From contig KV918843.1 of NCBI GenBank assembly GCA_002049455.2, forward strand, positions 1 to 64,000: a stretch of DNA of 64,000 bases, read 5' to 3'. The notes beneath the pieces are model-generated. The model was given only the letters and a program-made list of their open reading frames with translations. It was not told the origin of the DNA and ran no database searches. Positions 1-64,000 of this stretch are shown here, piece by piece. How positions within the stretch are numbered: the stretch's first letter is position 1; each line of letters starts with the position of its first letter. Source of the DNA: Porphyra umbilicalis (Eukaryota; Rhodophyta; Bangiophyceae; Bangiales; Bangiaceae). Position numbers and translations under genes: made by a program.

Positions 1-154
1 CTGCATCGACGTATGACCTAACTTAGAAGCTCGCTTATGGCTGGTTGTGCGTACGCGACGGTGTCGCCTCATTCCCCTTCCATGCTTACGTGCTGGTTGA
101 GCTTGTCTCCTGTAGGATGAGGTTAGCCGCCTGTTCACCAGGTACGGCCAAGCT

Positions 155-880
155 ATGCTCAAGAAGATACGAAATGGATCTGTGAACCCTGGTCTGAATG
201 GCAGCGCAGCTGACTCGCCTGAACATGACTGCCTGTCGTGGCTCGCCCCGACGGGACAACTGGAAGGCCCCAATCGAGACTGCACTCGCCCCCTGCGCGC
301 TGTTGTGAACAAGGCGGTTGCGAAGTGCGTCGGAAAGATTGACCACGGCGCGAACGGATGGTCCCAGAAACGGCGTGAAGTGCGAGCTGCGCTGAGAAAG
401 GGTCTACGAACACGATGCAATCGCCGACGCGCATCGGCCCGACTGCTTGCCTATCGTACCCTGGGGGTATACATGGACGCTGACGTGAAAGAGGCCACGT
501 TAGAACGCGTTGTTTTGGCCCACGGCGTGAACGACACCGCTCCAGTCCCGCAGCCTGCTGCCCTGGCCAGTGGAAGCAACATTGGGTACCGCCTGAAACT
601 GCAGGACGGCAGTCAGGAAATGGAGCGAGCGCTGGACATGAATGGAGCTGCCGGTTCTATAGTAGGGGAGCTCCTGTTGTTGGACCCGAGCGAGGTGTGG
701 ACATCTGTGCGTGAAGGTGCTGCGGCTTGCTTAAAGAAATATGTGGACGACGCCGCGTACCCCAAGTTTTTACGCCCTGAGAGCGCTGAGGCTCGCAAGG
801 GCGTCGTACGCTGCATGCGCGATGAGCTCAAAGACCTGAAGGCCGGTGACATTGATCTATCTGACGAAGACTCAGACTAA
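155..880 (+). CDS. Hypothetical protein, 241 aa, acidic C-terminus
   Basis: An open frame of 241 codons with ordinary amino-acid composition, unlike the Arg/Pro-rich shadows of GC-rich DNA. The N-terminal half is basic, with Lys/Arg clusters around residues 65-95. The C-terminal half is rich in Leu, Ala and Glu and looks helical. The last ten residues are a run of Asp, Glu and Ser (ending DLSDEDSD), as in many nuclear proteins. I do not recognise a domain. The frame may be the last exon of a gene that begins left of the window, because upstream sequence is short and no promoter is evident. Host gene and transposon-derived gene are both possible. Confidence 0.4.
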   Translation: MLKKIRNGSVNPGLNGSAADSPEHDCLSWLAPTGQLEGPNRDCTRPLRAVVNKAVAKCVGKIDHGANGWSQKRREVRAALRKGLRTRCNRRRASARLLAYRTLGVYMDADVKEATLERVVLAHGVNDTAPVPQPAALASGSNIGYRLKLQDGSQEMERALDMNGAAGSIVGELLLLDPSEVWTSVREGAAACLKKYVDDAAYPKFLRPESAEARKGVVRCMRDELKDLKAGDIDLSDEDSD

Positions 881-2489
881 TGTTCTGACGTGATGCTCCG
901 CGACATGCCTTGAATACGGCTGCACAAGGGTGTTGTTGCCTCGGCAACAGAGATACAGGTTTCATGCTCTGCCGAGAATCTGAGGAGCCCTGTCCGGCGC
1001 GCTCTGTCCCACGAAGATCTCTGCAAGTGAGTGGAGGGTGCAGTTTTTTTTTTCTCTTTTTATCCCTTTTACTGTCGTACCTGTATCATGTTACTCTTAC
1101 TTGTTCCTATTTGTCGTATTAAATTTATTTCTGCCACCATTCGCATATCGCGCCAAGAAACAGCACGGGACCGTCATACACCGCCGTCATAGGAACAGTC
1201 CTGTGGATTGGCCTCGAAGACTGCCTCGGAGGTGTATTGCTCATAAATCTGAGCGTCTTCCCGTCGGACCGACCTCTGAAGAAGAGCAAGGACCATCTGC
1301 GTAAAAGTGCGAGGGAAATGCCGCGGAGGATGCAGAGGAGCTGTTCCGTGGACTTCTTTCAAGCTCATCCGGAGAACACGTTCACAAGAATGGGTCTGGG
1401 TACGTTCCACACGAACAGCGACGAACTCCTCGCACGACTATCCTTTGAACGCGCGCGCGACCTTCTTCGGGCATGGTGTCTCCTTCTGTTTCAAGGCAAG
1501 GACTGGGTCAGGAACCTCGTTCTTTGCCGCACATTTTTCAGAGAGGAGTTTGCAGCAACATCCTGTTCCTAGCTTGCTGTGCTCGTTGACATCAGTTTCT
1601 GCATGTGTTTCGAAGAATCGTCCTTCGAACGTACTGTTGGATATGCTGCGAGACAATCTTAAGAACAATCCTGGGAACCGTTCCTGACCAGTTCCCGAGA
1701 CCATCCCGGGAAAAGACTACAGGGTTGATGCTGGAGGTCGGCAAGGATAATTCCAAGGCCAGTTCCTAGAATTGTCTTGCCGCGCCCAAACAGAAAATCG
1801 TCCAAATCATGTGCCAGTCTTGTTTCGGGATTTTCTGGAGGGCAGTCCTCCGTCCAATTCAGAAGATACTTCCTCATTTATATTGGAATATCTTTCACGA
1901 GAAAGTTTTTGGAACTTCATTCCAACACACAGTGAGCCGATGAGCTCATGAGTTTAGTGGAATGACTCAGACTGCTCAAGAACTCTTTGTTTGTTTTATA
2001 AAAAACGCGTGAACTGCGCTATAGGCGGTTCCGGAGCATCCCCAGGAACCCGATTTCATATGGAAACACTGTGGACTTCCCACACACGACGGAGTTGCTG
2101 AGAACTGGTACGAGTGTCAAGAACAGTAATCTGGCGATTTGGGGCACCGATAGACGTGCACTGAGACGTTCCTTCGCGCTGCAGTTTCGTCGAGCCGAGC
2201 CATTCTCACAGACGCCAGTTTCCTTTGGGTGAGATCTGCTCAACGAATCATATTATGAGTGGTTGTGGTTCAATTTGGAATCCAATAGTGATTAAACTCA
2301 TGCTCAATGGGGGCTATGTCTCGCATACGTGTTTTTCATGTGCGGCTCTGGTGCGACGTCATGCGGTCCAATCAAACATCGATGCGCATGAAACGAACTG
2401 AATGTATTGGCTGGCGCTAATAGTGCTAAGGGGACGCTCCCATTGGCTGGTAGCACCAGTTACCTTCCCAACACATGGGACGCTGGCCG
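881..2489. other. Intergenic, no gene recognised
   Basis: Mixed-composition DNA with a T-rich tract at about 1045-1125 and short AT-rich stretches at 1880-2010. Open frames here are short and overlap on both strands, with no domain or motif. Several short repeats resembling 'ggaaccgttcctg' occur near 1660-1770 but do not form a clear array. Confidence 0.5.
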
Positions 2490-3101
2490 TGTCCTCATGG
2501 ATCTGATGGCGTGTCAGTGTGGGAAAGATCGCGATGACGCTAAAAGCAAATGGAGTTACATGGCAGAGAAGGACTGTCCTGCAAACGGGGTCACAGGGCC
2601 CGGACGGCCCCTGCCCCCCTGACCCCCCCCATCGCCCCGAGTTGCTCCCAGAAACCGCGCGCAGCGACATCCGGGGTTCGACGCGCACACGATGACCCGC
2701 GGGCGATCGTGCCTGCTCGCCGGCTTTTGTTGCGGCGGCTCGTCGGCGTATTCTGACGCCATCGAGCGGCGTGGTTAGAGGCGCCCCGTCGCGCGCGGTC
2801 GGTCCCACCAGCCCGCTCGTGCGCCGTGCCGACCGCCCCGTCCGCCGTGCGCAGGTGCCCTGCGCGGCGGAGTGACGGCCCCTCCCGTGGGTGTCGCGCG
2901 ACGCCGGCGGGCCGCTGCCGCTGCGGTGGCGGCGGCGGCACCCCTCTCCCCGCCTCACGCGCCCTCCGCTACGGCAACATGACTGTACGTGCCCCCGTGC
3001 GCGCTCGAGGCTATGAAGCCGGCCGGCGTGTCCGGTATCGATGCGTCGCCGAGCACGCCATGGCCCTGAAGGCCAGGGTATTGCGCGCACGCGCCTGGAA
3101 T
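2490..3101 (-). repeat. Dispersed repeat R1, copy A (inverted orientation)
   Basis: Read on the minus strand, this stretch matches 13208-13795 and 14348-15015 along nearly its full length, including the shared edge 'attccaggc', the motif 'taccctggccttcaggg' and the other edge near 'atccatgaggacac'. The interior is GC-rich. No open frame is conserved among the copies, so this looks like a non-autonomous repeat of about 0.6 kb. Confidence 0.7.
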
Positions 3102-3123
3102 TACAAAATAGTTCCAAATCGGT

Positions 3124-3440
3124 CTCTGCGGGGTCGTAGAGGGTCTGCGGGGTCGTAGAGGCCGATTTGAAACTCTTTTGCAACTGTTGGAGTGCGGGAT
3201 TTTTCGGAGTTCGGCTGTATTGTTGTTTGTTCGTGTGTTCCTCAGCTTTCATGTTTGTTCTTTCGATAGAAAGAGCCAATATTCATGTTTGTTCTTTCGA
3301 TAGAAAGAGCCAATATTTGAGCCAATCACAATATTCACAATGGCCACGTGTTTATACAACCCAATAAGCACTGTTTGCAATGAGGAGAAACGACACAAGA
3401 GCTAAAAGCAACGAGGAGAAACGACACGAAAGCTAAGTAG
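3124..3440. repeat. Cluster of short tandem duplications
   Basis: Three separate tandem duplications lie close together: about 19 bp near 3124-3161, a perfect 34 bp duplication at 3249-3282 and 3283-3316, and about 29 bp near 3376-3436. The 34 bp unit contains a CCAAT motif, with another CCAAT just after it. The stretch is just downstream of the minus-strand BCS1-like gene. Confidence 0.7.
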
Positions 3441-3702
3441 TCTGCAACAACCCCGAGCAGTTTCCGGGATACGTCGCCAGAGACGGTAAAGGTACTCGCC
3501 GTCACACGTCAACCGCTACCGCCCTGTATCCGCATTGTTCCGGTGGAGCGCCCCACCCGCGCGGCGCTACCCCCGCACCGTGGTGGCAGTGGCCGCGGGC
3601 CGGCCCGCCGTTGGCCGTCCCGACGCCCGCGGCGGATCCGCTGGTGGCCCTCAGCGCGTCGGCGACCACCACTTGCAGCGGCGCCATGCGCATCTACGCT
3701 TC

Positions 3703-5508
3703 TTAATCTGCCTCCCCCGTGTCGGCCGACGCGCCCCCGTCGGCCGACGCGCCATCGTCGGCCAACGGGCCCCCGTCGGCCGCCTTGGCCGTCCCCGCCT
3801 TGGCCGCCGCCGCCCCCTCTTCCGCCGCCTCGTCGGCCGCCTGGACCGCCGCCCGCCCCGACACGTACTCAGCCGCCCACGCCGGCACGGCGGCGAGGCA
3901 CTCTGTCGCCGTTGACCGGCGGTGGCTGATGAAAAGCTGCTGCGCGGCGGCCATGGACAGGGCCCCTGGCCCGAGCCCCCCACCCACGGCGACCGCAAAC
4001 GCGTCCGCGTCGGCCGTCGCCGCGTCTGGGTAGTGGGCGGCAAAGAGGCCGCTCAGCTGCGCCGCCGTCGGCGGCCCAAACGCCCACCGCCGGTCGACGC
4101 GGCCGCCGCGGATGAGGGCGGGGTCGAGGTCCCCGACCCGCGCGTTGGTCGTCAGCGCGACGAGCACCGACTCGGCGGCGGTGAGGCCGTCGAGGGCGTT
4201 GAGGAGACCCGAAAAGGTCAGCGCAGCGCTGCCGGCCTTGGCCGTCCGGTCGGCGCCAAAGAGGGCGTCAACGTCTTCGAGGACGACCAGCGCGGCGGGG
4301 GGGAGGTCCCGCAGCGCGTCGGCGAGCAGCTGGTTGTTAAAGTGGGAGGTCGTGACGGCGAGGAAGCAGGCGGTGAGCCCAAACGTCGACGCGATCGCGC
4401 GGATGATCGACGTTTTGCCCGACCCGGGGGTGCCGTGGAGCAGGTAGGAGCGGCGGTAGGGGAGCCCGTGGCGGCGGTACCACGCCTTGGCGTCGGGCGT
4501 GAGGAAGGAGCGCACGTCGTCGGCAATGTCGGCGGCCATGCCGCCGGGCAGTACGACGGAATCGAGGGAGCGGCCGGGCTTGACGCCCTCATCGACCCAA
4601 TCCCCGTAGCCGGCGGGGTAGGAGCGGAAGCGCCGCATGGTATACGTCAGGGGCTTGACGATCGGCGCGAGGAGGGCGCGCCGCCACACCACGACGCCGC
4701 GGGCAAAGGCAATGAGGCGCGCGTCGCCGTCGGCGGCGGCCGACACGAGCAGCACCGCGCGCGACTGCTTGGGCGGCCCGCAGTCGTTGGGGACAGGGTC
4801 ACCGCGGAGAAAGTGCACAACGTAGATGAGCGACGCGTCGGCGGGCGGAGTCGTCGGGCCCCCATTCGCGGCCGCCACAGTCCCCCCGTTGGTCGCCTCC
4901 CCCGCCGCCGCGACGCGCGGCGCGTCGTCGGCGCCTTTGCCTGCGGCCACCTCTGCGGCGGCGCCCCCCCCCCGGCCCTCCCGCAACGCAGCACGGAGCG
5001 CCGCGGCCGTCGCGCCCGGCGGTGGCGGCCACACGACAGTCACCGCGCCCGCGCCCGCCACCACCTTGATGAGCCGCTTGGGCGCGCCGGCGAGCACCGC
5101 AAGCACCTTGGCCACCGCGCTCACCTCATCCCCGCCGTCGGCCGCCTCCTTGATCGGTGTCTCCGCCTCCGACGGCAACGCGGCCGCATCGGCCCACTCG
5201 GCCGCGTCTGACGGGTTGACCCACAACGCCCGCCCGGGCGGCGCGGCGCCGCCGGCAGCGTCGACGGCGACCACATGCGCGGCCGCCCGCGCCGCATAGT
5301 CGAGCGCCGCCTTGAAGAGCGCGTGCTCGGTGCCGACTTCGAGCACGTGCAGCGCGGCCGGCGGCACGCCCGCGTCGTCTGCGATGCGAGCGAGGACGGT
5401 CGCCGGGTAGGGGCAGGGGCACGGCGCGTGGTCCCACGCATTGGGGCGGCACGGGGGGGCGTCGGTCGACGACAGCACCTGCGCTCCGTCCATGGTGGGG
5501 GGTGGCAT
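3703..5508 (-). CDS. BCS1-type mitochondrial AAA ATPase
   Basis: About 601 aa from the ATG at 5508; an ATG at 5493 and a longer frame up to 5772 are also open. The family acts in the mitochondrial inner membrane as a chaperone for Rieske Fe-S protein insertion into complex III. The C-terminal half is diagnostic: the BCS1 lead-in (SLDSVVLPGGMAADIADDVR, then WYRRHGLPYRRSYLLHG), Walker A GTPGSGKTS at about residues 359-367, Walker B LVVLEDVDAL at about 407-416, and sensor/arginine-finger block TTNARVGDLDPALIRGGRVDR. The N-terminal 300 residues are Ala/Pro-rich and poorly conserved, and I see no obvious membrane helix there. The last 60 residues are a low-complexity Ala/Asp/Gly tail. The frame is intact with no intron. 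Membership of the wider plant-like AAA-ATP1 group rather than true Bcs1 is possible. Confidence 0.93.
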   Translation of the reverse strand: MPPPTMDGAQVLSSTDAPPCRPNAWDHAPCPCPYPATVLARIADDAGVPPAALHVLEVGTEHALFKAALDYAARAAAHVVAVDAAGGAAPPGRALWVNPSDAAEWADAAALPSEAETPIKEAADGGDEVSAVAKVLAVLAGAPKRLIKVVAGAGAVTVVWPPPPGATAAALRAALREGRGGGAAAEVAAGKGADDAPRVAAAGEATNGGTVAAANGGPTTPPADASLIYVVHFLRGDPVPNDCGPPKQSRAVLLVSAAADGDARLIAFARGVVVWRRALLAPIVKPLTYTMRRFRSYPAGYGDWVDEGVKPGRSLDSVVLPGGMAADIADDVRSFLTPDAKAWYRRHGLPYRRSYLLHGTPGSGKTSIIRAIASTFGLTACFLAVTTSHFNNQLLADALRDLPPAALVVLEDVDALFGADRTAKAGSAALTFSGLLNALDGLTAAESVLVALTTNARVGDLDPALIRGGRVDRRWAFGPPTAAQLSGLFAAHYPDAATADADAFAVAVGGGLGPGALSMAAAQQLFISHRRSTATECLAAVPAWAAEYVSGRAAVQAADEAAEEGAAAAKAGTAKAADGGPLADDGASADGGASADTGEAD

Positions 5509-6294
5509 AGGGGGTGGCGACAAGAACAATGGCGGTGGCAGAGTGGCGCTGGTCGGGTTGGCAGGAGAGCGATGCGGGGTCGGCGCGACAGGCAGGTGGA
5601 CGGCCGAGCAGTGCGCCGCGGGAGAGCCGACGCGGAGCCCGTTGTATGCGCCCCAGCCGCCAATGCGGACTGGCACGGCAGCGTCCCCACGCGCCCCCTG
5701 CGCTCGGTTGATAGCGAGGCCAACGTAGTGGCGCGAGAGAGAGCGGCCGGGGGGTCGTGGCCACCAACCCACGCAGACATTGTTCCAGGTGGATCAAAAT
5801 CGGGGCGCCCAGCCGACAACACATCATAGGCTGGTGACGCAGGTCGACGTGGCATCGTCGCTGCAGCGCATGCGCATCGCGAGGCGCTGTAGCGTCAATG
5901 CAGGCCCAAGCAAGGCGGTCAGCCGTCGCGCACCCGTCCTACGATGACGGGGTGGAGACGCGGTGTGCAACAATGCGATTTCTCGGTGTGTTGCAGGGAT
6001 CTGGATACGAGACAGGGCGCAGTTGGCGCGCGGCAGGACCGGGTGGGCCCCCGCCAGATTTCGGGCCAACCCACAAGTTTCCAGCGCGTTGCATCCGCAA
6101 GCAACTCGACCGCTCTCGTCATGTCGTGTGGACGGCCGTCCCGTGCCGTACCCGTATCCCCCCATAGGATACGGCACGGAGCGCTCAGACCAGTGCCAGG
6201 CGAGACGGGTGCCGTCGTCCGAGTCGGCTTTGTCAGCCACAACGGACGGTCCTCGGAAATTGCGGCACGGACTAAAGTCTGTCTCACTCTATTA
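5509..6294. other. Intergenic upstream of the BCS1-like gene
   Basis: Contains the presumed 5' region of the minus-strand BCS1-like gene. No TATA-like element or other gene is evident. From about 6236 the sequence belongs to a short repeat also present in reverse at 12551-12626. Confidence 0.5.
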
Positions 6295-7034
6295 GAGCAT
6301 TGCCAACAACTCAGGCTATCGCTATCGGCTATTCCATTCTAGAACCAAGTCCGCGTCCTTAGACAGCCACATGTACGTCAGCGGTTGGCTGCTGTGCTGT
6401 CATGAGCCTAAGTACCTGCAGGTTTCCTTACACCAGGCCTTGTCTGGGCCCGATCAAGACGATATTTTCTGCCAGGACTTGATTCACTGCAGCGGCAGAT
6501 GACAACTGTGGTGAGCAGCCGTATCAACCATAACGAAGGCGCAGAGAACGCTCGTCGGCAGACGGACAAAGAAACAGGTCAAAATGTGCAGCGCTTGATG
6601 ACGACCACGCCTAGAAGGACGTCACTGTAGGACCATTGCCATGTACGACAGCTCATGCTGACATTCCCACCATCTCTGCCCAGAAGAAACTGGCAGTCAA
6701 TCTTGCAGACGTGGCGCACACGTTGCAGCCACGTGCTACTATTTGCTGTGAAACGGGTCGTTGATCCATCACATGGGCCAATCAGAGGCCCCTGTGAGAT
6801 AGCTTCGGCTATCCTAAAAGCTATTCCGACTCGAAATAGAAAAGCGATAGCCGCACAGCTATTCTTGGTCAGCGTCAGCCATAATCAAGTAGGTAGTTCG
6901 ATTTCCATGGCCCGAACAAAAAAAGGGCTTCTTCGTCTAAAAAGTGGTGTTACGTCGGACTTCATGTGCTTAATGGGACACGTTGTGCAACGTGGCTTGA
7001 ATATGGCGATAGCATCTCATTGTTAACAATGCTC
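6295..7034. mobile_element. PIF/Harbinger-like MITE, 740 bp, TSD TTA
   Basis: The ends form terminal inverted repeats: left GAGCATTGCCAACAA, right (reverse complement) GAGCATTGTTAACAA. They are flanked by TTA at 6292-6294 and 7035-7037. TTA duplications and GAGCAT...AACA termini are typical of Tourist/PIF-Harbinger MITEs. The subterminal DNA is rich in 'gctatc/gatagc' motifs. No transposase is encoded. The insertion is supported by an apparently empty site: the related repeat at 12551-12626 reads straight through the join. Confidence 0.8.
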
Positions 7035-7340
7035 TTAGTCCTCTGAGAACCGCACTTTTTTTGGAGAGACCAGAACTCCGCCGCTACGACCGCAAATGAC
7101 AAGCAGTCTTCACACAAGGGATAGAGACCCCCCAAAATTTTTTACTGCAAGAAATGGTACACATTCTTCTGTAGGAAGCCCTTCAACGGCACACCTACAG
7201 TCGTTCCACTAAAGACCTAGCACTCAGCCGAGATCAAAAGTACAACCCATATGTTCCTCGTTTCGCGAAAACGTGGCTGAGAACCAGTGACGTGTCAACG
7301 AACAAATCTCAAAGCAGCTTTTGTGCTCAAAGACTTCGGG

Positions 7341-10144
7341 TGCTCAGACACACGAGGCAGCACATGACAGCAATGAGACCTCCATCGCTTTGTCTGGCTC
7401 TCCACATCGTGGAGCCGGGCCCATCGGCCAATCTGGCTGGTCTCCCACTGGCGGGCGTGCCAGGGGTCAAATGTCCCGTTTGAATATTCAGACCGCGGAG
7501 GCGGGCCCGTCGTCCAATTTGGCTGACGGCCCAGTGCGAGGTGGACAGAGACCAGCAGATCTCCTCTTGCGCGCTATTTTGGGACGGTGGCAAGTCCATT
7601 GCGAAATCATCGGGAATCGCAGCATATCTTGATCCTGCTTTGATCCCTTAACAATGGCCCGACGGTCGAGATCATGGGCCCGTTCTCGGTCGCTCGAAAT
7701 TGCATTCTGAAAGTTGTGACGAGCCGGGCGCATATGTCGACCGGACGACGGCGTCGCCGATCCGGTCCACGTCGCCACCGCGATCCACACCCTCCCCCCC
7801 CCCCCCGCCCCCACCGCCGCCGTCGCGTCCGCAGCCCACGCCGCCCCGCCCGCCCTCCCCCTTTGGTGCCGATCACCGCTGTGGCTTCCTTTTTGGTGTA
7901 TTCTTTTTCCTTTTGTTTGCTGCGTTGTTGTCTAGGGAATAAATGGGCTGGCGTTGTTGTTTGTGGCCTCGTTGTACTGGTCCGAGCGCGCATCCCCCTC
8001 TCGCTCTCAGCGAGTATGTTATGTGCATTGTGGAACGGGCCATGAGGAGCGTTGTCGACAAAGATGCGGTGCACTCAACTGCAGGGACTCCGCGTTGAGT
8101 CCTGTAGCAACAGCTCCAAGATCAGGTGGCAAAGAAAGAAACAACAGCGAGAGTACTTTATTAGCGAAGCTTCTAGTAGGGATCCATTCGCGTTCTCAAC
8201 GCTCAGGCAGCCACGTTGCATGAAATTGATGGCCCTGGTCTGTTTGATGGTCACCCTCTAGGCCATTTGATTGGATTATCCCATCTGTACGCCCAATCAC
8301 GCGTACCCACGTTTCAGCATTTGATGGCCTACGATCGCTCTGGTCCAGAAGGATTACACATGCGAGCGATTACAGCTTCCTCCAAAAGCGTTTACAGATG
8401 CCTTCCTGGAACCCCCACTGTATTCCACACAAGAGCCCCGAAATGGTCAGCAGCGCGCATCTTTGCGGCCATGTCAGCACCGCGTCTCCGCCCTCTTCCG
8501 TCGTCTCGCCATCTCGCCCCTCCGTCGGGCCCTTCACAGCACCCCTCCATCGTCGTCACCGAACCACCGTGCTCTCTCTTGGACGCGCTCGCCACATCCG
8601 CCCCTTTCTTTGCCCCCGCGCGCCGCATCCGCCCATTTCTTTCCCCCACCCCCCTCCCCCCCACCGCATACCATGCACGTTGCGCTGCACTCAGGTACGT
8701 TTTTTCCTCAATGTGTTCCTCGTCAATCCCCGTCCCCCCCCCGAGCCCCAGCCGGGGTGTTTACTCTTCTGTTATTCTTTTCTTGAGGCATCTGATCACC
8801 TCTGCTGTCGACCTCCCCCTGCGTGTGGCGGCGCGCCGGGTGCTGCGCTTGTATGCCTTGCTGACCACTTCTTTGTGCTGAGAATCATACGCAAAGATGA
8901 AGATATCAAATGGGGACCGACAATGGGGACGCTTTAACTGGAGAAGAGAAAGGGACACAACAACAACTGGGGAAGAGGAAAGGGACCCAACGACGTCGTG
9001 GTCAGAAGAGCGAAGGAGCAGAACGAAAGGCCTAATTACAGTGCTGAAGCTCGGAATTCTATGGCGGCATCGAAAAGAGACGCTCCCCCGATGTACAACC
9101 CATATGCTGAATAATGTAACACATGATAAGTTAATTGCTCTGTCAGTCACCCCAACAATATTTGAAGAGTGGGTGAAGCAGCTCGCTCGTGTGACGGGAA
9201 ACAAACTTGGCGCCTTAGGATAGAATCCTCATTGTTTGAGCAGACGTTTTCTTGGAGTTGGACACACCGTTTGACTCAGCTCATCGAGATTTGTCCTGTG
9301 AGGCTATCTCCAAGTCAATCTGATCGAATGTCAAGAACTGGTGGATGCGCACTGGTCACTACTGACTTTTTCCCAGAATGTGTGTCTGTGTTCTCACGAA
9401 GAGTGGAAGCTTCGCTACCTGGTCCCTGCCCTGGGGGACCAACTTGTTTCTCCAGGCGACGAAGGGGCAACGACGTGAACAAGCCAAAAGACAAAAAGAA
9501 ACGTGCACAAGGGCGAGGACGCCAGACGAGAGCAGCACAGCGGTGACGGGCGCATGGGGATTAGGAGGAGAGCGGCGCCGGCGCCGGCCGCGACGGCGGC
9601 GGTGGGGCGGGGGGGGGTGGCGGAGGGGGGGGGGGGTGCGGATCGCGGGGCGGGGTGGGGGGGGGGGGGTGGGGGGGGGGGGGGGGGGGGGGAGGGTGCG
9701 GATCGCGGTGGCGACGTGGACCGGATCGGCGACGCCGTCGTCCGGTCGACATATGCGCCCGGCTCGTCACAACTTTCAGAATGCAATTTCGAGCGACCGA
9801 GAACGGGCCCATGATCTCGACCGTCGGGCCATTGTTAAGGGATCAAAGCAGGATCAAGACATGCTGCGATTCCGGATGATTTCGCAATGGACTTGCCACC
9901 GTCCCAAAATAGCGTGCAAGAGAAGATCTGCTGGTTCTGTCCACCTCGCACTGGGCCGTCAGCCAAATTGGACGACGGGCCCGCCTCCGCGCTCTGAATA
10001 TTCAAGCGGGATGTGTGACCCCTGGCACGCCCGCCAGTGGGAGACCAGCCAGATTGGCCGATGGGCCCGGCTCCACGATGTGGGGAGCCAGAAACAGCGA
10101 TGGAGGGCTCATTGCTGTCATGTGCTGCCTCGTGTGTCAGAGCA
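7341..10144. mobile_element. Element with long (about 455 bp) terminal inverted repeats
   Basis: The left arm (7341-7800) and right arm (9691-10144) are reverse complements with only scattered differences, roughly 95% identical by eye. Both arms run into C- or G-homopolymer-rich DNA at their inner ends. The 1.9 kb interior has no recognisable transposase; the longest interior frame (8216-8881) is Pro/Ser/Arg-rich and unlike any family I know. I cannot define a target-site duplication. This is either a non-autonomous foldback-type transposon or two inverted insertions of one repeat. Confidence 0.7.
9611..9692 (+). repeat. Poly-G / G-quadruplex-prone tract
   Basis: About 80 bases that are nearly all G on the plus strand, broken by single T, C or A residues. 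It lies just inside the right arm of the long-TIR element and matches the C-run at the inner end of the left arm. Confidence 0.9.
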
Positions 10145-12944
10145 GCCCGCGTCTGATGAGGCCATTCCCGAAAAAGGTGAAGGATTCCGACTGCACCAAC
10201 CTGTTGAGTTGTGACCTGCCTCCACGCTGTCCGTGAGCCGGTGACAAGTGGGGTATCTATTGATGGGTCGTTCTCAATAGAGACGCTCTGGCGCTCTCTC
10301 ATTGGTCTACCAGATCACCGACAAAGTGGGAAGTGCCTGGTAGACCCTCGCGCCAATGAGGGCGCAGAGCCGTGGGAACTATCGAGGCAACAATTTGCCG
10401 GCCTGCGCGATAGTGCCCACCACGTGTGAACGCGGGCGACATTCTGGAGCCATGTCTGCAATGGACCTGCCACGAACGCAGAAGTCGGGCGCGTCGTCGG
10501 CTGTCCCCGAACATTTGTTTCAGAAATCTCAAGTCCCTCACGAGACGGTCCCCCGGGACCGCTGAGCGTCTCCTGGAATCGTGGATTGGTCACGTTTAAG
10601 GGATTTTCGAGAGCGCCGGTCCAAAATCGGGAGCGTTGCATCGCAAAAGAGGCACATGTGAGATGTCGAGGGCACTATTGATCCCGCCGGAGTGCTAGGT
10701 TTTTTGTGGAACGACTGTATGTCGAAAATATACGGCTCAGACGCATCGTTTTCAGGCCTTCCGGCACACTGGGCGAGTCGCACGAGGTCACAGCACCGTT
10801 TCTCGCATTTGTCCCATGTTCATATACCTCGTGCATTCGAGTGCACTATTCTGCGCAGCGCTCCAATCCCACTGGCCGAAGGTAGACGTCCGTAAAGAGT
10901 ATGTCGAGAAGAAGCGTAAGCGTTTTGTTGCAGCGATCCCCTGGCATTGGGAGGCTACTTAAAAGTTCGCTCATCCAGAAGTGCGATCTCTTGCGCGACT
11001 TTTGAGATTCGATATCACGAGATCCGGCAGTCCATCGAGTCGCGCTCTTCGTCAGTAGCCAATGAGCGCCTGTGCATGGGCACTCCCAAATTAAATCCAG
11101 GAATGCCCTCGAAAGCCTCTCTGAGTGGCTCAAGCGCCATCGCACACCTACCCCCCCACCCTTTCCCCGCCGTCGCTGTCGTGCCTCCCGCGGTCGCCGT
11201 CGTGGGGAAGCGTGTGTGTGCCACTGCACTGGTGGCCGAAGCGGACTATTCGCTCCAGAAAAGCAACGGCGCCGCCGGGGAGCGCTATGCGGGGGGGAGC
11301 GGGGGGAGGGTGGGGGGGGGTTGGGGGAACAGCTTCTCCGCACAACTGCAGTTGCTTTGCGCCGGCGGTGACGAGCGTCGCGCCGGCGGCGACGAGCGCC
11401 GCACTGCATTTCAGCGCGGCGGCTGACGCCGCCGGCGACGGGCGTGCTCCAACCGCCGACGTGGTCGCGTGCGCCGCACCCGCCGTGGCAAGCGGCGTCA
11501 GCGCTACGGCTGCACCCGCCACTGCCGGCGGCGGCACTGCGATCGCGACCGTATTCGCCACCGCGCCTACATCCACCGCCCCGCTGTCGACCCCACAGCC
11601 CGTGTGAATTGTGAGAATTGTGAATTGCGATTATTACCGACTGACGGGTGGCGCCAAGCCACCAGTCATCCCCGCGGATGCGCGACCGCTCGGGGCGGGG
11701 CGACCCGCGCCGCATGCGGTACGCTGCCGGTGGCAGGCTGGACCTGCCACGCAACACCGGCAGCGCCGCGCCACGCGAGGGTGCCAGCGCGCGGACGCTT
11801 ACTGGGGTTGGATGCACTGTGTCTGCTTTGGGTCTATGCCTGCTTTGGAGAGGAGGGGCGCGACGGGTGCGCGCGGACGCGCGGGGTGGGCGCCGGCCCG
11901 GGGGTGCGCCGCAGGGCGCACGCCCAAACCGCGGCTCGCCCTCGCCCCCTTTATTAGGACGCCACTCGCCTGGGGACTAGCCCCGCCAAGTGGGGCATCA
12001 AGAGAACGTCTTTCTTTCAGCCCGCACGGGCCAACTGCGCCGGCCCACCACCAGAAGGGCCCGAGCGTGGGCGGGTGGGGGGGGGGGGGGGCAGGGGACG
12101 GAGGCGGCACTGCGCTCAGACGGCGCGCGTGCCGGGGCGGTGGCAGCCGGCGCCGACAGCATTAGTCGGAGGCCGCTGCCAGTAAGTTGATATGGCTGAC
12201 GCTTCTCAGATACTTGTTCACCGTGAATTCTCTTCTCTTGGTCAGCTGTCACCGTCCTTTCTCCTTATCCGTGCGGCATCACGAGATCTCGCTCACGAGG
12301 TTGAAAACGTAGCCTCCCTGTCCTTGCGTTCCTCCCGATTTGGCCAGTCATAAATCCGGTGCTGTCGAGAATCGGGCGGATCGGATGCCCCTGATCGATA
12401 CGAATGCGGAAGTGGGCATCAACGGGTGGGATGTGCTGCGCTTCGCGCTCCGTTTTTTCTTCTGAGGACCCGAGGGCCACCCTCTGATACGTCTACGAAG
12501 TTTGGGGTCGATTGATGTACATGCGTCGAAACCAGAGCCGTTTTTCCATAGGACTAATAAGATGAGATGGACTTTAGTCCGTGCCGCAATTTCCGAGGAC
12601 CGTCCGTTGTGTTGGGCATCCACTCCAGTCGAATGGAGTGGATGCCCCGCTACCGCCCGCATCGTGGCCTCTGCCGACAGTGGCACGTGCAATGGCCCAC
12701 CCAGACGACGCCCCTCCGCGAGTCGCATTGGTTTCCCTCCTCCCCATGCCCGACGCGACGACACATCCAATTCGTAGCGTCAAGCGCATCCCTGTAGGTT
12801 ACCAGTGTACGCCCCGTTTTAAGTGCTTCCCAGAAAAAGTACAACCGCAAGTGCGGGCATCGTGAAGGCAATCGCCGACTGATTGGCTCAGGCGACGATT
12901 CTGAACAATGATCCACGCTTTCACGAAGCAGTTTTTGTGGGAAG
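10145..12944. other. Intergenic repeats, no gene recognised
   Basis: Mixed DNA with GC-rich islands at about 11150-11600 and 11640-12170. Frames are open on several strands at once with no motif. A short imperfect inverted repeat lies at about 10300-10370 (around 'ggtctaccag' and 'ctggtagacc'). A 15-base G-run is at about 12077. Confidence 0.5.
12551..12626 (-). repeat. Paralogous copy of the MITE target site
   Basis: In reverse orientation this stretch matches the DNA left of the MITE (about 6238-6294) and the first bases to its right (7035-7042). The block around 'cggacggtcctcggaaattg' is shared. The sequence continues through 'ttattagtcct' without the 740 bp insert. Confidence 0.75.
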
Positions 12945-13120
12945 TATTGCTGTCTTCCCAATTCTGGCCGATGCCGTCGATGTCAAGAAGGGTGATCAAC
13001 TGTGCGAAACTGTTCCTGAGCCATCCATTCAGCCGGGTACAGTCGTTCGACCAATGAGCAGTTGACCGAGACCCTGTCTTGACTTCGACCACATCGGCCA
13101 AAATTGGGAAGACAGCAATA
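12945..13120. repeat. Imperfect palindrome, 176 bp
   Basis: The arms begin 'tattgctgtcttcccaatt' and end with its reverse complement. Clear pairing extends over about 45-75 bases per arm. The right end coincides with the TA next to the pogo-like element, so that element may have inserted at the palindrome's edge. Confidence 0.7.
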
Positions 13121-13882
13121 CAGTGCGTTCTCGTTATAAGAGAATTGTTTACAAGAGAATATGGGTCGCGAGTCGCGCACTCCACGCCGTGCAGGCCACT
13201 TTTATGGATTCCAGGCACGTGCGTGCAATACCCTGGCCTTCAGGGCGGTGGCGCGCTTGGCGACGCATCGACACCGAGCACGCCGGCCGACTCCATAGCC
13301 GCGAGCGCGCACGGGGGCACGTACAGCCACGTTGCCGTGGCGGGGGAAACGTGGGGCGGGGAAAAGGGTGCCGCCGCTGGCACCGGAGCGGCGGCGGCTC
13401 GCCGGCGTCGCGCGACGCCGACGGGAGGGGCCTTCACTCCGCCGCGCAGCGCACCTCTAACCGCGCCGGTAGATGGCAGGCCGACGGGCCGCCGCAACAG
13501 AAGCCGGCGCGCAGGCACGATCACCCGCGGGTCATCGCGGGCGCGTTCAACCCCCGTAGTCGCTGCGCGCGGTCGCCGCGCCCTACTCGGGGCGGTGGGG
13601 GGTGGTAGGGGGGCAAACACCGTCCGGGCCCTGTGACCCTCGTGGCAGGACAGTCCTTCTCAGCCATGTAACTCTATTCGCTTTTAGCGTCATCGCGACC
13701 CTTCCAACGTCGGCACGCCCTCAGATCCCTGAGGACACGAATGCAAACTGCCACCTCTGAAACGGAGAGCAAGTCCCGTGATCTAAGTATATGTGTGCAT
13801 CACTACACTTTGAGAGCACCCTGTCCTAAAGGCCAGGGAATATTCAGCTGAATCAGCTGTTTCTTGTAACGAGAACGCACTG
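13121..13882. mobile_element. pogo-like (Tc1/mariner) non-autonomous element
   Basis: Terminal inverted repeats are CAGTGCGTTCTCGTTATAAG on the left and, in reverse complement, CAGTGCGTTCTCGTTACAAG on the right. Both are flanked by TA, as expected for pogo/Tigger elements. No transposase is encoded. Most of the interior is a copy of repeat R1, which also occurs elsewhere without these termini, so R1 may be nested inside. Confidence 0.7.
13208..13795 (+). repeat. Dispersed repeat R1, copy B
   Basis: Matches copy C (14348-15015) along its whole length at roughly 85-90% by eye, but lacks a block of about 75 bp that copy C has in the middle. Shares the edge 'attccaggcacgtgcg' and the other edge 'ctaagtatatgtg'. 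Confidence 0.8.
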
Positions 13883-14347
13883 TACAGCAGAAGGTTGCGT
13901 GGCCTCTGTTGCTGATGCCTGGGAGCTCCTGTTCACCGCCGCACTATAGACTATCCGCATGGGATGTTACAAAAGAAAACCGGGCTGCTCGCCGCCACCC
14001 CTTGACTGCATTGCCGGTACAGTGCCAAGACTCCCACACAGAGCCGCAAGCACTCGGCCCAGACAGACGTCAAAGTCAGAAAAGTTCATGACTTCTGAGA
14101 GTTTTCAATCGCATTCCATGGGACATGGATGGAAAAGCTGAAAAAAGATCGCCGAGAAGATCAATTAGTCTATCGATTGTTTTTATAATATGTAATGTTT
14201 TGTCGATTTATAAAAATTAATTGTTTCGCAAGTCTGCCGCCCTTCGAGGCACCTGAACTTAGCTAGGTGGCGCCCGTGTAGCCGCTGCCGGTCGAGGCCG
14301 TGGCCCCAAAAACCAGGTCACGGCAGCAGCAGTCATCTCCTTGCATC

Positions 14348-15015
14348 ATTCCAGGCACGTGCGTGCAATACCCTGGCCTTAAGGGCGGTAGCGCGCTCAG
14401 CGACGCATCGACACCGGGCACGCCGGCCGGCTCCATAGCCGCGAGCGCGCAGGGGGCACGTACAGCCACGCTGCCGTGGCGGGAGAACGTGGGGCGGGGA
14501 AAGGGGTTCCGCCGCAGCCACCCCATCGGCGACGGCCCGCCGGCGTCGCGCGATGCCCACAGGAGGGGCCGTCACTCCGCCGCGCAGCGCACCTGCGCAC
14601 GGCGGGCAGGGAAGCCGACATGGCGCACGGGCGGGCGGGTGGGACTGATCGCCGGGCGACGGGGCGCCTCTAACCGCGCCGCTAGATGGCATCAGCAACC
14701 ACCGACGCGCCGCCACAGCAGAGGATGGCGCGGTGGCACGATCACCCGCGGGTCATCGTGGGCGCGTCGAACCCCGGAAATCGCTGCGCGCGGTCACCGC
14801 GCGCAACTCGGGGCGGTAGAGGGGGCACGGAGGCAGGCGCTGTCCGGGCCCAGAGACCCCTGTGGCAGGATAGTTCTTCTCTGCCACGTAACTCTGTTCG
14901 CTTTTAGCGTCATCGCGACCCTTCCAACACTGACACGCCCTTAGATCCCTGAGGACACGAATGCAGACTGCCACCTCTGAAACGGAGAGCAAGTCCCTTG
15001 ATCTAAGTATATGTG
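14348..15015 (+). repeat. Dispersed repeat R1, copy C
   Basis: The longest R1 copy (about 668 bp). Flanking DNA differs from copies A and B on both sides, so the shared edges mark the true ends of the repeat. No intact gene lies inside. Confidence 0.8.
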
Positions 15016-16650
15016 CAGCAAGAAAGGACAACCACGAAGAGGAACGAGTACACATACAGAGGCCATCTAGCGCATGAACAGAGGACAAATAGCGCATGAA
15101 CAAAGTCAGAATAGAGCAAGGAGAGAGCCCGTGGCATTCGTCTCAATCAACCAGATCGCCGAGCCAGCCACCCTCCACTCGGACCAACCTTTTCTCTTCG
15201 CCGATCCGCCGGACCACGTACCCCCTCTCCCCCTCCTGCTCCCCCCTTTCCCTTCAGGAACATACCGTCTGACGTTGAGGGTAACAAGGTTATCTGAAAG
15301 GAAAAGAAGACGGATCGACGCGTACAAATTGAAGCGGTTAACAAAAGCGAACAGAAACAGCAAGCGCTCGACGAAACAGACAATGTTTGAGAGCACGCAC
15401 CAAGACAGATGCACGAGTCGATACAAATCGGCATACAAGGCAAGCACAGAAAGTAAAGATAACCAGGACTGCAAACCGATCGGTCATGCCCACCACAATC
15501 AACCGAATGATGCACGAACGCGCAGGCACATGTACTCACACTCGCCGAAGTCGTCAAAGAGAAAGCAGCACAGGAAGAACAAACACGTCGTGGGGATTGG
15601 TGATGGTGGGGGCCGAGACGACGCCGCATGGTTGGAGCTAGATCACGACGAGAACAAGGCAACCGGCCGGGTCACGCACCAACGGACCTCACGCGGAGAA
15701 TCCGCCAGCAAGTCGCCGAGATTGCAACGTGGCGATCCATAAGTCACGCAATTTTTTCATCATCAGGACTGAGTTGCGTACAATTCCTCCGCTCCACAAG
15801 GTACCTCATTCGAGGTGCATCGGCCCCTCGAGGCAGGACCTCATGAGTACCGGTAATGCCAGGGTTGGATTGTGGATTAGTAGGGTTGGATCGTGTAGTT
15901 GGGGTTGGATCGTGTATTAGGTACCGCTAATGGTGCGCTATGCATAAGAGAGCGAGTGGCGAAAAAGCCGCGGGTTCGAACCCCGGATCGCCCGCAAAGA
16001 AGCCAGGCGCTATCAGGGCGTGCGGCTATCAGGGCGTGCGCGCCCCCCACCTCGGCTACGTCCCCACCGCCTACATATAGGGCGCTGCGCGCCTAATGAA
16101 CCACCCACTGCTAACTGGGCGTGTGACAAGCGCATGCTCAGGATCCGCAGGCCCCAACCTTACGATCAGCCGCGCCCAGCACAGGATGATCGGCAGCTTG
16201 CCGTACGATAATCTAGGGCCCCAGCTGCGACGATCCGAAGCCTGCCGTACGATAATCTGGGCCCAGCTGGGATTGTCTGTAGCCTATTTTACGATCAGAA
16301 CGGCGCCCCCGGTGCACTATTTTATGTCGGAGTGGGGCTGGGTGTATCGTCAAGTCAGCGTCTCGCAGGCTCCATCACAGCCTGCAACAGCAGCGCAGCA
16401 GCAGGCTCCTGGACAAGTAGCCCCATAAAACACCTGAATTTCAGAGAAAGCAGTTGATCTCAATGTTCTGATTGGTTCGTCGATCTCCAATCTGCAAGTG
16501 AGGTGGACTACTATTGCACAGGGCTCGGGGTCTGGCAGCAGCCAGACGCCAGCTGCAGCTGTGGCGGTGTGCTGCTTCTCGCCTGTGCTGTGTCATTCTC
16601 GCCTCCGTGTTCGCCTATTTTCCGGCCGCGCTGCGCAGCGCTGCCCTCCT
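15016..16650. other. Intergenic; includes a tRNA-like T-arm
   Basis: The stretch 15074-15742 is open on both strands but composition-driven (Lys/Arg/Ser-rich on plus, Cys/Ser-rich on minus), with no motif. Degenerate direct repeats of 'ggttggatcgtgta' lie near 15863-15920. A canonical B-box/T-arm-like sequence (gggttcgaacccc) occurs near 15972-15986. Confidence 0.45.
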
Positions 16651-17335
16651 TAAGGGGGGTAGGAGCACAATCGCCGTTTTGGCTCTTTTGGACACCGCAT
16701 TTTTTTGTGGAAGCCCCCTGACGGGGCAACCAGGGCAGGTTTTCGACGCAAACTTTTGTATGAGACTTTCGTTTGGCCGTTGACTAGCGCACTTTACACC
16801 GGCATGAGCGCCGCAGGACAACGACAAAGGATACGGCGAGCCCGGATTTCAACGGGCGCCCGCTTGCGCTTCACCACGAGTGGCGGTGTAGCCGTCGTAC
16901 AGCGGTTTTGTCGAGCTTTTGTGGGCTGCCTCCGGCTGCTTCTGTGAGTCCTTCCGCAAAAAATGTGGTCCTTCCGTGGTGTAGGCGGCAGGAAAATCTC
17001 CCCCATTAAGCAAGCGGATGATACACTGCTCCATCATGGTCAGTTGCAGTGCCATCAACGAATACATGGCTGGCGTCGGCTAACAGGATACCCATTGGTC
17101 ATTTGTTTCTTGTGTTCGTTCCCCCATTGGCTGCTTTCGTTCTATCAGCACATGCCGGTTGTGGAGATATGCGCGACAGAAAAGTGGTGGCTGGAGCCAG
17201 AGAGTGTAATTGGCTTCCAAAGCGCCCTTGTGGGGGCTTTTGTGGGTCCAGCCGCAGAAATGTGTGGGCGTCCCACTAGGCTGTTCCATAACTCTTGGAA
17301 GGCAAAAGCGGCATTGCGCTCCTACCCTCTTTAAG
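16651..17335. mobile_element. Short TIR element, about 685 bp
   Basis: The ends pair as inverted repeats of about 34 bp: left TTAAGGGGGGTAGGAGCACA, right in reverse complement TTAAAGAGGGTAGGAGCGCA, continuing through 'gccgtttt/gccgcttt'. No transposase is present. Its right edge carries the insertion of the hAT-like element. Confidence 0.6.
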
Positions 17336-18315
17336 TGAGGTTGGCAGATCGGTAAATTCGGTCGGTACACGAAATCGGTAACGGTCGGTATCCCGATCGG
17401 TAAACGGTATTTTCCACATGCTCACACGTCGGTATGATTCGGTACGGTAATGATAAAGTATTTAATGCTTGGAGACCTCCCCCCCCCTGCCGACTGACCT
17501 GTCCCCGACTGGCAACAGGCCACCTACGTTCGTCGGCGCATCGGGTACCACAGCCTGGCATACCACCCCAGTCCACCTGGCCCCGCGGCGACACCTGCTC
17601 ACAGTCACTGGCCAAGCAGCCTTGCTTTGGCTCAGCTGAGCCTGCGGCGCAGACGCCAGGCACCGGATCGAAGCGGCACCAGTCCGGACAGCTCCGCGTA
17701 ACGGCCGCTCGCCGCGCTCTGCCTCGCACAGCGGCAGGTGCACGGCGCTCTCCCGCTTCCCCACCCATACCGTTGAGCACCCTGTCTCCGTGCGCGCACT
17801 CCTCTGCACTCCTCTGCCTGCCCTTTTGCTTTTCCCTTCCTCTACTTGTACCCCTCCGTACCCTCTCCCCTGCATGACGATGCAGGCCACGACAATGTCC
17901 GTGTGGAAGGCGTTTCGAAGGACGGGCGAGCGCTACAAGCGGGGCGATGGTAGCGCGTCGAACTACTGGGTCGCCTACTGCATTGGGTTTCCCCTGCGTC
18001 ACTTGGTTGGGAGCAGGACGGGGGAGCAGTTTGCTGTGGACATGCTTGCCTTGGTGCGTGATGATTAAACGGTGCGGTTTGGCGTGCGTTGGAAAACATG
18101 GGCGTGGGGGTGAAGGGATGGGGTCGAGTGGGCCTGGGAGGGCTTGGTCTGTGTGGTTCCGCTGGTTGGGGGACAGTGGGCAGCCCGGTCGAGTGCCGAG
18201 AATCGGAATTACTTCAGAAATTATGATACCGAGATACCGATACGATATCGGTATACCGGTATACCGCCCGGTAAACGGTGCAGAAAATCGTACCGATCGG
18301 TAAATGACAACCTTA
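17336..18315. mobile_element. hAT-like non-autonomous element, about 980 bp
   Basis: Flanked by direct copies of CTTTAAG (17329-17335 and 18316-18322); an 8 bp duplication with one mismatch is also possible. The ends pair imperfectly: TGAGGTTGGCA on the left and, in reverse complement, TAAGGTTGTCA on the right. They are followed by subterminal DNA rich in 'cggta/taccg' repeats. The 7-8 bp duplication and such subterminal motifs suggest a hAT superfamily element. No transposase is encoded. Confidence 0.6.
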
Positions 18316-19704
18316 CTTTAAGGAGGTCAGCGCAGTTTATCGGCTCGCGCTGCACTATTTCTCGCCTGGCGCGAGCGAGATTCTCGCCTGTCGTTCGCTG
18401 TCCACATCCTGTGGAGCCGATCGTCAGCTTTCGCTGGAACCCCCACCGGCGGGGGTTTCCGGGCCCGCCGGCTCCCACCGAATTGGCCGTCCGGTTGGAA
18501 CAGATGGGGCGCTCGATGGGGGATTTGCCCGGTCGAGTCGGGTCGCATCGGGCGTGATCGGTGCCAGTCACGAGAGGGACGTTGCTGACAGCATCTTGAG
18601 GGCCAATCAGATGTTGAAGATATCGGATGGGCTGCAGGGGCCATGTGACAAGGGAATGGGGCACGCAGGCTGCAACTTCGATGTCCTGGGGACTTGCCGG
18701 GAGGCGCGGATACCAGTACAAGCAAGCATGAGTACAAGAAACACGAACCAGGCGGCTGGTTGTCGTCTTCTCTGATTCTCTTTGCTCGAGTTTCCTCTCC
18801 GCATAGGGCACCTATGTTGCCGAGCATGCGCGAGTCGGGACAATGCGTGAGCTGTGACTAGCACGGCGCCTCCCACGGCCACCCTTGTCACCGGCAATCA
18901 CGTGTGTACGGCGATAGATGCACAAAAGGAGCACAGAAACAGCAAAACTAAGGGCACAAAACTACCAGGGACCGCCTCTATCACTGCACTCAGCAGTGCG
19001 CGCGGTGCACAACCTCTCGAGCGTATAGCCGGTAACCCAGCGACCTCCCACACCCACTGAGGCAAAAGGCATCTAGGGCGCCCTATTCTTCCTCCTCGTC
19101 CTCCTCATCGCCATCGTCACCTCCATCCTCATCTTCGCCCTTGCCGTCGTCGTCGTCGTCGTCGTCGTCGTCGACATCGTCGTCGTCGTCATGATCGTCG
19201 CCTGACACCGCAGACCACCAAGAGCACCCTCCTGCGGGAACCGGAACAACAGAAAAATCAGAAGTACCTAGACGACGGGGGGCAATACGAATGCCCGCAA
19301 GAAAGCAACGAGAGAGGCAAGGGAGTATGGGGGAGGGGGTAGGGGGAGGATCGGTGAAGATCGGAGGTGGATCGGAAGGGGGGGCCAGGGGTGATGGGGT
19401 GGGGGTGGGGGGGGATCAGCGGGGGATAGGAGGCGAATCAGCGGGTGGGGCGAGGGAACATGGTGGTGGGGGGGGGAGGAGAGATCGGCGGAGGACCGGG
19501 GTGGATAGCAGGGGGGGGGGATGGGACGTGGACGACGGGTGCGACGACGATGGTGGATGGGCGACGGCGGCGGCTGCGGCGAGGGCAGGTGCGTTGTTTG
19601 TAAACGCGTCCGCACGACTTGTCGCGGTACAGGCCACAGTCGCATCGCCGAATGGCATTTAGCCGGCAACTCCAACAAGTTTCGTCCCAACGCTCAGGCC
19701 ATGT
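18316..19704. other. Intergenic with acidic-tail coding block on the minus strand
   Basis: Part of 18420-18580 is related to the foldback repeat at 19705-20309. On the minus strand, 19236 down to 19086 encodes a Cys-Ser-Trp-Trp segment followed by about 38 residues that are almost all Asp, Glu and Gly, then a TAG stop. A pyrimidine-rich tract ending in CAG lies just upstream at about 19237-19260, like a 3' splice site. A (GTC)n microsatellite occupies about 19145-19190. Confidence 0.4.
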
Positions 19705-20309
19705 GGTCTTTACCTTCACACGTGGTGAGCTTTACAGCAAGTGCCTTGCATGATGAGTCTCGACGGAGGCTCCCAGCGCGGTGGGGTCTCGTGAGCAGCC
19801 CCAGCGGATCGGCTGTTTGATGGGCTTTCGGTGGGCTTCCGATGCGCCCCATCTGGATCCATCGGGGCCCACCGAATCGCACATTCGATGGACTTGGGTG
19901 CCTGGTGGGCTCCGATGGTGCCAGTTGGGCGATTCCAGCGAAAGCTGACGATGTGGTACGCTATTTTTTGGGATCCACAGCGCAGCTCCAGGCCTGAGAC
20001 GCTCCGCCCGGATCCTACGTTGGCTGCACCGCCACGCAATTTCTGGCCGGACCGTCAGCTTTCGGAAGAATTGCCCATCTGGCTGCATCGGCCCCCACCA
20101 GGCGCCCAAGCCCATCGAATCGGCGTTTCGATGGGGCCGGATGGGACCCGATGAGGCCCATCGCGCACCCACCGGTCGCCCACCGAACAGGGGTTCCGAT
20201 GGGTGTTCTCACGAGCCCCGCCCGGAGTTCCGGGCCGAACAGCCGACAGCCGAGGCTCGTCATGAAAGGGTGCTGATGTAAAGCATGCCACGTCTGAAGG
20301 TAAGGACGA
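19705..20309. repeat. Foldback palindrome, arms about 300 bp
   Basis: The left arm beginning 'ttaccttcacacgtgg' is an imperfect reverse complement of the right arm, whose end read in reverse is 'ttaccttcagacgtgg'. Pairing continues through blocks around 'ctcgtgag', 'tcggtggg', 'gatgg' and 'gaaagctgacg' to a centre near 20007. No gene lies inside. Confidence 0.7.
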
Positions 20310-23300
20310 GGACGAAGGCGAGTTATCCTCAAACATGGTGTCTTTGGCTGCCAAATGCACTGGCCTGGGTTCGACGCCTCCAACGGACTCGTCGTCTGAT
20401 CGCCGTCTGACCGTCTTGCCTCTCGCCTGCGATCCACATAGGCACCCTCACCACTTGCCTCCACCCCTCGTCCCTGCCGGTCCCCTACCAGACCACCGAT
20501 GCGAGCGGCTCGCTGCTTACCACCGTCTCCACCGCCGCCACTGGCACGACGGTCATCAACCAAACAGCCGGGGAGGGGGGGGGGGTGATGGGGGGGGCTC
20601 CGCGGCACCCTCGTCCTCTTTGTGCACGTGTGAGGGGGGGGGGTGGGGCGGGGGGCAGTGGTGCCGCCGCCGCTGCCACCGTGGCGGTGGGGACGCCGCC
20701 GTGGCTGACGGAACCGACCCGACGCCGTCGGCCGCGTCGGCCGCGCGTTCCGCCTTGCGTCCGTGCGCGTGGCGGTGCTGTTGCGTTTTTTGCGTTTTTT
20801 TGTTTTTTTTGCTTGTCGTCCCTTTGCCGTCTGACCCGGCGGCTGTACGACTTTTTTCCCGTTCGGCGCGCCCCCGCGCGCGCCGCTTGGCCGGGCGGCG
20901 GCGGTCGGTCGGGCGGCGGCGTGCCGCCGGCGCGGGGGGGATGCCGCGCCGTCTGCGACGCTGTCACGCGGGGGGGCGCCGCGGCCGGGTCGCCGCGGCA
21001 GGGGGTGTCGCCCGTGGGGGCTCCCCGCCGCTGTCACTGCCGCCGCCGCCGCCGCCACCGTTGGCGGTGGGTCCGTCGCGCGCCCGCCGGGGCTCAAGCC
21101 ATGTTGCTTGCGGCCACCCCCACGCGCCAGTGGGATGGTACGTTGGAGCTGCGTGGGCGTTGGTCGGGGCAGGGGGTAAGGAAGGTGGCGACGGTCCTGT
21201 GTGGCGAGCGGCGACCCAGCTGCCTGTGGCACAGTGGTGGACGAGGACGTTTTCGACCGCACGAGCTGCGGTGCTCGTCGTGCCGGCCCGCCACCACCAT
21301 GGCCGCGGCCATCTCCACCGGCTGCCGCACAGCTGGCGCTGCATCCACAGGGATGCCTCTCTCATTTGTCCGACCGTCCGGCTGCCCGCGCGCCGCAGCC
21401 GCTCGCTGCGGCGACCTTTGCTGCGCCGATGTCAGTGGCGCCGGGGAGGTCGCCGCGGACCGTGCCGGCGCCGGCTGCGCACTTTGGAGGGCGTCACCCC
21501 CTGTGGCAGTGGGGTGTCATGGTCGACTGATTTTGGTAGCCGGTCCTCGGTGGGGGGGGGGCAAGGCAGAACGGGCGGGTCGTTTTCCTAGAGTTCTGTA
21601 GGGCTTGCGGTGGACCCGTCCCCACCGCTGGCGCACGGGAAGCGGCCGGCCGGCCGCCGCGACGAGCCCTGCACCCACTTCTCTCAGTACGCGTTTTGCC
21701 CTGGTTCGCATATGCACCGCCATGGGCACTTTTTTCTCGTGCCAGACACCACGCGTACGTCATCAGAATCGTCCTAGCTGAGCAAGAAATGCATGGCGAA
21801 GAAAAAGAGAAAGCCGATTGGCGACAGTTGACATCGTCCCTATTCGGGACATCCCGATCAAAACACGATCGAAAACGCCCGATGCGCATCTCACTCAGGG
21901 CGGATCCAACAATACCGATACGACCTGAGATATGCGCCGTATTGCTGAAACGTGGCTTATTCGCTGCGACGTGTCGGGAAACGCCGTGCTAGCAATAATA
22001 CGAAGCCGTCTGGTCCGGAAACGCCCATCTGGCCACTTAGATTTCCATGGTAAGTACATCTCAAACGAATCTAATCGAGTCTGGATAGAACCTCATCGTC
22101 CAGATAGGAGGCCCCCTATCTGGACGTCTGACGCCGCTTCGGACGGAGATTGGCCCAATTTGGCCATTTCGGCGTCCAATATGGGCTTCTGGCACTCTCA
22201 AACCGGTGAAATGACGATCGCCAGAGCTGCCACGTGTAGGCTAGGATCACGAGGAGCGGTGGCGGATGACGCTAGATCTCGCGAGCCGCAAGATTTTTGT
22301 CCGCAGGGCCCCCGCGATGCGCTGCCCCCGCCGATACTGGCCCAGTCCGCCAGGAGGGGTGGCGGCTGGTGAGGGCCGTGCGCGGACAATGCGGCCTGTC
22401 GACACGATCGAGCGGGGTCCGTCACTCCGACAGTGCAGGAGCTGATGGAATCGACGGGTGGGCCATCGTTGTGATGCCGACGCGGATGCGGGCTGGCGCG
22501 GCCTGAAACGCGCGTGGGTGAGTGCTACAGTGGCAAAATGTCCCAGAATATGGGGGGAGGGGGGGACGGGCGATACGTCGCGCTGTGATTGTCGTGTGGC
22601 ATTGCCAGATATGCGGTTGCGCTCTTCTGACACTGGTCTCCAAGAGCGGATTGGGGGGTGAGGCTGGAGGAGATTCGAGGCGCTGTCCCCACCCCCCTCC
22701 AGATGGCCCGGCCGAGCGGGCGCTGTTCCATCGGCCGCATGGCCGCTCGGCAGTGGTGCCCACCGCCGTCGTCGACGGCGTCCGTGTCGAAGCAGGTCTA
22801 TGATATCCCCGTTGCCATACCCACGACGTGGCATGATTCGTCACGACGCTTTTATAGCTTTGCGCACCGCCTGCGCATCTCACCGCTCTGAGGGGTTCTC
22901 GATTCATGGTACGTCTGGCGGCAGCTTGTGTCTGCAGAGAGGAAGAGATCTGTTGACGACGGTCTTCACTGTTGGTGAGGCGCTCGTGAGACGGTGAGAA
23001 GACGTCTTCGACGCCCCAAGACTGAGACAGATTGCTGACCAGCTGTCTTCGCTTTTTGAGCCAAACGCTGTATGTTGTTTGCACGCCCTTCGATTTCTTC
23101 ACAGACGCTTCCCCCACCCCCTGGCCGGATCGCGGCCCGAACCGCGACCCTTTGCGACGGTGCTCGGCGGCAATGGTGCGCTTTAGCCGTGGCACGCGGC
23201 GGCGATGGCCGCCGCAGCAGCAGCGGCGGCGGGCGCGGTCAGTTGCACCGCCTTTGGTGGCGGCGACGCGCCCATGGGATCAGCCGGGTAGCAACAGCCG

Positions 23301-25318
23301 CCTGTCGTGAGGAGGTGGCTGGTGGGGGGAGGTCCGAGGGTGCAACCACTTGTGCCACGGTCGGCGGCTACAGCCGCTCGTCTGGGCGGCCGCCGTCCCC
23401 CATCGACTAGTCATTGAGCCTGTCGCTACGTACGGGAGTGCGGGCGGGTGGGCGTGCGGCAGTCCGCCCGTGCTCCGCCTGTCGGCCGGTGGACGTGGGG
23501 CGGCGCGCCCGTACGCCGCCAGCGCGGATTGCGCGCGGCCCAAGGGCGGCGGCCGCAGTGGGCATTACGGGTGGGCGGTGGCAGCTCTGCGGAGGGGCCA
23601 GCTCCTCGAGGGAGGGGCGGTACACGGCGCGGTGGGGGTGGTGGCTCGACCGCTGCTGCGGTTGTCGCCGGCCGACCCGGTGCGGTCTTTGTGGGGAAGG
23701 GCGTGCGCGGCGGGAGGCGGGGCTCACCAAGGGGACGGAGCGGGTGGGCGATCCTCCACCCCGCGCGGCTGGCGACTTCGGGCCCAGGCGACAGTGGCGG
23801 TGGATCGCGGGTAGGGGGGTCATGACTTATTTGGCGGGGCATAATGTCGATGCGGACATGACGGAGTTGCTCTCGGATGGGGTTGTTCTTTCTTTGCTTG
23901 TTTCGCTTCGTTGTTTACTCCTGCATAGCGCTCTCTACGTTTCCGAGATTCTGTTTCAGTACACTCTGAGGCTCATTGCTGCACATGCGCCCTCTTTCAT
24001 TTCCTGCACGGTTTCGGCCGGCCGCTCCCCCTCACGCACCCCAGTCGCCCTGGCGCACTCCAGTCGCCCTGGCGCACCCCAGTCGCCCTGGCGCACCCCA
24101 GTCGCCCTCGCGCAGCCACCTACGGCCGCATCATGTTTGTGTTGCGGTGGCCATGCGTCGTGGCTTGCCAACTCGGTCAGCTGCACTGTGAGCGTTCTGT
24201 ACACGCACGATTCGGGTGGATGATTCCATGGTGTGCAACTGGACGCGTCCGATCCAGCCACTTCAGAGAGGCCTCCACGCCCACCTGTCTTGCCACCGAT
24301 ATGTCGGTATCGTCCTCTGCCACAATCCGCGAAGGCGGCGTCGCGAGACACCCGCCGTGACGGATGTTTGGGTGTGACCTGCGCTGGCATCGGGCCAAAA
24401 AGGGTCAGCCATGGGGCCGCGCGCGCTCTGTAAGAGCCTCCAGTTGCCGCTGCGGGGGCCGTGGGGACATCACAGGCGGTCGAACCGCACGCCGAAGGAG
24501 GGCCGGCTGGCGCCCAAGGCCCCTGTTACGCCCCACTTTCGACCCCCCCCCCCCCCCCCAGGTGCACGTCGATTACTGTACCGCGGCCCCAAGCATCCCG
24601 GCAGAGTCGGGCAGTGGCAGCCGCTAGCACGCAGTGCCCCTCAAGCGTCGGCCCGTTCAGTGCATTGTGTGGCTCAGTCCGACCCACGTCCAGATCGCGC
24701 ACAGTCATCCGTCGGCGAGTCATCAACCCGGGCCGCTACGTATGGGCCTTGTGGTCGCGAGAGACCGATGCCTCAACCACGCTCAAGGAGTGGAAGCGTC
24801 CGTGCCAAGTTGCGGCCCCAAATCACACGCCGCAGGCCATATTTATGCCCTCTGGCGCTGTCGTGGCAGGCCGATTTGGGCCCAAGCGGCTGGCTTTTAG
24901 AGGCAGACAGCTGTATTGGTGCTAGAATGGCTGTTGGAAACCGTTACGTGTCCCCTATTTAGCGACGATCGAGGACGATCGCGTCGACGATTGCGCCGCA
25001 AAACCATTCTCATCCAGATTCACGTTGAAGTAGCCTGCAGCACGGTGGGCTACCACGATTCCATAGTCAAAGGCGGTTCGAATGCGCATGACGCGCGCAA
25101 CGAGGTTTCCGGATCCTATCGGCATATGTTCGCAACAGTAGCCCACTTTAGCCCCCCTCCTGCCGTAAGTCCTAGCTCGTTTCAGCGGGGCTATGTGGAC
25201 GCGTCGCGGATCCAATCAGAGGCCGCCACGCGCAAGCCATTTGGGAATAATTTAAGGTTCCAAACGGCTATTGTTGGAACCGCCCTCATCATCCCCCCCT
25301 TTGGATGCGGTTTTCGAT
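20310..25318. other. GC-rich and mixed intergenic DNA, no gene recognised
   Basis: Two GC-rich islands (about 20570-21600 and 23100-23830) have several simultaneously open frames full of Arg, Pro and Gly and no conserved motif, so I do not call genes. The rest is mixed composition. A 19 bp minisatellite lies at 24037-24112. Confidence 0.45.
24037..24112 (+). repeat. Minisatellite, 19 bp x 4
   Basis: The motif 'cagtcgccctggcgcac' recurs at 24042, 24061, 24080 and 24099, an exact 19-base spacing, with only one or two differences between units. Confidence 0.9.
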
Positions 25319-25414
25319 TCACACGTGGCCGAGTGGTCTATCTGCAAAAATCATGAAGGCGCTAGTTTAAGGCACTAGTCCTTTGGGGCGCGAGTTCGAA
25401 TCTCGCCGTCATCA
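25319..25414 (+). tRNA. tRNA-Leu(AAG)-like, with D-loop insertion
   Basis: The body folds as a leucine tRNA. TG at positions 8-9, D-stem GCC/GGC, anticodon stem CTAGT/ACTAG with loop TTAAGGC (anticodon AAG), a class II variable arm tcctttgggg, a T-arm GCGAG-TTCGAAT-CTCGC, and a 3' acceptor strand CGTCATC followed by A. Between 'gagtggtcta' and 'aggc' of the D-loop lie 16 extra bases (25341-25356), the size of a small D-arm intron; red algae are known for such introns. The outer acceptor stem does not pair: only the three inner base pairs form with TCACACG. It could be an unusual real tRNA gene, or a decayed or tRNA-derived copy. Confidence 0.6.
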
Positions 25415-26767
25415 CTGGGTACACGATGCATGTACGATTTCATCTTTTTAACATGCTATTCTGACTTCGTCCGTAGGTGAACATCACTTTGATCCTCGCC
25501 ACATTGAAGCAGGCTGCGTCATCCTGATCCAACCGATTCCACGATCTTCCTTATTGTTCTCGTCTGCTGGAACTTGTGTGTCTGCATTGGCGTAGCGCAC
25601 TTTCAGCGCATCCAAACGGCCTCAGGATGCGGGCCCATTTTTGGGCTCGCTGATGCGTCAGGTTCGACTCAGTGGTTGAGCGCCTGTTTTTCAGGCCTGC
25701 ACGGTCGCGGAGACGCTCAATTTTGTCCGCGCTGGACCCGTCGCCGCTCTCTGCAGAAGGGTTTGAGCGCGGCGTACGCCGACTGCTCGCGTCGCAGCCG
25801 CCTGGGTCCTTTTCCTTGCAATTTTCCCTCCTGACTCTAAAATGGTCTCGTTTGGCCGAATTGACATTGGTCGTATCGAGAAGCGATCAACTGATGTGCA
25901 ACGCCCAGCGCATGAGGTGCTCATCGAAACCGGCCTTTGATGCGGCAAAAACGCAGGTGTCATGCGAATCGAAATGGCATTCTCGATTCGCTTGTCCCAA
26001 ATAGAGACGATCTGGGCACCCTCGGGGCCCGGCTCCGGCGCTCGCTCGCACCCTCGGGGCCCGGCTCCGGCGCTCCGCGCCTACGCTCGGGCCCCGAGGG
26101 TGCCTCGCTGACACTACGTTTTTCGCCGCAGTGCTCGCTGCCAAATTTATATAGAAAGATGACCCGTGCATTCCGGGACATGTGATTGATTTGGCGGCGT
26201 GCTGTGATTGGACACGAAGCCTTGGATCGATATTCATCGCATCAAACCCCCCTTTCCAAGGCTGGCATTATCTGAGGTGACCTCATCGCCGCGTTCGCCT
26301 GGATCGGAACTTCGATGCACATCCAAGACTGCAGCGAAAGCGCTCGCTGTTCGACTGATGCGCATCGGGCCGGAACGATTGGATTTAGATGGAGAAAACA
26401 CAAAGGCGGACGATGGATGATACGGGGAATGGGACTGGCGCAGCACAAACCCCAAGGACGAATCATTCTTTTGCAGTGATGGCAGCACGCAGTGCCTCCT
26501 GCGTCACGCCAGCTGTTTTCCGGAACGCGCCCTGCACCTACAAGTGGCCGCGGCAGCATTGCACGTGCTGGCAATGAGTACTAAAGGAGGGCGGTGGCGC
26601 AATAGCACGGTCCACCAAGCCCGCACGCCAAGCCCAACGACCGTCGTACCGAAGGAAGCTACCCTTCATTGCCGCCCCCTGTAGTACCACACCAGGAGCC
26701 TCCCAACGGCCGCGCTTCTCACCTGTCTACATCCACCCTTGTGCCTTCTTCCGCCGCAAACTCCCCT
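25415..26767. other. Intergenic, no gene recognised
   Basis: Mixed DNA. At about 26018-26100 a GC-rich unit (caccctcggggcccggctcc) is directly repeated and then partly inverted, so the stretch can fold into a strong hairpin. No reading frame stands out. Confidence 0.45.
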
Positions 26768-27226
26768 ATGGCGTGGCGCCACATCTCCACCGTCGCCCTT
26801 GTCGGTACCATCCTTGTAGCAGCCGCTCTTCTGGCTACCGCCCACCCCACAGCTGTCATTCCGGCGCTGCCCGTCGGCGCGCCAGCTCCCACGCCGATGG
26901 CCAACGCTAGGCCTGACTCATCTGTCGATCCAGGCACAGGAATGGCGACGACGCTGCGCGCGGCGAGCCGCCGCTACACCCCTGCGGATTTTGCCAACGC
27001 CAAGCGCGGGTGCACCAAAAATGTAGTTCTGTGCTTGAGGCTGGTGCTCAAGGCCGGTGTCTTACACGGAGCGAGCGCGTGCTTGACGCGCTACGACTCG
27101 TGTAAACTCGCGGCTCGTATTGGAGAGCAGTTTGGGAGCTCCGTCTCTGAGAGAATTCGTTTTGTAGAGAGTACGCGTGATTGTGTCGGCAAGATGTGGC
27201 AACTCGCGGGCTCCACGGACGTGTGA
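26768..27226 (+). CDS. Small secreted cysteine-containing protein, 152 aa
   Basis: The frame is open from 26669, but I place the start at 26768 because the next residues form a classic signal peptide: a short basic start (MAWRH), a hydrophobic core (VALVGTILVAAALLA) and a small-residue cleavage region around TAHP. A Pro/Ala-rich linker follows to about residue 55. The mature C-terminal half has five cysteines spaced GC-x6-C, AC-x7-C and DC, with basic helical segments between them, consistent with a compact disulfide-bonded secreted domain. I recognise no family. There is no intron. Upstream DNA is pyrimidine-rich with no clear promoter. It stands alone among repeats. Confidence 0.5.
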   Translation: MAWRHISTVALVGTILVAAALLATAHPTAVIPALPVGAPAPTPMANARPDSSVDPGTGMATTLRAASRRYTPADFANAKRGCTKNVVLCLRLVLKAGVLHGASACLTRYDSCKLAARIGEQFGSSVSERIRFVESTRDCVGKMWQLAGSTDV

Positions 27227-30200
27227 GTAGCGGGACTCTGATCATGTCGGGGAATGCCGGTAGGTAAACGGGGAAGGGTGACCAGCGAGCGAGCGCTTTG
27301 GCGTTCTCCTCGCCTTCGGTTTGTAATTGTACGTTCCCGTGTATGTTGTCCGGGTCCGTACGAAACTGCCTTGACGAACAGCGGATTTAGGGGCCCCCTG
27401 CATGCCGCTCCAGGCCGATGGGCCCGCCGCACGAGGGCGCAACCGTCCAATACCCGCTTCTGTCTGCCGCCCACTCTGGTCAAGCACACACGGTGGCGGT
27501 CTCTCAGCCCTATTCGCCACCACAGCGACAGGATTAAGACGTCCCGCTGAGGCCGCCGCCGTCCCGTTGGCGGCAGCTACGCCAAGTGCGAGGCTCAAAG
27601 TCGTGTCGTCTTCATTAAAAAGGGCGCAGAGCGCGACGAACAGCCTCGGGCGCGTGCCACACAAAAGAAAACAGGGACTGATGGAGGCCACGGAACAATA
27701 GAAGACACAAAAGAAAATCAACAACACACCCTTACGATCGACTCGCCGGGACCCCCCCCCCCTGCCAGACTCATCAGGACCCCCTCCCCCCCAGTCGCAC
27801 CGCCACCATCGCGTGTCCCGGCGGGGTCTTCCACGCTGAGCGGCGGCCCCCTCCTCCGCGGAGTGTCTGCTCTGCGACCGGCGAGCGCCCCCCCCGACCG
27901 CACACACCCCATTCTGCCCCATTCCAGAGGCCGGGCCATGAGAGTGCCACGGCGCGGCGGTCGGCCCACCGCCGCAGCCTCGGCGCCGCGTGGCGCCCCC
28001 CTTGGTCGGCTGCGGCGGTCACATCCGATGGCCGCCGACGCGGCGGCCGATGCGGCGACCGGCGCGGCCGCCCGTCGTGCGCCTTCTGCGAGCAGCAGGT
28101 GCGCCGGCGCTCTGGCGGCAGCGCTGGCCACCCAATTCCACCGTGGCGGCGGTGCTATCGCCGCCCTCCACCCCCCCGCCCCCCCTCACTCGGGCACAAC
28201 GGTCTTGCACGCACAACGTCGCGGGCAGGTCGACGTGCCGGGTGCGCGCTGCGCCGTGGCCGCCGCCTGCCGCCTCCGCTTCCCTTTACCAACGCGTTCG
28301 CGTGCCGCCGCCCGGGGGGGAGCCGCCACCAAGGGGTAGCCGCTGCCGCGGGGGGAGCCACCGCCGCCCGGCAGCGCCATTTCACCCCGTCGGGTGGCGG
28401 CGGCTGTGGCCGCCGCGCGTCGGCCGCAGCGGCGGCGCCCTCGCTGCCACGTCATCGGCAGCGGCGGCGCTGCCGCCGCCGTCCCACCGCTGCCGGTCCC
28501 CACAGCGGCCCGCCCCCGCTCACGGGCGGGGGGATGGGGTGCACCGCCGCCGCCGGCCGCCGCCGCGACGCGCCGCAGCCGTTGCCGGTCGGTGGCGGTG
28601 GCGGCGCCCTCGCGGCCTTGGCGGCGGGTCCCCGACGCCTGCCGCCGCCGGCCGAGCCGCACGACCGACGGCGCGTCGCCCTGCCCCGCCGCCGCGGGCA
28701 CGCCGCCGTTGCCCCCACGGCGGCAACCGTACCAGGGACGGCGACGAGCACCTGCTGGCTCTGCCGCGAGGCGGCCGCCGCTCTTTCAGCGCGACAATGG
28801 GGCGGAAGGGGGGAAGGGGGGTGGGAGGGGGGAACACGGGCACCGACGGCCATGCAGCGCCTGGGCGCACTAGAGCGCCACGGCCCGGTCCACGATTGGA
28901 CCGGGTGCACCCGCCGCCGCCGGCGGCACTGCCCGCCGCCGCGTCGGACAGGAGGGCGCCCCCCCCCCCCCCTTTCCACCCCCGCCTCACCAAGCCCGTC
29001 GGTCGTCACGACCCCGCCACGCGCGGCGGGGCCGTCCGCCGCGGCGTCACCGCGCCGAGCCAACGCCGGCCGCGGCGACGGCTGCGGCGGTGCTCGTTTC
29101 CCGCCTCGCGAGTGCCGCCAGACACCGACCGTGGTGACTGCCACCAAGCAGCCGGCGGCAGCCATGGCGGCGGCCGCCCGCAGCCATGGCGGCAGCCGCC
29201 CGCAGCCACGCCACGCCACCGCGGTGGCGCGACCGACACGTGCGCGGGCGGGATGGCGGGCGCGCCCACCCCCGCTGCCGCCCCTCGCCGCCGCCCGCCA
29301 CCGCCCGCCCGCCCGCCTGTCTGCGCAGCGGCCGGCGGCAGGTGGCAGCCCGCCGCGCCGCCGCTGGCGGCCGCCCACGGCAGGGGGCGGCCGCCTGCCC
29401 AGGTCCCAGCCTCGGCGGCGGCCGACTTAGTGGGAACACCCGATCGGGGTGTGTCAGACTGGGGAGCGGTGCCGGCGGCGGCCGCCGCCTTGTGCCGCTG
29501 CCTCTGGGGGCACTCCCTGCCCCAGCGTCGCGCGGCGCCGGGCGGGTGGTCATCGCCCGGTCCGCCGCGCCGCGGGGGGGCCGTCGACGAGTCGTCGGCG
29601 ACCGCGCCGACGCCACTCGCCGCACGTGTTGCCAGACGCCACGAAAGACGGCGCACCCGGTCGCTTACCCATCGCAGACGGGGTGGGGGGCGGCGGGCAA
29701 GCACGCCCGACTCGAGACGGCGCAGCGTCCACCGTCGCCGCCGCGACAGCCGCCGCCGCGACCTCGACCGCTACGGTATGGGCGGAGCAAGAGGACGGGG
29801 CAGGGGTACGGCATGCCGTAACTGCGTGCTCGCAGTTGCGCAGGGCCTCGTGTGTGGCGGGGGAAGAGGGCAGTGACGGGCGCGGCCGAGGGCGATGCGG
29901 ACACGGTGTCACACGCAGAACTGGGCTGCTCGATCTGCGCGCCAGCACGAAACTTTGTGATGAAGCAGGCCCGCTCAGTCAACGTTTGAAAGTGTGAAAC
30001 ACACAGGTGAGTTATATTACCAAGGCGAGTTCCTGGGCTGGACAGACACTTCGTTTTAGGGCAGCAGAAGTATACGACGTTGGTGGTATTAATAGCTCTG
30101 TGCGTGGCAGCGCCTGCTTGGAAACCTTGGTCCATCCGCTCGAAAGTTGAAAGGACACCCGAGAAGCGACCCACACCAGTGCTTGTGGCCATCGTGCCGA

Positions 30201-32448
30201 GTATGAATCGGTGACAACGTCACAATACAGTGTGTGCTTTCGTACCAGCTCCAATGCCTGTGGTTGTACTTTTTGTGGGAAGCACGATGGTGTGAATGTG
30301 AGACCGGTCGGAGCGGTCCGCGGGAGGCCTGAGACGGAGCCTCGCCAGCCGACCAACCGGTCGCCCACCACGCCGAGTGTTGGGGCAGGGGCGGGGGGTG
30401 TCGAGCGACGGGGGGGTGGTCCGTCAGGGCGAAACACACCTAGTTAAGGGCGGACTTCTGGGTCGTGACAAGTTTTGACACGTGCGCTCAAAACAGCAGC
30501 CACGCTAAAAACTCCGATCCTCGTCGAACGTGAGAGGTGCTGCAACACCTCCCCACAACAGCTTGAGCGGCACTTCGCATGTGCGTACCCAGTCGAAATC
30601 GCGCCTCACCTGTATGGCAAAAAAGCAACAAACCAGCAGACAGTTCTTTCACACCCGTCAAGCCTACAAGATAGAGGAGCTCACGGAGAGCAATTCAACC
30701 CACTTCTTAACCCTTTTTTTCTCGCTTGTTTTCTCGCCACAGCCACCGGCGTTTTCCTGGGTTCGTACACGGGTGCTTGTGCGGCAGGAAGGAGCTCTAC
30801 GAGCACTCACATGCGTATTCCTGCGCAGTGCTACTGATCAGCACTGAGAATACTGACCAAGAACTACTCTGACATTGTTGTGTGGGGGGCGCAACTCGGT
30901 CAGCGCCGTCCCCGAAGAGTACGCACGAGGGGGGAGCGGTGTGGCAGCGGACGAAAACGGCTACCGAGACAAGGTGATTCCGACATGCGGCGAAAAGTGT
31001 GGCCTGAATGCGGATCGGGCACACGGCCAACAGGTCGAGTTCATTCGAAGGGCCTCCACTTCGACCATACAATCCCATGGTCGACTGAGACACGTCCCCG
31101 AGCTCCCAATAAGTGTGCAAACTACAGAAGACACGATATGCAAACCCTCACTTTTGACAGTCTGACCAATCAGAGCCCGAGAAAGCAAGAAGTCCGAAAA
31201 AGGGGCTCCTTAACTAGAGGTCTATTCCATGCATTTAGGCGCTTGAGGAAAGGGTTTTCACTGCTGTTCTAGACTTCTTTTAACCATGAGAAGTAAACAG
31301 AACTGGTCTCCGTGGCATGGGTACTCAAGGAAAAAAAGACTAGGCGCTCAAAGGATTTTGTAGCGATGAGATACACCTCGTTGTTTCTCTGCCCCTCCAG
31401 AATCGCGCCGTTTTCTTCGTCTCTGCCGATCCAGAACTGGCTCTGACCAATTTCTGATGCAAAACACGTATTGATCCGATCTGGCATTTCATGGAAATGC
31501 ACTTTCTCTCGGCCGGCTACGAGCATCACCTGCCCCCCACCACCACCGCCCATGTTGACCAACGGCCACACATGTCGTCAAAACTTCCCCGCAGCACCGA
31601 TAACACGCATTTTGTTGCCTAGCCACGTCGAGTTACCGCCTGCAGCGTCATCAGCGGGCCATTTATTCCACAAAAAGGCGTTCAAGACAATGGTGGGATG
31701 CAAGGAAAAACGTCTGTCTCTCAAGCCTATTGTCGTAACCGCCTGAAAGTGCGTCATAAAAAAGCTGATGAAGTAGGCTCCAGGATGCGTCCATGCGGAG
31801 CGTCAACGCTCGTTCCATTGCCGAGTTCTGTGCGCGCCAATATGAGTCGCGCTCATGCGCCTTAATGCGTGGAATCGACCTTTAGGTGTGGAAAGGCATG
31901 CATCACTACACTTTGAGAGCACCCTGTCCTAAAGCCCAGGGAACTGTCCTGAAGGCCAGGGAAAACGAAACATCGATCAAATGTACCAATGATTAACCGT
32001 ACATTTTGTCATACATTAATTGAAAAGTTACAATGTATCGAGTAGGTTTGCAGTCCGTCCACGCCATAGAAGCTGCAAACCCAACTCGAGACGGCACATC
32101 CGGCCACAAGACAGGGATCTGAGACACGTACTTCTCCATGCTGTCACTGGTCAGCGTAGCCACCCCTTGTGTGCGGAACGATTGGCAGGGGGGGTAATCA
32201 CAGTCCTGCTGCGCGGATCGCGGTTGCAGACACCGTCGTGCCATTTTGGGGCGACGCGAGCTCCCGAGTCATTGCCGCCGGCGAAGCCGCCGTCGATGCC
32301 ACCGTCACAGCTGCTGCCACCACCCCCGGCAGTGCGTCTGTCGACGCACCCCTTGTATCGCACTACACCGCCTCTCTGCCTTCCCCTCCTCCTCCTCCCC
32401 CCCCTTTCCGTCCCCTCGCCCCCTCCCTCCCCCCTGCCCTTCCCTTTG
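27227..32448. other. Long gene-poor stretch
   Basis: 27700-29900 is very GC-rich, with many overlapping Arg/Pro/Ala frames on both strands and no motif. 29950-32000 is lower in GC and holds no recognisable gene. At about 31898-31965 a fragment repeats the sequence next to copy B of R1 (13793-13838, 'catcactacactttgagagc'). 32100-32448 is the 5' flank of the C69 gene; just before its start it becomes pyrimidine-rich. Confidence 0.5.
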
Positions 32449-34649
32449 ATGGTCGTCATGGCCTCGTTGGGGCGTCCCCGCTGGGCGTGCGCCGCCGCGC
32501 TGGCGGCGGCTGCCACCACGGCCGCCGCGCTGGCAATGACTGCCACCGGTCACTGCACGACGATGATCGTGTCGGCCGGCGCGTCAGCTGACGGGTCGGT
32601 GCTGACGTCCTCGACGTCCGACTGCAAGGACTGTGACTTTCGGTTGGCTCGCGTCGGCGCGCGGACGTACACCCCCGCGGGCAAGAGCAATAAGCTGCGG
32701 CCCCGCCCCGTGTTTGAGGCCAAGTTTAATTTTCCGCACCTGGTTGCGGAGGGGCGCTCCCCGACGTGGGAGGCGGACAACCTGAAGGCCGAGGACCTGC
32801 CGCAGGTCGACACGTGGCTGCCGCGCACCAAGTCGATTGGGTCGCTGCCGCAGGTCAACGCCACGGCGGCCTTGTACGAGACGGGCTCGGGGTACGCGCT
32901 GCTGAATGAGCACCAGGTGGCCATGGGGGAAAGCTCCTGCCCGGCCAAGTTTGTCGCGTCGCCGGTGTCGGCAGGCGGCAAGGCGCTGCTGGACGTTTCC
33001 GAGTTGAGCCGCATCGGGCTGGAGCGGGCCCGCACCGCCCAAGAGGCCATCCGCCTCATGGGTGCCCTCGCGGAGAAGTATGGGTACTATGGCGCCGAGT
33101 GGGACGACGACGAGACCAAGTACGACGAGTCAGGTGAGGCGCTCATGGTCGGCGACACGTCCGAGGCGTGGGTCTTTCACATCCTCCCCGACGACACGGG
33201 CGCGTCGGCGGTGTGGGTGGCGCAGCGGGTGCCCGACGGGCACATGACGGCGGTTGCCAACAACTTTGTCATCCGCCACGTCAACGCGTCTGACACGGAT
33301 AACTTCCTCATGTCTGACTCGGTGCACGCGGTCGCCAAGCGGCTCGGCCTGTGGGACGGCAAGGGCCTCCTCGACTTTACCGACGTCTACGGTAAGCCCC
33401 GCCCGGCGGTGCACGGCTCCTACTCGACCCGCCGGGTGTGGCGGGTGTTTACCCGCGCCGACCCTGACCTGGTGCTGCCGTCGCATACGGACGCGTTGAT
33501 GAGCGACTATCCCTTTTCCGTGGCACCGGCCAAGAAGATGGACCTCGCCCGCATGGTCGCCTTCCAGCGTGACCACTACGAGGGCACCGAGTTTGACACG
33601 ACCGTCGGCTTGGCGGGGGGCCCGTTTGGGGACCCAGACCGCTACGACGCGGGGCCGGTCGGCAATATGACGTTGGAGCGGGCCATGTACGGGGAGTTCC
33701 CCCGCACAATCTCCCTCTTCCGCACGTCCTACTCGTACATTGCGCGGTCGACGTCGGCGCTGCCGTCGACAGTCGGCGCGATGCTCCTCTTTGCGCCGCA
33801 CGCGGCGGCGACGAGTGCGTACGTGCCGTTTTACCTCGCCAGCGAGGCTGTGCCGCCGGCGTACGCGACGGGCTCCCTCTTCCGCTACCGCGGGGACGTC
33901 GCCTACTGGGCGGTCGCCGCCGTGTGCAACTGGGTGCACAAGTACTACGTTCACGCCATTGGGGACGTGCGGGAGATGCAGGCGGTCCTCGAGGCCGACA
34001 TCCGCAACGGATCCCTGGCCGACTTTGAGGCGAACGCCGCCGCCCGCCTCGGCAAGGCCAAAAAGACCAAGGACGTGCGCGCCGTCACCGACGCCCTGAC
34101 CACCTACACCTCGTCCCGCGCGGCGGGGGTGATGGCCGCCTATGGCGCCGCCTTCCCCGCCCTCATCGCCAAGTTCCACGACGGCTTCATCCGCAGCGGC
34201 GAAACGGAAGCGGCCGTGACCATGACGACCATGTTTTACCCCGAGTGGTGGCTCAAGGCCGTCGGCTACTTTCGTGCGGGGGACATTGCCGCGGCGGAAG
34301 CCGCCGCCCGGGCAGCAGGGAAGGACCCGGCGGCAGCCGCCGCGGCGGCCGCCGCTGCCGACGATGCGGCCATGCCGCCGGTCGTGCTCGCGCCCGCGCC
34401 GGCGGGCTCGGGGCTGTCTGCCGACAATGGGACGACCGCGTCGCCGTCACCGGCGGTCGGCGGGCCGGGCGTGTATGGCGACGCCGTGTCGGACGGCAAG
34501 CCGTCGTCGGGCGGCGGCCTGTGGGGCGGCGGCATGCACATTGTGCTGTTTGTGGCGGGGCTCGTGTCGGGGTTGGGGGGGGGTTCGTGTTGGCCTGGTG
34601 GGTCGGCCGCCTGCAGCGCCGGGGCGGGTACCAGGAGATTGGGTCGTAG
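32449..34649 (+). CDS. Peptidase family C69 dipeptidase, membrane-anchored
   Basis: Family C69 enzymes are N-terminal-nucleophile cysteine dipeptidases. The hydrophobic leader (residues about 12-32) is followed by GHC, so Cys36 is the predicted nucleophile, exposed by processing. The adjacent TTMIVSAGASADGS matches the family signature, and the body (NEHQVAMGESSC, EAWVFHILP, VANNFVIRHV) continues the family pattern to about residue 600. A low-complexity Ala/Pro/Ser stalk then leads to a membrane segment. In the same frame the protein would run to 34674 with a Cys/Trp tail. Shifting frame at the nine-G run near 34576 instead gives FVLAWWVGRL and a short cytoplasmic tail ending YQEIGS at 34649, which is far more family-like. 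I take the G-run as a sequence error or slip. Start chosen at the first ATG before the leader. Likely in the lysosome/vacuole lumen or cell surface. Confidence 0.9.
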
Positions 34650-34905
34650 GCAGTGTTGGTGGTGTAGGTGGTAGGCAGTGGTCGTTGTATTTTCTGGACC
34701 CCAGGGCTCGCCACGCCGGCCACTCCGCCCGTCGCCCGAGCGCCACGCCAACCGAGCGACGCACAGCAAACCGTCCAGCGGGGCCCGCCAACGCAAAAAA
34801 ATGGCGGACATCGCTGCAGCGCGGGCAGGCGCGCGCAGAGCGAGGCGGCACCCCTTGGCAGAGACACACAGCCGCCGGCCGCCGCACGGGTGACACGCCC
34901 CCGCA

Positions 34906-36292
34906 TCACGCGGCGGCGCCGCAGGCGGTCACGGCCGCAACCACGTACGCCAGCACCGCCGCCGCCTGGGCGGGCAGCACCAGCGGCGCGGTCGCCGACA
35001 AGACGAGCGCGGCGCTCCCCCCGACCGACGTGACGTACAGCAGCAGCGGCGCGCCGAGCACCGCGTGGTGGTCCATCAACCGCACGGCCGACGCGGTCAC
35101 CGCCGACGGGGCGCTGTCCCGGTCGCCGCCACCGCCGCCGCCACCACCGTCGCCGTCGTCACCGCCGCCGCGCCGCCGCGCCGCCGCGTTGGCCGCGTCG
35201 GTCGCGGCGAGGCGACCGACGTTGGACAGGGTCGGCGGGAGGATGCGCCCCTGCGCCGCCCGATTGTCAACGACCGCCCCGAGGAGCGGCGCCGCGATGC
35301 GGCGGCCGAGCACGTGGCACGCCACGGTCGTGGCACGCATCGCCCGCTCCCGCACGCCCGGCGCCCGCAGCGCCGCCGCCGCGTCGGCGGCCGCCGCCCA
35401 CACCGCCCCCGTGTCGACTGCCGGCGGCGGCGCCGCGCCGGCCGGCGGCGGCGGCACGACGACCCGCACGTCCACCTCCCCAATGTACGCGCCGACGGTT
35501 GTTGGCGTCAACCCCCCCGCGGCCGCCCCCGCCGCCGCCCGCGCCGACGCCGAGACGGCAACGCCAACGGCCGGCCGGCGCGCCGCCGGCGGCTCGACGA
35601 CGCCGAGCCGGTCGAGCGCCACCGCCCACACGCCGACGAGGGCGGCGCCGACGGTGAGGCGGCGGCCGGCGGCGGCCGCACAAAAGGCCGCAAACGGCGC
35701 CGCCGCCACCGCCGCGTCGAGGGCGGTCGCCACCCGGCCGGCGCGCCCGCCCGCCGCGCGCTTGGCGCCCGCGGGCGGCGGCGCCGACGCCGGCGGCGGC
35801 GCGGCCGCTGCCAGCCGCCGGGCGCGGCGCAGCTTGGCGTCGGTGAGCACCTCGCAGGCGACGAATTTGGCAACCGCCAGGGCGGCGGCGGCGCGGCCGC
35901 CCGGCGGCGGGAAGAGGGCGGTCAGCGGCGGCGGTAGCGGCACGGTCGGTGGCGGCGGGGCGCCGGGGGGCGCGTTGAGGGCGCCCACGAGCGCCGCGGT
36001 GAGGGCGTCGAGGGACACCCCGTCGGCGAGGTAGTGGGGGAGGAAGAGCACAATGGCGGCGGCGCGGGAGGCGGCGCCCGTCGACCCCGGGGGGGGGGGA
36101 ACACCGTCGCCTGCCACGGCAAGCGGGGCGGCGGGGCGGCGTCGGCGGCGGCGGCCGCTGTGGCGGTGGCGCCCGGCCACGGGCCCGTCGGGCCGGCGGC
36201 CAGCACCGCGGCCAGGTGCGCAAACGCCGCGCGCGTCACCGCCGCCGCGGCCGCCCCGCCGTCGTCGCCGCACGCATCGTCGGCCGGCGGCG

Positions 36293-36358
<66 letters not shown>

Positions 36359-36643
36359 GCAGCACGACCGCGTCGACGGCGACGGGCGCCGACCCCGCGT
36401 CGACAAACGCGCGCCCGACAATGACCGTGCGGAGGGCGTCAAAGCGCGCCCGGCACGCGTCGACGGCGGCGGTGAGGGCGGACGCGGTCAGCGCGGTCGG
36501 CGGGCCGTCGAGCGTCACCGCCGCGCCGATGCGTTGGGAGCCCCCAAACGTGCGCTCCGCCGTGACAAAGAAGCGCTCGTTGGTGCCGAGGCGTCGGCGC
36601 ACGGCGGCGCCGGGGGGGGGGCGGGGGGGAAGGGGGGAGCCAT
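34906..36643 (-). CDS. Condensation/PapA-like acyltransferase
   Basis: The N-terminal part (LGTNERFFVTAERTFGGSQR) and a Pro-rich insert are read from about 36602 in one frame. The rest is read in a neighbouring frame from about 36090 to the stop at 34906. The switch falls on an 11-base G/C run at 36091-36101. Across it the protein reads naturally from LPWQATVF into AAAIVLFLPHYLADGVSLDAL, whose HYLADG matches the HxxxDG active-site motif of condensation and alcohol acyltransferase enzymes. PTLSNVGRL and the closing beta-strand block near the C-terminus also fit the fold. An ATG at 36643 needs one more slip in the C-run near 36611-36620. Substrate unknown. The gene is tail-to-tail with the dipeptidase, 230-260 bp apart. 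Apparent frameshifts are probably assembly errors, though a recent pseudogene is not excluded. Confidence 0.7.
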
Positions 36644-39600
36644 GGCGCAGGCGTTGAAGGAGGCTGGGGGCGGGGGCGGGGGCGGGGGCGGGGGGGGGGG
36701 GGGGGGCGTGGCCGAGCCCCCACAGCTCAGAGCTGCGACACGGGGGAAGGGAGCGTGTTCAGACAGCGCTGCCGCACGGCGAGCGGGGGGGCGGGCGACG
36801 CGACGGCTGTCGGCGGGCGGTCGGCGTCAATGGCACAGACGCGTCGAGTGGGACGCGTCGTTGGAGCGCCGGCCGGCACGTCGTTGTCTGCAAGCAACAG
36901 CCGATGATCCCTTGAGACACCCCCCCACCCCTTTAGAGATCACATGGAACCGCAACATCATGTCACGATGATCGTCAGAGGGCAGCGGCCACCGACGGTC
37001 AATGGTCGCGCCGCGCGCAGGGATAGCGCTCGTCAGCTGACCACCATGGCAGTCGGCTCCCGGCCAGCCCCCGCCGTGTCGACTGCCAGCCGCGACGCCT
37101 CCCATGGGGGCGCAATCGTGGGCCACGATCGTCACGTTGCACTGGAATCCCCATCAGACGCCAAGTTCGGATGAGCTTTGATATGCTGTTGATGCTCCCA
37201 TCGAAAACGGCCCCTGCGATGAATATGGATAGGGTAGTTTGATGGGCTCTCTTCGATGGGCTGGAAAACGCATTACAGTGTCACAGCTTTCTCAAGGACC
37301 CTGCAGAGCATGAGACCTGTATAATACTCCAACCGCCACAGCTACGGGCTCTCCCAGGACTGCCTGGCGAGTAGCACAGTCTGTGCGTCTGTGCGTCTCC
37401 CCCGCCAGCTCGCACCCACCCTCCCAACCATGCCGTACACACTCTACCCCATCGCGCGCCCTCCCGCCCCCAGCACTGAGATGTTGAGGGGGGGTGCACG
37501 GCCGTGCACCCCCCCCCACTTATATGTATGCAATCAGCAAAAGACGGCCTCCGAAGAAAAAAAAGGCCGCCACCCCCCCTCCTTTCACACGGTTGGCAGC
37601 TGCTCGCCACGCGGCCCAGCGGCGGGAATTCGCCGACACACGCCGCCGCCGCCGCCATCGCTGCCGGCACGGTCGCCGCCGCTGTCGCTGTCGCTGTCGT
37701 CGGTGCTGCTGGTGCCGCTGCCGTCGCTGCTCGACGCGCCGTCGGCGGCGCGCCGCGGCGGCGGCACGCTCAGGGTGAGGCCGACGACCGCCCCGTCGTA
37801 CGCGCCAATGCTGATATGGGGGGGCACCGCAACGGGGCGCGGCGGCCGGGGGCGGGCGGCGGGGGCTCGCAGCAGCCGCGACGCGCGCGCCAGCGGCGCT
37901 CACGGGGGCGCAGAATCCGGCGGTGGCAGCGGCGGCGGCGCACTGAATCCGCCGCCGGCGGCGCACTGAATCCGCCGGCTGCGGCGCACAGAATCCGCCG
38001 GCGGTCGTTCGGGGGCCGGCGCGGCCGCGAAAACGCCCCAGACTCTCGGTCGGCGCCGCGCCGAAATCGATTTGTCCCCGTGGCTCGCGGGTGTTGCCGG
38101 CGGGGGGCGCCCGCGGCCCGCGCCGGCGCGCGCCGATCAGCGCGCGTCGGCCGCCGGTCGACCGGGCGGCGCGCGCGGTCGGCGGCGGCGGCTGTGCAGC
38201 GGCGGAGGGGGGGCGGGAACCGCGGTGGCGCCCACGCTTACGCCGTGCGGCGGGAAGGGCCGACGGCAGCGTTGGGCGTCGGCGCCCGCGCGGCGCACCG
38301 CCAAGCGATGACGGCGGTGCCACGTTGGCGGCCGAGGGCGCGGCCGGCAGGTACGGCGGGTGCGCCCGCCCCCCCCCCGCACACCGCCGTCATCAGTTGG
38401 CCGGAGGGGGCGCGTCGGGCGTGCCCGCCGGGCGCCCCCCCCCCACCCACCCGCGACGGGCGCCCGACGGCCGACGCTCTCCCTCGTGGGCCCTGGCGAC
38501 ACGCGCGGCGGGCCGCGTCGGCGCCGCCGCTGACGCAGGTGCGCGTGGCGCCACGCGGCGGCGCGGCACGGACGGTCGCACCCGGCCACGTGCGCGCGGT
38601 CGGGGGCGGGACGGGGCGGCGGCGGCGGCGGCGGCGGTGGGTGGGCGCCGCCGGCGCCCACCGCCACGGCAGCCACCCCACGCCGCGCCGCATGTGCCTG
38701 GCGCGCGCATGCCCCGCGTGGCTGCCGCCGCGGGCGCCCGCGCGCCGCGTGACGACCGGCCGGAGCGGGGTTGTGCCGGGCGCGTGCATTGGCGGGGGTA
38801 GTGCCGACGAGCGCGCACGCGGCGGCGCGCGGCGGGCAGCGCGGGGGGGGGCTCGGACGCCTCGGAGGCGTGCCGCCCGCCCGCGTGCCGGCGGCACCGC
38901 TGACGCCAGCGGCGGCGGCCGCCGCCGCTGGCGTCAGCGGTGGGGCCCCGCGCGGGGCGCCAGTGTGCGCGCGTGGCCGCCGCGGACCACTGCGGCGCGG
39001 TCACCCCCGCGGCTATGCCGCCATTCGTGTCACTCACACACCCATGCGCTGCGCACGGTGGGCGTGGGAGTGGTGGGGTAGGGGACGTCGGATAGGCATG
39101 GGCGCGGCGTCGCCTGTGCGCGCATCACGGGCGGTAGAGTGAGGGGCTCGACGCGTGTGTCGTGTCGGGTGCTGGCGCGGCAGCGGTGTGACGATGGTAG
39201 CGTCCTGCTGGTGGCATGTGTTGGTGCTTATGATTTGATTGCCGCGCACGCTCGCGCGCCGCCTTCACTCTCTCCGTCGCCCAAAGGGAGAGGTCCTTTT
39301 TTGCCACGTTCAATGTTGCCGTTACAAGATGGCCACCTTGTACGTCACCACCATGGTGGTGACGCCTGAACGTAGAATGTCGCACGCGCCGAGACTGGCC
39401 GCTACGCTTTTAGCTCTCTGGACTGCCGACATGGCTGCAGCCACGGCGGCCGCCGCTGCCTCTGCGGTTGCGGCCACTGGTCGGGGGCGAGGGTGGACGT
39501 GGAGAAATGGGCCGGGAAGGGGGCCGGGGTGGCAATGGTGCCTCGAGCGGCGGCATCGCAGACCAACGGCACAGCCGCGGTGGTGGTGCGAGCGGCAGCA

Positions 39601-41554
39601 GCGGCGATGGACGGCAAAGCCGTCGGCTGAGGCACCGTCACCACCGCCGCCGCTGTCAGCATCGGCTGACGTGGGCCTCATTCCGCGACCATGATGCTCG
39701 CCGCCGGGTCCTGACGTCGTGGCAAAACACGAGCCATGACGGGATGTCATTGAGACGAATAAGAATCGGGAAAAATAGGATATGTGGTGCTGTGTTGGGT
39801 CGCGCGGATGTCGATATGCCAGCAGGACGGTGTGGCAAACAGGCAAATGACGAGGAGGCGCTGAGACTGACGTTTCCGTCATCATCAGTTCATTCGTGTC
39901 AAGCCAAATCCGCGTCACAAACCCGATCCTGTGCCCCGGAACGGGCCTCATTGACTTCCCAGTGCTGTTCACCCTTTTGTCGCAGACAGACTCCCAAGTA
40001 GCCCTCTTTTTTCGTGCAAAAGACGGCCGAATCACCCATCCTGGCAGTGCAAAGCGGTCTCGTTCTGATCCACGGGTGGACAGCAAAGGACCCAAAAGGA
40101 ATGGAAAATGACTGTAATGGCGCGTCTGACGCTGCCGCACCCGCACCGCGCGCCCAGTTTTCGTGCAGCGGCGGTCCGCCTCTCCCCCGTCGCGATTTTT
40201 GATTCGACCACCCGGGCCCCCGGCTCGCCCAACGGCAGCGCCAGGCCCCCCTCCTGCTGATGCGGGGCCCGCCGCGGCGGGCCCCCCTGGCCCACCTTGG
40301 GCCAGGGGGGCCCGGCGGCGAATCCCACGGTCGGCGCCACCAGGCAACCGACGGCGTCGGGCCACACAAGGTTAAAAAAACTCAGGGCACCACACGCCAG
40401 CCCTGCCGACGGACAGCCGCCCCTCCCACTGACAAGGCCGGTCCGGGGCGCGCCCTCGCGCGGCCGGTCGGCACCGACGGCCCCCCCGGGCGTCGCCCGC
40501 CCGCCCAGTCGCGCAGGGGGCGGCGGCACCGCGCGCACCGCTGCCGGCCGTCGTGCAGCAGGTGTCAATCCCCCCCCCCCCCCCCCCCCCCCACGCCCAG
40601 CGCGCCGGCGCGCCACCGCAAGACGCCGCGGCCTTCGACCGCCGCACGGCCCGTGCGGCGGGTGCCGCCCGTCCGTCTGGTGAAGAACCACCGCGCGCAG
40701 GTGCGTGGCGGCGGCGCCGCGCCCCCCCCCCCCCCCCTTTCGGTCCCCGGCGGGTGTGCCGCGGCGTTGGCCCCCCCCCCCCGCTCCGCCCGCGGTGGCA
40801 CCGGGGCGCCGGGGCGGGGCGGCCACGGCGCGGCGTGCGCAGCGAGCGCGGCCGCCGGCGGCGGTGGCGCCACGGCGCGGGGCGCCCACACCCCCGACTG
40901 CACCGCGAGCGCCCGCCGGCGGCGGGCGCACGTCGGGGCGGGGCGGCCGCGACGCGGCGCGCGGCGGCCGATTGACGGCGGCGGCGGCAGCGGCGGGCAC
41001 CCCCCCCCCTCCCCCCCCCGCGGGGCGGCGGGCGGTGGCGCGGCACGCGGCGGGTGCGCGGGCGCGCTGCGCGGTGGGACCGTGGCGGCGGCGGGGCGGG
41101 CATGGCCGGGTCGGGGGGCGCCCCCGGGGGGCCCCACGGACCCACGGGCGGGGGGGGGGGGTCACCGGCGTGGGGGGGGGGGGGGGGGGGGTCGCCCCGG
41201 GGCCCCCTTACCCCCAGACAGACGGGGCAGTGGGTACGGCGCGATTGGGCCCCCGGCGGGGGGGGGGAGGTGGGGTACGGCGGCGGTGGCGGCGGCAGCG
41301 GTCCTGCCGGCGCCGCCGCCGGCGCCGGTGCCGGTGCCGGCGGCGGCGGCAGCGGCGGCGTCGGTAGCGGCGGCGGCGGCGGCGGGGGGGGCGGCGGCGG
41401 CGGCGGGGGCTTTGGGGCGGTCGGCGACCCGTGCGGCAGCAGCCACCGGTCGCACAGCAGCGGCGGCAGCGGCAGCGGCAGCAGCGGGTGCACGCACCCC
41501 CCCGTGCCGCGGCGGGAGGCGCGCCGCCCCGGTCTGCCACCGGCGCACCCCCCC
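36644..41554. other. GC-rich stretch with no firm gene
   Basis: 36930-37260 is lower GC. 37500-39030 and 40030-41550 are extremely GC-rich with every frame open and no conserved motif. The minus-strand frame 37827-37585 is the only one with protein-like character (see its own entry). A perfect 20 bp palindrome centred on CCATGG lies at 39344-39363. Confidence 0.4.
37585..37827 (-). CDS. Possible N-terminal coding fragment, Ser/Asp-rich
   Basis: An 80-codon frame begins MPPHISIGAYDGAVVGLTLS and continues into a Ser/Asp/Gly-rich acidic segment. The opening resembles the first beta-strand of WD40 proteins of the MAK11/PAK1IP1 type, which start with a Gly-x-Tyr...Gly pattern, but no WD repeat follows before the stop or in nearby frames. 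It could be a first exon, a truncated gene or chance. Confidence 0.22.
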   Translation of the reverse strand: MPPHISIGAYDGAVVGLTLSVPPPRRAADGASSSDGSGTSSTDDSDSDSGGDRAGSDGGGGGVCRRIPAAGPRGEQLPTV

Positions 41555-42292
41555 CCCCCCCCCCTCGGTGGATCCCCGGCGCGGTCGCCGCCCTCGCCGC
41601 CGCCGGCGACGCCTTTGCCGCCTCGGCCGTCGCGGCGGGGTGGGCCGCCGCCGCGCGGCACAGCCGCGGCGGCTCGGGGGCGCTGCGGGCGGCGGCCGAG
41701 GGGGGGGGGGCCGTCGACTGGGACGCGGCCGACGCGTGGGACGTTGTTGCGGCGGTACGTTGGGGTGGGGGGCCGTGCGGGGGGGGGTTTCCCACGAGCG
41801 TGGGGGGGGGCGTCGGCGGCGGCTTGGGGTGGGGGGGGGGGGAGGACGCGCGGCGGGGTGGGTCGCCCGCCCCGCCGCGCGCGACACGCAGGCGGCTCGG
41901 CCGCAGCGGCGCCGCGCTCCGCGGTTGCTCATGGGTGCCCGATGACTGACGGATGGCGCGTCGGTTGGGCCTCTCGCTCGTGGTCGTTTGTCGTGCGCTC
42001 TTGTTTCCCCTCTCTCCCGTGGTGCTGCTGCTGCGCGTCGGTCCGCCCAGGTCGGCGGCTGGTTTGCCGACCACTACACCGCGGCGGTCGCGCCGACCTT
42101 CCCGACCGCCCTCGCCGACGGCTTGCGCTCCGCCAACCTCATCCCCGCGGCGGTCCTGCTCGGCACCCTCCCCGTCGGCACGCAGGCGCTCCTCGGCGCC
42201 GTCGCGGCCGCCATTGGCGACATGCCGCCGCAGCAGGGGCCGGGCGGCTGCCGCCGCGTCGCCGTCGAGCGCCTCTTTGGGTCGTGGCTCCT

Positions 42293-42331
<39 letters not shown>

Positions 42332-43599
42332 GTCGCGGGGCGACGGGTCGGCGGCCGCCGCCCTCATGCGCGCCCTCGTCCACAACCGCCGGTCGCTGCT
42401 CGGGGTGTGGGCCGAGCCGCCGGCGGGCGGCGGCGCGCCCGCGGCGGCCCCCCCCCACCTTGAGGGCGCCGCGGCGGGCGGGAGTTCCCCGCGGTGGGCG
42501 CCGCGCCTCCCGTCGCGGCTGCCGTCGTGGGACGGCGGCCACCCCGGCGGCGGCATGGACGGCCGCGGGTGGGGGGACGCGGGCGCCACCTGGGCCGCCG
42601 ACGACGCGGGCGGCCGCGGGTGGGGCGCCGCCGACGTGGTGCCCCCACTGGCCTACCACGCGGGGGGCAATGGTGGGAGCGCCCGCGCCCCCCCCCCCCC
42701 CCGCCCCGCCCCACGACGCTGGCGGCGGCGACGGCGGCGGCGGCGCGCCGGCCGACCGTGGCGACGGGGCGGTGACGCTCCCCCGGTCGACGCTCGACGA
42801 CCTCCTCGGCCGCGTCGCCACCCTCGAAGCGTCGGTCGTGTCGCTGACGACGGCCGCCGCGGCGGCGACGGCGGCGGCAACGACCGCCCGCTCCCGCTCG
42901 GCGGGGGAGGCTGCGGCGGCCGCGGCGGCGGTCGGCGCCCTCGCCGACCGCCTCACCGCCGTCGAGGCGTCGCTCGCGGTGGGCGCCCCCCCCCCCCCGC
43001 TCCCGTCGGTCGGGTGGGCCGAGGTCGTCCCCCCCCCCCCGCCCCCGCCGGCGGGTTTGCCGGCGGCCGCTCGCGGCTCGGCTCCATGCCGTCCCTCCGC
43101 CGCTCCTTCTCGTCGGGCCTCACGCTCCCGTCGCCGCCCCCGTCGCCGCCCGAGGAGGTGCCGCCGACCGTGTCGGGCGGGTATGGGGGGGGGGCGGCGG
43201 CACCTTGACCGCCTCGACGCTCTCGTCGGGGTGGGGGCGCTCGGGGGGGGCCTCCCCGTCGGCCGCCCCGTCGACGCCGCGGCTGGGGGGGTGACGCGCG
43301 TGCCCCACCCGGGGGGATGGGGGGGGGTTGGGCCCGCCCGGCGCGTCGGGGGGGGGGGGGGGGGGGGGAGGGGGGGGTCCCCCCACGATGCGCCCTTGTA
43401 TACGGGTCTCCTCGCGTCGACGGCGCTTGCGGGGTGGTGGTACCGCCGCCTCAACACGTCAGGCGCCGACGGCGGCGTCGGCGGCGGCGGCGTTGGCCGC
43501 GCGCAACCGCCGCCGCCGCCGCCGTCCCTGCCGGGCGCAGGGGTGGTGATGACGCCCCCCGGCTGGTCGGCGGGCCACGTGGCGGCGGCGGGGGGCCAC

Positions 43600-43652
<53 letters not shown>

Positions 43653-44110
43653 GCCTCCCGCCCCCCCCCCCCCGCGGGCCGCCCCCCCCCCAGGGGCCGC
43701 CTGCCGTCGACCTACGTCGGCAGCGGGGACCTCCCCGCCGGCCTCAACGGCGCCCGCACGTCGTGGCTCGCCGTCGCCGCAACCGTCGAGGCGCGCCAAG
43801 CGTCCGTGCGCGGCGTCGAGTCGTCGGCGAGCCACGTGCCGCCGCGCCGGCGGCGGGTCGTGGGCGGCCTGCGCCCGCCCCCGACGGCGGTGGCGGGGGG
43901 GGGGGGGCACCCCCGCCTGCGGGGGGGGTGGGCGCGGGGGGGGGAGCGGCGGCAGCGTCGGCCTGGGGGGGGGGGGGGGGGGGGGCGCCGCCGCCGCCGC
44001 CGTAGCGGCGGGGGGGCGCGCGAGCGCCACCAGACGGCGGTGGCGGTGCGGGCGGCGCCGCCCACGCGGCGGCGGGCACCCCGCACCCAAACGGCGGGTG
44101 GTCGGGCGAC

Positions 44111-44161
<51 letters not shown>

Positions 44162-44620
44162 ACGGCGGCGAGCGACGTGGCCGTCACGGTCGTCCAAGGG
44201 GGGTTTGGGTCGGGCTCTGGCTCGGGCCGGTGGCGGCTGCGCGAGGCGGGACGGCGGCCGCGCGAGCGCGCCATGGACGAGCTGTGGAGCGGGGAAGCGT
44301 TTGTGGCCGCCGCGCGGCCGGGGGGGGGGGTTACCCCGCCGTGGCATCCGCCGGGGGGTGGGGGGGCGCCACCTCCCACGCCGGCGGCGGCGGCGGCGAC
44401 GGCGGTGGTGGTGGCGGTGGTGGTGGTGGCCCTGGCGCCGGCGGCGCCAGGGAGGTCCCCGTTGGCGGCAGCGGCCGCGGCGGCTCGCGGGCCACGGAGG
44501 AGGACGCCGGCCTGCTGGCGGTCTTCCACTCGACGGTGGCGGTGGGGAGCGCCGGCGGGTCGGGGGGGGAGACGGCGAGGCGGGGGAGACACGGGCAGGG
44601 GCGACGGCGACGGCGGGTGA
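41555..44620 (+). CDS. Unrecognised spliced gene, membrane and coiled-coil segments
   Basis: Coding character alternates between plus-strand frames, switching at long G or C runs (for example about 42691, 43020, 43350 and 43900), so the gene probably suffers homopolymer errors. Exon 1 ends DAADAWDVVAA at 41754. Exon 2 opens VGGWFADHYTAAVAPTF at 42051 and contains a hydrophobic stretch (LIPAAVLLGTLPVGTQALLG). Around 42780-43000 a coiled coil begins LDDLLGRVATLEASVVSLT and ends LADRLTAVEASLAVG. Near 43396 a second hydrophobic stretch reads APLYTGLLASTALAGWWYRRL. Later readable parts include RLPSTYVGSGDLPAGLNGAR near 43690 and AVTVVQGGFGSGSGSG near 44180. Start and stop are unresolved; 44620 is the last in-frame stop I consider plausible. 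I recognise no family. Confidence 0.4.
41755..42050 (+). other. Predicted spliceosomal intron, 296 bp, phase 0
   Basis: The donor GTACGT follows codon GCG at 41754. The acceptor is CAG at 42048-42050, preceded by a pyrimidine-rich tract (cttgtttcccctctctcccg) and a possible branch site ctgac near 41945. Removing it keeps the reading phase between the two protein-like segments on either side, while the intron itself reads as Gly-rich sequence in the exon 1 frame and stops at 41949. Confidence 0.6.
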
Positions 44621-44668
44621 GGCCCGCCCGAGTGGGGTGCGCGGCGGTGGACGGCGGCGTGCGTGTCG

Positions 44669-44699
<31 letters not shown>

Positions 44700-46149
44700 A
44701 CGGGGCCCACCGCCGCGCCGCCGCCGGCGAGCGAGCGCCGCGGTGACCGCCACCCACGGCCGCCCGCACCCGCGGCCGCGCCCGTGCCCGCCGCAGCCAC
44801 GAGCTGTGGCTGCGGCGCTCACCACCAGACGCACCGTTGCCGCCGGGCGTCGGCCGCGGGGACCACCACCGACGGCCGGCGTCGTCCGTGACGTCGGCCG
44901 CGGCGGCGACGGGCGCACGTTGGCACGCCGCCGCGACGGGCGTCGGCACCGCCGCCGGCACGCGCACGGGCGGGGCGCCGCCCGTCCCCCGTGCGGCCCC
45001 CCCTCGGCGCCCGCTGCACGCCGCCGCCCGCCCGCCCGCCGAAAGTACTGCCCACGGCGGGCGGCAGCCGGCACAGCCGCCGCCGCTGGCCGCCAAAGGG
45101 TGGCGCCGCGGCCGCGGCGGCGGTCGACGCCGGCGACTGCCGGTCGGAAGCCACCGCTATGGGGCACAGTGGCCGGTGGCCGCCGGCGCCGCAGGCGCCG
45201 ACACCCCCGCGTGCCTCAGCCGACTGTTGAGAGTATGGTGGTGTGGTGGCGGTTTTTTTGTTTGTTTTTCTGTCTCTCTCCTCCCTGGCCTCAACGCCCA
45301 CTGCTTATCTACCTACCGGCAGTGCCGTGGTCGTCCATCTGGCCCTCGCCGGCGCGTGTGCCCGCCTGTTGCCCAGGCTGGCCCCAAACGCCCACACCCG
45401 ACGGCGCGCTCCGCGCGCCACGCGGCTCCGCCACGTGCCCCTCAGCGCCCGTTGCGCTGGCGCCCCCTCGAGCGCTCGTGCTCCCACGTAGCGCCACAGT
45501 GGCGGCAGCCGCCACGCGGCTCCGCCCCCACGACCCCCCGGTGCTGCGGCTCCCACGCAATCCACCGCCCACGGTCGAGTCGACCGGTCCAATCTGGACT
45601 CGGCCACAGGCAATTTCCCAACCCTGGGGAAATTGCTCCGCTCGGTTGGGCTACCGTAATCTCACTCCGACACCGACGGCAGCGCCCCCCCCCGACGCGC
45701 CCACGGCGCCGCGACCGGCGCGCAGCAAGCAGGCTGACCACCGCCACCTCTTGGAGACAGCCCCGGAGTAACCACCCTCGTTGGCACGCGCCGTCACCTA
45801 CGCAGGTCGCACCCTTTTCGCCACCGCCCTCGTCGGCGCCGCCCCGCCGCCAGCGCCATCATGGTTGGCCGCCGCAGACGCCGTCGCCTTGTCACTGTCA
45901 ACGTTGACAGCGGAATGGTGGCGGCGACGGGAGTCGTGCGGTGGCGGCGGGGACGGCGCGGCGACGGTGGCCGCGTGGTGGTGGTGGCGGCAGGCGAGGC
46001 GGCGGCGGGGTGCGGCAATGGCGAGCGCGCCGCGGGCGGCCGCGGCGGCGGCCGCCACCGCTGGCGGCGTCGCCCGCTCGCGCGGCGGCGCCGCTGCACC
46101 CATAAAGATAATTCCGCCCGCGGCGCCGTGCCTTTCCCATCGCGACCGG
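44621..46149. other. GC-rich flank, no firm gene
   Basis: Frames remain open by composition. A strong pyrimidine tract ending in CAG at about 45245-45320 looks like a splice acceptor or 3' region. A protein-like plus-strand stretch (RTLFATALVGAAPPPAPSWL onwards, about 45805-46100) may be a further exon, but I cannot link it with confidence. Confidence 0.35.
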
Positions 46150-47289
46150 AGACGAGGGCACCCATGCCGACCACGGCAACAGCAGGTTGCTGGTCAGGTT
46201 TGGAACGAGCATGGGCTCCTCGAGCACCATGCGCGTCTTGGTGTTTCCTTTGCCAACGTCCATGGAGACGTGGCCGTGCCTCTTGATGGGCACCTTATCG
46301 CCGTTGGCCAATGTGACCTCGGCCCCGCTTCCCGCCGTCCGTACGGAGAAGCCCGTATCCCTGGCGACCATGTGGCTGATTGCGTCAGAGTCTAGCACCC
46401 AAGTTGATAACTCGCGTGTGCTCCCGTGACCCGTGCTGCTCCCGTCATTGCCAGTAGAAGCGGTGTATGCCAGAGCGGCACCCGCGTGGGGCCCGCCGCC
46501 TTGGCCGCCTTCACGACCACCACCGCCGGGCTTGCACTTGCCCTTGGCCTCGTCCGCCTTCTGCTTATTGTAGTCTCGCTGCATGTGCCCCTTCTTGCTG
46601 CAGTAGAAGCACACGACCGACTTCTTGTAAGACGGCTTCTTCGGCGCTGCTGCCGCAAGCGCTTTTGACTTAACACTGCCAGAAGGCTTGGAAGCGCCGT
46701 CAGTAATGCTCAGCTGCTCGACTTGAAGCAGCTTAGCCGTCACGTCCGACATGACGAGCTTGCATTTCTTGTTCTCCAAGACCGCTCTGAGCATCCCGTA
46801 CTCTGCCGGGAGTCCTGACAGGACACGCAACGCACGCGTGTTGTCGTCCGCCGGGTTGCCGAGCATTGCGAGCTCGTCTCGGATCATCTTGGCGCGCGAC
46901 GCAAACTTGATGATGTTCTCGTCGCCGCCCTTCTTCAGGCTGCTCTGCTCGTCCATGAGCCGCAGCAGCTCTGTGTTGTCACGCGCCTCGAATATAACCT
47001 TGAGCGCGTCCTACGACTCTTTGGCCGTATCAACCGACGTGACCGTGTTGAGATGCACGGGCTGGACCGAGATCTGGATGGTCGCCAGCGCCGCCTCGTT
47101 CATGGCGTCCCACGCTTCGACCACCGGGCTGGAATTCTTGTCGTCGGACGAAAAAGCCGGGCGGTCCGTCACGACCGCCGCCCATAGCTTCTCCATCTTG
47201 AGTCTCGCACGCTGGTACGCCGCCCACACCTTGTAGTCGTCGTCCAGCTGCACAAACCGGCGGCCGCCAAAGCGGCCGGGGTCTGACAT
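46150..47289 (-). mobile_element. Ty1/copia retrotransposon fossil (gag, start of protease)
   Basis: A minus-strand remnant of a Ty1/copia LTR element. It shows the UBN2-type Gag region, a zinc-knuckle region and the beginning of the aspartic protease region, in the usual order. No integrase, reverse transcriptase, RNase H or LTR is visible in the window. The left end abuts GC-rich host-like DNA near 46150. The element is broken: it is truncated and its remaining coding part carries a small number of breaks. Gag is still easily readable, suggesting a moderately old rather than ancient copy. Confidence 0.85.
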
Positions 47290-48024
47290 GTTGACGCCTG
47301 CGGCGCGTCAAAGCGCCGCAATGACGACGTCGACGGCGGTATCCGCCCCCGCGACGCCGGAACACACCGCAGCCCAAGCAACGTCATCCGAACAGCGACC
47401 GCAGGGAAGACTACGATGACCGCAAGCGACATCTGGGCCCATAACCTGTGAAGTGAGCGGTAGTTGGGTGGATGTGTTGTTTCATTCCAGAGCGGTCTTA
47501 GGCGCGAGGCCAGCAGGCTCTGAGCCCCTCCGTGCGCCCCTCTCGCGACGTTCTGCCGGCGCACCCCCGCCAGCGCAGTGACAGGTCCCACGACGTACCG
47601 TCCGATGCAGTGCTCCCTCCCTTGGAGGGTACATGCTCTTACCACCCCACACATCGCGACGCCCCTCGAGGAGCGCACGAGAATCTCCCCGAGCTCAGCT
47701 CCAAAGTGAACTGCCCTCGAGATACAAGTACAAGGAACTACAGCAGGCACATGCGGCAATGCATGTCAATGGCACTGCCAGACAAGCCGATGACCGCACA
47801 AGAACTGCTGGAGTAAGCCAGGCAGTCCGCGGTTACTCCGACTCACTTGCCAGGGCTTGAGGGGCTGCCTCCATAGAGACTGAGTGACTGTGGCGAGTAT
47901 GTCGCAGCCACCCAAGAGGTGAGAAGTAATTAGTGCACGGGCCTTCGTTTCCGATGACAAGAAGGACGCTCCCGGCCAAAGAACTCGTCGCCGTGATGCG
48001 GGCTACGGTCACAAAGCCCTCAGG
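47290..48024. other. Intergenic between the copia fossil and an ORF cluster
   Basis: Mixed-composition DNA. I see no LTR, primer-binding site or gene that I can support. Confidence 0.4.
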
Positions 48025-48474
48025 ATGCTGCAGACGTCGGTTCGGGTGCGCACAATCATTCATCAGGCCATTGACGACCCCACCACGGTGCCCCACGCCA
48101 TGCTCACGCGGGACGCCGTCGGCGCCGTGCGTGTTTGGCGCTTCGTGCTCGGTTCCGCCACGGCTGGTGTGAGGCTGTATGAATTGCGTGATGGAACGCG
48201 GAAGCGCCTCACCGCACCAAAGAACCTCCGGTCGAGAAAGAAGCGGAAGCGAGCTGACGGTGGTGACGGGCCGTCTCGTGGTGAGTCGAAGAATGGCGGG
48301 AGTGGGGACGGAGGATTGACGATTGCCATCGATGCTGTGGCCTTGCGGAGCAAAAGTGACTCGGCGGCGGAGCTGCGCTCGCGCTTGCGCATTATACGCA
48401 ACACATACCTGGAGGACGTCGAGGAGGACGGTCTCAATGGCAGAAGCGGGTTGCACCTCCACCGTGGAAGATAG
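48025..48474 (+). CDS. Unrecognised ORF, 149 aa, basic middle
   Basis: The first of several protein-like plus-strand frames in this area. The N-terminal half has ordinary composition (VRTIIHQAIDDPTTVPHAML, then GAVRVWRFVLG). It is followed by a Lys/Arg cluster like a nuclear localisation signal (SRKKRKR) and a helical end (AAELRSRLRIIRNTYLEDVE). No family is recognised. It may be an exon or a piece of a decayed gene. Confidence 0.35.
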   Translation: MLQTSVRVRTIIHQAIDDPTTVPHAMLTRDAVGAVRVWRFVLGSATAGVRLYELRDGTRKRLTAPKNLRSRKKRKRADGGDGPSRGESKNGGSGDGGLTIAIDAVALRSKSDSAAELRSRLRIIRNTYLEDVEEDGLNGRSGLHLHRGR

Positions 48475-48579
48475 ATGGTCATCGAGGTTGCGTTTGACGC
48501 CGAAGAGAGCCCGCGTCGGTCTTTCCGGGCTGGCGCCAGGTCTTCCACCGAGGGTGACATCTAGCAAGCGCCCGTCGCC

Positions 48580-48948
48580 ATGACTTTGGCAGGTGATGAT
48601 AGATTCGCGCGCTGCGCTTTCGCGGCGTCTGAACGCGACATGGTGGCGTCATCGTCATCGACGTCAACGCTCTCGTGCCCCGTCGCGTCGTGTACGCTCT
48701 TTCGAGAGCAGCAAGTAGTTCTGCTGCAGACCATCGCGTACACGCCGCTCTCTGATGTGTATCGCCTGCTGCGTTGCCACATGGGGGAGCAGCGGGGCTA
48801 CTCTCTGCTGGGAGACATCCCTTATCGCATCCAGGCGCCGGGTTTGTTACTGCGTCGGCACAATATTCACGTGCCTGATGTACGTCTCGCTGGCGCTACT
48901 CACGCCAGCCTTCAGAGACATTGCGCACCAAGATTAACGCGCTGTTAG
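48580..48948 (+). CDS. Unrecognised ORF, 122 aa
   Basis: A plus-strand frame with protein-like composition (CTLFREQQVVLLQTIAYTPL, then DVYRLLRCHMGEQRGYSLLG). It overlaps the start of the next frame by 28 bases. No domain is recognised. Whether this and its neighbours were once one gene cannot be decided here. Confidence 0.3.
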   Translation: MTLAGDDRFARCAFAASERDMVASSSSTSTLSCPVASCTLFREQQVVLLQTIAYTPLSDVYRLLRCHMGEQRGYSLLGDIPYRIQAPGLLLRRHNIHVPDVRLAGATHASLQRHCAPRLTRC

Positions 48949-49358
48949 GCCGCTTCACCTTGGGCGCTATGTACCTGCGTGCGTTCGCGCCGTTGGGAGC
49001 CATGGTAATGGCGGTTTCATGGATCCTCAGCGACGAATTTGACGTCGACAGCGATGTCGTCGTCGTGCTCCACCTCAGCCAGGTACTCACCGCATCCAGG
49101 CGCCGTGCGATCGACGTCCACCCGGCTTACATGCGGGAACGCACCGTGGCCGTTTTGCAGCTGCCTGCCTCCTTCTTGGCTCCTATGTACGCCGCACTCA
49201 AGCTCTTTGACCCCGAGAACAAGAAGGCAGGGGTGGTCAACCTCTATCTGCATACAGCCCTGTCGCATGTGCGTCAGTCCGTCGGTCAGGCGTTTGCCAC
49301 GCTCGTTATGGTCTGTGACAATAACATTGAGAAAACAATTGCAGAGATGAACCGCTAG
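48921..49358 (+). CDS. Unrecognised ORF, 145 aa
   Basis: The best of the cluster: ordinary composition with a hydrophobic start (LGAMYLRAFAPLGAMVMAVS), an acidic patch (DEFDVDSDV) and a helical second half (VGQAFATLVMVCDNNIEKTI). No family is recognised. Confidence 0.4.
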   Translation: MRTKINALLGRFTLGAMYLRAFAPLGAMVMAVSWILSDEFDVDSDVVVVLHLSQVLTASRRRAIDVHPAYMRERTVAVLQLPASFLAPMYAALKLFDPENKKAGVVNLYLHTALSHVRQSVGQAFATLVMVCDNNIEKTIAEMNR

Positions 49359-49466
49359 TTCAATAGGCGGACCAACAACGTCTCCCGCGCGCAGTCGGTC
49401 ACTAATAAGCAGGCGCTAGACCCCCTGAAGTTTCGCGGCGGCGATGGGCGGTCTGTCGCAGAGCAG

Positions 49467-50006
49467 ATGCAATTTTCACGCGAGATTGTGGTATGCCCGT
49501 GCATTTGTGGAGTGGGCTCCTCCGTGACTGATGGCTTCAATGATGTAATGCGCTACGCGTCGAGGGACCCGTCACTCCCCCTGACATTCGACCCATCTGC
49601 GCCGTTACCGGCAGCTGCCGAGGTCAACAGGGCCCATGCCGCGGTTGCGGCAGCGACGGCCGCCGCGTTAGCGGACGCGATCGCAACGGCAACGGCGGTG
49701 GCGGCGTCGGCAGCTGCAGGGGACAGGACGGCGCCTGTCTCCGTCGAGGACAGCATCACCGCCGCTGCAACTGCTGAGGCGGCGGCCATGACGGCCAATC
49801 AGGCGGCTGCGACGGCTTCAGATACGGCGGAGGAGGCGCTGCTTGAGTTGGTCGGGGTGGTTCCCCTGCTCATTTCCTTTGATGCCAAACCGGAGTCGTT
49901 GAAACAAGACAGCACTCTCAATTTGGAGCTGAGCATGAAGCGGACGCTGCAGCAGGAGCCTGAGGCGGCACAGCGCTGTATCTGTGTGTGTGTTTGCGGC
50001 AGGTAA
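49467..50006 (+). CDS. Unrecognised ORF, 179 aa, Ala-rich linker
   Basis: Same strand and register as the preceding frame. It begins with a Cys-rich segment (VVCPCICGVGSSVTDGF), continues into an Ala/Thr-rich stretch of about 90 residues, and ends in a charged helix. The sequence at its end (GGCAG followed by GTAACT) could be a splice donor. No family is recognised. Confidence 0.35.
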   Translation: MQFSREIVVCPCICGVGSSVTDGFNDVMRYASRDPSLPLTFDPSAPLPAAAEVNRAHAAVAAATAAALADAIATATAVAASAAAGDRTAPVSVEDSITAAATAEAAAMTANQAAATASDTAEEALLELVGVVPLLISFDAKPESLKQDSTLNLELSMKRTLQQEPEAAQRCICVCVCGR

Positions 50007-50057
50007 CTTGTCGATATAGCGGATGAGGTTGCGCCGGGCGGGGAAACGACGGCTTCT

Positions 50058-50801
50058 GTGGAGGCGGCGCCACGCGCGGGGGGACGGACCGGGGCGGCCG
50101 GGTGGACATCGGCGGGGTCGTCGTCGGCGGTGGCCGCGGCAGCGGCGGCGGCAGCAGCGGCGGCGGGGGCAGCGGAGGGGGCAGCTGCGGCAGCGGCGGC
50201 AGCGGCGCCGGCAGCAGCGGCAGCGGCGCCGGCGAGGAAGGCAGCGACCGCTCGAGCTTCAGTCGTCCAGCATGATGAGGCGCTTCAAAACGTCGGCGAG
50301 GATGAGCTCCTGACGGTGGACTGGATTCCGGGTGAAGATGAGCACGTGAAGTGGCACCGTCTCTATCGGCTTGATGTGGTTCTTACCGCCAGTGACAACG
50401 ACCCATATGAGGAAGAGAACTCAACTACGGGCGGTGGGCACTGCCACGTGTTAGGCGCTGACGATGCTCGCTACGGGGTGTCGTTGCTGCAAGCTGCGGT
50501 TGACGACACTGCCATCGCATCGGTGCTGACGTCTGCGGATATAGTGGACGCTCTGCTTGGGAGGACCATCCCGTACGCCGCTGACGCCGCGAGGCGAGAG
50601 CAGCTGTGTGACAAGCTGTCGAAGGACCTCATGATGCTGCAGTTGTATATTGAGCAAGTGCGCGGGCCCACCTTTGTCCTGTGGGCTAGGAGGGATGGCG
50701 CTCTTTTGCGTGACATTGCCCGGGCCGCCGGGCTCCTCTGTTACCTTCTGATTTGCAAGCTTATTGCTTGTCGAGAAGGCGGTGACGTCGCGAGCGCTTG
50801 A
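50058..50801 (+). CDS. Unrecognised ORF, 247 aa
   Basis: An Ala-rich low-complexity leader of about 65 residues is followed by a well-composed region (LLTVDWIPGEDEHVKWHRLY, then DVVLTASDNDPYEEEN, then ADIVDALLGRTIPYAADAAR). It ends in a hydrophobic stretch (LLCYLLICKLIACREG). The non-repetitive part looks like real protein but matches nothing I know. A further protein-like frame follows at 50870-51121. Confidence 0.4.
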   Translation: MEAAPRAGGRTGAAGWTSAGSSSAVAAAAAAAAAAAGAAEGAAAAAAAAAPAAAAAAPARKAATARASVVQHDEALQNVGEDELLTVDWIPGEDEHVKWHRLYRLDVVLTASDNDPYEEENSTTGGGHCHVLGADDARYGVSLLQAAVDDTAIASVLTSADIVDALLGRTIPYAADAARREQLCDKLSKDLMMLQLYIEQVRGPTFVLWARRDGALLRDIARAAGLLCYLLICKLIACREGGDVASA

Positions 50802-51399
50802 CTATGCTGTAGCTGCGAGCGGCAGCGGCGGGGCCGGCGGCTGCGGCGGGGCCGGCGGCGGCGACCGGGGTGGTGGCGCCGGCGCTGGGGGGGGGGGGGG
50901 GGGTGAGTGTAAACGATGCCATGGTCGTGGAGGAAGACTGGCTTGCATTGCCGCCGCCGCCCGTGGAGCTCGTAGCGGGCGGTCGATGGCGTGGCGGCGT
51001 CGGGCGTGGGACGAGGGGGAGGCGAGAACCATGGTTCGATGAACCGGTGCCCGTTTGGCAGAGTCACAGCCCAACTGAACCAGCCATCCCACAGGCGCGC
51101 TCCACCTCTCCCCTATTCTGATTTTTGTGAGTGTGGTCAAGGATCACCGCACCCAACCGGGTGACTGTGGGGAGGTTTCTCGGACGCAACAGGCCCCAGG
51201 TGGGCCACAGGTGCGCCACATTTCATACGAGAGCCGTCCCCCACATGCCGAAGTGGAGCACGTTGCGGCCGTTCCACACGGTCAGGTGGAGCGCACTTCC
51301 CGTGCAATGAGTTCGCCGGTCGCGGCGGGGCGTTCTTCATCATGTTGAAACGCTTCTAGCGCTCTCAAGCAGCACACCCTCGTCGGCCCGTAAAGTTAT

Positions 51400-52011
51400 T
51401 CAGTCTTTGATTTTACATTCTTCCTGTAACCGGTCCCGGTCATTTTTCGGTGGTGGCGCGCGCGTGCCGCGCGTCGCTGCTGTGTCGGTCAGGCGGGCAT
51501 CGGCCGCGCCCACCGCCGCGCCACCTCTGTTGATCGGCTCCCTCAGCGGCGCGCCCGTTGCGCCCGCCCGTGCATTTGCCGCCTCCCCCGCGCGGGGAAG
51601 TGCTTGTCGGTGTACACACCGCCGGGAAGGGCCGTGTCTTTGCTCCTGTCGTACGCGGCGGCTGGCCGCGGCTTCGGTCGCGGCCGGCGCCGCGGAGGCA
51701 TCCACCCGACTGCTGTCCCTTCTCTCCCGCCTGTTCGCTGCGCTGCGGACCCGCTGCTGTGGCGGCACGCACATGTCGCGGCTTGCCTTGGTGCCTTCGC
51801 CCGCTGGCCTCCGTGGGGGCGGCGAGGCTGCGGCGCGCGTGCGCCGCCGCGGCTCATAACCGCGGCGGCGGGGGCGTCGGCCGCCGACCGCCTCGGTCGG
51901 CAGCGTCCGTTTCTTCTCGCGCTCCCGACCCCCCGCGCCCAAAGACAATACCGCTACGGAATCCCGGAGGTCAAGGGCCCTTTGCTTCTTTTTCTTTGCA
52001 CGAGCGGCCAT
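51400..52011 (-). CDS. Basic hypothetical protein, 203 aa
   Basis: The frame opens MAARAKKKKQRALDLRDSVA, a plausible N-terminus with a nuclear-localisation-like Lys run, and remains Arg/Ala/Pro-rich throughout. The opposite strand is also open over this GC-rich stretch, so composition alone could create it. No domain is recognised. Confidence 0.3.
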   Translation of the reverse strand: MAARAKKKKQRALDLRDSVAVLSLGAGGREREKKRTLPTEAVGGRRPRRRGYEPRRRTRAAASPPPRRPAGEGTKASRDMCVPPQQRVRSAANRRERRDSSRVDASAAPAATEAAASRRVRQEQRHGPSRRCVHRQALPRAGEAANARAGATGAPLREPINRGGAAVGAADARLTDTAATRGTRAPPPKNDRDRLQEECKIKD

Positions 52012-55000
52012 TGACGGGTCTCTTCCGCGCGGCGCGGTCTTACCCGCGCGCGCTTAACAAGAACGCTGGCGGCGGTGTGCCCAAGCAGCGGCGGCAGATT
52101 GCCTCCGCTCGCCTTTGGTTCCATCTCGTCGTGATGGTTGATGCGCGGGCTGCCCGTCATGGCCATCTGCCCTCGTGCCGTGTACCTTTACCTTTGTCTT
52201 CTTTCCGTAGGAACGGTGCAACCGTACAACTAGCAGCTATGGGGTTGCTAGTCAAGCCTGCTGTGGAATTCAATGTCACGTATCTGGCGTCTTTCCCCCC
52301 GGCCTTCCTTCTGGTAACACGTGGGCTTGAAGAAAAAACCCGCCCTTATGACCCCGCACAGGCCGACTTCAGAACCCAATGTGGGTCCACATTGCCAGAA
52401 ATACCGTTTGTTTCCCACTCCCAAATAAGCTCCACTGCGCAGGCCACGCCGACCCAAGCGCCACACTGGTTCCCCCCCCCACCCCATACTGTTTCGTTGT
52501 CTCTGTTGCTCTCGGTGCCACGCCTGACGAGCCCGCTGTAGGTCTACCTCCCTCCTCGCGCCCCCGCCGAACGCTCTGTCGTCGGTTGGTCCTTGGTGCC
52601 ATGTGCTGCATCCACGCTGAGCTTTGACTTGTTGTAGGCATCCGTTTACTGCACCGCATAGGGTTGTGGCAGCATACCTTATTATCATGTCCAGCCGCAT
52701 GGTATGTTACGTGAAAAGGCGCTGGTTGAGTTCGAGGGAGATAGGTTTGTTGGTGATATGTGGACGTCGCTCGAGCTGCCAAAACATGTGACGCTGTCTG
52801 TGTGCAACGCGTGTGACACGAGCATCTGCTTCCTGTGTGTGGCATTCCATTCTCTTTTGCTTCATTGCACATGATGCGTTCCTGGCATAAGCAGTGGTCT
52901 TCGTTGTTTCTTTTCTCTCTCAGATATACGACAGGCTGCTCGGTGCATGCACCTTCACTCTTCCCTCACGGCTACGTGTCGCGTGCGTAGCGGTCACTTT
53001 CCTGTGCGGGCGTGTGGAATGTCGTTGCCCGAATTATGTGCGGTGTGGATGTACGACTTCCATGCGGTGTGGTAACACGTCGGCGACAGGGCCGGTGTGA
53101 GAGACAAAGACACAGATCGTCGGATCTGGTCGTGCACGAGTCATCAAGTTGGGACTCGTCACGCACTTAACCCCAACGTGCAGGGGCAACTTCGGTCACA
53201 TGACCTCAACTACTCCGTATTTGAAATATTCAGTTTCACCCGTATTTCACATCCGAAACTAGATCGCGAGCGATGTTCGATTTGCACCCAATATGAACCA
53301 GTTTCAACCAATCACGATAAACCGGTTGGGCAAACCTACATGGCGCTGGCAGAAGAAACGATCCCCGGCAGTGTGCGGTGGTTGCCTGGATGGCCTGTCC
53401 CCCTTTCTTTTTTACTGGGGACACACGTATTGCTGCGCATGACCGTGGCTCATTGTGGAGGCTGCTGCTCGACTCGTGGCGACAGACCAGATACTGCATC
53501 AAAAGAGCACATGGAGCCCCCCTCAGAAAGTGCTTAAGGTATGATGTCAGTGGACCCAGCGAGGGTGCGAGCCAAAGACGGCACGCAATTGGATTCTGGC
53601 CGGCGCTTCACGGATGTGCTACGTCGGTCTGGAGGCGCACGGAGGTAGCATAACTCTTCCAAGTGGGTCGAAACAGGCGGCGCGCGGCCCTCTGCAGCTG
53701 TAAAGCCAGAAAGCACTGGTCACTGTTTCTATTTGAGTTCCTGTGGACGAAGAGCATGTCTCGCTCAGGCCATTGCGTCACATCAGCGTCCACAGTATGC
53801 AAGTGTGCGCCACGACGTTTCAAGCGGGTCCCCACGGTCCCCCAGCCTCGCGATGATTCGCATGGCTGCGACGGAAACGCGTCAGATCTTCGATGCAGAG
53901 AGCCCAAGGAGCCATCAAAGAAGAGGCACCATGAACTCTGCGTACTATGAAGCATGGCCTTTTCGCACACCCCACGCTTCCCTGGCTCGCTACGGTTGGT
54001 TTCAGCCGTATATGTCAGGCTCACGATGTGCTGGAGGCCTCAGCAGAGCAACGAAGGCTTCCCACTACCCCTGCAATAAGAGCGCGTTACCGTAGGAAAC
54101 GTGCCCCAATCGTGATAACGCGCTGTGCCGTTGTGTTGTGTGATGGATTCATGTTCACTTTTGGCGATCTCGGAACGATTCAAGGGAGGCAGGGCACAAA
54201 GGCGAACATTCGAAGAATGCCCTTTGTTGAAGGCGTTTTCGCCATGATTGAAGCCGTTTCCCGCAGTTCTGACTGCACAGACGTTCACAGAGCGTGTGCT
54301 TCATCGACATGCACCGGTACCACCTATGTTTAGGGAAAGTTTGTTCTTGGCCGTTGAGGATGTCCGAAAGAATGGCACTTCGGTTGAAAGTCCGACAGGA
54401 GCCAGACCGGAAGCATCGTGGGGACCCAGGAAGACGACAGACCGGTTACCGGGGACTTGAAACCCCCACTTCTGACGCGAGAGTCCTCTCCTGGTGTTGG
54501 GCGCCCACGGTTGTTCCGACCGCCGTGGCTCGCCGCCGGGCGAGGAGGAGGAAGTTGCGGAGACCTATTGAACGCCTTCGTGGCAACGGCGCGTCTGGCC
54601 CCCGTAGAGCTGGTGGGGGGGGGCAGGTTCTGCCCCTCCACTGTTTACGCGAAGGCGCGCACCGCTTCGGTCATTGCGGCGACCGTGGCGCCGATGGTAG
54701 CGTCGCGCGTGGCGCTGCTTGCAGACGTGATTCCGGTTGCGCTGCTCGTACGCCGCGCGGCAGCGCCAGCGCCTCCGGCTTCCGCCCTTGATGCGGCCGG
54801 TGCGGGCGTAGCCATTGACGTTGTCGTGATGACGGTCATGGCGTGCCTGTGCAACGTCGCGAACGTGCTGGCGGCCGATGTCCCGCCGATGCCGCCGACC
54901 GCCACCGCCGTCGCTGCCGCGCTCGTCGACGCGGTGGTGGATGTGTCGGCAGCGCCGGCGGCGCCGGCCACCGCCGCCGACGTCGCGGCGCTCGTGGCTG

Positions 55001-56700
55001 CCCTACCACTGGCAATGGTGGCTCTGACGCCCGCCACCGCCAGCGCCGCGCGGTTGTGGGTGCTGCAGCGGCGGCTACCGCCCTCGCCCGCCGGCAGTGC
55101 CGGCAGCGGCGACCATGGGGCTAGGGCGCCCCACGATCGGCCCGCGGCGGCGGTGCGCGCGCGGCGATGAAATCGCCGCTGGCGAGCGCGCCGGCAGCCA
55201 CCGGGAAGACGGATGACAGCATAGAATGCATGGCACGGCCACTCGCCCGGGAAGAATCAAGAGGCAGCCAATCAGAATCCTCTATTGCTGAATTAGCAAT
55301 CTCCTGTGTCATGAAGCCGGGGCGCCAACTGGATTGCAACACGATAGAGGCTCTTGCGGCCTTGGTGGCCGCTTCACCTTCCCACTGCCTCATCTGATAC
55401 TGGATTTTGTGACCTGCTTCGAGGCCGGGCTGCCTGGATTGCTCGCGTAAGTCAATTGCTTTCAGCGCTGCTCACGACCATCGCTCCTAACGCGAAGATG
55501 ACACGGTCGTGGCCTTACTAGAGGGCAGCCACCACGCGGTGTGCCTCCACCCGCCAGCCCTCCACTACAGCAGACGCCGAGGCACCGACTGGTATGTCTG
55601 TGCCTGAAGCACGCAGCCAATTTGCTGTCACTGAAGAACCTCGGGCCTTCCGACGTCACACTCATCCGGTGATCATGTTTCTTTTTTGGGCAGGGACCCT
55701 CGAGCTCTCACGCCGTGGTTCACACACCAAGGCGTCTCCGCCACCCCCCCCCCCCCGATGATTTCTTGTTGTAAAATCTCCGAAAGCTGCACCTGCCCTC
55801 CCAATACTTCCCCCGAACGCCTCCGACGTCGTGCGCGCCGCCGCGGCCGTCACCCTCTGAATGCTCGCTGCGCATTCAGCCTGGTCAACTAGACCCGCTT
55901 ACGGTGGGCACACCCGCGATTGTCATGGCGCTCTCTGTGGGGCGTGCTGCGCGAAATGGCGCTGCTTCGGAAAGAGACCAGGCAGTGACGGCAGCGTCCG
56001 CGGGTGTGGTTGTGTCGGCCACGGTCGCCGCGCCATTTTTTCTTTTGACTGAGAAACGCATCTGGACGACGCGCATGGGGGATCTGAAGGCGCGGGCGAC
56101 GGCTGGTACCGTCGCCATAGGCTGTGTCTATATTGACCCGCACGGCCATCAGAGCGTACAGGTGGGTGGTGGAGGCTTGGAGAGCAAAGTGGCGACACCG
56201 TCGACTGAGACGGAGGCGGTCGGATTGTCGGCGCCAGCAATGGCATTTTGGGTCATAAGGTGCACCAGCAGTCTTCACAAGCGACAAAGGAAGAGACGCC
56301 GATAAGACTCAGTGTCTCATCTTTTTGGAGATGCCCTGCTGCGAAGGCCCCACGCTTGCGCGTGCAGCGCGGCTCTGCTTGTGGCCTTCCTCCCTCCCAC
56401 CGCCGCGGGTGCCACCGCCACCCGCGGTGGGAGGGCGGACAGCCCCCCCCTGACGCGGTCCACAAAAAGCAACTTCAGGCGCCGCCACAGTTCCGCAAAA
56501 CTCAACAGCCACGTCATGTATACTACCTCTGTGGGCGTACACGCGCCCGACATATCAACAATGGCCGCTTAAACCACGGCCTCCATTCTGCTAGCCGCTG
56601 TCACGACGAGGCGCCGCGCGGCCGCCTCCGACCAGCCGCCCGACCCGTCCATGACGCCGGCGGAGAACGCGGCCAAGCCGGCAGCGGCCACCGCAGCGGG
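52012..56700. other. Intergenic and degraded frames
   Basis: 52200-54400 is lower-GC DNA with no recognisable gene. At 54418-55170 (plus) and 54645-55037 (minus) both strands are open over Ala/Val/Thr-rich repeats. At 55885-56550 several short frames on both strands look partly protein-like but cannot be assigned. Confidence 0.4.
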
Positions 56701-57063
56701 CTACTCAGAAGAGCGGGGGGCAGGGCCGACGGCGCCGGCGTCGAGGCGCTCCGTGCCCGTTCCAACAGCAAAGATGTGCAGCAGGCGGAAGCGGTTGTCG
56801 ACAGTCCATGGGTGTGGTGGGGTGGTAAACGCGGCGGCCGCCGACGCCATCGTGCGCGCATCAATACCACCCACCGGTGGCTGCGGCGGCGAAGGTGACA
56901 GCTCCTCCACAAGCATGTTTTTGCGGAACGCTAAACCAAAGGCGAGCTGCAGCTCCACGTCGCGGATGGAGAGGAGGGAGATATACGCCGGCACGCAAAG
57001 GCGCCTTATTATCAACGCATTTACAGGCGCAATCTTCGTGGGCATGCCCGCGCAGAGCGTCAA
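56701..57063 (-). CDS. Unrecognised ORF, 120 aa
   Basis: Ordinary composition with hydrophobic beta/helix character (PVNALIIRRLCVPAYISLLS, then DVELQLAFGLAFRKNMLVEE, then RFRLLHIFAVGTG). It follows the minus-strand frame 57124-58008 at a distance of 60 bp and may belong to the same gene. No family is recognised. Confidence 0.38.
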   Translation of the reverse strand: MTLCAGMPTKIAPVNALIIRRLCVPAYISLLSIRDVELQLAFGLAFRKNMLVEELSPSPPQPPVGGIDARTMASAAAAFTTPPHPWTVDNRFRLLHIFAVGTGTERLDAGAVGPAPRSSE

Positions 57064-57123
57064 CTAGAGATCCATCCCCGGCGCCGCGGCGGTGACTGTT
57101 TTAAGGAGGCTCGTCATGTTGGC

Positions 57124-58008
57124 CTACTGTGCCGCCGTCCACGTCATGTCCCCACCATCGGCGTCGTCCGCATTTGTTGCCGACGGCGTGGCCGATACAG
57201 ACCATGGCGGCGACAACGGCCATGCGCTTGCCCACGAACGCCCAAACGTGCTGCTCTCCCCCGTGACGCCCATGCCAAAAATGGTTGAGTTGCCAAGGCT
57301 GTCTCCGCCCGCGAAACTCTGCGCCATGGCCCCCGCCTCGGCGCGGCCGACACGGTTGCGGCTCTGAGGCGCGTAGACGGAGCCCCAGAGGCGGCCAAGA
57401 AGCCACGACCGCCACTGCCGCTGCTCGACTCTGTCCGGCGGGTCGCTGCCGCCGCAGCGGCTGCAACCGGGAGCGCTGCCCCCTCGCGCCTGTGGCGCGA
57501 CGCTGTGACGGGGGCTCACACTCCAAGGGGCGCCGCTCGGTTTGCGGGGGAGGATAGCAGCGGCAAAGGCGGCCGAGTTTGCCTCGAGCCGCACCCCGTC
57601 ACCGTCCATCACCAATCTCAGGCAGCAAGCAAATGAAGCGATCCCGCCGAGTGTCTCTGACGCCCCCGAGCCGAGAGCGTCCGAGATGGCCGCGAAAGCG
57701 GCGGCAAGCCGTGAGCGCTCCGCATCGGTAGAGAACCGCCGGATCGCGGGGGAGACGTACCTAAGGATGGCCACCTCGGCGAGCTTCGCCCACAAGATAT
57801 GTGTGCCGAGCACCACAACGCCGTAGGGGAGACTGCTGTAATCTCCGCCGCCGTCAGAAGCGCCGCCAGACGTCGAGAAGGGGGGACCCGCCACCGCATT
57901 GCCACCCGCCTGCTTGGCGGCTGAGCCAGCGTCCCCCCCCCTGCTCCCCGCGGAGCCCTTGCCCTTGCGGCTCCAAGCGGCTTGGGAGATGGCGAACCCT
58001 CGCATCAT
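57124..58008 (-). CDS. Unrecognised ORF, 294 aa
   Basis: The longest frame of the minus-strand cluster. The first 200 residues look genuine: a Gly/Ala-rich start, then PYGVVVLGTHILWAKLAEVA, YVSPAIRRFSTDAERSRLAA and GIASFACCLRLVMDGDGVRL. The last third is less regular. Protein-like pieces also lie upstream at 58141-58332. No family is recognised; it may be a host gene with introns or slips, or part of an unknown mobile element. Confidence 0.4.
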   Translation of the reverse strand: MMRGFAISQAAWSRKGKGSAGSRGGDAGSAAKQAGGNAVAGPPFSTSGGASDGGGDYSSLPYGVVVLGTHILWAKLAEVAILRYVSPAIRRFSTDAERSRLAAAFAAISDALGSGASETLGGIASFACCLRLVMDGDGVRLEANSAAFAAAILPRKPSGAPWSVSPRHSVAPQARGGSAPGCSRCGGSDPPDRVEQRQWRSWLLGRLWGSVYAPQSRNRVGRAEAGAMAQSFAGGDSLGNSTIFGMGVTGESSTFGRSWASAWPLSPPWSVSATPSATNADDADGGDMTWTAAQ

Positions 58009-59069
58009 TTCCGTAACCTCACCCGCGTGCGCCGTGCAGCAGGCGTAGTAAAGGCGCGGCTTGCCGTCAAAAAGCCAACCGCCCGTGCGCCATAATCGGG
58101 TAACAGGAGAGCGACGTGCCGAAAAGACAGGCCGTCGTGACTAGGGAGGGGTCGTAGCGCGAATACTCTGACGGCGCGTCGCATGCGGTGACAGCGCCGC
58201 CGTGATCGTTGCGCGGACGGCCGGCGTCGGCGTCGGCGGGGCAGAGTACCCGTCCGACGTGATGCTGTCCGACCTCTCGGGCAACAGGGTGACGCAGTCG
58301 ATGCTGAGGAGGGGCGACAGAGTGTCCATCATGGACAGTCAAGGCGCGTCAGGTAGGGAGCTGAGGAGGGGAGGCGCGGACCGGCGGTCAACCACCGTGC
58401 GAGGGTGAGCCGGCGGAGCAAGGCACGTCAGTGATGCGGGCCCACAGCGGCGCCGCTCGCCCGTCCACAGCGGTACCGAGATGGGCGACTAGCTTGAAGC
58501 TGCACAGCACTCTGTCAAATCGTCTCTGTCGGGAAGTAATAATGGTTGATCAGAACCAAAGAATACGCGACAGCCAGATATGTAAGAAGCTCACTTTTCT
58601 TTCGAAACACAATGTATTCAGAGTCAGGTTGGCAACAACAATGATGTTTACAGATCATTGCGCACTTGCGAAACATTTGCGCTTCGCATGAAGCGCTCGG
58701 CGTGGACCATATATATGCCTGTACGAGATAGAAGTGTGCTTGACTGACGGCTTGTGGCGTACCAGGGCGGCAGCAGCATGGTCGATAGTTGACCTCCGTC
58801 AGGTTCTCGTACATGAGTCGGTGCACGTCACTGTGTACGTGCTCACACCGTGCAAGCTGGGTGTGTTGCACGCGGGCAAAACTCTTTCAATTTTCACGAA
58901 GGCCAGTGTGTCATTGGCCATAGTCGTACTCGCCGCTGCCTTCAGTGCTCTGCTGACTATGTCGGGCGGCGTGGCAGTCTCCCAGACTGAGAGGCCCCTG
59001 ACTGGCAATCACCAGCAACAAGAAAACCAAGGGCAGCGTGAATCATGGAGAGGAAAAATGGGCATCGCT
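58009..59069. other. Intergenic between two minus-strand frames
   Basis: 58141-58332 (minus) has protein-like composition and may be a 5' part of the ORF at 57124-58008. 58430-59069 is lower-GC with no gene supported. Confidence 0.4.
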
Positions 59070-62030
59070 CTAGATATACTCACGAAGCAAAGTCGTGTGG
59101 GTAGCATACACCCTGTGCCCGGCCGCGGTACAGACAGCCAAGTAGGCATGCACGCATCGCTTCTGGCACGAGAGCAGGTTGCTGGTACCCCTGTGTACAA
59201 GGTCAGAGCGTAAGAGCAAGCAAAAACCGACAGGAATGTGCACACGCTCCGGGGGTGGCAGCGCCACAGCTGCTGTCCCCTCCGGAGCCCCCCCAAAAGT
59301 GTGCGACCACACATCGACATATGTACCACTCTCAAACGCAATGTACAAAGCAAGCAATGCGCCAGAACCGCCATCTTCTATGTGTTGACCCATGTCGGCA
59401 TGTGCCAGCTGGGGCAGCGCACGAGGCATAGCGATAAGCAGATGAGGTGACACAAATGTGAAGTCACGCCCCAACGCCTCACGCGCGCACTCGGCGGCGA
59501 CAGACATGCGCCGGCGCATCTCCTTGGCAAATACCCGGTTGCCGGTGATCGGAACTTGGCGGCGGCGGCGGTCTTGCTTCCGCTTTGGGAGTGTCTCCAT
59601 CTCCTCGACGGACTGAGAATTGAAGATTGGCTGAGCCGTGCCTGCCTTGTGGTAGTAGCCACCTCGGCGCACGGCCGCCTCTCGATCCTTCGGCACGGGG
59701 ACCAACATCCAACCGCGCCCATCGCTTCCCAGCGCACTGGAAACTAGCTCCGCATCGTCGTCAGACGAAGATGAGCTCGACATCGGAGGAGTAGCACCGG
59801 CACCACCGCTCAACGCCGCCACCGCGGCCACGGCCAACACAGCGACAGTTGTAGCCCCATGAGAGGCGGTCGGCGGCACGGTCTCACCCGTCGCGGCGGC
59901 GGTCGACTTGGAGATCCTGGTCTGGTGCTCGGGTGGGGCCCGATCCGACGGGGCGGGCGCCGTCGGCTTGGCCGCCGCGGCGGCGGATGAATTCGTCGTC
60001 TTGCTTTGCCGCGGCCGCTCGGGCAACGCCGCGCACGACGGTGCAGGAAACGGTGTCTTGGCGCCTGCGGAGGCGGCCAACTTGGTTGTCTTGGTCTGGT
60101 GTTCGGCCAAGGCTCGATTCGACGGGGCGAGCGCCGTCGGCTTGGCCGCCGCGGTGGCCGGCGAAATTGTCTTCTCAGTTTGCCGCGGCCGCTCGGGCAA
60201 CGACGCGCGCGACGAGGCGGGCAACGGTGTCTTGGCACCCGCGGAGGCGGCCAATTCGGTGGTTCTGGTCCGGTGCTCGGGCGGGGCCCGATCCGACGGG
60301 GCGGGCGCCGTCGGCTTGGCCGCTGCAGCGGCGGACGGAATCGTCGTTTTGCTTTGCCGCGACCGCTTGGGCAATGCCCCGCGCGACGAGGCAGGCAACA
60401 GTGTCTTGGTGGCCGCGTAGGCGGCCGACTCGACGGTCTTGGTCTGGTGCCCGGGCAAGGCCCGACCCAGCGGGGCGGGCGCCGTCGGCTTGGCCGCCGC
60501 GGCGGCGGACGATTTCGTCATCTTGTTTGGCGGCGGCCGCGCAGGCGGCGCCGCGCGGAACGGGGCAAGCAACGGTGTATTGGCGGCCGCGGACGTGGCC
60601 GTCTCGGTCGGTTTGGCCTGCAGCTCGGGCGAAGCTCGGTCTGACGGGGCAGGTGCCGTCGGCTTGGCCGCCGCGGCGGCGGTTGAAATTGTCTTCTCGG
60701 TTTGCCGCGGCCGCTCGGGAAACGACGCGCGCGACGAGGTGGGCAACGGTGTCTCTGCGCCCGCGGAGGAGACCGAGTCGGTGGTTCTGGTCCGGTGCTC
60801 GGGCAGGGCCCGATCCGACGGGGCAAGCGCCGTCGGCTTTGCCGCCGCGGTGGCGGTGGAAATTGTCTTCTCGGTTTGCCGCGGCCGCGCGGGCAACGCC
60901 GCGCGCGACGGGGCAGGCAGCGGTGTCTTGGCGCCCGCGGAGGTGGCCGACTTGGTTGTCTTGGTCTGATGCTTGGTCAACGTCCGGTCCGACGGAGCGC
61001 GCGCCTTCGGCTTTGCCGCCGCGGCGGCGGACAAAGTTGTCATCTCGGTTTGCCGCGGCCGCTCGGGTAACACCGCGCGCGACGGGGTGGGCAACGTTGT
61101 CTTGGTGGCCGTGGAGGCGGCCGTCTTGGTTGTCGTGGTCTGGTGCTCGGGCTGGACCCGGTCCGATGAAGCGGGCCCCTTCATGTTGGCCACTGTGGCG
61201 CTTGGCGCCTCGTTGGTCTTGTCTCGGTTCAGTGGGGCAAGCCCCGCGGTCATGGCCACCAGTTGGGCGGCCTGCGTGACGTCTTCTTCTTGCTCCTCGA
61301 TACATGCGTTAAACGAGAGCCGCGCCCTTGGCGCAGCTCCCGGGTGGGTGGGCGTGACCAGCTCGTCGCACCCGCGACCCCGTCGGCTTGGGACCTGCGC
61401 TCCAGGCGCGATTCCCACTGCTGGCGCGGTTGACGGCGTGCGGGCGATCGCCGCCCGATGGGTCGTTGTCGTCAATAAATCATGTGGTGTTGACGCCGGG
61501 CAGGGGACGGCTCTTGCAGGGCGATGATGCCGCCCGTCGCCGTCCGTGCCGTACATGTGCATGCCATCCTTTTCCACCATTGGCGGCTCCTCTTGTGTTT
61601 GCAGCACCTCCTCCGACCGTCCACGGGCCTCCTCGGGCAGCACGGGTGACTCGTCCACGAGCGGTAGGCGACCAGTAAGGGAGCCACCGCGTCGGGAGCG
61701 CTTGGCGGGTCGTGCGCGGTTGGCCCCACCAGACCTCGGCCGCTTTCCAGACGGGTAGCATGCCGCGGATCCCGGGCTCCTCGTCGACCCGGACGCCGAC
61801 GTTGTCGACATACTCTTGTCGCCATCCTCATTGTGGAGGTCACGCCCGCCCCGCTTGCTGCGCCTCTTCGGGTTGCGCTTCCGATGGCTGCGGGAACGAC
61901 CCTTGCCGCGACCACACGGGCCAGACGAGGTCACCTTTCCGTTGCCATGGCTGCTCTCCGATCCCGCCCCCCCAACGGGAGGGGGTAGCATGCGATAGTG
62001 TTGGGCGGAGGGTGTGACGTGTGAAGGCAC
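59070..62030 (-). CDS. 986-aa repeat protein with Fe(II)/2OG oxygenase-like C-terminus
   Basis: Residues 1-120 are Arg/Ser-rich and basic, with several nuclear-localisation-like clusters (KRNPKRRSKRGG). About residues 287-693 are seven tandem 58-residue units built on PSDR..PEHQT...AKTPLPAPSR.ALPERPRQTEKT...AAAAAKPTA.A, plus a partial eighth. The spacing is exactly 174 nt every time. After an acidic Ser/Asp stretch, the last 220 residues look globular. HADM (about 877-880), LVHRGTSN (His about 946) and a downstream Arg (about 958) follow the HxD...H...R order of double-stranded beta-helix Fe(II)/2-oxoglutarate oxygenases. Target unknown; a nuclear role is inferred from the basic leader. GTGAGT right at the C-terminal codons (about 59083) could be a splice donor, so the true end may lie in another exon. 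Confidence 0.6.
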   Translation of the reverse strand: MPSHVTPSAQHYRMLPPPVGGAGSESSHGNGKVTSSGPCGRGKGRSRSHRKRNPKRRSKRGGRDLHNEDGDKSMSTTSASGSTRSPGSAACYPSGKRPRSGGANRARPAKRSRRGGSLTGRLPLVDESPVLPEEARGRSEEVLQTQEEPPMVEKDGMHMYGTDGDGRHHRPARAVPCPASTPHDLLTTTTHRAAIARTPSTAPAVGIAPGAQVPSRRGRGCDELVTPTHPGAAPRARLSFNACIEEQEEDVTQAAQLVAMTAGLAPLNRDKTNEAPSATVANMKGPASSDRVQPEHQTTTTKTAASTATKTTLPTPSRAVLPERPRQTEMTTLSAAAAAKPKARAPSDRTLTKHQTKTTKSATSAGAKTPLPAPSRAALPARPRQTEKTISTATAAAKPTALAPSDRALPEHRTRTTDSVSSAGAETPLPTSSRASFPERPRQTEKTISTAAAAAKPTAPAPSDRASPELQAKPTETATSAAANTPLLAPFRAAPPARPPPNKMTKSSAAAAAKPTAPAPLGRALPGHQTKTVESAAYAATKTLLPASSRGALPKRSRQSKTTIPSAAAAAKPTAPAPSDRAPPEHRTRTTELAASAGAKTPLPASSRASLPERPRQTEKTISPATAAAKPTALAPSNRALAEHQTKTTKLAASAGAKTPFPAPSCAALPERPRQSKTTNSSAAAAAKPTAPAPSDRAPPEHQTRISKSTAAATGETVPPTASHGATTVAVLAVAAVAALSGGAGATPPMSSSSSSDDDAELVSSALGSDGRGWMLVPVPKDREAAVRRGGYYHKAGTAQPIFNSQSVEEMETLPKRKQDRRRRQVPITGNRVFAKEMRRRMSVAAECAREALGRDFTFVSPHLLIAMPRALPQLAHADMGQHIEDGGSGALLALYIAFESGTYVDVWSHTFGGAPEGTAAVALPPPERVHIPVGFCLLLRSDLVHRGTSNLLSCQKRCVHAYLAVCTAAGHRVYATHTTLLREYI
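59955..61172 (-). repeat. Coding minisatellite, 174 bp x 7
   Basis: The landmark 'tttgccgcgg' (or a close variant) recurs at 60005, 60179, 60353, 60527, 60701, 60875 and 61049, always 174 bases apart, with substitutions but no length change between units. A partial eighth unit extends to about 59880. Confidence 0.95.
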
Positions 62031-62969
62031 GAGGAAGGAACGGGCATTGCGTCAGCATAGGTTGCGGCCGTTCCCCGCCATGACGGGCAGCAGGACTACA
62101 CGATCTCGTCTGCGGACCACGCACACACCCCGAACTGGCGCCGCCACAGACAGCCCCCTCCCCTCGCCTCGCTCACAGCTCGCATCTGTGCGGCGCCGTG
62201 ACCGCAGACCACACGCTTTGTGCTGTGGCGCACAGCGCTCGAGAGCACGCCACCGCAATTGCGCGTGCGTGCGGCATGGTCTGCTTGCGTCCACCTGCAG
62301 CTGGCGCGGCAGACAGAGAGGCAGGCCAGCCACCGGTCATCACCGGGAGATCCGTTGCGCAACCGGTTCGAAGGGGCACGCGACCGCTTTTGGGTGTGAG
62401 GCCACGGCCCTGCCCACCCACCCCCGCCCAACAATTTTCGCAGCTGACAGTAGGCCGGTTGCATATCGTCTCTCCCCCCCCCCGGACCCCCCCCAGCGAC
62501 CCATGCCTTCCCCCGCCCACATCCCACTGTGGCCGCCGCTCGACGCGCCGGGTGTGCTGTTGGTCCCAACCCCTCCCCCCGCCGACTTGACCGACGGCGG
62601 GGAGCAGCCTGCCGCGCCGCTGACCGCCGCGCGGCAGCGGCGGCGCGTCGGCTTTTTCCTCCTTCCTGCTCTGCTTGCGCGACGGGCGCCGAGGCCGACG
62701 ACGGGCCGCCCGCCGCGCGGCGCGCCGCTGCCGCAACCGTCCGTGTCCGCGGTGGGCGTGGCGGGCGTGGCGCCCGCGGTGGCGGCGCCCGTGGCGGCGG
62801 CAGCGGCGGCAGCACCCGCAACAGGCTCGGCGGCGGCGACGGCGTCCGCCCTCAACGCCAGCACCAAGAGCCAGATGCTCGTTTGTCGACAATTCGGTTA
62901 CGCGCTCGCGCAGCAGATACGCCCCATCAACACCCGCCGGTGTATCACGTGCCGCACACAGGACCTTCA
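62031..62969. other. GC-rich flank of the repeat-protein gene
   Basis: Contains the presumed 5' region of the minus-strand 986-aa gene. 62500-62870 is open in several frames on both strands (Ala/Pro-rich on plus from an ATG at 62502), with no motif that decides between them. Confidence 0.4.
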
Positions 62970-62970
62970 A

Positions 62971-64000
62971 CTAACGGTGCTCTTTGGTGAGGGCGGGCGG
63001 TAGCGGGGGGGGGGGGGCGGGGGCGAGCAGCGATGCTGCACGCGCGCGGAGGATGCGGTGGCAGAAAGACCCAAACGTCGAGCCGAGAAGCGCGTCGAGG
63101 GTCGGGGGGGGGGGGTCCACCGCCCCCGCTGCCGACGCCGCTCCGGCCGCCGCCGCCGCTGCCGCCACCGCGTCTACCTCGTCATTGCCACCGCACCCGG
63201 CAAGGCCGATGGCGTCCCCGCCGCCGACGCCGCCGCCGCCGTCACAGCCGTTGCCGACGCCGCCCATGCCTCCACCCCCCCGGCTCCCGCCAAGCCGGTT
63301 GCTGCAGAGGCACGCACCCCCACCGCCACCCACCCCGCCACGCCCCCTGCCGGCACCGCGTACTGCAACACCGCAGGATATTCACACAAAAAGCAGCTCA
63401 CGTGGTCGCCGCACCCCCCCCCCCCCCCCCCCCCTGCCCCCCTAAAACAGGCGCACAAAGTCCCTCCCCCTGGGCGGCCCCGCGCCGACGCCGGCAAACA
63501 AACTCACGTAGCCCGCCGCGCCGTACCCCCAGCGCCCAACCCCCAGCGCCCCGCACAGCCCGCCATTTGGTCGACGCCCCGTCACGGGAGCGGCAGGTAC
63601 CCCCCCCGCGAAAACTTGGCGAGCGCCCCAAACACCACCGTCCGCACCGGCGCGTGCACGCCGACCGCAATCGTGTCGGTGGCAAAGAGGGTGGGCGTGT
63701 GGCCCGCCGCAAAGGACGTCTCAACCAGCTCCTTGACGGTGGGCAGGAGCACGTGGTGTGCGCCGACCCCCGGCCTGGGGGCGGTGACGACAGTCAGGCA
63801 GTGGCGCAATGCCCGGTGGGGGCCCGGAGAACCCGCATATCCACCGTGATGAGCGCGTCGACAGCGGCGGCCGAGGCTGGCCGGTCGGCGCCGAGGTTGA
63901 GCGGGCGCCGCCGCCGTCACCGTCGCTGTTGCCGCCGTCGCCGCCGCCGCCGCCGACGCGCGGGCCAGCTTCGGGCGCGGCGAGCAGCCCCGCCAACGCC
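62971..64000 (-). pseudogene. Decayed Ski2/MTR4-like DExH RNA helicase, C-terminal part
   Basis: The minus strand encodes GVGAHHVLLPTVKELVETSF then LFATDTIAVGVHAPVRTVVF, matching the second RecA domain of Ski2/Mtr4 helicases (typically GVHHAGLLPIVKE, then [20 protein letters not shown]). Further on in the same frame, DQMAGCAGRWGLGAGGT aligns with helicase motif VI (QMAGRAGRRGLD..GT). Two of the motif VI arginines are Cys and Trp, and a TGA interrupts the frame between the two blocks at 63582-63584. All three fit CG-to-TG changes. Farther downstream, DALLGSTFGSFCHRILRAR weakly resembles the following helical region but is in another frame. The 5' part lies beyond the window. Family helicases feed RNA to the exosome; this copy cannot be functional as read. 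A sequencing artefact would not explain the motif VI substitutions. Confidence 0.65.

Follow-up and report, generated by a model that had tools for sequence, protein, structure and literature searches.

The window, by which we mean the whole 64,000-nucleotide stretch of Porphyra umbilicalis DNA analysed, carries a 986-aa open reading frame (ORF) whose features are collected in Table 1. The preliminary description had presented this frame as a basic leader, seven 58-aa repeat units and a C-terminal end with residues in the order HxD...H...R, and all of these are present, the last as H877-x-D879, H946 and R958. Two stretches of the leader are basic, residues 41-64 and residues 95-114 by a count made by eye on the translation; the second is called NLS-like for its general pattern and not from the output of a prediction tool. 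Paralog counterparts of this second stretch read GKRVR, AKRLK, KKLK and GKRAK. The repeat units, delimited by the anchor AAAKPxAxAP, form an array with 7.3 copies of a 174-bp period, 78% matches and 0% indels (Tandem Repeats Finder), and the seven units share 71-90% pairwise DNA identity.

Table 1 Features of the ORF and of the surrounding duplicated block, in window coordinates
Feature	Residues	Position	Strand	Remarks
Block duplicated at contig C186		53338..64000		identity 84-91% by piece
Whole ORF, 986 aa	1-986	59070..62030	-	GTG start; first ATG is codon 14
Leader with basic stretches	1-281	61188..62030	-	
Basic stretch RGKGRSRSHRKRNPKRRSKRGGRD	41-64	61839..61910	-	counterparts RRSxxGRRPW / RRSKRxG in other subfamilies
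NLS-like stretch GKRPR...AKRSRR	95-114	61689..61748	-	
Seven 58-aa (174-bp) repeat units	282-687	59970..61187	-	
Eighth repeat unit, decayed	688-745	59796..59969	-	fades into next segment
Putative PhyH-like (2OG-Fe(II) oxygenase-like) C-terminal domain	771-986	59070..59720	-	
HxD motif H877-A-D879	877-879	59394..59402	-	
Putative distal metal-site His, H946	946	59193..59195	-	
Candidate 2OG-binding Arg, R958	958	59157..59159	-	12 residues past distal His

In such GC-rich DNA an ORF by itself proves little. The window holds 35 ORFs that reach 300 aa or more, and two ORFs read in other frames (448 and 376 aa) cover much of the repeats too, because a 174-bp unit that lacks a stop is likely to remain open each time it is repeated; the length of 986 aa is therefore weak evidence when taken alone. 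What raises the finding above chance is the existence of a paralog family and the pattern of selection acting on it.

Searches of the alga's own genome returned 55 matches with the window domain as query and 61 with a divergent relative, which merged into 48 and 55 family places, respectively, giving 72 places on 64 contigs in total, and the divergent relative recovered the window gene at E 2e-4. Within this red-algal genome the ORF belongs to a large, fast-evolving gene family, whose linkers carry different tandem repeats in different subfamilies. When 35 loci were inspected for the putative iron-site motifs (L018, L019, L021-L052 and the window copy), both motifs were found in one frame in 29, five of them with internal stops. 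The first His and the distal His were retained in all 29 of these copies and the Asp in 25, the four exceptions reading HxH (three) or HxN (one). The positions invariant among 21 aligned members were N34, D50, R53, P92, Q104, H107, R171, D173, H176 and G178 (alignment columns), and the Arg corresponding to R958 was present in at least 90% of the same members (alignment A3), being shifted or substituted in some divergent rows of the profile alignment. The residues singled out earlier (HxD, the distal His and the Arg) are among the most conserved of a C-terminal end that is itself conserved. This domain is under purifying selection, with dN/dS values of 0.21, 0.10, 0.31, 0.16, 0.10 and 0.11 in six full-length paralog pairs, three of which include L025, compared with 0.54-0.78 for the linker.

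Two His and one carboxylate in the arrangement of a 2-His-1-carboxylate site are present as H877, D879 and H946. 2OG oxygenases also have a 2OG-binding Arg (or Lys) some 10-12 residues after the distal His, and R958 lies at 12. Both the HxD...H order and the Arg 12 residues after the distal His are shared with the PhyH (PF05721) oxygenases, and the family block IPVGxCLxxRxDLVHRGxxN aligns with the distal-His stretch of PhyH-like enzymes; unlike these, the family falls below the Pfam cut-off, carries a basic leader and a repeat linker ahead of the domain, and occupies 72 places. Pfam PhyH matches were obtained for three of the 21 members scanned (best E 0.00043), none of which reached the cut-off (21.0 bits for L041, the best, against 22), and the window member had no PhyH match in Pfam. 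In a PhyH search of the whole genome the matches listed comprised only C257 and, weakly, C49, with none of the 72 family places among them; the C257 gene scores above the cut-off (E 2e-36) and encodes a protein distinct from the family. A search for further PhyH relatives gave one plasmid match. PHROGs and NCBIfam yielded scattered weak matches only.

Profile searches against the PDB, listed to a maximum E of 10 and returning several variants of a few enzymes, gave weak matches, mostly to 2OG oxygenases. With profile A1 all ten listed sequences were kanamycin B dioxygenase (3) or verruculogen synthase (7), at best E 0.061, and with profile A3 such oxygenases made up 13 of the 17 listed (AndA 2, '2OG-Fe(II) oxygenase' 1, kanamycin B dioxygenase 3, verruculogen synthase 7; best E 0.027), the others being DhiD and an 'Oxidoreductase', both over the distal-His stretch, and two HipA-domain chains. 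The sole match listed for L041 alone was a 2OG-Fe(II) oxygenase (E 1.1), while the divergent subfamily alone (A4) matched DhiD first (E 0.065), followed by viral P1 capsid chains and a designed protein (E 0.29-0.9). A profile-profile comparison with a two-sequence PhyH set, consisting of the PhyH gene of this genome and a single PDB sequence (PHYHD1), scored 20.1, above 60 column-shuffled decoys (best listed 18.0), and aligned the HxD motifs and the distal His residues of the two sides with each other, at an hhalign probability of only 1.2%. PhyH, AndA, kanamycin B dioxygenase, verruculogen synthase and PHYHD1 belong to one grouping.

Since the outside matches are weak but mostly to 2OG oxygenases, the oxygenase reading holds at the superfamily level: the domain is probably a member of the PhyH-like Fe(II)/2OG oxygenase superfamily. 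The earlier proposal of an oxygenase-like C-terminus is in part supported by the conserved motif and by matches that are mostly PhyH-like or 2OG, and weakened by their low scores and by the position of the family below the Pfam cut-off. A double-stranded beta-helix fold is suggested by sequence and profile evidence, both weak; a single-sequence AlphaFold2 model had a mean pLDDT of 36 and was unusable for the fold.

Membership of the TET/JBP group was rejected, as Pfam matches to E 5 among the 21 members were confined to PhyH and three DUF families, with no Tet_JBP match. An exon-wise search of the 83.8-Mb assembly, which a many-intron gene or a gene in a missing region could escape, returned nothing for PF00145, the C5-DNA methylase family, and this absence would speak against a TET-like role on 5mC. 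A viral or bacterial origin was likewise rejected: no relatives were found in viral contigs (with the window-group alignment and with L041 as queries), genome contigs or phages, in scans that reach mainly close relatives.

The explanation that we favour for the whole, with a probability of roughly 55%, is a fast-evolving family of proteins in which a basic leader is joined through a repeat tether to a PhyH-like oxygenase domain. The leader would serve for targeting, either to the nucleus or to nucleic acid, a nuclear location being suggested by the NLS-like basic stretches common to the paralogs; the linker, presumably disordered given its low-complexity sequence, would act as a flexible tether in which length and composition matter more than sequence; and the domain, holding Fe(II) through H877, D879 and H946 and 2-oxoglutarate through R958, would hydroxylate something within reach, the substrate being perhaps nucleic acid or protein. 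A possible parallel in function only, as a plant oxygenase acting at chromatin, would be ICU11 of Arabidopsis, which is reportedly a dioxygenase of the 2OG type with a link to Polycomb.

The alternative that survives best, unlikely as we consider it, is that a mobile element spread the gene as cargo, as one of its accessory or orphan genes, with the oxygenase acting on element or host DNA or chromatin, as is proposed for TET/JBP proteins in fungal transposons. Its copy number is high, several copies are broken, and near-identical copies sit on different contigs. There are also precedents: a variety of fungal DNA transposons carry TET/JBP dioxygenases (PMC12730594), and PMC12477816 mentions that red algae reportedly harbour giant EnSpm elements which include accessory genes. 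The family resembles the fungal case in being an expanded oxygenase family with an HxD(E)...H metal site in a transposase-rich genome, and differs in having no Tet_JBP match, no shared transposon termini and no genomic C5-DNA methylase match; with the EnSpm accessory genes it shares a red-algal host, multiple copies and a suspected DNA- or chromatin-facing role, and differs in showing no excess near Transposase_21 matches.

In favour of this alternative, KDZ-family matches lay within 20 kb of 3 of the 72 loci (1.2 expected, P 0.11), an excess that is not significant; against it, EnSpm-type matches, of which there are at least 149, lay within 20 kb of only 2 of the 72 (5.1 expected). When the 20 long loci were aligned all-against-all together with the window, with flanks limited to 10-kb regions, the ends of homology varied by pair and no shared termini were seen; the lack of common ends within these regions, beyond which a larger element may extend, and of a significant excess in proximity make cargo of EnSpm or KDZ elements less likely. 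Among 54 flanking ORFs, hand-picked from 217 and located in 8 of the 20 long loci, two had Pfam matches at E<=0.001, one to DDE_3 and one to UvrD_C_2; the latter, a helicase ORF near L026, lies outside the stretch common to L026 and its paralogs and was for this reason not counted in the unit. The window gene itself was copied as part of a >10-kb duplicated block shared with C186, whose copy lacks window positions 54643-58813, and this setting also argues against cargo.

It is also doubtful that the frame is not one protein at all, the domain being a separate gene or exon and the repeats a GC-rich minisatellite that is open by chance. Other frames are, as noted above, likewise open over the repeats, differences among units by codon position are nearly flat (0.201, 0.207 and 0.236), and leader and domain lie in different frames in L021 and L030. 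The favoured explanation also has against it that a 1-base deletion between repeats and domain puts the two in different frames in the closest paralog. Against the minisatellite reading, the layout is common to several subfamilies. Using a hand-made leader pattern, with stray matches within domains or in other frames discounted by eye, we found leader and domain (or its first part) in a shared frame in 11 of 13 leader-bearing copies (P 2e-4), unbroken in 8 (P 0.035). L028, whose sole leader match is in another frame and outside the stretch common with L022, was left out; including it gives 11/14 (P 7e-4) and 8/14 (P 0.058). The copies with an unbroken frame span four subfamilies, and in L038, of a fifth, leader and domain occupy the same frame, with the domain beyond a stop; the leader pattern was not detected in the subfamily-C loci L032, L033 and L036, nor in L037.

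Indels give a second argument for a single protein. Between the window and L021, leader and repeats together show 0 frame-changing indels against 252 substitutions, compared with 9 against 106 in the 5' flank (P 2e-5), although the contrast with the two smaller flanks alone was not significant (P 0.17). The leader has no indels across 845 aligned bases, and the sole indel in leader and repeats spans exactly one 174-bp unit. At the codon level the repeat units evolve almost neutrally, with a dN/dS among units of 0.74 in frame and of 0.80-1.04 in the five other frames, yet there is some support for a depletion of frame-changing indels. The suggestion that the repeat frame is selected is in part supported for length and frame, and is not supported for selection codon by codon.

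Less probable again is that these are host PhyH-type oxygenases of secondary metabolism, with leader and repeats as incidental low-complexity extensions. The closest named PDB matches do include AndA, kanamycin B dioxygenase and verruculogen synthase, which are small-molecule enzymes, but the basic leader and the long linker recur in frame in several subfamilies, and the depletion of frame-changing indels relative to the 5' flank extends over both leader and repeats. That the domain has an oxygenase fold without catalytic activity and is retained as a binding module appears improbable, for although 4 of 29 copies have lost HxD while their motifs are complete in other respects, and the HxH copies L026, L029 and L031 form one group with the domain otherwise conserved (dN/dS 0.31 for L026/L029), H, D and H are kept in 25 of the 29, the window copy included.

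A literature search over titles and the starts of abstracts, covering mostly papers outside subscription journals, gave no description of the family among the entries listed, and passages of PMC8752119 and PMC10538959 contain nothing on it. Should the domain prove to be an oxygenase that is active in the nucleus, putative chromatin-facing oxygenases would have expanded greatly in a genome without a C5-methylase match; the usual guess at the substrate would therefore fail, and another mark or target would be needed. It is conceivable, as a long shot, that the genome encodes dozens of nuclear 2OG oxygenases that reach their targets through disordered arms, the arm length being set by a subfamily-specific tandem repeat, and that these modify chromatin proteins or a nucleic-acid mark other than 5mC and are diversifying in conflict with mobile DNA. 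Even otherwise, a conserved domain occupies 72 places in one genome while none of the 21 members scanned reaches the PhyH cut-off, and the family offers a natural experiment in which such a domain is carried on a repeat tether whose sequence changes fast and whose frame is largely kept.

The open reading frame (ORF) on the minus strand reads 986 residues from a GTG codon, the first ATG being codon 14, and the layout claimed in the preliminary description is real: a leader (residues 1-281) with two basic stretches, seven 58-residue units (residues 282-687) trailed by an eighth that has decayed, and, spanning about 216 residues (771-986), a C-terminal domain with the order HxD...H...R (H877-x-D879, H946 and R958). 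The frame alone is weak evidence, since the GC-rich window holds 35 ORFs of at least 300 residues and much of the length of the repeat region is also open in other frames.

The larger fact, beyond that single-sequence view, is a family occupying 72 places on 64 contigs of the assembly (83.8 Mb, 665 contigs; the window lies on contig C83). Searches of the genome with the window domain gave 55 matches, and with a divergent relative 61, the latter recovering the window gene at E 2e-4; merged by position, these correspond to 48 and 55 places. We retrieved 20 regions of about 8-10 kb and 12 of about 1 kb; L numbers denote paralog loci. The closest paralog, L021 on contig C186, shows 92% protein identity and sits in a block duplicated with its surroundings. 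Members of other subfamilies share 23-54% identity with the window domain in the alignment of 21 family members. The genome has 12 places that match a phycobilisome linker domain (PF00427), of which C665 carries four and seven further contigs the remaining eight, consistent with the red-algal origin assumed in the preliminary description.

Segmental duplication fits the spread of this family best. An unrecognised large mobile element is a less likely vehicle: the copies are numerous, some are broken, and five copies of one subfamily are 94-98% identical over at least 5.7 kb, but among the window and 20 long loci, compared within 10-kb regions, homology ends vary from pair to pair, and EnSpm-type transposase matches, of which the genome has at least 149, lie within 20 kb of only 2 of the 72 loci (5.1 expected). 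KDZ matches lie equally near 3 of the 72 (1.2 expected), which is not significant (P 0.11).

With columns numbered from domain residue 1, so that H107 is H877, N34, D50, R53, P92, Q104, H107, R171, D173, H176 and G178 are invariant among the 21 aligned members, and D109 and R188 occur in at least 90% of them. Several divergent rows of the profile alignment have the Arg shifted or substituted. Both iron-site motifs, HxD and the distal His, lie within one frame in 29 of the 35 loci inspected (the window, L018, L019 and L021 to L052), with the first His and the distal His in all 29 and the Asp in 25; five of the 29 carry internal stops (L019, L024, L028, L031 and L036), and the other six loci (L018, L034, L035, L038, L043 and L052) are degenerate or split across frames. 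The Asp is replaced by Asn in L042 and by His in L026, L029 and L031, which form a group carrying HxH in place of HxD on an otherwise conserved domain.

Outside matches to this domain are individually weak. The Pfam PhyH profile (PF05721) matched 3 of the 21 members over the distal His-Arg stretch, the best being L041 (21.0 bits, the cut-off being 22; E 4e-4), and did not match the window member; a whole-genome PhyH search found a gene on C257 (E 2e-36) and a weak place on C49, with no family place among them. Profile searches of PDB sequences, run at a maximum E of 10, gave for the window-group domains 10 matches, all of them chains of two enzymes, kanamycin B dioxygenase and verruculogen synthase, at E 0.061 or weaker, and for the 21 members 17 matches, 13 of them annotated as verruculogen synthase, a dioxygenase or a 2OG oxygenase; a small number of enzymes, in several variants, accounts for many of the matches. 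The best of the 17 was DhiD (E 0.027); it and a chain named 'Oxidoreductase' each match over the distal-His stretch, and two HipA-domain chains were misfits. In the AndA alignment the two HxD motifs are paired, as are the two distal His residues. Searched by itself, the divergent subfamily had DhiD as its top match, followed by chains of viral capsid and designed proteins, and L041 alone gave a single chain, a 2OG-Fe(II) oxygenase (E 1.1). Profile-profile comparison with a two-sequence PhyH set scored 20.1, the best of the decoys shown (60 run) scoring 18.0, at a nominal probability of only 1.2%, and a single-sequence AlphaFold2 model had a mean pLDDT of 36, too low to be usable. A 2OG-oxygenase-like domain best explains these matches and the residue pattern together. 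Of the earlier interpretation, which is right in part, the oxygenase C-terminus appears to hold at superfamily level.

Ten paralog pairs were submitted to a Nei-Gojobori dN/dS script; the motif filter missed L039/L040, and three short or broken pairs (domain 0.54, 0.89 and 0.35 over 115, 75 and 73 codons) were set aside. The six full-length pairs, which are not independent (L025 is in three), gave 0.21, 0.10, 0.31, 0.16, 0.10 and 0.11 for the domain versus 0.72, 0.78, 0.68, 0.55, 0.54 and 0.54 for the linker, the linker being partly compared out of frame in the first two (window/L021 and L025/L027). At the three codon positions, the window and L021 differ by 0.047/0.032/0.111 (domain), 0.092/0.074/0.103 (leader) and 0.150/0.170/0.187 (repeats). 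The domain is thus clearly under purifying selection, and the repeats evolve almost neutrally at the codon level; among the seven window units dN/dS was 0.74 in the reading frame, compared with 0.80-1.04 in the five others, and codon-level selection among the units was not borne out.

The earlier argument that constant repeat length marks a selected frame gained some support from indels. Leader and repeats of the window and L021 differ by 252 substitutions but by no indel that shifts the frame, the sole indel being one whole 174-bp unit, whereas the 5' flank, which contains several simple-repeat tracts, has 106 substitutions and nine frame-changing indels (P 2e-5). Comparing the whole ORF with all flanks gives a ratio of frame-changing indels to substitutions of 1 to 326 versus 13 to 311 (P 0.0008); set against only the two smaller flanks, it is 1 to 285 versus 4 to 205, a difference short of significance (P 0.17). 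The single frame-changing indel in L021, a base missing between repeats and domain, leaves an 832-residue leader frame without the domain. Using a hand-made leader pattern, and the ORF translation for the window leader, we found leader and domain, or the domain's first part, in the same frame in 11 of 13 leader-bearing copies (P 2e-4, assuming a one-third chance and ignoring relatedness of the copies; 11 of 14, P 7e-4, with L028, left out for its one leader match in another frame). The frame is unbroken in eight copies from four subfamilies (the window, L022, L023, L025, L026, L029, L039 and L040), breaks inside the domain in L031 and L035, and meets a stop just ahead of the domain in L038; leader and domain are in different frames in L021 and L030. 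Neither the subfamily comprising L032, L033 and L036 nor the loci L024, L027, L034 and L037 showed a leader by this pattern.

Basic stretches of the leader (RRSxxGRRPW and KRxR-like) recur across subfamilies, which suggests a nuclear protein. The reading that we favour is an active PhyH-like Fe(II)/2OG oxygenase, probably in the nucleus, for which the repeat region is a plausible disordered tether. Its substrate would then be either a protein of chromatin or a nucleic-acid target other than 5mC; the cytosine-5 methylase family PF00145, which matches in 10 of 14 control genomes (prokaryotes), gave no match in the assembly when searched by exon, which would speak against 5mC oxidation.

At the paralog loci, the repeat upstream of the L039 gene looks like a recent MITE, and the helicase-domain ORF in L026 may belong to a mobile element nearby.

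Features in the window and at paralog loci
Feature	Coordinates	Strand	Details
ORF with repeats and C-terminal domain	window 59070-62030	-	
Peptidase family C69 gene	window 32020-34674	+	E 1.5e-38
Copia-type retrotransposon piece	window 45898-46956	-	Pol_BBD E 5e-10; Retrotran_gag_2 E 5e-6, just below its cut-off
Dispersed repeat	window 52500 (query start) to ~53338		some 40 further matches, mostly 74-88% identity; stops sharply at start of duplicated block
Block duplicated on C186	window 53338-64000		54643-58813 absent on C186
Repeat upstream of L039 gene	L039 ~6196-6827		~630 bp, inverted ends ~37 bp; more than 30 copies genome-wide (lower bound), 92-98% identity
ORF with UvrD_C_2 helicase C-terminal domain	L026 8931-9893	+	E 5e-7
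DDE_3 superfamily endonuclease ORF, transposase-like	L037 7887-9038	+	E 4e-12
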